From NCBI GenBank assembly GCA_963855995.1, contig OY979727.1, positions 6,095,001-6,159,000 of the forward strand: a DNA stretch of 64,000 bases, read 5' to 3'. Positions 1-64,000 of this stretch are shown here, piece after piece; within the stretch, counting starts at the first letter, position 1, and the number at the start of each line of letters is the position of its first letter. A program made the position numbers and the translations under genes. This DNA is from Muricea muricata. Lineage: Eukaryota > Cnidaria > Anthozoa > Malacalcyonacea > Plexauridae. A model generated the notes under the pieces. The model did not search any database, was not told the DNA's origin, and was given only the letters and a program-made list of their open reading frames with translations.

Positions 1-31
1 ATCGATTTATAACGGCAGTTTTTAGTTGATC

Positions 32-57
32 ATTTGAGCATGTTTTTACGCTCAAAT
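32..57. repeat. Dyad 1: 8-bp inverted repeat with 10-nt loop
   Basis: ATTTGAGC at 32-39 and its exact reverse complement GCTCAAAT at 50-57 are separated by a T-rich 10-nt loop. The element sits at the same place in most monomers. It is weakened in some: type E (TAAAAT in the second arm), type G (GTTCAAAT) and type S (GTTTGAGC in the first arm). It could form a small cruciform or hairpin, or be a site for a dimeric protein; neither is shown by sequence alone. Confidence 0.85.
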
Positions 58-85
58 CGCTTTAAAAGCGCTTAAAACGCGTTTT
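58..85. repeat. Dyads 2-4: three overlapping or abutting palindromes
   Basis: Immediately after dyad 1 come CGCTTTAAAAGCG (58-70, perfect 6-bp arms around one base), AAGCGCTT (66-73, perfect 8-bp palindrome) and AAAACGCGTTTT (74-85, perfect 12-bp palindrome). Together with dyad 1 they make about 54 bp of almost continuous dyad symmetry, repeated in most monomers. Known examples of short-dyad enrichment in satellites have been linked to non-B DNA at centromeres; any role here is inference. Types K, L, P, Q, T and U carry substitutions that break one or more arms. Confidence 0.85.
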
Positions 86-572
86 TAATGATTGTAAGAT
101 CGTTTCTTTTCTGTCTCAAAGCAACTTGTAAGCTTCTCACTTCAACATGTTATTTTGCTCGTGACAATAGTTTGGGTGCCGAAAACATTATTCCTGACTT
201 GGTAAGTTCTCTAGTTTCAATTTAGAAAGTCCCTTTTAGGTCCGTGATTGGAATATATCATTGCGCTTAACTCATTCAGTTTGACTCTGAAAACATCATT
301 TTAAGCTCCAAAACGTTGCTGTGATCGATTTAAGACGGAAGTTTTTAGTTGATAATTTGAGCGTGTTTTTACGCTCAAATCGCTTTAAAAGCGCTTAAAA
401 CGCGTTTTTAATGATTCTAAGCTCGTTTCTTTTCTGTCTCAAAGCAAGTTGTAAGCTTCTCACTTCAACATGTTATTTTGCTCGTGACAATAGTTTGAGT
501 GCCGAAAACATGATTCCTGACTTGCTAAGTTCTCTAGTTTCAATTTAGAAAGTCCCTTTTAGGTCCGTGATT

Positions 573-587
573 GCAATATATCATTGC
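573..587. repeat. Dyad 5: GCAAT / ATTGC inverted repeat, example copy
   Basis: GCAATATATCATTGC has perfect 5-bp arms around a 5-nt centre, at monomer positions 250-264. It is intact in types B, C, D, E, G and most others. Type A reads GGAAT on the left arm and type F reads GCTAT, so these two have lost the symmetry. The element therefore occurs in a type-specific pattern along each higher-order repeat. Confidence 0.75.
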
Positions 588-1937
588 GCTCAACTCATTC
601 AGTTTGGCCCTTAAAACATCATTTTAAGCTCAAAAACGTTGCCATGATCGATTTAAGACGGCAGTTATTAGTTGATAATTTGAGCATGTTTTTACGCTCA
701 AATCGCTTTAAAAGCGCTTAAAACGCGTTTTTAGTGGTTCTAAGATCGTTTCTGTTCTGTTTCGAGGTAGGTTGTAAGCTTCTAACTTCAACATGTTATT
801 TTGCTCTTGACGATAGTTTTAGTGACGAAAACAGGATTCTTGACTTTCTAAGTTCTCCAACTTCCATTTAGAAAGTCCCTTTTAGGTCCGTGATTGCAAT
901 ATATCATTGCGCTCAACTCGTTCAGTTGGGCCCTGAAAAAATCATTTTAAGCTCTAAAACGTTGGCGTGATCGATTTAAGACGGCAGTTTTTAGTAGATC
1001 ATTTGAGCATGTTTTTACGCTAAAATCGCTTCAAAGCGCTTAAAACGCGTTTTTAATGCTTCTAAGATCGTTTCTTTTCTGTTTCAAAGTAAGTTGTAAG
1101 CTTCTAACTTCAACATGTCAATTTGCTCGTGACAATAGTTTGAGTGCGGAAAACATGATTCCTGACTTGCTAAGTTCTCTAATTTCCATTTAGAAAGTCC
1201 CTTTTAAATCCGTGATTGCAATATATCATTGCGCTCAACTCATTCAGTTTGGCCCTTAAAACATCATTTTAAGCTCCAAAACGTTGCCGTGATCGATTTA
1301 AGACGGCAGTTTTTAGTTGATAATTTGAGCATGTTTTTACGCTCAAATCGCTTTAAAAGCGTTTAAAACGCGTTTTTAATGATTCTAAGATCGTTTCTGT
1401 TCTGTTTCGAGGTGAATTGTAAGCTTCTCTTTTCAACATGGTATTTTGCTCGTGACGATAGTCTGAGTGCCGAAAACAGGATTCCTGACTTACTAAGTTC
1501 TCCAACTTCCATTTAGAAAGTCCCTTTTAGGTCCGTGATTGCTATATATCATTGCGCTCAACTCGTTTAGTTTGACTCTAAAAACATCATTTTAAGCTCC
1601 AAAACGTTGCCGTGATCGATTTAAGACGGAAGTTTTTAGTTGATAATTTGAGCATGTTTTTACGTTCAAATCGCTTTAAAAGCGCTTAAAACGCGTTTTT
1701 AATGATTCTAAGCTCGTTTCTGTTCTGTTTCAAGGTGGGTTGTAAGCTTCTCACTTCAACATGTTATTTTGCTCGTGACGATAATTTGAGTTCCGAAAAC
1801 AGGATTCCTGCCTTGCTAAGTTCTCCAACTTCCATTTAGAAAGTCCCTTTTAGGTCCGTGATTGCAATATATCATTGCGCTCAACTCGTCCAGTTTGGCC
1901 CTAAAAATATTATTTTAAGCTCTAAAACAGTGGCATG

Positions 1938-2583
1938 ATCGACTTATAACGGCAGTTTTTAGTTGATCATTTGAGCATGTTTTTACGCTCAAATCGCTTT
2001 AAAAGCGCTTAAAACGCGTTTTTTATGATTGTAAGATCGTTTCTTTTCTGTCTCAAAGCAACTTGTAAGCTTTTCACGTCAACATGTTATTTTGCTCGTG
2101 ACAATAGTTTGAGTGCCGAAAACATTATTCCTGACTTGCTAAGTTCTCTAGTTTCAATTTAGAAAGTCCCTTTTAGGTCCGTGATTGGAATATATCATTG
2201 CGCTGAACTCATTCAGTTTGACTCTGAAAACATCATTTTAAGCTCCAAAACGTTGATGTGATCGATTTAAAACGGAAGTTTTTAGTTGATAATTTGAGCA
2301 TGTTTTTACGCTCAAATCGCTTTCAAAGCGCTTAAAACGCGTTTTTAATGATTCTAAGCTCGTTTTTGTTCTGTTTCGAGCTGGGTTGTAAGCTTCTCAC
2401 TTCAACATGTTATTTTGCTCGTGACGATAATTTGAGTTCCGAAAACAGGATTCCTGACTTGCTAAGTTCTCCAACCTCCATTTAGAAAGTCGCTTTTAGG
2501 TCCGTGATTGCAATATATCATTGCGCTCAACTCGTTCAGTTTGGCCCTAAAAACATCATTTTAAGCTCTAAAACAGTGGCGTG
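1938..2583 (+). repeat. A and B monomers following the six-monomer HOR
   Basis: The monomer at 1938 has the A mark ATCGACTT, which destroys ATCGAT. The monomer at 2261 has the B marks CGATTTAAAACGGAAG and CTTTCAAAGCGC. They match the first two monomers of the 2260-bp unit at 28661, but the series then switches to a K monomer instead of C, marking an exchange point near 2584. Confidence 0.8.
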
Positions 2584-3876
2584 ATCGATTTAAGACGGCA
2601 GTTTTTAGTTGATAATTTGAGCATGTTTTTACGCTCAAATCGCTTCAAAAGCCCTTAAAACGCGTTTTTAATGATTGTAAGATCGTTTCTTTTCTGTCTC
2701 AAAGCAAGTTGTAAGCTTCTCACTTCAACATGTTATTTTCCTCGTGACAATAGTTTGAGTGCCGAAAACATGATTTCTGACTTGCTAAGTTCTCTAATTT
2801 CCATTTAGAAAGTCCCTTCTAGGTCCGTGACTGCAATATATCATTGCGCTCAACTCGTTAAGTGTTGGCCCTGAAAACATCATTTTAAGCTCTAAAACGT
2901 TGGCGTGATCGATTTAAGACGGAAGTTTTTAAAAGATCATTTGACCATGTTTTTACGCTAAAATCGCTTCAAAGCGCTTAAAACGCGTTTTTAATGCTTC
3001 TAAGATCGTTTCTTTTCTGTTTCAAAGTAAGTTGTAAGCTTCTAACTTAAACATGTCAATTTGCTCGTGACAATAATTTGAGTGCGGAAAACATGATTCC
3101 TGACTTGCTAAGTTCTCTAATTTCCATTTAGAAAGTCCCTTTTAAATCCGTGATTGCAATATATCATTGCGCTCAACTCATTCAGTTTTGCCCTTAAAAC
3201 ATCGTTTTAAGCTCCAAAACGTTGCCGTGATCGATTTAAGACGGCAGTTTTTAGTTGATAATTTGAGCATGTTTTTACGCTCAAATCGCTTTAAAAGCGC
3301 TTAAAACGCGTTTTTAATGATTCTAAGATCGTTTTTGTTCTGTTTCGAGGTGGGTTGTAAGCTTCTCTTTTCAACATGGTATTTTGCTCGTGACGATAGT
3401 CTGAGTGCCGAAAACATGATTCCTGACTTACTAAGTTCTCCAACTTCCATTTAGAAAGTCCCTTTTAGGTCCGTGATTGCTATATATCATTGCGCTGAAC
3501 TCGTTTAGTTTCACTCTGAAAACATCATTTTAAGCTCCAAAACGTTGCCGTGATCGATTTTAAGACGGAAGTTTTTAGTTGATAATTTGAGCATGTTTTT
3601 ACGCTCAAATCGCTTTAAAAGCGCTTAAAACGCGTTTTTAATGATTCTAAGCTCGTTTCTGTTCTGTTTCGAGGTGGGTTGTAAGCTTCTCACTTCAACA
3701 TGTTATTATGCTCGTGACGATAATTTGAGTTCCGAAAACAGGATTCCTGACTTGCTAAGTTCTTCAACTTCCATTTAGAAAGTCCCTTTTAGGTCCGTGA
3801 TTGCAATATATCATTGCGCTCAACTCGTCCAGTTTGGCCCTAAAAACATCATTTTAAGCTCTAAAACAGTGGCATG
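2584..3876 (+). repeat. K, E', F, G monomers
   Basis: Starts at 2584, 2908, 3230 and 3553. K is marked by CGCTTCAAAAGCCCTTAAAA, TTTTCCTCGTGAC and CCTTCTAGGTCCGTGACTGC. E' has TTTTTAAAAGATCATTTGACC. F and G here carry GAGGTGGGTTG in place of the GAGGTGAATTG (F) and CAAGGTGGG (G) of the core set. K and E' recur as the last two monomers of the 1614-bp five-monomer unit. Confidence 0.75.
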
Positions 3877-6459
3877 ATCGATTTATAACGGCAGTTTTTA
3901 GTTGATCATTTGAGCATGTTTTTACGCTCAAATCGCTTTAAAAGCGCTTAAAACGCGTTTCTAATGATTGTAAGATCGTTTCTTTTTTGTCTCAAAGCAA
4001 CTTGTAAGCTTCTCACCTCAACATGTTATTTTGCTCGTGACAATAGTTTGAGTGCCGAAAACATGATTCCTGACTTGCTAAGTTCTCTAGTTTCAGTTTA
4101 GAAAGTCCCTTTTAGCTCCGTGATTGCAATATATCATTGCGCTCAACTCATTCAGTTTGGCCCTTAAAACATCATTTTAAGCTCTAAAACGTTGCCGTGA
4201 TCGATTTAAGACGGCAGTTTTTAGTTGATAACTTGAGCATCTTTTTACGCTCAAATCGCTTTAAAAGCGCTTAAAACCTGTTTTTAATGATTCTAAGATC
4301 GTTTCTGTTCTGTTTCGAGGTGGGTTGTAAGCTTCTCTTTTCAACATGTTATTTTGCTCGTGACGATAGTTTGAGTGACGAAAACAGGATTCCTGACTTA
4401 CTAAGTTCTCCAACTTCCATTTAGAAAGTCCCTTTTACGTCCGTGATTGCAATATATCATTGCCCTGAACTCGTTCAGTATTGCTCCAAAAACATCATTT
4501 TAAGCTCTAAAACAGTGGCGTGATCGATTTAAGACGGCAGTTTTTAGTTGATAATTTGAGCATGTTTTTACGCTCAAATCGCTTCAAAAGCCCTTAAAAC
4601 GCGTTTTTAATGATTGTAAGATCGTTTCTTTTCTGTCTCAAAGCAAGTTGTAAGCTTCTAACTTCAACATGTTATTTTGCTCGTGAGAATAGTTTGAGTG
4701 CCGAAAACATGATTCCTGACTTGCTAAGTTCTCTAGTTTCAATTTAGAAAGTCCCTTTTAGGTCCGTGATTGCAATATATCATTGCGCTCAGCTCATTCA
4801 GTTTGGCCCTGAAAACATCATTTTAAGCTCCAAAACGTTGCCGTGATCGATTTAAGACGGCAGTTTTTAGTTGATAATTTGAGCATGTTTTTACGCTCAA
4901 ATCGCTTTAAAAGCGCTTAAAACGCGTTTTTAATGATTCTAAGATCGTTTCTGTTCTGTTTCGAAGTGGGTTGTAAGCTTCTCACTTCAACATGATATTT
5001 TGCTCGTGACGATAGTTTGAGTGACGAAAACAGGATTCCTGACTTACTAAGTTCTCCAACTTCCATTTAGAAAGTCCCTTTTAGCTCCGTGATTGCAATA
5101 TATCATTACGCTCAACTCGTTCAGTATTGCTTTAAAAACATCATTTTAAGCTCTAAAACGTTATCGTGATCGATTTAAGACGGCAGTTTTTAGTTATCAT
5201 TTGAGCATGTTTTTACGCTCAAATCGCTTCAAAAGCGCTTAAATCGCGTTTTTAATGATTGTAAGATCGTTTCTTTTCTGTCTCAAAGCAAGTTGTAAGC
5301 TTCTCACTTCAACATGTTATTTTCCTCGTAACAATAGTTTGAGTGCCGAAAACATGATTCCTGACTTGCTAAGTTCTCTAATTTCCATTTAGAAAGTCCC
5401 TTCTAGGTCCGTGATTGCAATATATCATTGCGCTCAACTCGTTAAGTGTTGGCCCTGAAAACATCATTTTAAGCTCTAAAACGTTGCCGTGATCGATTTA
5501 AGACGGCAGTTTTTAGTTGATAATTTGAGCATGTTTTTACGCTAAAATTGCTTCAAAATCGCTTAAATCGCGTTTTTAATGATTCCAAGATCGTTTCTTT
5601 TCTGTTTCAAAGTAAGTTGCAAGCTTCTCACCTCAACATGTTATTTTGCTCGTGACGATAGTTTGAGTGCTGAAAACAGGATTCCTGACTTACTAAGTTC
5701 TCCAACTTCCATTTAGAAAGTCCCTTTTAGATCCGTCATTGCAGTTTATCATTGGGCTCAACTCGTTCAGTTTGGCCCTCAAAACATCATTTTAAGCTCT
5801 AAAACGTTGCCGTCATCGATTTAACGCGGAAGTTTTTAGTTGAAAATTTGAACATATTTTTACGCTCAAATCGCTTCAAAAGCCCTGAAAACACGTTTTT
5901 AATGATTCTAAGATCGTTTATTTTCTGTCTCAAAGCATGTTGTAAGCTTCTCACTCAACATGTTATTTTGCTCGTGACAATAGTTTTAGTTCCGAAAACA
6001 TGATTCCTGACTTGCTAAGTTCTCTAGTTACCATTTAGAAAGTCGCTTTTAGGTCCGTGATTGCAATATATCATTGCGCTCAACTCGTTCAATTTGGCCC
6101 TGAAAACATCATTTTATGCTCTAAAACGTTGGCATGATCGATTTAAGGCGGCAGTTTTTAGTATATCATTTGAGCATGTTTTTACGCTCAAATCGCTTCA
6201 AAAGCGCTTAAAACACGTATTTAATGATTGTAAGATCGTTTCTTTTCTGTTTCAAAGTAAGTTGTAAACTTCTAACTTCAACATGTTATTTTCCTCGTGA
6301 CAATAGTTTGAGTGCGGAAAACATGATTCCTGACTTGCTAAGTTCACTAATTTCCATTTAGAAAGTCCCTTTTAACTCCGTGATTGCAATATATCATTGC
6401 GCTCAACTCCTTCAGTTTGGCCCTAAAAACATCATTTTAAGCTCTAAAACGTTGGCGTG
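3877..6459 (+). repeat. Eight-monomer HOR block A' L K' M N P Q R, copy 1
   Basis: Monomers start at 3877, 4200, 4523, 4846, 5169, 5492, 5815 and 6137. Marks: L has GATAACTTGAGCATC; K' has CTCGTGAGAATAG; M has CGAAGTGGG and CATGATATTTT; N has TTCCTCGTAAC; P has GCTAAAATTGCTTC; Q starts CATCGATTTAACGCGG; R has TTAAGGCGG and TTTAGTATATC. The block is 2583 bp here and at 15476-18058. It is 2557 bp at 52204-54760 and 61216-63772, where R carries a 26-bp deletion. Confidence 0.82.
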
Positions 6460-8046
6460 ATCGATTTAAGACGGCAGTTTTTAATTGATCGTTTGAGCAA
6501 GTTTTTAGGCTCAAATCGCTTCAAAAGCGCTTAAAACGCGTTTTTAATGATTGTAAGATCGTTTTTTTCTGTCTCAAAGCAAGTTGTAAGCTTCTCACTT
6601 CAACATGTTATTTTGCTCGTGACAATAGTTTGAGTGCCGAAAACATGATTCCTGACTTGCTAAGTTCTCTAGTTTCAATTTAGAAAGTCCCTTTTAGGTC
6701 CGTGATTGCAATATATCATTGCGCTCAACTCATTCAGTTTGGCCCTTAAAACATCATTTTAAGCTCCAAAACGTTGCCGTGATCGATTTAAGACTGCAGT
6801 TATTAGTTGATAATTTGAGCATGTTTTTACGCTCAAATCGCTTTAAAAGCGCTTAAAACCCGTTTTTAGTGGTTCTAAGATCGTTTCTGTTCTGTTTCGA
6901 GGTAGGTTGTAAGCTTCTCACTTCAACATGTTATTTTGCTCTTGACGATAGTTTGAGTGACGAAAACAGGATTCCTGACTTACTAAGTTCTCCAACTTCC
7001 ATTTAGAAAGTCCCTTTTAATTCCGTGATTGCAATATATCATTGCGCTCAACTCATTAAGCTCTAAAACGTTAGCGTGATCGATTTAAGACGGCAGTTTT
7101 TAGTTGATCATTTGAGCATGTTTTTACGCTCAAATCGCTTTAAAAGCCCTTAAAAAGCGTTTTTAATGATTGTAGGATCGTTTCTTTTCTGTTTCAAAGC
7201 AAGTTGTAAGTTTCTCACTTCAACATGTTATTTTGCCCGTGACCATAGTTTGACTGCCGAAAACATGATTCCTGACTTGCTAAGTTCTCTAATTTCCATT
7301 TAGAAAGTCCCTTTTAACTCCGTGATTGCAATATATCATTGCGCTCAACTCCTTCAGTTTGGCCCTAAAAACATCATTTTAAGCTCTAAAACGTTGGCGT
7401 GATCGATTTAAGACGGCAGTTTTTAATTGATCGTTTGAGCAAGTTTTTAGGCACAAATCGCTTTAAAAGCGCTTAAAACGCGTTTTTAATGATTGTAAGA
7501 TCGTTTTTTTCTGTCTCAAAGCAAGTTGTAAGCTTCTCACTTCAACATGTTATTTTGCTCGTGACAATAGTTTGAGTGCCGAAAACATGATTCCTGACTT
7601 GCTAAGTTCTCTAGTTTCAATTTAGAAAGTCCCTTTTAGGTCCGTGATTGCAATATATCATTGCGCTCAACTCATTCAGTTTGGCCCTTAAAACATCATT
7701 TTAAGCTCCAAAACGTTGCCGTGATCGATTTAAGACTGCAGTTATTAGTTGATAATTTTAGCTTGTTTTTACGCTCAAATCGCTTTAAAAGCGCTTAAAA
7801 CCCGTTTTTAGTGGTTCTAAGATCGTTTCTGTTCTGTTTCGAGGTAGGTTGTAAGCTTCTCACTTCAACATGTTATTTTGCTCTTGACGATAGTTTGAGT
7901 GACGAAAACAGGATTCCTGACTTACTAAGTTCTCCAACTTCCATTTAGAAAGTCCCTTTTAATTCCGTGATTGCAATATATCATTGCGCTCAACTCGTTC
8001 AGTTGGGTCCTCAAAAAATCATTTTAAGCTCCAAAACGTTGCCGTG
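6460..8046 (+). repeat. S, T(short), U, S, T monomers
   Basis: Starts at 6460, 6782, 7079, 7402 and 7724. S has TTGATCGTTTGAGCAAG and a shortened T-run. T has CTGCAGTTATTAG, AAAACCCG and AGTGGTTC. U has CCCTTAAAAAGCG, TTGTAGGATCG and GCCCGTGACC. S and T therefore occur twice around one U, and the first T is the 297-bp form. Confidence 0.8.
6782..7078 (+). repeat. Short 297-bp monomer (type T with 26-bp deletion)
   Basis: The tail reads CTCATTAAGCTC where full monomers read CTCATT, 26 further bases, then AAGCTC. The same junction is seen in monomers at 18381, 19968, 45125, 54464 and 63476. The deleted stretch lies in the variable 3' part of the monomer; the dyad cluster is untouched. Confidence 0.9.
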
Positions 8047-9338
8047 ATCGATTTAAGACGGCAGTTTTTAGTTGATAATTTGAGCATGTTTTTACGCTCA
8101 AATCGCTTTAAAAGCGCTTAAAACGCGTTTTTAATGCTTCTAAGATCGTTTCTTTTCTGTTTCAAAGAAAGTTGTAAGCTTCTAACTTCAACATGTTATT
8201 TTGCTCGTGACAATAATTTGAATGCAGAAAACATGATTTCTGACTTACTAAGTTCTCTAATTTCCATTTAGAAAGTCCCTTTTAATTCCGTGATTACAAT
8301 ATATCATTGCGCTCAACTCATTCAGTTTTGCCCTTAAAACATCATTTTAAGCTCCAAAACGTTGCCGTGATCGATTTAAGACGGCAGTTTTTAGTTGATA
8401 ATTTGAGCATGTTTTTACGCTCAAATCGCTTTAAAAGCGCTTAAAACGCGTTTTTAATGCTTCTAAGATCGTTTCTTTTCTGTTTCAAAGTAAGTTGTAA
8501 GCTTCTAACTTCAACATGTTATTTTGCTCGTGACAATAATTTGAATGCAGAAAACATGATTTCTGACTTACTAAGTTCTCTAATATCCATTTAGAAAGTC
8601 CCTTTTAATTCCGTGATTACAATATATCATTGCGCTCAACTCATTCAGTTTTGCCCTTAAAACATCATTTTAAGCTCCAAAACGTTGCCGTGATCGATTT
8701 AAGACGGCAGTTTTTAGTTGATAATTTGAGCATGTTTTTACGCTCAAATCGCTTTAAAAGCGCTTAAAACGCGTTTTTAATGCTTCTAAGATCGTTTCTT
8801 TTCTGTTTCAAAGTAAGTTGTAAGCTTCTAACTTCAACATGTTATTTTGCTCGTGACAATAATTTGAATGCGGAAAACATGATTCCTGACTTGCTAAGTT
8901 CTCTAATTTCCATTTAGAAAGTCCCTTTTAATTCCGTGATTGCAATATATCATTGCGCTCAACTCATTCAGTTTTGCCCTTAAAACAACATTTTAAGCTC
9001 CAAAACGTTGCCGTGATCGATTTAAGACGGCAGTTTTTAGTTGATAATTTGAGCATGTTTTTACACTCAAATCGCTTTAAAAGCGCTTAAAACGCGTTTT
9101 TAATGCTTCTAAGATCGTTTCTTTTCTGTTTCAAAGTAAGTTGTAAGCTTCTAACTTCAACATGTTATTTTGCTCGTGACAATAATTTGAATGCGGAAAA
9201 CATGATTCCTGACTTGCTAAGTTCTCTAATTTCCATTTAGAAAGTCCCTTTTAATTCCGTGATTGCAATATATCATTGCGCTCAACTCATTCAGTTTTGC
9301 CCTTAAAACATTATTTTAAACTCTAAAACAGTGGCATG
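8047..9338 (+). repeat. Run of four near-identical V monomers
   Basis: Starts at 8047, 8370, 8693 and 9016, exactly 323 bp apart. All share AATGCTTCTAAGATCG, GTGACAATAATTTGAATGC and CCCTTTTAATTCCGTG and differ from each other at only a few bases. This is simple monomeric amplification inside an array otherwise built of multi-monomer units. The corresponding runs at 20911-21879 and 46391-47359 have three copies. Confidence 0.85.
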
Positions 9339-11599
9339 ATCGATTTATAACGGCAGTTTTTAGTTCATCATTTGAGCATGTTTTTACGCCCAAATCGCTT
9401 TAAAAGCGCTTAAAACGCGTTTTTAATGATTCTAAGATCGTTTCTGTTCTGTTTCGAGGTGAATTGTAAGCTTCTCTTTTCAACATGGTATTTTGCTCGT
9501 GACGATAGTCTGAGTGCCGAAAACAGGATTCCTGACTTACTAAGTTCTCCAACTTCCATTTAGAAAGTCCCTTTTAGGTCCGTGATTGCTATATATCATT
9601 ACGCTCAACTCGTTTAGTTTGACTCTAAAAACATCATTTTAAGCTCCAAAACGTTGCCGTGATCGATTTAAGACGGAAGTTTTTAGTTGATAATTTGAGC
9701 ATGTTTTTACGTTCAAATCGCTTTAAAAGCGCTTAAAACGCGTTTTTAATGATTCTAAGCTCGTTTCTGTTTTGTTTCAAGGTGGGTTGTAAGCTTCTCA
9801 CTTCAACATGTTATTTTGCTCGTGACGATAATTTGAGTTCCGAAAACAGGATTCCTGCCTTGCTAAGTTCTCCAACTTCCATTTAGAAAGTCCCTTTTAG
9901 GTCCGTGATTGCAATATATCATTGCGCTCAACTCGTCCAGTTTGGCCCTAAAGATATCATTTTAAGCTCTAAAACAGTGGCATGATCGATTTATAACGGC
10001 AGTTTTTAGTTGATCATTTGAGCATGTTTTTACGTTTAAATCGCTTTAAAAGCGCTTAAAACGCGTTTTTAATGATTGTAAGATCGTTTCTTTTCTGTCT
10101 CAAAGCAACTTGTAAGCTTCTCACTTCAACATGTTATTTTGCTCGTGACAATAGTTTGAGTGCCGAAAACATTATTCCTGACTTGCTAAGTTCTCTAGTT
10201 TCAATTTAGAAAGTCCCTTTTAGGTCCGTGATTGGAATATATCATTGCGCTCAACTCATTCAGTTTGACTCTGAAAACATCATTTTAAGCTCCAAAACGT
10301 TGCTGTGATCGATTTAAGACGGAAGTTTTTAGAGTATAATTTGAGCATGTTTTTACGCTCAAATCGCTTTAAAAGCGCTTAGAACGCGTTTTTAATGATT
10401 CTAAGCTCGTTTTTGTTCTGTTTCGAGGTGGGTTGTAAGCTTCTCACTTCAACATGTTATTTTGCTCCTGACGATAATTTGAGTTCCGAAAACAGGATTC
10501 CTGACTTGCTAAGTTCTCCAACCTCCATTTAGAAAGTCCCTTTTAGGTCCGTGATTGCAATATATCATTGCGCTCAACTCGTTCAGTTTGGCCCTAAAAA
10601 CATCATTTTAAGCTCCAAAACAATGGCGTGATCGATTTAAGACGGCAGTTTTTAGTTGATCATTTGAGCATGTTTTTACGCTCAAATCGCTTTAAAAGCG
10701 CTTAAACCGCGTTTTTAATGATTCTAAGCTCGTTTCTTTTCTGTCTCAAAGCAAGTTGTAAGCTTCTCAATTCAACATGTTATTTTGCTCGTGACAATAG
10801 TTTGAGTGCCGAAAACATGATTCCTGACTTGCTAAGTTCTCTAGTTTCAATTTAGAAAGTCCCTTTTAGGTCCGTGATTGCAATATATCATTGCGCTCAA
10901 CTCATTCAGTTTGGCCCTTAAAACATCATTTTAAGCTCAAAAACGTTTCCGTGATCGATTTAAGACGGCAGTTATTAGTTGATAATTTGAGCATGTTTTT
11001 ACGCTCAAATCGCTTTAAAAGCGCTTAAAACGCGTTTTTAATGATTCTAAGATCGTTTCTGTTCTGTTTCGAGGTGAATTGTAAGCTTCTCTTTTCAACA
11101 TGGTATTTTGCTCGTGACGATAGTCTGAGTGCCGAAAACAGGATTCCTGACTTACTAAGTTCTCCAACTTCCATTTAGAAAGTCCCTTTTAGGTCCGTGA
11201 TTGCTATATATCATTGCGCTCAACTCGTTTAGTTTGACTCTGAAAACATCATTTTAAGCTCCAAAACGTTGCCGTGATCGATTTAAGACGGAAGTTTTTA
11301 GTTGATAATTTAAGCATGTTTTTACGTTCAAATCGCTTTAAAAGCGCTTAAAACGCGTTTTTAATGATTCTAAGCTCGTTTCTGTTCTGTTTCAAGGTGG
11401 GTTGTAAGCTTCTCACTTCAACATGTTATTTTGCTCGTGACGATAATTTGAGTTCCGAAAACAGGATTCCTGCCTTGCTAAGTTCTCCAACTTCCATTTA
11501 GAAAGTCCCTTTTAGGTCCGTGATTGCAATATATCATTGCGCTCAACTCGTCCAGTTTGGCCCTAAAAATATCATTTTAAGCTCTAAAACAGTGGCATG
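9339..11599 (+). repeat. Core-type monomers A/F, G, A, B, C, D/F, G
   Basis: Starts at 9339, 9662, 9985, 10308, 10631, 10954 and 11277. Two are hybrids. The 9339 monomer begins like A (TTTATAACGG) and ends like F (GAGGTGAATTG). The 10954 monomer begins like D (CAGTTATTAG) and ends like F, so the second half of D, all of E and the first half of F are missing. The stretch from 9985 onward is repeated at 25109. Confidence 0.8.
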
Positions 11600-14500
11600 A
11601 TCGATTTATAACGGCAGTTTTTAGTTGATCATTTGAGCATGTTTTTACGCTCAAATCGCTTTAAAAGCGCTTAAAACGCGTTTTTAATGATTGTAAGATC
11701 GTTTCTTTTCTGTCTCAAAGCAACTTGTAAGCTTCTCACTTCAACATGTTATTTTGCTCGTGACAATAGTTTGAGTGCCAAAAACATTATTCCTGACTTG
11801 GTAAGTTCTCTAGTTTCAATTTAGAAAGTCCCTTTTAGGTCCGTGATTGGAATATATCATTGCGCTTAACTCATTCAGTTTGACTCTGAAAACATCATTT
11901 TAAGCTCCAAAACGTTGCTGTGATCGATTTAAGACGGAAGTTTTTAGTTGATAATTTGAGCGTGTTTTTACGCTCAAATCGCTTTAAAAGCGCTTAAAAC
12001 GCGTTTTTAATGATTCTAAGCTCGTTTCTTTTCTGTCTCAAAGCAAGTTGTAAGCTTCTCACTTCAACATGTTATTTTGCTCGTGACAATAGTTTGAGTG
12101 CCGAAAACATGATTCCTGACTTGCTAAGTTCTCTAGTTTCAATTTAGAAAGTCCCTTTTAGGTCCGTGATTGCAATATATCATTGCGCTCAACTCATTCA
12201 GTTTGGCCCTTAAAACATCATTTTAAGCTCAAAAACGTTGCCATGATCGATTTAAGACGGCAGTTATTAGTTGATAATTTGAGCATGTTTTTACGCTCAA
12301 ATCGCTTTAAAAGCGCTTAAAACGCGTTTTTAGTGGTTCTAAGATCGTTTCTGTTCTGTTTCGAGGTAGGTTGTAAGCTTCTAACTTCAACATGTTATTT
12401 TGCTCTTGACGATAGTTTTAGTGACGAAAACAGGATTCTTGACTTTCTAAGTTCTCAAACTTCCATTTAGAAAGTCCCTTTTAGGTCCGTGATTGCAATA
12501 TATCATTGCGCTCAACTCGTTCAGTTGGGCCCTGAAAAAATCATTTTAAGCTCTAAAACGTTGGCGTGATCGATTTAAGACGGCAGTTTTTAGTAGATCA
12601 TTTGAGCATGTTTTTACGCTAAAATCGCTTCAAAGCGCTTAAAACGCGTTTTTAATGCTTCTAAGATCGTTTCTTTTCTGTTTCAAAGTAAGTTGTAAGC
12701 TTCTAACTTCAACATGTCAATTTGCTCGTGACAATAGTTTGAGTGCGGAAAACATGATTCCTGACTTGCTAAGTTCTCTAATTTCCATTTAGAAAGTCCC
12801 TTTTAAATCCGTGATTGCAATATATCATTGCGCTCAACTCATTCAGTTTGGCCCTTAAAACATCATTTTAAGCTCCAAAACGTTGCCGTGATCGATTTAA
12901 GACGGCAGTTTTTAGTTGATAATTTGAGCATGTTTTTACGCTCAAATCGCTTTAAAAGCGTTTAAAACGCGTTTTTAATGATTCTAAGATCGTTTCTGTT
13001 CTGTTTCGAGGTGAATTGTAAGCTTCTCTTTTCAACATGGTATTTTGCTCGTGACGATAGTCTGAGTGCCGAAAACAGGATTCCTGACTTACTAAGTTCT
13101 CCAACTTCCATTTAGAAAGTCCCTTTTAGGTCCGTGATTGCTATATATCATTGCGCTCAACTCGTTTAGTTTGACTCTAAAAACATCATTTTAAGCTCCA
13201 AAACGTTGCCGTGATCGATTTAAGACGGAAGTTTTTAGTTGATAATTTGAGCATGTTTTTACGTTCAAATCGCTTTAAAAGCGCTTAAAACGCGTTTTTA
13301 ATGATTCTAAGCTCGTTTCTGTTCTGTTTCAAGGTGGGTTGTAAGCTTCTCACTTCAACATGTTATTTTGCTCGTGACGATAATTTGAGTTCCGAAAACA
13401 GGATTCCTGCCTTGCTAAGTTCTCCAACTTCCATTTAGAAAGTCCCTTTTAGGTCCGTGATTGCAATATATCATTGCGCTCAACTCGTCCAGTTTGGCCC
13501 TAAAAATATTATTTTAAGCTCTAAAACAGTGGCATGATCGACTTATAACGGCAGTTTTTAGTTGATCATTTGAGCATGTTTTTACGCTCAAATCGCTTTA
13601 AAAGCGCTTAAAACGCGTTTTTTATGATTGTAAGATCGTTTCTTTTCTGTCTCAAAGCAACTTGTAAGCTTCTCACGTCAACATGTTATTTTGCTCGTGA
13701 CAATAGTTTGAGTGCCGAAAACATTATTCCTGACTTGCTAAGTTCTCTAGTTTCAATTTAGAAAGTCCCTTTTAGGTCCGTGATTGGAATATATCATTGC
13801 GCTGAACTCATTCAGTTTGACTCTGAAAACATCATTTTAAGCTCCAAAACGTTGATGTGATCGATTTAAAACGGAAGTTTTTAGTTGATAATTTGAGCAT
13901 GTTTTTACGCTCAAATCGCTTTCAAAGCGCTTAAAACGCGTTTTTAATGATTCTAAGCTCGTTTTTGTTCTGTTTCGAGCTGGGTTGTAAGCTTCTCACT
14001 TCAACATGTTATTTTGCTCGTGACGATAATTTGAGTTCCGAAAACAGGATTCCTGACTTGCTAAGTTCTCCAACCTCCATTTAGAAAGTCGCTTTTAGGT
14101 CCGTGATTGCAATATATCATTGCGCTCAACTCGTTCAGTTTGGCCCTAAAAACATCATTTTAAGCTCTAAAACAGTGGCGTGATTTATTTAAGACGGCAG
14201 TTTTTAGTTGATAATTTGAGCATGTTTTTACGCTCAAATCGCTTCAAAAGCCCTTAAAACGCGTTTTTAATGATTGTAAGATCGTTTCTTTTCTGTCTCA
14301 AAGCAAGTTGTAAGCTTCTCACTTCAACATGTTATTTTCCTCGTGACAATAGTTTGAGTGCCGAAAACATGATTTCTGACTTGCTAAGTTCTCTAATTTC
14401 CATTTAGAAAGTCCCTTCTAGGTCCGTGACTGCAATATATCATTGCGCTCAACTCGTTAAGTGTTGGCCCTGAAAACATCATTTTAAGCTCTAAAACGTT

Positions 14501-17500
14501 GGCGTGATCGATTTAAGACGGAAGTTTTTAAAAGATCATTTGACCATGTTTTTACGCTAAAATCGCTTCAAAGCGCTTAAAACGCGTTTTTAATGCTTCT
14601 AAGATCGTTTCTTTTCTGTTTCAAAGTAAGTTGTAAGCTTCTAACTTAAACATGTCAATTTGCTCGTGACAATAATTTGAGTGCGGAAAACATGATTCCT
14701 GACTTGCTAAGTTCTCTAATTTCCATTTAGAAAGTCCCTTTTAAATCCGTGATTGCAATATATCATTGCGCTCAACTCATTCAGTTTTGCCCTTAAAACA
14801 TCGTTTTAAGCTCCAAAACGTTGCCGTGATCGATTTAAGACGGCAGTTTTTAGTTGATAATTTGAGCATGTTTTTACGCTCAAATCGCTTTAAAAGCGCT
14901 TAAAACGCGTTTTTAATGATTCTAAGATCGTTTTTGTTCTGTTTCGAGGTGGGTTGTAAGCTTCTCTTTTCAACATGGTATTTTGCTCGTGACGATAGTC
15001 TGAGTGCCGAAAACATGATTCCTGACTTACTAAGTTCTCCAACTTCCATTTAGAAAGTCCCTTTTAGGTCCGTGATTGCCATATATCATTGCGCTCAACT
15101 CGTTTAGTTTCACTCTGAAAACATCATTTTAAGCTCCAAAACGTTGCCGTGATCGATTTTAAGACGGAAGTTTTTAGTTGATAATTTGAGCATGTTTTTA
15201 CGCTCAAATCGCTTTAAAAGCGCTTAAAACGCGTTTTTAATGATTCTAAGCTCGTTTCTGTTCTGTTTCGAGGTGGGTTGTAAGCTTCTCACTTCAACAT
15301 GTTATTATGCTCGTGACGATAATTTGAGTTCCGAAAACAGGATTCCTGACTTGCTAAGTTCTTCAACTTCCATTTAGAAAGTCCCTTTTAGGTCCGTGAT
15401 TGCATTATATCATTGCGCTCAACTCGTCCAGTTTGGCCCTAAAAACATCATTTTAAGCTCTAAAACAGTGGCATGATCGATTTATAACGGCAGTTTTTAG
15501 TTGATCATTTGAGCATGTTTTTACGCTCAAATCGCTTTAAAAGCGCTTAAAACGCGTTTCTAATGATTGTAAGATCGTTTCTTTTTTGTCTCAAAGCAAC
15601 TTGTAAGCTTCTCACCTCAACATGTTATTTTGCTCGTGACAATAGTTTGAGTGCCGAAAACATGATTCCTGACTTGCTAAGTTCTCTAGTTTCAGTTTAG
15701 AAAGTCCCTTTTAGCTCCGTGATTGCAATATATCATTGCGCTCAACTCATTCAGTTTGGCCCTTAAAACATCATTTTAAGCTCTAAAACGTTGCCGTGAT
15801 CGATTTAAGACGGCAGTTTTTAGTTGATAACTTGAGCATCTTTTTACGCTCAAATCGCTTTAAAAGCGCTTAAAACCTGTTTTTAATGATTCTAAGATCG
15901 TTTCTGTTCTGTTTCGAGGTGGGTTGTAAGCTTCTCTTTTCAACATGTTATTTTGCTCGTGACGATAGTTTGAGTGACGAAAACAGGATTCCTGACTTAC
16001 TAAGTTCTCCAACTTCCATTTAGAAAGTCCCTTTTACGTCCGTGATTGCAATATATCATTGCCCTGAACTCGTTCAGTATTGCTCCAAAAACATCATTTT
16101 AAGCTCTAAAACAGTGGCGTGATCGATTTAAGACGGCAGTTTTTAGTTGATAATTTGAGCATGTTTTTACGCTCAAATCGCTTCAAAAGCCCTTAAAACG
16201 CGTTTTTAATGATTGTAAGATCGTTTCTTTTCTGTCTCAAAGCAAGTGTTAAGCTTCTAACTTCAACATGTTATTTTGCTCGTAAGAATAGTTTGAGTGC
16301 CGAAAACATGATTCCTGACTTGCTAAGTTCTCTAGTTTCAATTTAGAAAGTCCCTTTTAGGTCCGTGATTGCAATATATCATTGCGCTCAGCTCATTCAG
16401 TTTGGCCCTGAAAACATCATTTTAAGCTCCAAAACGTTGCCGTGATCGATTTAAGACGGCAGTTTTTAGTTGATAATTTGAGCATGTTTTTACGCTCAAA
16501 TCGCTTTAAAAGCGCTTAAAACGCGTTTTTAATGATTCTAAGATCGTTTCTGTTCTGTTTCGAAGTGGGTTGTAAGCTTCTCACTTCAACATGATATTTT
16601 GCTCGTGACGATAGTTTGAGTGACGAAAACAGGATTCCTGACTTACTAAGTTCTCCAACTTCCATTTAGAAAGTCCCTTTTAGCTCCGTGATTGCAATAT
16701 ATCATTACGCTCAACTCGTTCAGTATTGCTTTAAAAACATCATTTTAAGCTCTAAAACGTTATCGTGATCGATTTAAGACGGCAGTTTTTAGTTATCATT
16801 TGAGCATGTTTTTACGCTCAAATCGCTTCAAAAGCGCTTAAATCGCGTTTTTAATGATTGTAAGATCGTTTCTTTTCTGTCTCAAAGCAAGTTGTAAGCT
16901 TCTCACTTCAACATGTTATTTTCCTCGTAACAATAGTTTGAGTGCCGAAAACATGATTCCTGACTTGCTAAGTTCTCTAATTTCCATTTAGAAAGTCCCT
17001 TCTAGGTCCGTGATTGCAATATATCATTGCGCTCAACTCGTTAAGTGTTGGCCCTGAAAACATCATTTTAAGCTCTAAAACGTTGCCGTGATCGATTTAA
17101 GACGGCAGTTTTTAGTTGATAATTTGAGCATGTTTTTACGCTAAAATTGCTTCAAAATCGCTTAAATCGCGTTTTTAATGATTCCAAGATCGTTTCTTTT
17201 CTGTTTCAAAGTAAGTTGCAAGCTTCTCACCTCAACATGTTATTTTGCTCGTGACGATAGTTTGAGTGCTGAAAACAGGATTCCTGACTTACTAAGTTCT
17301 CCAACTTCCATTTAGAAAGTCCCTTTTAGATCCGTCATTGCAGTTTATCATTGGGCTCAACTCGTTCAGTTTGGCCCTCAAAACATCATTTTAAGCTCTA
17401 AAACGTTGCCGTCATCGATTTAACGCGGAAGTTTTTAGTTGAAAATTTGAACATATTTTTACGCTCAAATCGCTTCAAAAGCCCTGAAAACACGTTTTTA

Positions 17501-18704
17501 ATGATTCTAAGATCGTTTATTTTCTGTCTCAAAGCATGTTGTAAGCTTCTCACTCAACATGTTATTTTGCTCGTGACAATAGTTTTAGTTCCGAAAACAT
17601 GATTCCTGACTTGCTAAGTTCTCTAGTTACCATTTAGAAAGTCGCTTTTAGGTCCGTGATTGCAATATATCATTGCGCTCAACTCGTTCAATTTGGCCCT
17701 GAAAACATCATTTTATGCTCTAAAACGTTGGCATGATCGATTTAAGGCGGCAGTTTTTAGTATATCATTTGAGCATGTTTTTACGCTCAAATCGCTTCAA
17801 AAGCGCTTAAAACACGTATTTAATGATTGTAAGATCGTTTCTTTTCTGTTTCAAAGTAAGTTGTAAACTTCTAACTTCAACATGTTATTTTCCTCGTGAC
17901 AATAGTTTGAGTGCGGAAAACATGATTCCTGACTTGCTAAGTTCACTAATTTCCATTTAGAAAGTCCCTTTTAACTCCGTGATTGCAATATATCATTGCG
18001 CTCAACTCCTTCAGTTTGGCCCTAAAAACATCATTTTAAGCTCTAAAACGTTGGCGTGATCGATTTAAGACGGCAGTTTTTAATTGATCGTTTGAGCAAG
18101 TTTTTAGGCTCAAATCGCTTCAAAAGCGCTTAAAACGCGTTTTTAATGATTGTAAGATCGTTTTTTTCTGTCTCAAAGCAAGTTGTAAGCTTCTCACTTC
18201 AACATGTTATTTTGCTCGTGACAATAGTTTGAGTGCCGAAAACATGATTCCTGACTTGCTAAGTTCTCTAGTTTCAATTTAGAAAGTCCCTTTTAGGTCC
18301 GTGATTGCAATATATCATTGCGCTCAACTCATTCAGTTTGGCCCTTAAAACATCATTTTAAGCTCCAAAACGTTGCCGTGATCGATTTAAGACTGCAGTT
18401 ATTAGTTGATAATTTGAGCATGTTTTTACGCTCAAATCGCTTTAAAAGCGCTTAAAACCCGTTTTTAGTGGTTCTAAGATCGTTTCTGTTCTGTTTCGAG
18501 GTAGGTTGTAAGCTTCTCACTTCAACATGTTATTTTGCTCTTGACGATAGTTTGAGTGACGAAAACAGGATTCCTGACTTACTAAGTTCTCCAACTTCCA
18601 TTTAGAAAGTCCCTTTTAATTCCGTGATTGCAATATATCATTGCGCTCAACTCATTAAGCTCTAAAACGTTAGCGTGATCGATTTAAGACGGCAGTTTTT
18701 AGTT
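11600..18704 (+). repeat. 7.1-kb duplication of positions 1-7105
   Basis: The two segments run in register at a constant offset of 11599 bp over about 22 monomers. By eye I noticed only about ten differences, e.g. GCCGAAAA/GCCAAAAA (near 175 and 11779), ATCGATTT/ATTTATTT (2584/14183), GCTATAT/GCCATAT (near 3480/15079) and AGTTGTAAG/AGTGTTAAG (near 4648/16247). They share private changes such as TTATCATTT (5169/16768), absent from the related monomers at 53496 and 62508. Identity ends near 18704, where the copy jumps back to sequence like 17091. Confidence 0.9.
18381..18677 (+). repeat. Short 297-bp monomer (type T)
   Basis: It has the same 26-bp deletion as 6782-7078, of which it is the duplicate at the 11599-bp offset. 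It is followed by a P monomer rather than the usual U, because the tandem duplication starts here. Confidence 0.88.
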
Positions 18705-19967
18705 GATAATTTGAGCATGTTTTTACGCTAAAATTGCTTCAAAATCGCTTAAATCGCGTTTTTAATGATTCCAAGATCGTTTCTTTTCTGTTTCAAAGTA
18801 AGTTGCAAGCTTCTCACCTCAACATGTTATTTTGCTCGTGACGATAGTTTGAGTGCTGAAAACAGGATTCCTGACTTACTAAGTTCTCCAACTTCCATTT
18901 AGAAAGTCCCTTTTAGATCCGTCATTGCAGTTTATCATTGGGCTCAACTCGTTCAGTTTGGCCCTCAAAACATCATTTTAAGCTCTAAAACGTTGCCGTC
19001 ATCGATTTAACGCGGAAGTTTTTAGTTGAAAATTTGAACATATTTTTACGCTCAAATCGCTTCAAAAGCCCTGAAAACACGTTTTTAATGATTCTAAGAT
19101 CGTTTATTTTCTATCTCAAAGCATGTTGTAAGCTTCTCACTCAACATGTTATTTTGCTCGTGACAATAGTTTTAGTTCCGAAAACATGATTCCTGACTTG
19201 CTAAGTTCTCTAGTTACCATTTAGAAAGTCGCTTTTAGGTCCGTGATTGCAATATATCATTGCGCTCAACTCGTTCAATTTGGCCCTGAAAACATCATTT
19301 TATGCTCTAAAACGTTGGCATGATCGATTTAAGGCGGCAGTTTTTAGTATATCATTTGAGCATGTTTTTACGCTCAAATCGCTTCAAAAGCGCTTAAAAC
19401 ACGTATTTAATGATTGTAAGATCGTTTCTTTTCTGTTTCAAAGTAAGTTGTAAACTTCTAACTTCAACATGTTATTTTCCTCGTGACAATAGTTTGAGTG
19501 CGGAAAACATGATTCCTGACTTGCTAAGTTCACTAATTTCCATTTAGAAAGTCCCTTTTAACTCCGTGATTGCAATATATCATTGCGCTCAACTCCTTCA
19601 GTTTGGCCCTAAAAACATCATTTTAAGCTCTAAAACGTTGGCGTGATCGATTTAAGACGGCAGTTTTTAATTGATCGTTTGAGCAAGTTTTTAGGCTCAA
19701 ATCGCTTCAAAAGCGCTTAAAACGCGTTTTTAATGATTGTAAGATCGTTTTTTTCTGTCTCAAAGCAAGTTGTAAGCTTCTCACTTCAACATGTTATTTT
19801 GCTCGTGACAATAGTTTGAGTGCCGAAAACATGATTCCTGACTTGCTAAGTTCTCTAGTTTCAATTTAGAAAGTCCCTTTTAGGTCCGTGATTGCAATAT
19901 ATCATTGCGCTCAACTCATTCAGTTTGGCCCTTAAAACATCATTTTAAGCTCCAAAACGTTGCCGTG

Positions 19968-20264
19968 ATCGATTTAAGACTGCAGTTATTAGTTGATAAT
20001 TTGAGCATGTTTTTACGCTCAAATCGCTTTAAAAGCGCTTAAAACCCGTTTTTAGTGGTTCTAAGATCGTTTCTGTTCTGTTTCGAGGTAGGTTGTAAGC
20101 TTCTCACTTCAACATGTTATTTTGCACTTGACGATAGTTTGAGTGACGAAAACAGGATTCCTGACTTACTAAGTTTTCCAACTTCCATTTAGAAAGTCCC
20201 TTTTAATTCCGTGATTGCAATATATCATTGCGCTCAACTCATTAAGCTCTAAAACGTTAGCGTG
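19968..20264 (+). repeat. Short 297-bp monomer (type T), second tandem copy
   Basis: It is identical in structure to 18381-18677, 1587 bp downstream. One base of TTGCTCTTG is changed here (TTGCACTTG). It is followed by a U monomer, as in the original order. Confidence 0.88.
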
Positions 20265-21879
20265 ATCGATTTAAGACGGCAGTTTTTAGTTGATCATTTG
20301 AGCATGTTTTTACGCTCAAATCGCTTTAAAAGCCCTTAAAAAGCGTTTTTAATGATTGTAGGATCGTTTCTTTTCTGTTTCAAAGCAAGTTGTAAGTTTC
20401 TCACTTCAACATGTTATTTTGCCCGTGACCATAGTTTGACTGCCGAAAACATGATTCCTGACTTGCTAAGTTCTCTAATTTCCATTTAGAAAGTCCCTTT
20501 TAACTCCGTGATTGCAATATATCATTGCGCTCAACTCCTTCAGTTTGGCCCTTAAAACATCATTTTAAGCTCCAAAACGTTGCCGTGATCGATTTAAGAC
20601 TGCAGTTATTAGTTGATAATTTTAGCATGTTTTTACGCTCAAATCGCTTTAAAAGCGCTTAAAACCCGTTTTTAGTGGTTCTAAGATCGTTTCTGTTCTG
20701 TTTCGAGGTAGGTTGTAAGCTTCTCACTTCAACATGTTATTTTGCTCTTGACGATAGTTTGAGTGACGAAAACAGGATTCCTGACTTACTAAGTTCTCCA
20801 ACTTCCATTTAGAAAGTCCCTTTTAATTCCGTGATTGCAATATATCATTGCGCTCAACTCGTTCAGTTGGGTCCTCAAAAAATCATTTTAAGCTCCAAAA
20901 CGTTGCTGTGATCGATTTAAGACGGCAGTTTTTAGTTGATAATTTGAGCATGTTTTTACGCTCAAATCGCTTTAAAAGCGCTTAAAACGCGTTTTTAATG
21001 CTTCTAAGATCGTTTCTTTTCTGTTTCAAAGAAAGTTGTAAGCTTCTAACTTCAACATGTTATTTTGCTCGTGACAATAATTTGAATGCAGAAAACATGA
21101 TTTCTGACTTACTAAGTTCTCTAATTTCCATTTAGAAAGTCCCTTTTAATTCCGTGATTACAATATATCATTGCGCTCAACTCATTCAGTTTTGCCCTTA
21201 AAACATCATTTTAAGCTCCAAAACGTTGCCGTGATCGATTTAAGACGGCAGTTTTTAGTTGATAATTTGAGCATGTTTTTACGCTCAAATCGCTTTAAAA
21301 GCGCTTAAAACGCGTTTTTAATGCTTCTAAGATCGTTTCTTTTCTGTTTCAAAGTAAGTTGTAAGCTTCTAACTTCAACATGTTATTTTGCTCGTGACAA
21401 TAATTTGAATGCAGAAAACATGATTTCTGACTTACTAAGTTCTCTAATATCCATTTAGAAAGTCCCTTTTAATTCCGTGATTACAATATATCATTGCGCT
21501 CAACTCATTCAGTTTTGCCCTTAAAACATCATTTTAAGCTCCAAAACGTTGCCGTGATCGATTTAAGACGGCAGTTTTTAGTTGATAATTTGAGCATGTT
21601 TTTACGCTCAAATCGCTTTAAAAGCGCTTAAAACGCGTTTTTAATGCTTCTAAGATCGTTTCTTTTCTGTTTCAAAGTAAGTTGTAAGCTTCTAACTTCA
21701 ACATGTTATTTTGCTCGTGACAATAATTTGAATGCGGAAAACATGATTCCTGACTTGCTAAGTTCTCTAATTTCCATTTAGAAAGTCCCTTTTAATTCCG
21801 TGATTGCAATATATCATTGCGCTCAACTCATTCAGTTTTGCCCTTAAAACATTATTTTAAACTCTAAAACAGTGGCATG
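20265..21879 (+). repeat. Shortened U T V V V block
   Basis: Starts at 20265 (U), 20588 (T), 20911, 21234 and 21557 (V). Compared with 7079-9338 it lacks the S monomer (7402-7723) and one of the four V monomers. Both losses remove a whole monomer and keep phase, as expected from unequal exchange between neighbouring units. Confidence 0.82.
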
Positions 21880-24800
21880 ATCGATTTATAACGGCAGTTT
21901 TTAGTTCATCATTTGAGCATGTTTTTACGCTCAAATCGCTTTAAAAGCTCTTAAAACGCGTTTTTAATGATTCTAAGATCGTTTCTGTTCTGTTTCGAGG
22001 TGGGTTGTAAGCTTCTCTTTTCAACATGGTATTTTGCTCGTGACAATAATTTGAGTGCGGAAAACATGATTCCTGACTTGCTAAGTTCTCTAATTTCCAT
22101 TTAGAAAGTCCCTTTTAATTCCGTGATTGCTATATATCATTGCGCTCAACTCATTCAGTTTTGCCCTTAAAACATCATTTTAAACTCCAAAACGTTGCCG
22201 TGATCGATTTAAGACGGCAGTTTTTAGTTGATAATTTGAGCATGTTTTTACGCTCAAATCGCTTTAAAAGCGCTTAAAACGCGTTTTTAATGATTCTAAG
22301 ATCGTTTCTGTTTTGTTTCGAGGTGGGTTGTAAGCTTCTCTTTTCAACATGGTATTTTGCTCGTGACGATAGTCTGAGTGCCGAAAACAGGATTCCTGAC
22401 TTACTAAGTTCTCAAACTTCCATTTAGAAAGTCCCTTTTAGGTCCGTGATTGCTATATATCATTGCACTCAACTCGTTTAGTTTGACTCTGAAAACATCA
22501 TTTTAAGCTCCAAAACGTTGCCGTGATCGATTTAAGACGGAAGTTTTTAGTTGATAATTTGAGCATGTTTTTACGCTCAAATCGCTTTAAAAGCGCTTAA
22601 AACGCGTTTTTAATGATTCTAAGCTCGTTTCTGTTCTGTTTCGAGGTGGGTTGTAAGCTTCTCACTTCAACATGTTATTTTGCTCGTGACGATAATTTGA
22701 GTTCCGAAAACAGGATTCCTGACTTGCTAAGTTCTCTAATTTCCATTTAGAAAGTCCCTTTTAATTCAATGATTGCAATATATCATTGCGCTCAACTCAT
22801 TCAGTTTTGCCCTTAAAACATCATTTTAAGCTCCTAAACGTTGCCGTGATCGATTTAAGACGGCAGTTTTTTGTTGATAATTTGAGCATGTTTTTACGCT
22901 CAAATCGCTTTAAAAGCGCTTAAAACGCGTTTTTAATGATTCTAAGATCGTTTCTGTTCTGTTTCGAGGTGGGTTGTAAGCTTCTCTTTTCAACATGGTA
23001 TTTTGCTCGTGACGATAGTCTGAGTGCCGAAAACAGGATTCCTGACTTACTAAGTTCTCCAACTTCCATTTAGAAAGTCCCTTTTAGGTCCGTGATTGCT
23101 ATATATCATTGCGCTCAACTCGTTTAGTTTGACTCTGAAAACATCATTTTAAGCTCCAAAACGTTGCCGTGATCGATTTAAGACGGAAGTTTTTAGTTGA
23201 TAATTTGAGCATGTTTTTACGCTCAAATCGCTTTAAAAGCGCTTAAAACGCGTTTTTAATGATTCTAAGTTCGTTTCTGTTCTGTTTCGAGGTGGGTTGT
23301 AAGCTTCTCACTTCAACATGTTATTTTGCTCGTGACGATAATTTGAGTTCCGAAAACAGGATTCCTGACTTACTAAGTTCTCCAACTTCCATTTAGACAG
23401 TCGCTTTTAGGTCCGTGATTGCAATATATCATTGCGCTCAACTCATTCAGTTTTGCCCTTAAAACATAATTTTAAGCTCCAAAACGTTGCCGTGATCGAT
23501 TTAAGACGGCAGTTTTTAGTTTATAATTTGAGCATGTTTTTACGCTCAAATCGCTTTAAAAGCGCTTAAAACGCGTTTTTAATGATTCTAAGATCGTTTC
23601 TGTTCTGTTTCGAGGTGGGTTGTAAGCTTCTCTTTTCAACATGGTATTTTGCTCGTGACGATAGTCTGAGTGCCGAAAACAGGATTCCTGACTTACTAAG
23701 TTCTCCAACTTCCATTTAGAAAGTCCCTTTTAGGTCCTTGATTGCTATATATCATTGCGCTCAACTCGTTTAGTTTGACTCTGAAAACATCATTTTAAGC
23801 TCCAAAACGTTGCCGTGATCGATTTAAGACGGAAGTTTTTAGTTGATAATTTGAGCATGTTTTTACGCTCAAATCGCTTTAAAAGCGCTTAAAACGCGTT
23901 TTTAATGATTCTAAACTCGTTTCTGTTCTGTTTCGAGGTGGGTTGTAAGCTTCTCACTTCAACATGTTATTTTGCTCGTGACAATAATTTGAGTTCCGAA
24001 AACAGGATTCCTGACTTACTAAATTCTCCAACTTCCATTTAGAAAGTCGCTTTTAGGTCCGTGATTGCAATATATCATTGCTCTCAACTCGTTCAGTTGG
24101 GCCCTGAAAAAATCATTTTAAGCTCTGAAACGTTGGCGTGATCGATTTAGGACGGCAGTTTTTAGTAGATCATTTGACCATGTTTTTACGCTAAAATCGC
24201 TTCAAAGCACTTAAAACGCGTTTTTAATGCTTCTAAGATCGTTTCTTTTCTGTTTCAAAGTAAGTTGTAAGCTTCTAACTTCAACATGGCAATTTGCTCG
24301 TGACAATAATTTGAGTGCGGAAAACATGATTCCTGACTTGCTAAGTTCTCTAATTTCCATTTAGAAAGTCCCTTTTAAATCCGTGATTGCAATATATCAT
24401 TGCGCTCAACTCATTCAGTTTTGCCCTTAAAACATCATTTTAAGCTCCAAAACGTTGCCGTGATCGATTTAAGACGGCAGTTTTTAGTTGATAATTTGAG
24501 CATGTTTTTACGCTCAAATCGCTTTAAAAGCGCTTAAAACGCGTTTTTAATAATTCTAAGATCGTTTCTGTTCTGTTTCGAGGTGGGTTGTAAGCTTCTC
24601 TTTTCAACATGGTATTTTGCTCGTGACGATAGTCTGAGTGCCGAAAACATGATTCCTGACTTACTAAGTTCTCCAACTTCCATTTAGAAAGTCCCTTTTA
24701 GGTCCGTGATTGCTATATATCATTGCGCTCAACTCGTTTAGTTTGACTCTGAAAACATCATTTTAAGCTCCGAAACGTTGCCGTGATCGATTTAAGACGG

Positions 24801-25108
24801 AAGTTTTTAGTTGATAATTTGAGCATGTTTTTACGCTCAAATCGCTTTAAAAGCGCTTAAAAGGCGTTTTTAATGATTCTAAGCTCGTTTCTGTTCTGTT
24901 TCGAGGTGGGTTGTAAGCTTCTCACTTCAACATGTTATTTTGCTCGTGACGATAATTTGAGTTCCGAAAACAGGATTCCTGACTTGCTAAGTTCTCCAAC
25001 TTCCATTTAGAAAGTCCCTTTTAGGTCCGTGATTGCAATATATCATTGCGCTCAACTCGTCCAGTTTGGCCCTAAAGATATCATTTTAAGCTCTAAAACA
25101 GTGGCATG
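21880..25108 (+). repeat. F-G dimeric HOR region (646-bp period)
   Basis: After an A/F-like monomer at 21880, monomers alternate F (22203, 22849, 23495) and G (22526, 23172, 23818), giving three 646-bp dimers. E, F and G follow at 24141, 24463 and 24786. F is marked by CTTCTCTTTTCAACATGG and GATAGTCTGAG; G by CGGAAG and GATAATTTGAGTTCC. Several G monomers have an E-like tail (TTCAGTTTTGCCC), showing how the dimer arose by skipping A to E. The part from 22526 recurs at 47683-50265. Confidence 0.82.
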
Positions 25109-26723
25109 ATCGATTTATAACGGCAGTTTTTAGTTGATCATTTGAGCATGTTGTTACGTTTAAATCGCTTTAAAAGCGCTTAAAACGCGTTTTTAATGAT
25201 TGTAAGATCGTTTCTTTTCTGTCTCAAAGCAACTTGTAAGCTTCTCACTTCAACATGTTATTTTGCTCGTGACAATAGTTTGAGTGCCGAAAACATTATT
25301 CCTGACTTGCTAAGTTCTCTAGTTTCAATTTAGAAAGTCCCTTTTAGGTCCGTGATTGGAATATATCATTGCGCTCAACTCATTCAGTTTGACTCTGAAA
25401 ACATCATTTTAAGCTCCAAAACGTTGCTGTGATCGATTTAAGACGGAAGTTTTTAGTGTATAATTTGAGCATGTTTTTACGCTCAAATCGCTTTAAAAGC
25501 GCTTAGAACGCGTTTTTAATGATTCTAAGCTCGTTTTTGTTCTGTTTCGAGGTGGGTTGTAAGCTTCTCACTTCAACATGTTATTTTGCTCGTGACGATA
25601 ATTTGAGTTCCGAAAACAGGATTCCTGACTTGCTAAGTTCTCCAACCTCCATTTAGAAAGTCCCTTTTAGGTCCGTGATTGCAATATATCATTGCGCTCA
25701 ACTCGTTCAGTTTGGCCCTAAAAACATCATTTTAAGCTCCAAAACAGTGGCGTGATCGATTTAAGACGGCAGTTTTTAGTTGATCATTTGAGCATGTTTT
25801 TACGCTCAAATCGCTTTAAAAGCGCTTAAAACGCGTTCTTAATGATTCTAAGCTCGTTTCTTTTCTGTCTCAAAGCAAGTTGTAAGCTTCTCAATTCAAT
25901 ATGTTATTTTGCTCGTGACAATAGTTTGAGTGCCGAAAACAAGATTCCTGACTTGCTAAGTTCTCTAGTTTCAATTTAGAAAGTCCCTTTTAGGTCCGTG
26001 ATTGCAATATATCATTGCGCTCAACTCATTCAGTTTGGCCCTTAAAACATCATTTTAAGCTCAAAAACGTTGCCGTGATCGATTTAAGACGGCAGTTATT
26101 AGTTGATAATTTGAGCATGTTTTTACGCTCAAATCGCTTTAAAAGCGCTTAAAACGCGTTTTTAATGATTTTAAGATCGTTTCTGTTCTGTTTCGAGGTG
26201 AATTGTAAGCTTCTCTTTTCAACATGGTATTTTGCTCGTGACGATAGTCTGAGTGCCGAAAACAGGATTCCTGACTTACTAAGTTCTCCAACTTCCATTT
26301 AGAAAGTCCCTTTTAGGTCCGTGATTGCTATATATCATTGCGCTCAACTCGTTTAGTTTGACTCTGAAAACATCATTTTAAGCTCCAAAACGTTGCCGTG
26401 ATCGATTTAAGACGGAAGTTTTTAGTTGATAATTTGAGCATGTTTTTACGTTCAAATCGCTTTAAAAGCGCTTAAAACGCGTTTTTAATGATTCTAAGCT
26501 CGTTTCTGTTCTGTTTCAAGGTGGGTTGTAAGCTTCTCACTTCAACATGTTATTTTGCTCGTGACGATAATTTGAGTTCCGAAAACAGGATTCCTGCCTT
26601 GCTAAGTTCTCCAACTTCCATTTAAAAAGTCCCTTTTAGGTCCGTGATTGCAATATATCATTGCGCCCAACTCGTCCAGTTTGGCCCTAAAAATATCATT
26701 TTAAGCTCTAAAACAGTGGCATG
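25109..26723 (+). repeat. A B C D/F G block, copy of 9985-11599
   Basis: Starts at 25109, 25432, 25755, 26078 and 26401, at a constant offset of 15124 bp from 9985, 10308, 10631, 10954 and 11277. The shared D/F hybrid at 26078 and the unusual ACGTTTAAATCGC in the A monomer confirm common descent. The register continues past 26724 into the six-monomer HOR, so the duplicated segment is about 4.2 kb (to near 29285). Confidence 0.85.
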
Positions 26724-28660
26724 ATCGATTTATAACGGCAGTTTTTAGTTGATCATTTGAGCATGTTTTTACGCTCAAATCGCTTTAAAAGCGCTTAAAA
26801 CGCGTTTTTAATGATTGTAAGATCGTTTCTTTTCTGTCTCAAAGCAACTTGTAAGCTTCTCACTTCAACATGTTATTTTGCTCGTGACAATAGTTTGAGT
26901 GCCGAAAACATTATTCCTGACTTGCTAAGTTCTCTAGTTTCAATTTAGAAAGTCCCTTTTAGGTCCGTGATTGGAATATATCATTGCGCTTAACTCATTC
27001 AGTTTGACTCTGAAAACATCATTTTAAGCTCCAAAACGTTGCTGTGATCGATTTAAGACGGAAGTTTTTAGTTGATAATTTGAGCATGTTTTTACGCTCA
27101 AATCGCTTTAAAAGCGCTTAAAACGCGTTTTTAATGATTCTAAGCTCGTTTCTTTTCTGTCTCAAAGCAAGTTGTAAGCTTCTCACTTCAACATGTTATT
27201 TTGCTCGTGACAATAGTTTGAGTGCCGAAAACATCATTCCTGACTTGCTAAGTTCTCTAGTTTCAATTTAGAAAGTCCCTTTTAGGTCCGTGATTGCAAT
27301 ATATCATTGCGCTCAACTCATTCAGTTTGGCCCTTAAAACATCATTTTAAGCTCAAAAACGTTGCCGTGATCGATTTAAGACGGCAGTTATTAGTTGATA
27401 ATTTGAGCATGTTTTTACGCTCAAATCGCTTTAAAAGCGCTTAAAACGCGTTTTTAGTGGTTCTAAGATGGTTTCTGTTCTGTTTCGAGGTAGGTTGTAA
27501 GCTTCTCACTTCAACATGTTATTTTGCTCTTGACGATAGTTTGAGTGACGAAAACAGGATTCTTGACTTTCTAAGTTCTCCAACTTCCATTTAGAAAGTC
27601 CCTTTTAGGTCCGTGATTGCAATATATCATTGCGCTCAACTCGTTCAGTTGGGCCCTGAAAAAATCATTTTAAGCTCTAAAACGTTGGCGTGATCGATTT
27701 AAGACGGCAGTTTTTAGTAGATCATTTGAGCATGTTTTTACGCTAAAATCGCTTCAAAGCGCTTAAAACGCGTTTTTAATGCTTCTAAGATCGTTTCATT
27801 TCTGTTTCAAAGTAAGTTGTAAGCTTCTAACTTCAACATGTCAATTTGCTCGTGACAATAATTTGAGTGCGGAAAACATGATTCCTGACTTGCTAAGTTC
27901 TCTAATTTCCATTTAGAAAGTCCCTTTTAAATCCGTGATTGCAATATATCATTGCGCTCAACTCATTCAGTTTTGCCCTTAAAACATCATTTTAAGCTCC
28001 AAAACGTTGCCGTGATCGATTTAAGACGGCAGTTTTTAGTTGATAGTTTGAGCATGTTTTTACGCTCAAATCGCTTTAAAAGCGTTTAAAACGCGTTTTT
28101 AATGATTCTAAGATCGTTTCTGTTCTGTTTCGAGGTGAATTGTAAGCTTCTCTTTTCAACATGGTATTTTGCTCGTGACGATAGTCTGAGTGCCGAAAAC
28201 AGGATTCCTGACTTACTAAGTTCTCCAACTTCCATTTAGAAAGTCCCTTTTAGGTCCGTGATTGCTATATATCATTGCGCTCAACTCGTTTAGTTTGACT
28301 CTAAAAACATAATTTTAAGCTCCAAAACGTTGCCGTGATCGATTTAAGACGGAAGTTTTTAGTTGATAATTTGAGCATGTTTTTACGTTCAAATCGCTTT
28401 AAAAGCGCTTAAAACGCGTTTTTAATGATTCTAAGCTCGTTTCTGTTCTGTTTCTAGGTGGGTTGTAAGCTTCTCACTTCAACATGTTATTTTGCTCGTG
28501 ACGATAATTTGAGTTCCGAAAACAGGATTCCTGCCTTGCTAAGTTCTCCAACTTCCATTTAGAAAGTCCCTTTTTTTTCCGTGATTGCAATATATCATTG
28601 CGCTCAACTCGTCCAGTTTGGCCCTAAAAATATTATTTTAAGCTCTAAAACAGTGGCATG
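26724..28660 (+). repeat. Six-monomer HOR variant (A, B/C, D, E, F, G), third copy
   Basis: Starts at 26724, 27047, 27370, 27693, 28015 and 28338; length 1937 bp, as at 1-1937 and 11600-13536. The last monomer has a unique run of eight T at about 28571-28578 where relatives read TTTTAGGT. It directly precedes the seven-monomer array. Confidence 0.85.
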
Positions 28661-30920
28661 ATCGACTTATAACGGCAGTTTTTAGTTGATCATTTGAGCA
28701 TGTTTTTACGCTCAAATCGCTTTAAAAGCGCTTAAAACGCGTTTTTAATGATTGTAAGATCGTTTCTTTTCTGTCTCAAAGCAACTTGTAAGCTTCTCAC
28801 GTCAACATGTTATTTTGCTCGTGACAATAGTTTGAGTGCCGAAAACATTATTCCTGACTTGCTAAGTTCTCTAGTTTCAATTTAGAAAGTCCCTTTTAGG
28901 TCCGTGATTGGAATATATCATTGCGCTCAACTCATTCAGTTTGACTCTGAAAACATCATTTTAAGCTCCAAAACGTTGCTGTGATCGATTTAAAACGGAA
29001 GTTTTTACTTGATAATTTGAGCATGTTTTTACGCTCAAATCGCTTTCAAAGCGCTTAAAACGCGTTTTTAATGATTCTAAGCTCGTTTTTGTTCTGTTTC
29101 GAGGTGGGTTGTAAGCTTCTCACTTCAACATGTTATTTTGCTCGTGACGATAATTTGAGTTCCGAAAACAGGATTCCTGACTTGCTAAGTTCTCCAACCT
29201 CCATTTAGAAAGTCCCTTTTAGGTCCGTGATTGCAATATATCATTGCGCTCAACTCGTTCAGTTTGGCCCTAAAAACATCATTTTAAGCTCCAAAACAGT
29301 GGCGTGATCGATTTAAGACGGCAGTTTTTAGTTGATCATTTGAGCATGTTTTTACGCTCAAATCGCTTTAAAAGCGCTTAAAACGCGTTTTTAATGATTC
29401 TAAGCTCGTTTCTTTTCTGTCTCAAAGCAAGTTGTAAGCTTCTCACTTCAACATGTTATTTTGCTCGTGACAATAGTTTGAGTGCCGAAAACATGATTCC
29501 TGACTTGCTAAGTTCTCTAGTTTCAATTTAGAAAGTCCCTTTTAGGTCCGTGATTGCAATATATCATTGCGCTCAACTCATTTAGTTTGGCCCTTAAAAC
29601 AACATTTTAAGCTCAAAAACGTTGCCGTGATCGATTTAAGACGGCAGTTATTAGTTGATAATTTGAGCATGTTTTTACGCTCAAATCGCTTTAAAAGCGC
29701 TTAAAACGCGTTTTTAGTGGTTCTAAGATCGTTTCTGTTCTGTTTCGAGGTAGGTTGTAAGCTTCTCACTTCAACATGTTATTTTGCTCTTGACGATAGT
29801 TTGAGTGACGAAAACAGGATTCTTGACTTTCTAAGTTCTCCAACTTCCATTTAGAAAAACCCTTTTAGGTCCGTGATTGCAATATATCATTGCGCTTAAC
29901 TCGTTCAGTTGGGCCCTGAAAAAATCATTTCAAGCTCTAAAACGTTTGCGTGATCGATTTAAGACGGCAGTTTTTAGTAGATCATTTGAGCATGTTTTTA
30001 CGCTAAAATCGCTTCAAAGCGCTTAAAACGCGTTTTTAATGCTTCTAAGATCGTTTCTTTTCTGTTTCAAAGTAAGTTGTAAGCTTCTAACTTCAACATG
30101 TCAATTTGCTCGTGACAATAATTTGAGTGCGGAAAACATGATTCCTGACTTGCTAAGTTCTCTAATTTCCATTTAGAAAGTCCCTTTTAAATCCGTGATT
30201 GCAATATATCATTGCGCTCAACTCATTCAGTTTTGCCCTTAAAACATCATTTTAAGCTCCAAAACGTTGCCGTGATCGATTTAAGACGGCAGTTTTTAGT
30301 TGATAATTTGAGCATGTTTTTACGCTCAAATCGCTTTAAAAGCGTTTAAAACGCGTTTTTAATGATTCTAAGATCGTTTCTGTTCTGTTTCGAGGTGAAT
30401 TGTAAGCTTCTCTTTTCAACATGGTATTTTGCTCGTGACGATAGTCTGAGTGCCGAAAACAGGATTCCTGACTTACTAAGTTCTCCAACTTCCATTTAGA
30501 AAGTCCCTTTTAGGTCCGTGATTGCTATATATCATTGCGCTCAACTCGTTTAGTTTGACTCTAAAAACATCATTTTAAGCTCCAAAACGTTGCCGTGATC
30601 GATTTAAGACGGAAGTTTTTAGTTGATAATTTGAGCATGTTTTTACGTTCAAATCGCTTTAAAAGCGCTTAAAACGCGTTTTTAATGATTCTAAGCTCGT
30701 TTCTGTTCTGTTTCAAGGTGGGTTGTAAGCTTCTCACTTCAACATGTTATTTTGCTCGTGACGATAATTTGAGTTCCGAAAACAGGATTCCTGCCTTGCT
30801 AAGTTCTCCAACTTCCATTTAGAAAGTCCCTTTTAGGTCCGTGATTGCAATATATCATTGCGCTCAACTCGTCCAGTTTGGCCCTAAAAATATTATTTTA
30901 AGCTCTAAAACAGTGGCATG
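28661..30920 (+). repeat. Seven-monomer HOR (2260 bp), copy 1
   Basis: Monomers A 28661, B 28984, C 29307, D 29630, E 29953, F 30275, G 30598. Marks: A ATCGACTT and GGAATATATC; B TTTTTACTTGATAA and CTTTCAAAG; C AAGCTCGTTTCTTTTC; D CAGTTATTAG and TAGAAAAACCC; E TAGTAGATC and GCTAAAATC; F AAGCGTTTAAAACG and GAGGTGAATTG; G ACGTTCAAATC and CAAGGTGGG (CTAGGTGGG in the G just before this copy). E is 322 bp, the others 323. Confidence 0.92.
29307..29629 (+). repeat. Reference monomer (type C, 323 bp)
   Basis: Chosen as a typical full-length unit. From the start it holds the boundary ATCGATTT, a T5 tract, the dyad cluster (monomer positions 32-85), a T-rich stretch, the HindIII site near 130, CATGTTATTTTGCTCGTGAC near 145-164, the well conserved CATTTAGAAAGTCCCTTTTA, a short dyad around GCAATATATCATTGC, and a variable tail ending in GTTGCCGTG. 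A hand count gives 63 C, 55 G and 14 CpG, i.e. 36.5% G+C and a CpG observed/expected ratio near 1.3. The length is close to twice 161 bp, compatible with two nucleosomes per monomer, but I see no convincing internal half-repeat. Confidence 0.9.
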
Positions 30921-33180
30921 ATCGACTTATAACGGCAGTTTTTAGTTGATCATTTGAGCATGTTTTTACGCTCAAATCGCTTTAAAAGCGCTTAAAACGC
31001 GTTTTTAATGATTGTAAGATCGTTTCTTTTCTGTCTCAAAGCAACTTGTAAGCTTCTCACGTCAACATGTTATTTTGCTCGTGACAATAGTTTGAGTGCC
31101 GAAAACATTATTCCTGACTTGCTAAGTTCTCTAGTTTCAATTTAGAAAGTCCCTTTTAGGTCCGTGATTGGAATATATCATTGCGCTCAACTCATTCAGT
31201 TTGAATCTGAAAACATCATTTTAAGCTCCAAAACGTTGCTGTGATCGATTTAAAACGGAAGTTTTTACTTGATAATTTGAGCATGTTTTTACGCTCAAAT
31301 CGCTTTCAAAGCGCTTAAAACGCGTTTTTAATGATTCTAAGCTCGTTTTTGTTCTGTTTCGAGGTGGGTTGTAAGCTTCTCACTTCAACATGTTATTTTG
31401 CTCGTGACGATAATTTGAGTTCCGAAAACAGGATTCCTGACTTGCTAAGTTCTCCAACCTCCATTTAGAAAGTCCCTTTTAGGTCCGTGATTGCAATATA
31501 TCATTGCGCTCAACTCGTTCAGTTTGGCCCTAAAAACATCATTTTAAGCTCCAAAACAGTGGCGTGATCGATTTAAGACGGCAGTTTTTAGTTGATCATT
31601 TGAGCATGTTTTTACGCTCAAATCGCTTTAAAAGCGCTTAAAACGCGTTTTTAATGATTCTAAGCTCGTTTCTTTTCTGTCTCAAAGCAAGTTGTAAGCT
31701 TCTCACTTCAACATGTTATTTTGCTCGTGACAATAGTTTGAGTGCCGAAAACATGATTCCTGACTTGCTAAGTTCTCTAGTTTCAATTTAGAAAGTCCCT
31801 TTTAGGTCCGTGATTGCAATATATCATTGCGCTCAACTCATTTAGTTTGGCCCTTAAAACATCATTTTAAGCTCAAAAACGTTGCCGTGATCGATTTAAG
31901 ACGGCAGTTATTAGTTGATAATTTGAGCATGTTTTTACGCTCAAATCGCTTTAAAAGCGCTTAAAACGCGTTTTTAGTGGTTCTAAGATCGTTTCTGTTC
32001 TGTTTCGAGGTAGGTTGTAAGCTTCTCACTTCAACATGTTATTTTGCTCTTGACGATAGTTTGAGTGACGAAAACAGGATTCTTGACTTTCTAAGTTCTC
32101 CAACTTCCATTTAGAAAAACCCTTTTAGGTCCGTGATTGCAATATATCATTGCGCTTAACTCGTTCAGTTGGGCCCTGAAAAAATCATTTCAAGCTCTAA
32201 AACGTTTGCGTGATCGATTTAAGACGGCAGTTTTTAGTAGATCATTTGAGCATGTTTTTACGCTAAAATCGCTTCAAAGCGCTTAAAACGCGTTTTTAAT
32301 GCTTCTAAGATCGTTTCTTTTCTGTTTCAAAGTAAGTTGTAAGCTTCTAACTTCAACATGTCAATTTGCTCGTGACAATAATTTGAGTGCGGAAAACATG
32401 ATTCCTGACTTGCTAAGTTCTCTAATTTCCATTTAGAAAGTCCCTTTTAAATCCGTGATTGCAATATATCATTGCGCTCAACTCATTCAGTTTTGCCCTT
32501 AAAACATCATTTTAAGCTCCAAAACGTTGCCGTGATCGATTTAAGACGGCAGTTTTTAGTTGATAATTTGAGCATGTTTTTACGCTCAAATCGCTTTAAA
32601 AGCGTTTAAAACGCGTTTTTAATGATTCTAAGATCGTTTCTGTTCTGTTTCGAGGTGAATTGTAAGCTTCTCTTTTCAACATGGTATTTTGCTCGTGACG
32701 ATAGTCTGAGTGCCGAAAACAGGATTCCTGACTTACTAAGTTCTCCAACTTCCATTTAGAAAGTCCCTTTTAGGTCCGTGATTGCTATATATCATTGCGC
32801 TCAACTCGTTTAGTTTGACTCTAAAAACATCATTTTAAGCTCCAAAACGTTGCCGTGATCGATTTAAGACGGAAGTTTTTAGTTGATAATTTGAGCATGT
32901 TTTTACGTTCAAATCGCTTTAAAAGCGCTTAAAACGCGTTTTTAATGATTCTAAGCTCGTTTCTGTTCTGTTTCAAGGTGGGTTGTAAGCTTCTCACTTC
33001 AACATGTTATTTTGCTCGTGACGATAATTTGAGTTCCGAAAACAGGATTCCTGCCTTGCTAAGTTCTCCAACTTCCATTTAGAAAGTCCCTTTTAGGTCC
33101 GTGATTGCAATATATCATTGCGCTCAACTCGTCCAGTTTGGCCCTAAAAATATTATTTTAAGCTCTAAAACAGTGGCATG
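30921..33180 (+). repeat. Seven-monomer HOR (2260 bp), copy 2
   Basis: It has the same order and length as copy 1, with every internal boundary shifted by exactly 2260 bp. Only a few differences were noticed by eye, e.g. TTGAATCTG near 31201 where the others read TTGACTCTG. Confidence 0.92.
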
Positions 33181-35440
33181 ATCGACTTATAACGGCAGTT
33201 TTTAGTTGATCATTTGAGCATGTTTTTACGCTCAAATCGCTTTAAAAGCGCTTAAAACGCGTTTTTAATGATTGTAAGATCGTTTCTTTTCTGTCTCAAA
33301 GCAACTTGTAAGCTTCTCACGTCAACATGTTATTTTGCTCGTGACAATAGTTTGAGTGATGAAAACATTATTCCTGACTTGCTAAGTTCTCTAGTTTCAA
33401 TTTAGAAAGTCCCTTTTAGGTCCGTGATTGGAATATATCATTGCGCTCAACTCATTCAGTTTGACTCTGAAAACATCATTTTAAGCTCCAAAACGTTGCT
33501 GTGATCGATTTAAAACGGAAGTTTTTACTTGATAATTTGAGCATGTTTTTACGCTCAAATCGCTTTCAAAGCGCTTAAAACGCGTTTTTAATGATTCTAA
33601 GCTCGTTTTTGTTCTGTTTCGAGGTGGGTTGTAAGCTTCTCACTTCAACATGTTATTTTGCTCGTGACGATAATTTGAGTTCCGAAAACAGGATTCCTGA
33701 CTTGCTAAGTTCTCCAACCTCCATTTAGAAAGTCCCTTTTAGGTCCGTGATTGCAATATATCATTGCGCTCAACTCGTTCAGTTTGGCCCTAAAAACATC
33801 ATTTTAAGCTCCAAAACAGTGGCGTGATCGATTTAAGACGGCAGTTTTTAGTTGATCATTTGAGCATGTTTTTACGCTCAAATCGCTTTAAAAGCGCTTA
33901 AAACGCGTTTTTAATGATTCTAAGCTCGTTTCTTTTCTGTCTCAAAGCAAGTTGTAAGCTTCTCACTTCAACATGTTATTTTGCTCGTGACAATAGTTTG
34001 AGTGCCGAAAACATGATTCCTGACTTGCTAAGTTCTCTAGTTTCAATTTAGAAAGTCCCTTTTAGGTCCGTGATTGCAATATATCATTGCGCTCAACTCA
34101 TTTAGTTTGGCCCTTAAAACATCAATTTAAGCTCAAAAACGTTGCCGTGATCGATTTAAGACGGCAGTTATTAGTTGATAATTTGAGCATGTTTTTACGC
34201 TCAAATCGCTTTAAAAGCGCTTAAAACGCGTTTTTAGTGGTTCTAAGATCGTTTCTGTTCTGTTTCGAGGTAGGTTGTAAGCTTCTCACTTCAACATGTT
34301 ATTTTGCTCTTGACGATAGTTTGAGTGACGAAAACAGGATTCTTGACTTTCTAAGTTCTCCAACTTCCATTTAGAAAAACCCTTTTAGGTCCGTGATTGC
34401 AATATATCATTGCGCTTAACTCGTTCAGTTGGGCCCTGAAAAAATCATTTCAAGCTCTAAAACGTTTGCGTGATCGATTTAAGACGGCAGTTTTTAGTAG
34501 ATCATTTGAGCATGTTTTTACGCTAAAATCGCTTCAAAGCGCTTAAAACGCGTTTTTAATGCTTCTAAGATCGTTTCTTTTCTGTTTCAAAGTAAGTTGT
34601 AAGCTTCTAACTTCAACATGTCAATTTGCTCGTGACAATAATTTGAGTGCGGAAAACATGATTCCTGACTTGCTAAGTTCTCTAATTTCCATTTAGAAAG
34701 TCCCTTTTAAATCCGTGATTGCAATATATCATTGCGCTCAACTCATTCAGTTTTGCCCTTAAAACATCATTTTAAGCTCCAAAACGTTGCCGTGATCGAT
34801 TTAAGACGGCAGTTTTTAGTTGATAATTTGAGCATGTTTTTACGCTCAAATCGCTTTAAAAGCGTTTAAAACGCGTTTTTAATGATTCTAAGATCGTTTC
34901 TGTTCTGTTTCGAGGTGAATTGTAAGCTTCTCTTTTCAACATGGTATTTTGCTCGTGACGATAGTCTGAGTGCCGAAAACAGGATTCCTGACTTACTAAG
35001 TTCTCCAACTTCCATTTAGAAAGTCCCTTTTAGGTCCGTGATTGCTATATATCATTGCGCTCAACTCGTTTAGTTTGACTCTAAAAACATCATTTTAAGC
35101 TCCAAAACGTTGCCGTGATCGATTTAAGACGGAAGTTTTTAGTTGATAATTTGAGCATGTTTTTACGTTCAAATCGCTTTAAAAGCGCTTAAAACGCGTT
35201 TTTAATGATTCTAAGCTCGTTTCTGTTCTGTTTCAAGGTGGGTTGTAAGCTTCTCACTTCAACATGTTATTTTGCTCGTGACGATAATTTGAGTTCCGAA
35301 AACAGGATTCCTGCCTTGCTAAGTTCTCCAACTTCCATTTAGAAAGTCCCTTTTAGGTCCGTGATTGCAATATATCATTGCGCTCAACTCGTCCAGTTTG
35401 GCCCTAAAAATATTATTTTAAGCTCTAAAACAGTGGCATG
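33181..35440 (+). repeat. Seven-monomer HOR (2260 bp), copy 3
   Basis: Exactly 2260 bp after copy 2. Private differences include GAGTGATGAAAA near 33355 (others GAGTGCCGAAAA). ACATCAATTTAA near 34120 is shared only with copy 4. Confidence 0.92.
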
Positions 35441-37700
35441 ATCGACTTATAACGGCAGTTTTTAGTTGATCATTTGAGCATGTTTTTACGCTCAAATCGC
35501 TTTAAAAGCGCTTAAAACGCGTTTTTAATGATTGTAAGATCGTTTCTTTTCTGTCTCAAAGCAACTTGTAAGCTTCTCACGTCAACATGTTATTTTGCTC
35601 GTGACAATAGTTTGAGTGCCGAAAACATTATTCCTGACTTGCTAAGTTCTCTAGTTTCAATTTAGAAAGTCCCTTTTAGGTCCGTGATTGGAATATATCA
35701 TTGCGCTCAACTCATTCAGTTTGACTCTGAAAACATCATTTTAAGCTCCAAAACGTTGCTGTGATCGATTTAAAACGGAAGTTTTTACTTGATAATTTGA
35801 GCATGTTTTTACGCTCAAATCGCTTTCAAAGCGCTTAAAACGCGTTTTTAATGATTCTAAGCTCGTTTTTGTTCTGTTTCGAGGTGGGTTGTAAGCTTCT
35901 CACTTCAACATGTTATTTTGCTCGTGACGATAATTTGAGTTCCGAAAACAGGATTCCTGACTTGCTAAGTTCTCCAACCTCCATTTAGAAAGTCCCTTTT
36001 AGGTCCGTGATTGCAATATATCATTGCGCTCAACTCGTTCAGTTTGGCCCTAAAAACATCATTTTAAGCTCCAAAACAGTGGCGTGATCGATTTAAGACG
36101 GCAGTTTTTAGTTGATCATTTGAGCATGTTTTTACGCTCAAATCGCTTTAAAAGCGCTTAAAACGCGTTTTTAATGATTCTAAGCTCGTTTCTTTTCTGT
36201 CTCAAAGCAAGTTGTAAGCTTCTCACTTCAACATGTTATTTTGCTCGTGACAATAGTTTGAGTGCCGAAAACATGATTCCTGACTTGCTAAGTTCTCTAG
36301 TTTCAATTTAGAAAGTCCCTTTTAGGTCCGTGATTGCAATATATCATTGCGCTCAACTCATTTAGTTTGGCCCTTAAAACATCAATTTAAGCTCAAAAAC
36401 GTTGCCGTGATCGATTTAAGACGGCAGTTATTAGTTGATAATTTGAGCATGTTTTTACGCTCAAATCGCTTTAAAAGCGCTTAAAACGCGTTTTTAGTGG
36501 TTCTAAGATCGTTTCTGTTCTGTTTCGAGGTAGGTTGTAAGCTTCTCACTTCAACATGTTATTTTGCTCTTGACGATAGTTTGAGTGACGAAAACAGGAT
36601 TCTTGACTTTCTAAGTTCTCCAACTTCCATTTAGAAAAACCCTTTTAGGTCCGTGATTGCAATATATCATTGCGCTTAACTCGTTCAGTTGGGCCCTGAA
36701 AAAATCATTTCAAGCTCTAAAACGTTTGCGTGATCGATTTAAGACGGCAGTTTTTAGTAGATCATTTGAGCATGTTTTTACGCTAAAATCGCTTCAAAGC
36801 GCTTAAAACGCGTTTTTAATGCTTCTAAGATCGTTTCTTTTCTGTTTCAAAGTAAGTTGTAAGCTTCTAACTTCAACATGTCAATTTGCTCGTGACAATA
36901 ATTTGAGTGCGGAAAACATGATTCCTGACTTGCTAAGTTCTCTAATTTCCATTTAGAAAGTCCCTTTTAAATCCGTGATTGCAATATATCATTGCGCTCA
37001 ACTCATTCAGTTTTGCCCTTAAAACATCATTTTAAGCTCCAAAACGTTGCCGTGATCGATTTAAGACGGCAGTTTTTAGTTGATAATTTGAGCATGTTTT
37101 TACGCTCAAATCGCTTTAAAAGCGTTTAAAACGCGTTTTTAATGATTCTAAGATCGTTTCTGTTCTGTTTCGAGGTGAATTGTAAGCTTCTCTTTTCAAC
37201 ATGGTATTTTGCTCGTGACGATAGTCTGAGTGCCGAAAACAGGATTCCTGACTTACTAAGTTCTCCAACTTCCATTTAGAAAGTCCCTTTTAGGTCCGTG
37301 ATTGCTATATATCATTGCGCTCAACTCGTTTAGTTTGACTCTAAAAACATCATTTTAAGCTCCAAAACGTTGCCGTGATCGATTTAAGACGGAAGTTTTT
37401 AGTTGATAATTTGAGCATTTTTTTACGTTCAAATCGCTTTAAAAGCGCTTAAAACGCGTTTTTAATGATTCTAAGCTCGTTTCTGTTCTGTTTCAAGGTG
37501 GGTTGTAAGCTTCTCACTTCAACATGTTATTTTGCTCGTGACGATAATTTGAGTTCCGAAAACAGGATTCCTGCCTTGCTAAGTTCTCCAACTTCCATTT
37601 AGAAAGTCCCTTTTAGGTCCGTGATTGCAATATATTATTGCGCTCAACTCGTCCAGTTTGGCCCTAAAATTATTATTTTAAGCTCTAAAACAGTGGCATG
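35441..37700 (+). repeat. Seven-monomer HOR (2260 bp), copy 4
   Basis: Exactly 2260 bp after copy 3, sharing its ACATCAATTTAA variant (near 36380). Private changes cluster in the last monomer: GAGCATTTTTTTACG near 37415, TATATTATTG near 37632 and CCTAAAATTATT near 37662. Confidence 0.92.
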
Positions 37701-39638
37701 ATCGACTTATAACGGCAGTTTTTAGTTGATCATTTGAGCATGTTTTTACGCTCAAATCGCTTTAAAAGCGCTTAAAACGCGTTTTTAATGATTGTAAGAT
37801 CGTTTCTTTTCTGTCTCAAAGCAACTTGTAAGCTTCTCACGTCAACATGTTATTTTGCTCGTGACAATAGTTTGAGTGCCGAAAACATTATTCCTGACTT
37901 GCTAAGTTCTCTAGTTTCAATTTAGAAAGTCCCTTTTAGGTCCGTGATTGGAATATATCATTGCGCTCAACTCATTCAGTTTGACTCTGAAAACATCATT
38001 TTAAGCTCCAAAACGTTGCTGTGATCGATTTAAAACGGAAGTTTTTAGTTGATAATTTGAGCATGTTTTTACGCTCAAATCGCTTTCAAAGCGCTTAAAA
38101 CGCGTTTTTAATGATTCTAAGCTCGTTTTTGTTCTGTTTCGAGGTGGGTTGTAAGCTTCTCACTTCAACATGTTATTTTGCTCGTGACGATAATTTGAAT
38201 TCCGAAAACAGGATTCCTGACTTGCTAAGTTCTCCAACCTCCATTTAGAAAGTCCCTTTTAGGTCCGTGATTGCAATATATCATTGCGCTCAACTCGTTC
38301 AGTTTGGCCCTAAAAACATCATTTTAAGCTCCAAAACAGTGGCGTGATCGATTTAAGACGGCAGTTTTTAGTTGATCATTTGAGCATGTTTTTACGCTCA
38401 AATCGCTTTAAAAGCGCTTAAAACGCGTTTTTAATGATTCTAAGCTCGTTTCTTTTCTGTCTCAAAGCAAGTTGTAAGCTTCTCACTTCAACATGTTATT
38501 TTGCTCGTGACAATAGTTTGAGTGCCGAAAACATGATTCCTGACTTGCTAAGTTCTCTAGTTTCAATTTAGAAAGTCCCTTTTAGGTCCGTGATTGCAAT
38601 ATATCATTGCGCTCAACTCATTTAGTTTGGCCCTTAAAACATCTTTTTAAGCTCAAAAACGTTGCCGTGATCGATTTAAGACGGCAGTTATTAGTTGATA
38701 ATTTGAGCATGTTTTTACGCTCAAATCGCCTTAAAAGCGCTTAAAACGCGTTTTTAGTGGTTCTAAGATCGTTTCTGTTCTGTTTCGAGGTAGGTTGTAA
38801 GCTTCTCACTTCAACATGTTATTTTGCTCTTGACGATAGTTTGAGTGACGAAAACAGGATTCTTGACTTTCTAAGTTCTCCAACTTCCATTTAGAAAGTC
38901 CCTTTTAGGTCCGTGATTGCAATATATCATTGCACTCAACTCATTTAGTTTTGCCCTTAAAACATCATTTTAAGCTCCAAAACGTTGCCGTGATCGATTT
39001 AAGACGGCAGTTTTTAGTTGATAATTTGAGCATGTTTTTACGCTCAAATCGCTTTAAAAGCGTTTAAAACGCGTTTTTAATGATTCTAAGATCGTTTCTG
39101 TTCTGTTTCGAGGTGAATTGTAAGCTTCTCTTTTCAACATGGTATTTTGCTCGTGACGATAGTCTGAGTGCCGAAAACAGGATTCCTGACTTACTAAGTT
39201 CTCCAACTTCCATTTAGAAAGTCCCTTTTAGGTCCGTGATTGCTATATATCATTGCGCTCAACTCGTTTAGTTTGACTCTAAAAACATCATTTTAAGCTC
39301 CAAAACGTTGCCGTGATCGATTTAAGACGGAAGTTTTTAGTTGATAATTTGAGCATGTTTTTACGTTCAAATCGCTTTAAAAGCGCTTAAAACGCGTTTT
39401 TAATGATTCTAAGCTCGTTTCTGTTCTGTTTCAAGGTGGGTTGTAAGCTTCTCACTTCAACATGTTATTTTGCTCGTGACGATAATTTGAGTTCCGAAAA
39501 CAGGATTCCTGCCTTGCTAAGTTCTCCAACTTCCATTTAGAAAGTCCCTTTTAGGTCCGTGATTGCAATATATCATTGCGCTCAACTCGTCCAGTTTGGC
39601 CCTAAAAACATCATTTTAAGCTCTAAAACAGTGGCATG
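37701..39638 (+). repeat. Six-monomer derivative (A, B, C, D/E, F, G) closing the 7-mer array
   Basis: Starts at 37701, 38024, 38347, 38670, 38993 and 39316; length 1938 bp. The monomer at 38670 begins as D (CAGTTATTAG, GCTCTTGACG) and ends as E (TTTAGTTTTGCCCTTAAAAC near 38945), so one monomer was lost by fusing D to E. Here B reads TTTTTAGTTGATAA rather than TTTTTACTTGATAA. This fusion differs from the B/C fusion before the array. Confidence 0.85.
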
Positions 39639-40928
39639 ATCGATTTATAACGGCAGTTTTTAGTTGATCATTTGAGCATGTTTTTACGCTCAAATCGCTT
39701 TAAAAGCGCTTAAAACGCGTTTTTAATGATTGTAAGATCGTTTCTTTTCTGTCTCAAAGCAACTTGTAAGCTTCTCACGTCAACATGTTATTTTGCTCGT
39801 GACAATAGTTTGAGTGCCGAAAACATTATTCCTGACTTGCTAAGTTCTCTAGTTTCAATTTAGAAAGTCCCTTTTAGGTACGTGATTGGAATATATCATT
39901 GCGCTTAACTCATTCAGTTTGACTCTGAAAACATCATTTTAAGCTCCAAAACGTTGCTGTGATCGATTTATAACGGCAGTTTTTAGTTGATCATTTGAGC
40001 ATGTTTTTACGCTCAAATCGCTTTAAAAGCGCTTAAAACGCGTTTTTAATGATTCTAAGCTCGTTTCTTTTCTGTCTCAAAGCAAGTTGTAAGCTTCTCA
40101 CTTCAACATGTTATTTTGCTCGTGACAATAGTTTGAGTGCCGAAAACATGATTCCTGACTTGCTAAGTTCTCTAGTTTCAATTTAGAAAGTCCCTTTTAG
40201 GTGCGTGATTGCAATATATCATTGCCTCAACTCATTCAGTTTGGCCCTTAAAACATCATTTTAAGCTCAAAAACGTTGCCGTGATCGATTTAAGACGGCA
40301 GTTATTAGTTGATAATTTGAGCATGTTTTTACGCTCAAATCGCTTTAAAAGCGCTTAAAACGCGTTTTTAGTGGTTCTAAGATCGTTTCTGTTCTGTTTC
40401 GAGGTAGGTTGTAAGCTTCTCACTTCAACATGTTATTTTGCTCTTGACGATAGTTTGAGTGACGAAAACAGGATTCTTGACTTTCTAAGTTCTCCAACTT
40501 CCATTTAGAAAGTCCCTTTTAGGTCCGTAATTGCAATATATCATTGCGCTTAACTCGTTCAGTTGGGCCCTGAAAAAATAATTTCAAGCTCTAAAACGTT
40601 TGCGTGATCGATTTAAGACGGCAGTTTTTAGTAGATCATTTGAGCATGTTTTTACGCTAAAATCGCTTCAAAGCGCTTAAAACGCGTTTTTAATGCTTCT
40701 AAGATCGTTTCTTTTCTGTTTCAAAGTAAGTTGTAAGCTTCTAACTTCAACATGTCAATTTGCTCGTGACAATAATTTGAGTGCGGAAAACATGATTCCT
40801 GACTTGCTAAGTTCTCTAATTTCCATTTAGAAAGTCCCTTTTAAATCCGTGATTGCAATATATCATTGCGCTCAACTCATTCAGTTTTGCCCTTAAAACA
40901 TCATTTTAAGCTCCAAAACGTTGCCGTG
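39639..40928 (+). repeat. A, A/C hybrid, D, E monomers
   Basis: Starts at 39639, 39962, 40284 and 40607. The 39962 monomer begins as A (TTTATAACGGCAG) and ends as C (AAGCTCGTTTC, GCAAGTTG), removing B. It is 322 bp because ATTGCGCTC has become ATTGCCTC. The matching region at 57344-58956 has five monomers and retains B. Confidence 0.8.
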
Positions 40929-42542
40929 ATCGATTTAAGACGACAGTTTTTAGTTGATAATTGAGCATGTTTTTACGCTCAAATCGCTTTAAAAGCACTT
41001 AAAACGCGTTTTTAATGATTCTAAGATCGTTTCTGTTCTGTTTCGAGGTGGGTTGTAAGCTTCTCTTTTCAACATGGTATTTTGCTCGTGACGATAGTCT
41101 GAGTGCCGAAAACATGATTCCTGAGTTACTAAGTTCTCCAACTTCCATTTAGAAAGTCCCTTTTAGGTCTGTGATTGCAATATATCATTGCGCTCAACTC
41201 GTCCAGTTTGGCCCTAAAAACACCATTTTAAGCTCTAAAACAGTGGCATGATCGATTTATAACGGCCGTTTTTAGTTGATCATTTGAGCATGTTTTTACG
41301 CTCAAATCGCTTTAAAAGCGCTTAAAACGCGTTTTTAATGATTGTAAGATCGTTTCTTTTTTGTCTCAAAGCAACTTGTAAGCTTCTCACTTCAACATGT
41401 TATTTTGCTTGTGACAATAGTTTGAGTGCCGAAAACATGATTCCTGACTTGCTAAGTTCTCTAGTTTCAATTTAGAAAGTCCCTTTTAGCTCCGTGATTG
41501 CAATATATCATTGCGCTCAACTCATTCAGTTTGGCCCTTAAAACATCATTTTAAGCTCCAAAACGTTGCCGTGATCGATTTAAGACTGCAGTTATTAGTT
41601 GATAATTTGAGCATGTTTTTACGCTCAAATCGCTTTAAAAGCGCTTAAAACCCGTTTTTAGTGGTTCTAAGATCGTTTCTGTTCTGTTTCGAGGTAGGTT
41701 GTAAGCTTCTCACTTCAACATGTTATTTTGCTCTTGACGATAGTTTGAGTGACGAAAACAGGATTCCTGACTTACTAAGTTCTCCAACTTCCATTTAGAA
41801 AGTCCCTTTTACGTCCATGATTGCAATATATCATTGCGCTGAACTCGTTCAGTATTGCTCTAAAAACATCATTTTAAGCTCTAAAACAGTGGCGTGATCG
41901 ATTTAAGACGGCAGTTTTTAGTTGATAATTTGAGCATGTTTTTACGCTCAAATCGCTTCAAAAGCCCTTAAAACGCGTTTTTAATGATTGTAAGATCGTT
42001 TCTTTTCTGTCTCAAAGCAAGTTGTAAGCTTCTCACTTCAACATGTTATTTTCCTCGTGACAATAGTTTGAGTGCCGAAAACATGATCCCTGACTTGCTA
42101 AGTTCTCTAATTTCCATTTAGAAAGTCCCTTCTAGGTCCGTGACTGCAATATATCATTGCGCTCAACTCGTTAAGTTTTGGCCCTGAAAACATCATTTTA
42201 AGCTCTAAAACGTTGGCGTGATCGATTTAAGACGGAAGTTTTTAGTAGATCATTTGACCATGTTTTTACGCTAAAATCGCTTCAAAGCGCTTAAAACGCG
42301 TTTTTAATGCTTCTAAGATCGTTTCTTTTCTGTTTCAAAGTAAGTTGTAAGCTTCTAACTTCAACATGTCAATTTGCTCGTGACAATAATTTGAGTGCGG
42401 AAAACGTGATTCCTGACTTGCTAAGTTCTCTAATTTCCATTTAGAAAGTCCCTTTTAAATCCGTGATTGCAATATATCATTGCGCTCAACTCATTCAGTT
42501 TTGCCCTTAAAACATCATTTTAAGCTCCAAAACGTTGCCGTG
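40929..42542 (+). repeat. Five-monomer HOR (1614 bp: F A' T K E'), copy 1
   Basis: Starts at 40929, 41251, 41574, 41897 and 42221. F here has GACGACAG and a one-base loss (GATAATTGAGC, 322 bp); A' has AACGGCCG; T has CTGCAGTTATTAG; K has GATCCCTGAC; E' has TAGTAGATCATTTGACC. The unit recurs 1614 bp later and again at 58957-60570. Confidence 0.88.
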
Positions 42543-44156
42543 ATCGATTTAAGACGACAGTTTTTAGTTGATAATTGAGCATGTTTTTACGCTCAAATCG
42601 CTTTAAAAGCACTTAAAACGCGTTTTTAATGATTCTAAGATCGTTTCTGTTCTGTTTCGAGGTGGGTTGTAAGCTTCTCTTTTCAACATGGTATTTTGCT
42701 CGTGACGATAGTCTGAGTGCCGAAAACATGATTCCTGAGTTACTAAGTTCTCCAACTTCCATTTAGAAAGTCCCTTTTAGGTCTGTGATTGCAATATATC
42801 ATTGCGCTCAACTCGTCCAGTTTGGCCCTAAAAACACCATTTTAAGCTCTAAAACAGTGGCATGATCGATTTATAACGGCCGTTTTTAGTTGATCATTTG
42901 AGCATGTTTTTACGCTCAAATCGCTTTAAAAGCGCTTAAAACGCGTTTTTAATGATTGTAAGATCGTTTCTTTTTTGTCTCAAAGCAACTTGTAAGCTTC
43001 TCACTTCAACATGTTATTTTGCTTGTGACAATAGTTTGAGTGCCGAAAACATGATTCCTGACTTGCTAAGTTCTCTAGTTTCAATTTAGAAAGTCCCTTT
43101 TAGCTCCGTGATTGCAATATATCATTGCGCTCAACTCATTCAGTTTGGCCCTTAAAACATCATTTTAAGCTCCAAAACGTTGCCGTGATCGATTTAAGAC
43201 TGCAGTTATTAGTTGATAATTTGAGCATGTTTTTACGCTCAAATCGCTTTAAAAGCGCTTAAAACCCGTTTTTAGTGGTTCTAAGATCGTTTCTGTTCTG
43301 TTTCGAGGTAGGTTGTAAGCTTCTCACTTCAACATGTTATTTTGCTCTTGACGATAGTTTGAGTGACGAAAACAGGATTCCTGACTTACTAAGTTCTCCA
43401 ACTTCCATTTAGAAAGTCCCTTTTACGTCCATGATTGCAATATATCATTGCGCTGAACTCGTTCAGTATTGCTCTAAAAACATCATTTTAAGCTCTAAAA
43501 CAGTGGCGTGATCGATTTAAGACGGCAGTTTTTAGTTGATAATTTGAGCATGTTTTTACGCTCAAATCGCTTCAAAAGCCCTTAAAACGCGTTTTTAATG
43601 ATTGTAAGATCGTTTCTTTTCTGTCTCAAAGCAAGTTGTAAGCTTCTCACTTCAACATGTTATTTTCCTCGTGACAATAGTTTGAGTGCCGAAAACATGA
43701 TCCCTGACTTGCTAAGTTCTCTAATTTCCATTTAGAAAGTCCCTTCTAGGTCCGTGACTGCAATATATCATTGCGCTCAACTCGTTAAGTTTTGGCCCTG
43801 AAAACATCATTTTAAGCTCTAAAACGTTGGCGTGATCGATTTAAGACGGAAGTTTTTAGTAGATCATTTGACCATGTTTTTACGCTAAAATCGCTTCAAA
43901 GCGCTTAAAACGCGTTTTTAATGCTTCTAAGATCGTTTCTTTTCTGTTTCAAAGTAAGTTGTAAGCTTCTAACTTCAACATGTCAATTTGCTCGTGACAA
44001 TAATTTGAGTGCGGAAAACATGATTCCTGACTTGCTAAGTTCTCTAATTTCCATTTAGAAAGTCCCTTTTAAATCCGTGATTGCAATATATCATTGCGCT
44101 CAACTCATTCAGTTTTGCCCTTAAAACATCATTTTAAGCTCCAAAACGTTGCCGTG
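42543..44156 (+). repeat. Five-monomer HOR (1614 bp), copy 2
   Basis: Starts at 42543, 42865, 43188, 43511 and 43835, each exactly 1614 bp after copy 1. By eye the two differ only at isolated bases, e.g. GGAAAACGTG near 42400 versus GGAAAACATG near 44015. Downstream the series changes to an F/N hybrid at 44157. Confidence 0.88.
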
Positions 44157-45124
44157 ATCGATTTAAGACGGCAGTTTTTAGTTGATAATTTGAGCATGTT
44201 TTTACGCTCAAATCGCTTTAAAAGCGCTTAAAACGCGTTTTTAATGATTCTAAGCTCGTTTCTGTTCTGTTTCGAGGTGGGTTGTAAGCTTCTCTTTTCA
44301 ACATGGTATTTTGCTCGTGACGATAGTCTGAGTGCCGAAAACATGATTCCTGACTTACTAAGTTCTCCAACTTCCATTTAGAAAGTCCCTTTTAGGTCCG
44401 TGATTGCAATATATCATTGCGCTCAACTCGTTAAGTGTTGGCCCTGAAAACATCATTTTAAGCTCTAAAACGTTGCCGTGATCGATTTAAGACGGCAGTT
44501 TTTAGTTGATAATTTGAGCATGTTTTTACGCTAAAATTGCTTCAAAATCGCTTAAATCGCGTTTTTAATGATTCCAAGATCGTTTCTTTTCTGTTTCAAA
44601 GTAAGTTGCAAGCTTCTCACCTCAACATGTTATTTTGCTCGTGACGATAGTTTGAGTGCTGAAAACAGGATTCCTGACTTACTAAGTTCTCCAACTTCCA
44701 TTTAGAAAGTCCCTTTTTGATCCGTATTGCAGTTTATCATTGGGCTCAACTCGTTCAGTTTGGCCCTCAAAACATCATTTTAAGCTCTAAAACGTAGCCG
44801 TCATCGATTTAACGCGGAAGTTTTTAGTTGAAAATTTGAACATATTTTTACGCTCAAATCGCTTTAAAAGCCCTGAAAACACGTTTTTAATTATTCTAAG
44901 ATCGTTTATTTTCTGTCTCAAAGCATGTTGTAAGCTTCTCACTCAACATGTTATTTTGCTCGTGACAATAGTTTTAGTTCCGAAAACATGATTCCTGACT
45001 TGCTAAGTTCTCTAGTTACCATTTAGAAAGTCGCTTTTAGGTCCGTGATTGCAATATATCATTGCGCTCAACTCGTTCAATTTGGCCCTGAAAACATCAT
45101 TTTATGCTCTAAAACGTTGGCATG

Positions 45125-45421
45125 ATCGATTTAAGGCGGCAGTTTTTAGTATATCATTTGAGCATGTTTTTACGCTCAAATCGCTTCAAAAGCGCTTAAA
45201 ACGCGTTTTTAATGATTCTAAGATCGTTTCTGTTCTGTTTCGAAGTGGGTTGTAAGCTTCTCACTTCAACATGTTATTTTCCTCGTGACAATAGTTTGAG
45301 TGCGGAAAACATGATTCCTGACTTGCTAAGTTCACTAATTTCCATTTAGAAAGTCCCTTTTAGCTCCGTGATTGCAATATATCATTGCGCTCAACTCATT
45401 AAGCTCTAAAACGTTAGCGTG
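45125..45421 (+). repeat. Short 297-bp monomer on R background
   Basis: It begins as R (TTAAGGCGG, TTTAGTATATC) but has the CTCATTAAGCTC tail otherwise seen in short T monomers. As in the T case it is followed by a U monomer (45422). The HindIII site, lost in other R monomers (GTAAACTTC), is present because of the internal patch. Confidence 0.85.
45203..45262 (+). other. Probable conversion patch inside an R monomer
   Basis: From about 45203 to 45262 the sequence matches type M (GATTCTAAGATCG, TTTCGAAGTGGG, AAGCTTCTCAC). Both flanks match the R monomers at 54464 and 63476, including TTTTCCTCGTGAC and TTCACTAATTTCC downstream. A short block of one type inside another, with the flanks unchanged, is the expected trace of gene conversion or a double exchange. 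Confidence 0.7.
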
Positions 45422-47359
45422 ATCGATTTAAGACGGCAGTTTTTAGTTGATCATTTGAGCATGTTTTTACGCTCAAATCGCTTTAAAAGCCCTTAAAAAG
45501 CGTTTTTAATGATTGTAGGATCGTTTCTTTTCTGTTTCAAAGCAAGTTGTAAGTTTCTCACTTCAACATGTTATTTTGCCCGTGACCATAGTTTGACTGC
45601 CGAAAACATGATTCCTGACTTGCTAAGTTCTCTAATTTCCATTTAGAAAGTCCCTTTTAACTCCGTGATTGCAATATATCATTGCGCTCAACTCCTTCAG
45701 TTTGGCCCTAAAAACATCATTTTAAGCTCTAAAACGTTGGCGTGATCGATTTAAGACGGCAGTTTTTAATTGATCGTTTGAGCAAGTTTTTAGGCTCAAA
45801 TCGCTTCAAAAGCGCTTAAAACGCGTTTTTAATGATTGTAAGATCGTTTCTTTTCTGTCTCAAAGCAAGTTGTAAGCTTCTCACTTCAACATGTTATTTT
45901 GCTCGTGACAATAGTTTGAGTGCCGAAAACATGATTCCTGACTTGCTAAGTTCTCTAGTTTCAATTTAGAAAGTCCCTTTTAGGTCCGTGATTGCAATAT
46001 ATCATTGCGCTCAACTCATTCAGTTTGGTCCTTAAAACATCATTTTAAGCTCCAAAACGTTGCCGTGATCGATTTAAGACTGCAGTTATTAGTTGATAAT
46101 TTGAGCATGTTTTTACGCTCAAATCGCTTTAAAAGCGCTTAAAACCCGTTTTTAGTGGTTCTAAGATCGTTTCTGTTCTGTTTCGAGGTAGGTTGTAAGC
46201 TTCTCACTTCAACATGTTATTTTGCTCTTGACGATAGTTTGAGTGACGAAAACAGGATTCCTGACTTACTAAGTTCTCCAACTTCCATTTAGAAAGTCCC
46301 TTTTAATTCGGTGATTGCAATATATCATTGCGCTCAACTCGTTCAGTTGGGTCCTCAAAAAATCATTTTAAGCTCCAAAACGTTGCCGTGATCGATTTAA
46401 GACGGCAGTTTTTAGTTGATAATTTGAGCATGTTTTTACGCTCAAATCGCTTTAAAAGCGCTTAAAACGCGTTTTTAATGCTTCTAAGATCGTTTCTTTT
46501 CTGTTTCAAAGTAAGTTGTAAGCTTCTAACTTCAACATGTTATTTTGCTCGTGACAATAATTTGAATGCAGAAAACATGATTTCTGACTTGCTAAGTTCT
46601 CTAATTTCCATTTAGAAAGTCCCTTTTAATTCCGTGATTACAATATATCATTGCGCTCAACTCATTCAGTTTTGCCCTTAAAACATCATTTTAAGCTCCA
46701 AAACGTTGCCGTGATCGATTTAAGACGGCAGTTTTTAGTTGATAATTTGAGCATGTTTTTACGCTCAAATCGCTTTAAAAGCGCTTAAAACGCGTTTTTA
46801 ATGCTTCTAAAATCGTTTCTTTTCTGTTTCAAAGTAAGTTGTAAGCTTCTAACTTCAACATGTTATTTTGCTCGTGACAATAATTTGAATGCGGAAAACA
46901 TGATTCCTGACTTGCTAAGTTCTCTAATTTCCATTTAGAAAGTCCCTTTTAATTCCAAGATTGCAATATATCATTGCGCTCAACTCATTCAGTTTTGCCC
47001 TTAAAACAACATTTTAAGCTCCAAAACGTTGCCGTGATCGATTTAAGACGGCAGTTTTTAGTTGATAATTTGAGCATGTTTTTAAGCTCAAATCGCTTTA
47101 AAAGCGCTTAAAACGCGTTTTTAATGCTTCTAAGATCGTTTCTTTTCTGTTTCAAAGTAAGTTGTAAGCTTCTAACTTCAACATGTTATTTTGCTCGTGA
47201 CAATAATTTGAATGCGGAAAACATGATTCCTGACTTGCTAAGTTCTCTAATTTCCATTTAGAAAGTCCCTTTTAATTCCGTGATTGCAATATATCATTGC
47301 GCTCAACTCATTCAGTTTTGCCCTTAAAACATTATTTTAAGCTCTAAAACAGTGGCATG
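45422..47359 (+). repeat. U S T V V V block, third location
   Basis: Starts at 45422 (U), 45745 (S), 46068 (T), 46391, 46714 and 47037 (V). It keeps the S monomer that is missing at 20265-21879 but also has three V monomers instead of four. Small differences include TTTGGTCC near 46025 and TTTTTAAGCTC near 47083. Confidence 0.82.
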
Positions 47360-50265
47360 ATCGATTTATAACGGCAGTTTTTAGTTGATCATTTGAGCAT
47401 GTTTTTACGCTCAAATCGCTTTAAAAGCGCTTAAAACGCGTTTTTAATGATTCTAAGATCGTTTCTGTTCTGTTTCGAGGATGGTTGTAAGCTTCTCTTT
47501 TCAACATGGTATTTTGCTCGTGACGATAGTCTGAGTGCGGAAAACATGATTCCTGACTTGCTAAGTTCTCAAACTTCCATTTAGAAAGTCCCTTTTAGGT
47601 CCGTGATTGCTATATATCATTGCGCTCAACTCGTTTAGTTTGACTCTGAAAACATCATTTTAAGCTCCAAAACGTTGCCGCGATCGATTTAAGACGGAAG
47701 TTTTTAGTTGATAATTTGAGCATGTTTTTACGCTCAAATCGCTTTAAAAGCGCTTAAAACGCGTTTTTAATGATTCTAAGCTCGTTTCTGTTCTGTTTCG
47801 AGGTGGGTTGTAAGCTTCTCACTTCAACATGTTATTTTGCTCGTGACGATAATTTGAGTTCCGAAAACAGGATTCCTGACTTGCTAAGTTCTCTAATTTC
47901 CATTTAGAAAGTCCCTTTTAATTCAATGATTGCAATATATCATTGCGCTCAACTCATTCAGTTTTGCCCTTAAAACATCATTTTAAGCTCCAAAACGTTG
48001 CCGTGATCGATTTAAGACGGCAGTTTTTAGTTGATAATTTGAGCATGTTTTTACGCTCAAATCGCTTTAAAAGCGCTTAAAACGCGTTTTTAATGATTCT
48101 AAGATCGTTTCTGTTCTGTTTCGAGGTGGGTTGTTAGCTTCTCTTTTCAACATGGTATTTTGCTCGTGACGATAGTCTGAGTGCCGAAAACAGGATTCCT
48201 GACTTACTAAGTTCTCCAACTTCCATTTAGAAAGTCCCTTTTAGGTCCGTGATTGCTATATATCATTGCGCTCAACTCGTTTAGTTTGACTCTGAAAACA
48301 TCATTTTAAGCTCCAAAACGTTGCCGTGATCGATTTAAGACGGAAGTTTTTAGATGATAATTTGAGCATGTTTTTACGCTCAAATCGCTTTAAAAGCGCT
48401 TAAAACGCGTTTTTAATGATTCTAAGTTCGTTTCTGTTCTGTTTCGAGGTGGGTTGTAAGCTTCTCACTTCAACATGTTATTTTGCTCGTGACGATAATT
48501 TGAGTTCCGAAAACAGGATTCCTGACTTACTAAGTTCTCCAACTTCCATTTAGAAAGTCGCTTTTAGGTCCGTGATTGCAATATATCATTGCGCTCAACT
48601 CATTCAGTTTTGCCCTTAAAACATCATTTTAAGCTCCAAAACGTTGCCGTGATCGATTTAAGACGGCAGTTTTTAGTTGATAATTTGAGCATGTTTTTAC
48701 GCTCAAATCGCTTTAAAAGCGCTTAAAACGCGTTTTTAATGATTCTAAGATCGTTTCTGTTCTGTTTCGAGGTGGGTTGTAAGCTTCTCTTTTCAACATG
48801 GTATTTTGCTCGTGACGATAGTCTGAGTGTCGAAAACAGGATTCCTGACTTACTAAGTTCTCCAACTTCCATTTAGAAAGTCCCTTTTAGGTCCGTGATT
48901 GCTATATATCATTGCGCTCAACTCGTTTAGTTTGACTCTGAAAACATCATTTTAAGCTCCAAAACGTTGCCGTGATCGATTTAAGACGGAAGTTTTTAGT
49001 TGATAATTTGAGCATGTTTTTACGCTCAAATCGCTTTAAAAGCGCTTAAAACGCATTTTTAATGATTCTAAGCTCGTTTCTGTTCTGTTTCGAGGTGGGT
49101 TGTAAGCTTCTCACTTCAACATGTTATTTTGCTCGTGACAATAATTTGAGTTCCGAAAACAGGATTCCTGACTTACTAAGTTCTCCAACTTCCATTTATA
49201 AAGTCGCTTTTAGGTCCGTGATTGCAATATATCATTGCGCTCAACTCGTTCAGTTGGGCCCTGAAAAAATCATTTTAAGCTCTAAAACGTTGGCGTGATC
49301 GATTTAAGACGGCAGTTTTTAGTAGATCATTTGACCATGTTTTTACGCTAAAATCGCTTCAAAGCACTTAAAACGCGTTTTTAATGCTTCTAAGATCGTT
49401 TCTTTTCTGTTTCAAAGTAAGTTGTAAGCTTCTAACTTCAACATGTCAATTTGCTCGTGACAATAATTTGAGTGCGGAAAACATGATTCCTGACTTGCTA
49501 AGTTCTCTAATTTCCATTTAGAAAGTCCCTTTTAAATCCGTGATTGCAATATATCATTGCGCTCAACTCATTCAGTTTTGCCCTTAAAACATCATTTTAA
49601 GCTCCAAAACGTTGCCGTGATCGATTTAAGACGGCAGTTTTTAGTTGATAATTTGAGCATGTTTTTACGCTCAAATCGCTTTAAAAGCGCTTAAAACACG
49701 TTTTTAATAATTCTAAGATCGTTTCTGTTCTGTTTCGAGGTGGGTTGTAAGCTTCTCTTTTCAACATGGTATTTTGCTCGTGACGATAGTCTGAGTGCCG
49801 AAAACTTGATTCCTGACTTACTAAGTTCTCCAACTTCCATTTAGAAAGTCCCTTTTAGGTCCGTGATTGCTATATATCATTGCGCTCAACTCGTTTAGTT
49901 TGACTCTGAAAACATCATTTTAAGCTCCAAAACGTTGCCGTGATCGATTTAAGACGGAAGTTTTTAGTTGATAATTTGAGCATGTTTTTACGCTCAAATC
50001 GCTTTAAAAGCGCTTAAAAGGCGTTTTTAATGATTCTAAGCTCGTTTCTGTTCTGTTTCGAGGTGGGTTGTAAGCTTCTCACTTCAACATGTTATTTTGC
50101 TCGTGACGATAATTTGAGTTCCGAAAACAGGATTCTTGACTTGCTAAGTTCTCCAACTTCAATTTAGAAAGTCCCTTTTAATTCCGTGATTGCAATATAT
50201 CATTGCGCTCAACTCGTCCAGTTTGGCCCTAAAAACATCATTTTAAGCTCTAAAACAGTGGCGTG
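47360..50265 (+). repeat. F-G dimeric region, second copy
   Basis: Starts at 47360 (A/F), 47683 G, 48006 F, 48329 G, 48652 F, 48975 G, 49298 E, 49620 F and 49943 G. From 47683 it matches 22526-25108 at a constant offset of 25157 bp; only the F monomer at 22203 has no counterpart. The 48975 monomer holds CATTTATAAAGTCG near 49193, a change I saw nowhere else. Confidence 0.83.
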
Positions 50266-52203
50266 ATCGATTTATAACGGCAGTTTTTAGTTGATCATTT
50301 GAGCATGTTTTTACGCTCAAATCGCTTTAAAAGCGCTTAAAACGCGTTTTTAATGATTGTAAGATCGTTTCTTTTTTGTCTCAAAGCAACTTGTAAGCTT
50401 CTCACTTCAACATGTTATTTTGCTTGTGACAATAGTTTGAGTGCCGAAAACATGATTCCTGACTTGCTAAGTTCTCTAGTTTCAGTTTAGAAAGTCCCTT
50501 TTAGCTCCGTGATTGCAATATATCATTGCGCTCAACTCATTCAGTTTGGCCCTTAAAACATTATTTTAAGCTCTAAAACGTTGCCGTGATCGATTTAAGA
50601 CGGCAGTTTTTAGTTGATAACTTGAGCATTTTTTTACGCTCAAATCGCTTTAAAAGCGCTTAAAACCTGTTTTTAATGATTCTAAGATCGTTTCTGTTCT
50701 GTTTCGAGGTGGGTTGTAAGCTTCTCTTTTCAACATGTTATTTTGCTCGTGACGATAGTTTGAGTGACGAAAACCGGATTCCTGACTTACTAAGTTCTCC
50801 AACTTCCATTTAGAAAGTCCCTTTTACGTCCGTGATTACAATATATTATTGCGCTGAACTCGTTCAGTATTGCTCTAAAAACATCATTTTAAGCTCTAAA
50901 ATAGTGGCGTGATCGATTTATAACGGCAGTTTTTAGTTGATCATTTGAGCATGTTTTTACGCTCAAATCGCTTCAAAAGCCCTTAAAACGCGTTTTTAAT
51001 GATTGTAAGATCGTTTCTTTTCTGTCTCAAAGCAAGTTGTAAGCTTCTAACTTCAACCTGTTATTTGGCTCGTGAGAATAGTTTGAGTGCCGAAAACATG
51101 ATTCCTGACTTGCTAAGTTCTCTAGTTTCAATTTAGAAAGTCCCTTTTAGGTCCGTGATTGCAATATATCATTGCACTCAGCTCATTCAGTTTGGCCCTG
51201 AAAACATCATTTTAAGCTCCAAAACGTTGCCGTGATCGATTTAAGACGGCAGTTTTTAGTTGATAATTTGAGCATGTTTTTACGCTCAAATCGCTTTAAA
51301 AGCGCTTAAAACGCGTTTTTAATGATTCTAAGCTCGTTTCTGTTCTGTTTCGAGGTGGGTTGTAAGCTTCTCACTTCAACATGTTATTTTGCTTGTGACG
51401 ATAATTTGAGTTCCGAAAACAGGATTCCTGACTTGCTAAGTTCTCTAATTTCCATTTAGAAAGTCCCTTTTAAATCCGTGATTGCAATATATCATTGCGC
51501 TCAACTCATTCAGTTTTGCCCTTAAAACATCATTTTAAGCTCCAAAACGTTGCCGTGATCGATTTAAGACGGCAGTTTTTAGTTGATAATTTGAGCATGT
51601 TTTTACGCTCAAATCGCTTTAAAAGCGCTTAAAACGCGTTTTTAATGATTCTAAGCTCGTTTCTGTTCTGTTTCGAGGTGGGTTGTAAGCTTCTCTTTTC
51701 AACATGGTATTTTGCTCGTGACGATAGTCTGAGTGCCGAAAACATGATTCCTGACTTACTAAGTTCTCCAACTTCCATTTAGAAAGTCCCTTTTAGGTCC
51801 GTGATTGCTATATATCATTGCCCTCAACTCGTTTAGTTTGACTCTGAAAACATCATTTTAAGCTCCAAAACGTTGCCGTGATCGATTTAAGACGGAAGTT
51901 TTTAGTTGATAATTTGAGCATGTTTTTACGCTCAAATCGCTTTAAAAGCGCTTAAAACGCGTTTTTAATGATTCTAAGCTCGTTTCTGTTCTGTTTCGAG
52001 GTGGGTTGTAAGCTTCTCACTTCAACATGTTATTTTGCTCGTGACGATAATTTGAGTTCCGAAAACAGAATTCCTGACTTGCTAAGTTCTTCAACTTCCA
52101 TTTAGAAAGTCCCTTTTAGGTCCGTGATTGCAATATATCATTGCGCTCAACTCGTCCAGTTTGGCCCTAAAAACATCATTTTAAGCTCTAAAACAGTGGC
52201 ATG
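50266..52203 (+). repeat. A' L K' G/E F G block
   Basis: Starts at 50266, 50589, 50912, 51235, 51558 and 51881. The first three are diverged relatives of 52204, 52527 and 52850, exactly 1938 bp downstream, sharing GATAACTTGAGCAT and GTGAGAATAG. They differ in several bases, e.g. CTTGTGAC near 50423 and AAAATAGTGG near 50899. The 51235 monomer combines an F-like start, a G-like middle and an E-like tail. Confidence 0.75.
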
Positions 52204-55083
52204 ATCGATTTATAACGGCAGTTTTTAGTTGATCATTTGAGCATGTTTTTACGCTCAAATCGCTTTAAAAGCGCTTAAAACGCGTTTTTAATGATTGTAA
52301 GATCGTTTCTTTTTTGTCTCAAAGCAACTTGTAAGCTTCTCACCTCAACATGTTATTTTGCTCGTGACAATAGTTTGAGTGCCGAAAACATGATTCCTGA
52401 CTTGCTAAGTTCTCTAGTTTCAGTTTAGAAAGTCCCTTTTAGCTCCGTGATTGCAATATATCATTGCGCTCAACTCATTCAGTTTGGCCCTTAAAACATC
52501 ATTTTAAGCTCTAAAACGTTGCCGTGATCGATTTAAGACGGCAGTTTTTAGTTGATAACTTGAGCATCTTTTTACGCTCAAATCGCTTTAAAAGCGCTTA
52601 AAACCTGTTTTTAATGATTCTAAGATCGTTTCTGTTCTGTTTCGAGGTGGGTTGTAAGCTTCTCTTTTCAACATGTTATTTTGCTCGTGACGATAGTTTG
52701 AGTGACGAAAACAGGATTCCTGACTTACTAAGTTCTCCAACTTCCATTTAGAAAGTCCCTTTTACGTCCGTGATTGCAATATATCATTGCCCTGAACTCG
52801 TTCAGTATTGCTCCAAAAACATCATTTTAAGCTCTAAAACAGTGGCGTGATCGATTTAAGACGGCAGTTTTTAGTTGATAATTTGAGCATGTTTTTACGC
52901 TCAAATCGCTTCAAAAGCCCTTAAAACGCGTTTTTAATGATTGTAAGATCGTTTCTTTTCTGTCTCAAAGCAAGTTGTAAGCTTCTAACTTCAACATGTT
53001 ATTTTGCTCGTGAGAATAGTTTGAGTGCCGAAAACATGATTCCTGACTTGCTAAGTTCTCTAGTTTCAATTTAGAAAGTCCCTTTTAGGTCCGTGATTGC
53101 AATATATCATTGCGCTCAGCTCATTCAGTTTGGCCCTGAAAACATCATTTTAAGCTCCAAAACGTTGCCGTGATCGATTTAAGACGGCAGTTTTTAGTTG
53201 ATAATTTGAGCATGTTTTTACGCTCAAATCGCTTTAAAAGCGCTTAAAACGCGTTTTTAATGATTCTAAGATCGTTTCTGTTCTGTTTCGAAGTGGGTTG
53301 TAAGCTTCTCACTTCAACATGATATTTTGCTCGTGACGATAGTTTGAGTGACGAAAACAGGATTCCTGACTTACTAAGTTCTCCAACTTCCATTTAGAAA
53401 GTCCCTTTTAGCTCCGTGATTGCAATATATCATTACGCTCAACTCGTTCAGTATTGCTTTAAAAACATCATTTTAAGCTCTAAAACGTTATCGTGATCGA
53501 TTTAAGACGGCAGTTTTTAGTTGATCATTTGAGCATGTTTTTACGCTCAAATCGCTTCAAAAGCGCTTAAAACGCGTTTTTAATGATTGTAAGATCGTTT
53601 CTTTTCTGTCTCAAAGCAAGTTGTAAGCTTCTCACTTCAACATGTTATTTTCCTCGTGACAATAGTTTGAGTGCCGAAAACATGATTCCTGACTTGCTAA
53701 GTTCTCTAATTTCCATTTAGAAAGTCCCTTCTAGGTCCGTGATTGCAATATATCATTGCGCTCAACTCGTTAAGTGTTGGCCCTGAAAACATCATTTTAA
53801 GCTCTAAAACGTTGCCGTGATCGATTTAAGACGGCAGTTTTTAGTTGATAATTTGAGCATGTTTTTACGCTAAAATTGCTTCAAAATCGCTTAAATCGCG
53901 TTTTTAATGATTCCAAGATCGTTTCTTTTCTGTTTCAAAGTAAGTTGCAAGCTTCTCACCTCAACATGTTATTTTGCTCGTGACGATAGTTTGAGTGCTG
54001 AAAACAGGATTCCTGACTTACTAAGTTCTCCAACTTCCATTTAGAAAGTCCCTTTTTGATCCGTATTGCAGTTTATCATTGGGCTCAACTCGTTCAGTTT
54101 GGCCCTCAAAACATCATTTTAAGCTCTAAAACGTAGCCGTCATCGATTTAACGCGGAAGTTTTTAGTTGAAAATTTGAACATATTTTTACGCTCAAATCG
54201 CTTTAAAAGCCCTGAAAACACGTTTTTAATTATTCTAAGATCGTTTATTTTCTGTCTCAAAGCATGTTGTAAGCTTCTCACTCAACATGTTATTTTGCTC
54301 GTGACAATAGTTTTAGTTCCGAAAACATGATTCCTGACTTGCTAAGTTCTCTAGTTACCATTTAGAAAGTCGCTTTTAGGTCCGTGATTGCAATATATCA
54401 TTGCGCTCAACTCGTTCAATTTGGCCCTGAAAACATCATTTTATGCTCTAAAACGTTGGCATGATCGATTTAAGGCGGCAGTTTTTAGTATATCATTTGA
54501 GCATGTTTTTACGCTCAAATCGCTTCAAAAGCGCTTAAAACACGTTTTTAATGATTGTAAGATCGTTTCTTTTCTGTTTCAAAGTAAGTTGTAAACTTCT
54601 AACTTCAACATGTTATTTTCCTCGTGACAATAGTTTGAGTGCGGAAAACATGATTCCTGACTTGCTAAGTTCACTAATTTCCATTTAGAAAGTCCCTTTT
54701 ACGTCCGTGATTGCAATATATCATTGCGCTCAACTCATTAAGCTCTAAAACGTTAGCGTGATCGATTTAAGACGGCAGTTTTTAGTTGATCATTTGAGCA
54801 TGTTTTTACGCTCAAATCGCTTTAAAAGCCCTTAAAAAGCGTTTTTAATGATTGTAGGATCGTTTCTTTTCTGTTTCAAAGCAAGTTGTAAGTTTCTCAC
54901 TTCAACATGTTATTTTGCCCGTGACCATAGTTTGACTGCCGAAAACATGATTCCTGACTTGCTAAGTTCTCTAATTTCCATTTAGAAAGTCCCTTTTAAC
55001 TCCGTGATTGCAATATATCATTGCGCTCAACTCCTTCAGTTTGGCCCTAAAAACATCATTTTAAGCTCTAAAACGTTGGCGTG
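52204..55083 (+). repeat. Eight-monomer block A' L K' M N P Q R plus U
   Basis: Starts at 52204, 52527, 52850, 53173, 53496, 53820, 54142, 54464 (297 bp) and 54761. It matches 61216-64000 at an offset of 9012 bp and, more distantly, 3877-6459. Unlike the copies at 5169 and 16768, the N monomer here has the full TTGATCATTT. Confidence 0.85.
54464..54760 (+). repeat. Short 297-bp monomer on R background
   Basis: R type at its 5' part, with the CTCATTAAGCTC junction and a following U monomer. It serves as the unpatched reference for the conversion patch at 45203-45262. Confidence 0.88.
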
Positions 55084-57343
55084 ATCGATTTAAGACGGCA
55101 GTTTTTAATTGATCGTTTGAGCAAGTTTTTAGGCTCAAATCGCTTCAAAAGCGCTTAAAACGCGTTTTTAATGATTGTAAGATCGTTTCTTTTCTGTCTC
55201 AAAGCAAGTTGTAAGCTTCTCACTTCAACATGTTATTTTGCTCGTGACAATAGTTTGAGTGCCGAAAACATGATTCCTGACTTGCTAAGTTCTCTAGTTT
55301 CAATTTAGAAAGTCCCTTTTAGGTCCGTGATTGGAATATATCATTGCGCTCAACTCATTCAGTTTGACTCTGAAAACATCATTTTAAGCTCCAAAACGTT
55401 GCTGTGATCGATTTAAAACGGAAGTTTTTACTTGATAATTTGAGCATGTTTTTACGCTCAAATCGCTTTCAAAGCGCTTAAAACGCGTTTTTAATGATTC
55501 TAAGCTCGTTTTTGTTCTGTTTCGAGGTGGGTTGTAAGCTTCTCACTTCAACATGTTATTTTGCTCGTGACGATAATTTGAGTTCCGAAAACAGGATTCC
55601 TGACTTGCTAAGTTCTCCAACCTCCATTTAGAAAGTCCCTTTTAGGTCCGTGATTGCAATATATCATTGCGCTCAACTCGTTCAGTTTGGCCCTAAAAAC
55701 ATCATTTTAAGCTCCAAAACAGTGGCGTGATCGATTTAAGACGGCAGTTTTTAGTTGATCATTTGAGCATGTTTTTACGCTCAAATCGCTTTAAAAGCGC
55801 TTAAAACGCGTTTTTAATGATTCTAAGCTCGTTTCTTTTCTGTCTCAAAGCAAGTTGTAAGCTTCTCACTTCAACATGTTATTTTGCTCGTGACAATAGT
55901 TTGAGTGCCGAAAACATGATTCCTGACTTGCTAAGTTCTCTAGTTTCAATTTAGAAAGTCCGTTTTAGGTCCGTGATTGCAATATATCATTGCGCTCAAC
56001 TCATTTAGTTTGGCCCTTAAAACATCATTTTAAGCTCAAAAACGTTGCCGTGATCGATTTAAGACGGCAGTTATTAGTTGATAATTTGAGCATGTTTTTA
56101 CGCTCAAATCGCTTTAAAAGCGCTTAAAACGCGTTTTTAGTGGTTCTAAGATCGTTTCTGTTCTGTTTCGAGGTAGGTTGTAAGCTTCTCACTTCAACAT
56201 GTTATTTTGCTCTTGACGATAGTTTGAGTGACGAAAACAGGATTCTTGACTTTCTAAGTTCTCCAACTTCCATTTAGAAAAACCCTTTTAGGTCCGTGAT
56301 TGCAATATATCATTGCGCTTAACTCGTTCAGTTGGGCCCTGAAAAAATCATTTCAAGCTCTAAAACGTTTGCGTGATCGATTTAAGACGGCAGTTTTTAG
56401 TAGATCATTTGAGCATGTTTTTACGCTAAAATCGCTTCAAAGCGCTTAAAACGCGTTTTTAATGCTTCTAAGATCGTTTCTTTTCTGTTTCAAAGTAAGT
56501 TGTAAGCTTCTAACTTCAACATGTCAATTTGCTCGTGACAATAATTTGAGTGCGGAAAACATGATTCCTGACTTGCTAAGTTCTCTAATTTCCATTTAGA
56601 AAGTCCCTTTTAAATCCGTGATTGCAATATATCATTGCGCTCAACTCATTCAGTTTTGCCCTTAAAACATCATTTTAAGCTCCAAAACGTTGCCGTGATC
56701 GATTTAAGACGGCAGTTTTTAGTTGATAATTTGAGCATGTTTTTACGCTCAAATCGCTTTAAAAGCGTTTAAAACGCGTTTTTAATGATTCTAAGATCGT
56801 TTCTGTTCTGTTTCGAGGTGAATTGTAAGCTTCTCTTTTCAACATGGTATTTTGCTCGTGACGATAGTCTGAGTGCCGAAAACAGGATTCCTGACTTACT
56901 AAGTTCTCCAACTTCCATTTAGAAAGTCCCTTTTAGGTCCGTGATTGCTATATATCATTGCGCTCAACTCGTTTAGTTTGACTCTAAAAACATCATTTTA
57001 AGCTCCAAAACGTTGCCGTGATCGATTTAAGACGGAAGTTTTTAGTTGATAATTTGAGCATGTTTTTACGTTCAAATCGCTTTAAAAGCGCTTAAAACGC
57101 GTTTTTAATGATTCTAAGCTCGTTTCTGTTCTGTTTCAAGGTGGGTTGTAAGCTTCTCACTTCAACATGTTATTTTGCTCGTGACGATAATTTGAGTTCC
57201 GAAAACAGGATTCCTGCCTTGCTAAGTTCTCCAACTTCCATTTAGAAAGACCCTTTTAGGTCCGTGATTGCAATATATCATTGCGCTCAACTCGTCCAGT
57301 TTGGCCCTAAAAACATCATTTTAAGCTCTAAAACAGTGGCATG
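55084..57343 (+). repeat. Seven-monomer HOR with S/A hybrid first monomer (2260 bp)
   Basis: Starts at 55084, 55407 B, 55730 C, 56053 D, 56376 E, 56698 F and 57021 G. The first monomer begins as S (TTGATCGTTTGAGCAAG) and switches to A by 55334 (GATTGGAATATATC). The rest closely matches the array at 28661-37700, including TTTTTACTTGATAA and TAGAAAAACCC. The unit lies about 17.6 kb from the main seven-monomer array. Confidence 0.85.
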
Positions 57344-58956
57344 ATCGATTTATAACGGCAGTTTTTAGTTGATCATTTGAGCATGTTTTTACGCTCAAAT
57401 CGCTTTAAAAGCGCTTAAAACGCGTTTTTAATGATTGTAAGATCGTTTCTTTTCTGTCTCAAAGCAACTTGTAAGCTTCTCACGTCAACATGTTATTTTG
57501 CTCGTGACAATAGTTTGAGTGCCGAAAACATTATTCCTGACTTGCTAAGTTCTCTAGTTTCAATTTAGAAAGTCCCTTTTAGGTACGTGATTGGAATATA
57601 TCATTGCGCTTAACTCATTCAGTTTGACTCTGAAAACATCATTTTAAGCTCCAAAACGTTGCTGTGATCGATTTAAAACGGAAGTTTTTAGTTGATAATT
57701 TGAGCATGTTTTTACGCTCAAATCGCTTTCAAAGCGCTTAAAACGCGTTTTTAATGATTCTAAGCTCGTTTTTGTTCTGTTTCGAGGTGGGTTGTAAGCT
57801 TCTCACTTCAACATGTTATTTTGCTCGTGACGATAATTTGAGTTCCGAAAACAGGATTCCTGACTTGCTAAGTTCTCCAACCTCCATTTAGAAAGTCCCT
57901 TTTAGGTCCGTGATTGCAATATATCATTGCGCTCAACTCGTTCAGTTGGCCCTAAAAACATCATTTTAAGCTCCAAAACAGTGGCGTGATCGATTTAAGA
58001 CGGAAGTTTTTACTTGATAATTTGAGCATGTTTTTACGCTCAAATCGCTTTAAAAGCGCTTAAAACGCGTTTTTAATGATTCTAAGCTCGTTTCTTTTCT
58101 GTCTCAAAGCAAGTTGTAAGCTTCTCACTTCAACATGTTATTTTGCTCGTGACAATAGTTTGAGTGCCGAAAACATGATTCCTGACTTGCTAAGTTCTCT
58201 AGTTTCAATTTAGAAAGTCCCTTTTAGGTGCGTGATTGCAATATATCATTGCGCTCAACTCATTCAGTTTGGCCGTTAAAACATCATTTTAAGCTCAAAA
58301 ACGTTGCCGTGATCGATTTAAGACGGCAGTTATTAGTTGATAATTTGAGCATGTTTTTACGCTCAAATCGCTTTAAAAGCGCTTAAAACGCGTTTTTAGT
58401 GGTTCTAAGATCGTTTCTGTTCTGTTTCGAGGTAGGTTGTAAGCTTCTCACTTCAACATGTTATTTTGCTCTTGACGATAGTTTGAGTGACGAAAACAGG
58501 ATTCTTGACTTTCTAAGTTCTCCAACTTCCATTTAGAAAGTCCCTTTTAGGTCCGTAATTGCAATATATCATTGCGCTTAACTCGTTCAGTTGGGCCCTG
58601 AAAAAATAATTTCAAGCTCTAAAACGTTTGCGTGATCGATTTAAGACGGCAGTTTTTAGTAGATCATTTGAGCATGTTTTTACGCTAAAATCGCTTCAAA
58701 GCGCTTAAAACGCGTTTTTAATGCTTCTAAGATCGTTTCTTTTCTGTTTCAAAGTAAGTTGTAAGCTTCTAACTTCAACATGTCAATTTGCTCGTGACAA
58801 TAATTTGAGTGCGGAAAACATGATTCCTGACTTGCTAAATTCTCTAATTTCCATTTAGAAAGTCCCTTTTAAATCCGTGATTGCAATATATCATTGCGCT
58901 CAACTCATTCAGTTTTGCCCTTAAAACATCATTTTAAGCTCCAAAACGTTGCCGTG
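57344..58956 (+). repeat. A, B, B/C hybrid, D, E monomers
   Basis: Starts at 57344, 57667, 57989, 58312 and 58635. It matches 39639-40928 at offset 17705 on the left and 18028 on the right; the difference is one monomer. The 57989 monomer starts with the B marks CGGAAG and TTTTTACTTG and continues as C. The preceding B has lost one T in GTTCAGTTGGCCC (322 bp). Confidence 0.8.
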
Positions 58957-60570
58957 ATCGATTTAAGACGACAGTTTTTAGTTGATAATTGAGCATGTTT
59001 TTACGCTCAAATCGCTTTAAAAGCACTTAAAACGCGTTTTTAATGATTCTAAGATCGTTTCTGTTCTGTTTCGAGGTGGGTTGTAAGCTTCTCTTTTCAA
59101 CATGGTATTTTGCTCGTGACGATAGTCTGAGTGCCGAAAACATGATTCCTGAGTTACTAAGTTCTCCAACTTCCATTTAGAAAGTCCCTTTTAGGTCTGT
59201 GATTGCAATATATCATTGCGCTCAACTCGTCCAGTTTGGCCCTAAAAACACCATTTTAAGCTCTAAAACAGTGGCATGATCGATTTATAACGGCCGTTTT
59301 TAGTTGATCATTTGAGCATGTTTTTACGCTCAAATCGCTTTAAAAGCGCTTAAAACGCGTTTTTAATGATTGTAAGATCGTTTCTTTTTTGTCTCAAAGC
59401 AACTTGTAAGCTTCTCACTTCAACATGTTATTTTGCTTGTGACAATAGTTTGAGTGCCGAAAACATGATTCCTGACTTGCTAAGTTCTCTAGTTTCAATT
59501 TAGAAAGTCCCTTTTAGCTCCGTGATTGCAATATATCATTGCGCTCAACTCATTCAGTTTGGCCCTTAAAACATCATTTTAAGCTCCAAAACGTTGCCGT
59601 GATCGATTTAAGACTGCAGTTATTAGTTGATAATTTGAGCATGTTTTTACGCTCAAATCGCTTTAAAAGCGCTTAAAACCCGTTTTTAGTGGTTCTAAGA
59701 TCGTTTCTGTTCTGTTTCGAGGTAGGTTGTAAGCTTCTCACTTCAACATGTTATTTTGCTCTTGACGATAGTTTGAGTGACGAAAACAGGATTCCTGACT
59801 TACTAAGTTCTCCAACTTCCATTTAGAAAGTCCCTTTTACGTCCATGATTGCAATATATCATTGCGCTGAACTCGTTCAGTATTGCTCTAAAAACATCAT
59901 TTTAAGCTCTAAAACAGTGGCGTGATCGATTTAAGACGGCAGTTTTTAGTTGATAATTTTAGCATGTTTTTACGCTCAAATCGCTTCAAAAGCCCTTAAA
60001 ACGCGTTTTTAATGATTGTAAGATCGTTTCTTTTCTGTCTCAAAGCAAGTTGTAAGCTTCTCACTTCAACATGTTATTTTCCTCGTGACAATAGTTTGAG
60101 TGCCGAAAACATGATCCCTGACTTGCTAAGTTCTCTAATTTCCATTTAGAAAGTCCCTTCTAGGTCCGTGACTGCAATATATCATTGCGCTCAACTCGTT
60201 AAGTTTTGGCCCTGAAAACATCATTTTAAGCTCTAAAACGTTGGCGTGATCGATTTAAGACGGAAGTTTTTAGTAGATCATTTGACCATGTTTTTACGCT
60301 AAAATCGCTTCAAAGCGCTTAAAACGCGTTTTTAATGCTTCTAAGATCGTTTCTTTTCTGTTTCAAAGTAAGTTGTAAGCTTCTAACTTCAACATGTCAA
60401 TTTGCTCGTGACAATAATTTGAGTGCGGAAAACATGATTCCTGACTTGCTAAGTTCTCTAATTTCCATTTAGAAAGTCCCTTTTAAATCCGTGATTGCAA
60501 TATATCATTGCGCTCAACTCATTCAGTTTTGCCCTTAAAACATCATTTTAAGCTCCAAAACGTTGCCGTG
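58957..60570 (+). repeat. Five-monomer HOR (1614 bp), copy 3
   Basis: Starts at 58957, 59279, 59602, 59925 and 60249, with the same types, lengths and private marks (GACGACAG, GATAATTGAGC, AACGGCCG, GATCCCTGAC) as 40929-42542, 18028 bp upstream. A fourth F of this kind begins at 60571, then the sequence changes to the 51881 series near 60790. Confidence 0.87.
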
Positions 60571-63500
60571 ATCGATTTAAGACGACAGTTTTTAGTTGAT
60601 AATTGAGCATGTTTTTACGCTCAAATTGCTTTAAAAGCACTTAAAACGCGTTTTTAATGATTCTAAGATCGTTTCTGTTCTGTTTCGAGGTGGGTTGTAA
60701 GCTTCTCTTTTCAACATGGTATTTTGCTCGTGACGATAGTCTGAGTGCCGAAAACATGATTCCTGAGTTACTAAGTTCTCCAACTTCCATTTAGAAAGTC
60801 CCTTTTAGGTCCGTGATTGCTATATATCATTGCGCTCAACTCGTTTAGTTTGACTCTGAAAACATCATTTTAAGCTCCAAAACGTTGCCGTGATCGATTT
60901 AAGACGGAAGTTTTTAGTTGATAATTTGAGCATGTTTTTACGCTCAAATCGCTTTAAAAGCGCTTAAAACGCGTTTTTAATGATTCTAAGCTCGTTTCTG
61001 TTCTGTTTCGAGGTGGGTTGTAAGCTTCTCACTTCAACATTTTATTTTGCTCGTGACGATAATTTGAGTTCCGAAAACAGGATTCCTGACTTGCTAAGTT
61101 CTTCAACTTCCATTTAGAAAGTCCCTTTTAGGTCCGTGATTGCAATATATCATTGCGCTCAACTCGTCCAGTTTGGCCCTAAAAACATCATTTTAAGCTC
61201 TAAAACAGTGGCATGATCGATTTATAACGGCAGTTTTTAGTTGATCATTTGAGCATGTTTTTACGCTCAAATCGCTTTAAAAGCGCTTAAAACGCGTTTT
61301 TAATGATTGTAAGATCGTTTCTTTTTTGTCTCAAAGCAACTTGTAAGCTTCTCACCTCAACATGTTATTTTGCTCGTGACAATAGTTTGAGTGCCGAAAA
61401 CATGATTCCTGACTTGCTAAGTTCTCTAGTTTCAGTTTAGAAAGTCCCTTTTAGCTCCGTGATTGCAATATATCATTGCGCTCAACTCATTCAGTTTGGC
61501 CCTTAAAACATCATTTTAAGCTCTAAAACGTTGCCGTGATCGATTTAAGACGGCAGTTTTTAGTTGATAACTTGAGCATCTTTTTACGCTCAAATCGCTT
61601 TAAAAGCGCTTAAAACCTGTTTTTAATGATTCTAAGATCGTTTCTGTTCTGTTTCGAGGTGGGTTGTAAGCTTCTCTTTTCAACATGTTATTTTGCTCGT
61701 GACGATAGTTTGAGTGACGAAAACAGGATTCCTGACTTACTAAGTTCTCCAACTTCCATTTAGAAAGTCCCTTTTACGTCCGTGATTGCAATATATCATT
61801 GCCCTGAACTCGTTCAGTATTGCTCCAAAAACATCATTTTAAGCTCTAAAACAGTGGCGTGATCGATTTAAGACGGCAGTTTTTAGTTGATAATTTGAGC
61901 ATGTTTTTACGCTCAAATCGCTTCAAAAGCCCTTAAAACGCGTTTTTAATGATTGTAAGATCGTTTCTTTTCTGTCTCAAAGCAAGTTGTAAGCTTCTAA
62001 CTTCAACATGTTATTTTGCTCGTGAGAATAGTTTGAGTGCCGAAAACATGATTCCTGACTTGCTAAGTTCTCTAGTTTCAATTTAGAAAGTCCCTTTTAG
62101 GTCCGTGATTGCAATATATCATTGCGCTCAGCTCATTCAGTTTGGCCCTGAAAACATCATTTTAAGCTCCAAAACGTTGCCGTGATCGATTTAAGACGGC
62201 AGTTTTTAGTTGATAATTTGAGCATGTTTTTACGCTCAAATCGCTTTAAAAGCGCTTAAAACGCGTTTTTAATGATTCTAAGATCGTTTCTGTTCTGTTT
62301 CGAAGTGGGTTGTAAGCTTCTCACTTCAACATGATATTTTGCTCGTGACGATAGTTTGAGTGACGAAAACAGGATTCCTGACTTACTAAGTTCTCCAACT
62401 TCCATTTAGAAAGTCCCTTTTAGCTCCGTGATTGCAATATATCATTACGCTCAACTCGTTCAGTATTGCTTTAAAAACATCATTTTAAGCTCTAAAACGT
62501 TATCGTGATCGATTTAAGACGGCAGTTTTTAGTTGATCATTTGAGCATGTTTTTACGCTCAAATCGCTTCAAAAGCGCTTAAAACGCGTTTTTAATGATT
62601 GTAAGATCGTTTCTTTTCTGTCTCAAAGCAAGTTGTAAGCTTCTCACTTCAACATGTTATTTTCCTCGTGACAATAGTTTGAGTGCCGAAAACATGATTC
62701 CTGACTTGCTAAGTTCTCTAATTTCCATTTAGAAAGTCCCTTCTAGGTCCGTGATTGCAATATATCATTGCGCTCAACTCGTTAAGTGTTGGCCCTGAAA
62801 ACATCATTTTAAGCTCTAAAACGTTGCCGTGATCGATTTAAGACGGCAGTTTTTAGTTGATAATTTGAGCATGTTTTTACGCTAAAATTGCTTCAAAATC
62901 GCTTAAATCGCGTTTTTAATGATTCCAAGATCGTTTCTTTTCTGTTTCAAAGTAAGTTGCAAGCTTCTCACCTCAACATGTTATTTTGCTCGTGACGATA
63001 GTTTGAGTGCTGAAAACAGGATTCCTGACTTACTAAGTTCTCCAACTTCCATTTAGAAAGTCCCTTTTTGATCCGTATTGCAGTTTATCATTGGGCTCAA
63101 CTCGTTCAGTTTGGCCCTCAAAACATCATTTTAAGCTCTAAAACGTAGCCGTCATCGATTTAACGCGGAAGTTTTTAGTTGAAAATTTGAACATATTTTT
63201 ACGCTCAAATCGCTTTAAAAGCCCTGAAAACACGTTTTTAATTATTCTAAGATCGTTTATTTTCTGTCTCAAAGCATGTTGTAAGCTTCTCACTCAACAT
63301 GTTATTTTGCTCGTGACAATAGTTTTAGTTCCGAAAACATGATTCCTGACTTGCTAAGTTCTCTAGTTACCATTTAGAAAGTCGCTTTTAGGTCCGTGAT
63401 TGCAATATATCATTGCGCTCAACTCGTTCAATTTGGCCCTGAAAACATCATTTTATGCTCTAAAACGTTGGCATGATCGATTTAAGGCGGCAGTTTTTAG

Positions 63501-64000
63501 TATATCATTTGAGCATGTTTTTACGCTCAAATCGCTTCAAAAGCGCTTAAAACACGTTTTTAATGATTGTAAGATCGTTTCTTTTCTGTTTCAAAGTAAG
63601 TTGTAAACTTCTAACTTCAACATGTTATTTTCCTCGTGACAATAGTTTGAGTGCGGAAAACATGATTCCTGACTTGCTAAGTTCACTAATTTCCATTTAG
63701 AAAGTCCCTTTTACGTCCGTGATTGCAATATATCATTGCGCTCAACTCATTAAGCTCTAAAACGTTAGCGTGATCGATTTAAGACGGCAGTTTTTAGTTG
63801 ATCATTTGAGCATGTTTTTACGCTCAAATCGCTTTAAAAGCCCTTAAAAAGCGTTTTTAATGATTGTAGGATCGTTTCTTTTCTGTTTCAAAGCAAGTTG
63901 TAAGTTTCTCACTTCAACATGTTATTTTGCCCGTGACCATAGTTTGACTGCCGAAAACATGATTCCTGACTTGCTAAGTTCTCTAATTTCCATTTAGAAA
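60571..64000 (+). repeat. F, G, then eight-monomer block and partial U
   Basis: Starts at 60571, 60893, 61216, 61539, 61862, 62185, 62508, 62832, 63154, 63476 (297 bp) and 63773 (cut at the window end after 228 bp). From about 60790 it is collinear with 51778-54988 at an offset of 9012 bp. A private change is CAACATTTTATT near 61037. Confidence 0.86.
63476..63772 (+). repeat. Short 297-bp monomer on R background
   Basis: It has the same R start, 26-bp deletion and following U monomer as 54464-54760, 9012 bp upstream. I noticed no difference between the two by eye. Confidence 0.88.

Follow-up and report, generated by a model that had tools for sequence, protein, structure and literature searches.

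Recent multiplication of a seven-monomer unit within a 323-bp satellite array of Muricea muricata

Four near-identical 2260-bp units, each of seven monomers, stand in tandem in a contig of the anthozoan Muricea muricata (GenBank assembly GCA_963855995.1, contig OY979727.1, positions 6,095,001 to 6,159,000). This raises the question of whether the block is a recently amplified higher-order repeat (HOR) and, if so, whether it marks the active centromere of its chromosome. A sequence-only reading had proposed the first and suggested the second. Here the question is taken up across the window, by which we mean the entire 64,000-nucleotide stretch analysed.

The 323-bp monomer and its array

Tandem Repeats Finder (TRF) returned window positions 1-64000 as a single row with a period of 323, 198.7 copies and 89% matches; the array ends beyond the window. 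Monomers were called by wraparound alignment to a cyclic consensus, phased on position 28661, which gave 197 full monomers (145 of 323 bp, 36 of 322, 10 of 324 and 6 of 297; the bases before 324 and after 63772 are left out of this count). These are numbered m1 onwards and have a mean pairwise identity of 0.906. Neither TRF nor the monomer segmentation found a non-satellite element interrupting the 64 kb. The window contained no open reading frame of at least 150 residues (ATG, GTG or TTG starts, bacterial code, open ends excluded) and no Rfam family at the gathering threshold. Exact searches with a 38-mer and a 20-mer in viral_contigs and with a 24-mer in genome_contigs gave no match, nor did the satellite match plasmids by blastn; misses in such viral, prokaryote and plasmid collections are expected and carry little weight. 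In a literature search by length or sequence, of main texts and with few subscription journals, we recognised no earlier description of a 323-bp monomer, from which its novelty does not follow. The number 323 is absent from the available main text of a comparative survey (PMC4053949), and a ryegrass genome paper was rejected as a record of the monomer, its "323 bp" being the tail of "8,323 bp".

The observed/expected ratio in the window was 1.35 for CpG and 1.48 for GpC. Among young copies (families of four or more, at sites with a 70% majority only) there were 10 transitions in 4340 at CpG versus 29 in 13308 at other C and G. As CpG is undepleted and shows no excess of transitions, there is no trace of methylation-driven decay. 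Nucleosome-like AA/TT/TA periodicity in the window had almost no power at 10.0-10.6 bp, the strongest periods being 9.5 and 13.5 bp; the power spectrum of a periodic array falls only at fractions of 323, and those near 10 bp were outside the ten strongest listed.

The monomer has an internal structure of its own. At a cyclic shift of 108 the consensus matches itself at 0.464, whereas 2000 shuffles reached at most 0.384 and 2000 first-order Markov sequences at most 0.412. Three copies of a unit of about 108 bp thus make up the 323-bp monomer, an old trimer. The most conserved 20-mers lie within phase 32-62, around the dyad TTTGAGC...GCTCAAA, and phase 253-273. The class-A monomer (classes are given below) at 28661-28983, folded as single-stranded DNA, has the dyad hairpin in its centroid structure, with a z of -1.83 and 3 of 100 shuffles folding as well as the monomer. 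The three core stretches jointly rank 6 among 323 circular shifts, at coordinates picked post hoc from the conservation profile. A conserved core recurring every ~108 bp was rejected, the best self-shift of the profile being 161 and not 108. As a separate observation, the conserved dyad core spans phase 33-56, and a conserved stretch at phase 248-272 sits at the corresponding place in the third ~108-bp subunit; this may be a bound site.

The first principal component divides the 197 monomers into 98 of class A and 99 of class B, with identities of 0.928 within A, 0.924 within B and 0.887 between classes. At six diagnostic sites 162 of the 197 monomers are pure A or B, and the remaining 35 combine markers of both or have some other base; among 30 family representatives 21 are pure. 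In the representatives the first component took a share of 0.19, which none of 500 column shuffles approached (0.084 at most), and it was less cleanly bimodal than among the 197. The second component (0.178) was nearly as large as the first, so that the two classes do not account for all of the variation. Neighbouring monomers alternate between A and B at 134 of 196 steps (shuffled mean 98.4, sd 7.1). When duplicate neighbour pairs were counted once, at three family thresholds, the counts became 46/78, 31/52 and 25/41 (p = 0.051, 0.117 and 0.063). A strict A/B dimer organisation, attractive from the full count, was not adopted, its signal weakening to p values of 0.05-0.12.

Both classes include monomers shortened to 297 bp (Table 1). 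The same 26-bp deletion falls at the same alignment columns in all six, the junctions are identical in the three that were read (one B, two A), and all six lie outside the seven-monomer block. The best reading of the same deletion in both classes is that one deletion was moved between them by exchange.

Table 1 Features of the satellite array (window coordinates; m1-m7 were compared with block copies m84-m90, m91-97, m98-104, m105-111 and m112-118)
Feature	Positions	Remarks
Uninterrupted satellite array, head-to-tail, 323-bp monomer	1..64000	TRF and monomer segmentation
Large duplication, first half	1..7130	0.9982 to 11600-18729; starts at window edge
Heptamer, rotated, single copy	324..2583	m1-m7; 0.9885-0.9898 to the five block copies
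297-bp monomers, 26-bp deletion	6782-7078, 18381-18677, 19968-20264, 45125-45421, 54464-54760, 63476-63772	Three class A, three class B
Superunit segment	9370..14395	Repeated at 24494-29519, identity 0.988
Large duplication, second half	11600..18729	11,599-bp spacing, 7130 bp
Heptamer, single copy in second superunit	11923..14182	m37-m43; 0.9885-0.9898 to the block copies listed
Full 2260-bp periodicity	27044..38933	11,890 bp = 5.26 units, left edge decayed
Heptamer unit 1	28661..30920	A-B-A-B-A-B-B
Heptamer unit 2	30921..33180	2 differences vs unit 1
Heptamer unit 3	33181..35440	4 differences vs unit 1
Heptamer unit 4	35441..37700	5 differences vs unit 1
Five-monomer tandem, lag 1614	40586..44190	Identity 0.997
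Heptamer, second site, 1.24 units	55147..57947	0.9946-0.9954 to core units

The 2260-bp seven-monomer block

The sequence-only reading had proposed four tandem 2260-bp units, and its starts (28661, 30921, 33181, 35441 and 37701) were all recovered as monomer starts by our segmentation. In each unit (hereafter heptamer) one monomer is 322 bp long and the other six are 323 bp. Few base differences per unit had also been claimed, and we found that the six pairs of units differ at 2, 4, 5, 4, 5 and 5 of 2260 positions, with 8 variable positions across the four core units and at least one private difference in each unit. Monomers in the same slot of different units have an identity of 0.9982 (42 pairs, 0.991-1.0) versus 0.906 for monomers within a unit (84 pairs, 0.867-0.960); those that differ in both slot and unit also stand at 0.906 (252 pairs). 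Monomers a unit apart are thus far more alike than those within a unit, as that reading had expected.

The placement of the block at 28661-37700 was real but understated, in that the periodicity extends beyond it on both sides (Table 1). At lag 2260, positions 27044-36673 align to 29304-38933 with an identity of 0.9963 over 9630 bp. Against the core consensus, 17 of 1617 positions mismatch in the left partial unit and 6 of 1233 in the right: the core is young, its left edge older and decayed. The block is a genuine HOR that has been recently multiplied: its units are far more alike than their internal monomers, and an HOR calls for at least two in-register head-to-tail copies, of which there are 5.26 here at lag 2260.

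The array resembles human alpha-satellite HORs in that its multimers resemble one another much more closely than do the monomers within them, in having two classes and in the nested derivation of multimers, as set out in the available part of PMC8997354. The differences are several. The human monomer is about 171 bp, a length that the 323-bp monomer does not match, and human monomers are 50-70% alike versus an average of 90.6% here. Human B-class monomers carry the CENP-B box, whereas neither of two forms of the motif had a match with at most 1 mismatch on either strand of the window; the looser of the two gave 28 matches at up to 2 mismatches, a count that stands without a shuffle control. 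Human arrays alternate between A and B, whereas alternation here is not clearly significant once duplicate neighbour pairs are counted once, and human arrays have one dominant HOR whereas this one is a mosaic. Arabidopsis CEN178-type arrays are a patchwork of short duplications, a description that also suits the present array; they differ in monomer length, and the likeness is one of description rather than of compared sequences. Local homogenisation among similar monomers and much variant diversity are further shared traits, according to the accessible text of a plant review (PMC11579429). The conversion of an older multimer into a new basic monomer has a parallel in the 343-bp monomer of New World monkeys, although that is a dimer of 171 bp and the present monomer a trimer of ~108 bp. 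Switchgrass HOR units of 1131 bp contain shortened monomers, whereas the six found here are outside the heptamer block (both cases from the accessible sections of PMC4053949).

Young duplications and a longer superunit

The earlier claim of a recently amplified HOR is upheld by the near-identity of the units; the special status that it implied for the block, as the youngest and most homogeneous core, is unsupported, other duplicates in the window being about as young. Ungapped duplicates of at least 1 kb cover 98.9% of the window at an identity of at least 98.5%, and 73.1% of it at 99.5% or more with the heptamer block included. Outside the block 35.9 of 52.1 kb is duplicated at 99.5% or more (arithmetic from the intervals). 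There are 158 runs of at least two consecutive monomers with an identity of at least 0.975 to another run, and the duplicates are nested within one another at many lags. Among the 60 longest of the 158 runs, the longest beyond the heptamer block pairs m1-21 with m37-57 at a lag of 11,599 bp. Positions 51591-54988 match 60603-64000 at 0.998. The 7.1-kb duplication and the five-monomer tandem are roughly as young as the heptamer block.

The heptamer also occurs elsewhere in the window, twice as a single copy and once at a second site (Table 1), where 11 monomers at 55407-58956 match the block at about 0.994. By monomer-level local alignment m1-43 is collinear with m37-90 across several insertions. 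Superunit 1 is m1-36 (36 monomers, 11.6 kb) and superunit 2 is m37-83 (47 monomers, 15.1 kb). A third copy, recognised mainly by its opening monomers, opens at m84, the start of the heptamer block. The heptamer thus seems to be nested inside a superunit of 11.6-15.1 kb. The 0.998 identity of parts of superunits 1 and 2 makes their duplication about as recent as that of the heptamer.

At 8047-9338, 20911-21879 and 46391-47359 three or four monomers of one family (family 8 at 0.975) stand side by side, which may be a single-monomer mode of amplification alongside the multi-monomer one.

History of the array and the centromere question

We consider it likely that the window is part of a satellite, probably centromeric or pericentromeric, in which a trimeric monomer split into A and B classes, was reshuffled by out-of-register copying of multi-monomer segments and, very recently, had one heptamer amplified. 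The proposed route begins with a unit of ~108 bp becoming a trimer, the 323-bp monomer, and with divergence of the monomers into the linked-variant classes A and B. Repeated copying of multi-monomer segments out of register would then have produced the mosaic, and the superunit, some 36-47 monomers or 11.6-15.1 kb long, would have been duplicated. Finally, at the apparent start of superunit copy 3, an ABABABB segment would have been tandemly amplified to about 5.3 copies; we infer this order of superunit duplication followed by heptamer amplification, whereas the trimer origin, the nested duplicates, the monomers that mix class markers and the decay of the left edge unit are seen in the sequence itself. 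The copying may have been unequal sister-chromatid exchange or break-induced replication, which the data do not separate. Out-of-register exchange and break-induced replication have both been reported for satellites (available part of PMC8997354). The 64 kb would then record satellite growth at the levels of the 108-bp subunit, the 323-bp trimer, the A/B classes, the heptamer and the 11.6-15-kb superunit, and such a multi-level record should be useful for testing how HORs originate.

A role of the array in seating the kinetochore would follow from the type of sequence only. It is somewhat unlikely that the array is instead a non-centromeric satellite that duplicates in the same way, either subtelomeric or part of a heterochromatic knob. 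This would fit a sequence that has no visible kinetochore-specific mark and no CENP-B-box-like match at the stringency given above, and that runs for 64 kb uninterrupted by any other element, but long HOR arrays have been described mostly from centromeres.

The heptamer block is very unlikely to be a homogeneous HOR core that, as the youngest, marks where the chromosome's active centromere lies. Its units differ by just 0.1-0.2%, and the consulted parts of two sources offer precedents: in Arabidopsis, and similarly in rice, CENH3 enrichment falls on those monomers that are most homogeneous (PMC11579429), and CENP-A is found on recently homogenised dimers in some human chromosomes (PMC8997354). 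On human chromosome 8, however, CENP-A occupies a mixed layer next to the nearly identical 7-monomer one rather than that layer itself (PMC8997354, same portion), and hence the rule that the youngest core is the active centromere has mixed backing in these papers. The block is only 11.9 kb long, and it shares its approximate age with other segments of the window. Given an identity of 0.9982 over 7130 bp elsewhere and 73% of the window duplicated at 99.5% or more, homogeneity does not single out the heptamer block within the window. A neat local HOR is not by itself a centromere core. That the assembler inflated or misjoined near-identical 2260-bp units is most improbable: near-identical repeats of 2-11 kb are difficult to assemble, but each of the four units has its own difference(s) among the 8 variable sites, decay marks the left edge, and a separate site at 55147-57947 also carries the heptamer.

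Exchange may also have favoured certain places within the monomer. Duplication edges fell in phase 205-310, an interval set after seeing the edges, in 54% of cases versus 38% when breakpoints placed at random were snapped to diagnostic sites in a simulation (p about 0.002; 81 of 82 unique edges, one without a monomer phase being dropped), related events being non-independent. With each phase counted once the values were 44% versus 36% (p = 0.04; circular test 0.03). We regard it as quite unlikely that evolution of the array is site-biased, with breakpoints and the 26-bp deletion preferring phase ~205-310 and sparing the conserved dyad core, to which stretches of the two remaining ~108-bp subunits are recognisably related. 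Were the bias real, it would bear on the position of exchange inside the monomer and would suit a monomer in which a protein binds the core, or DNA structure marks it, with the linker as the site of exchange.
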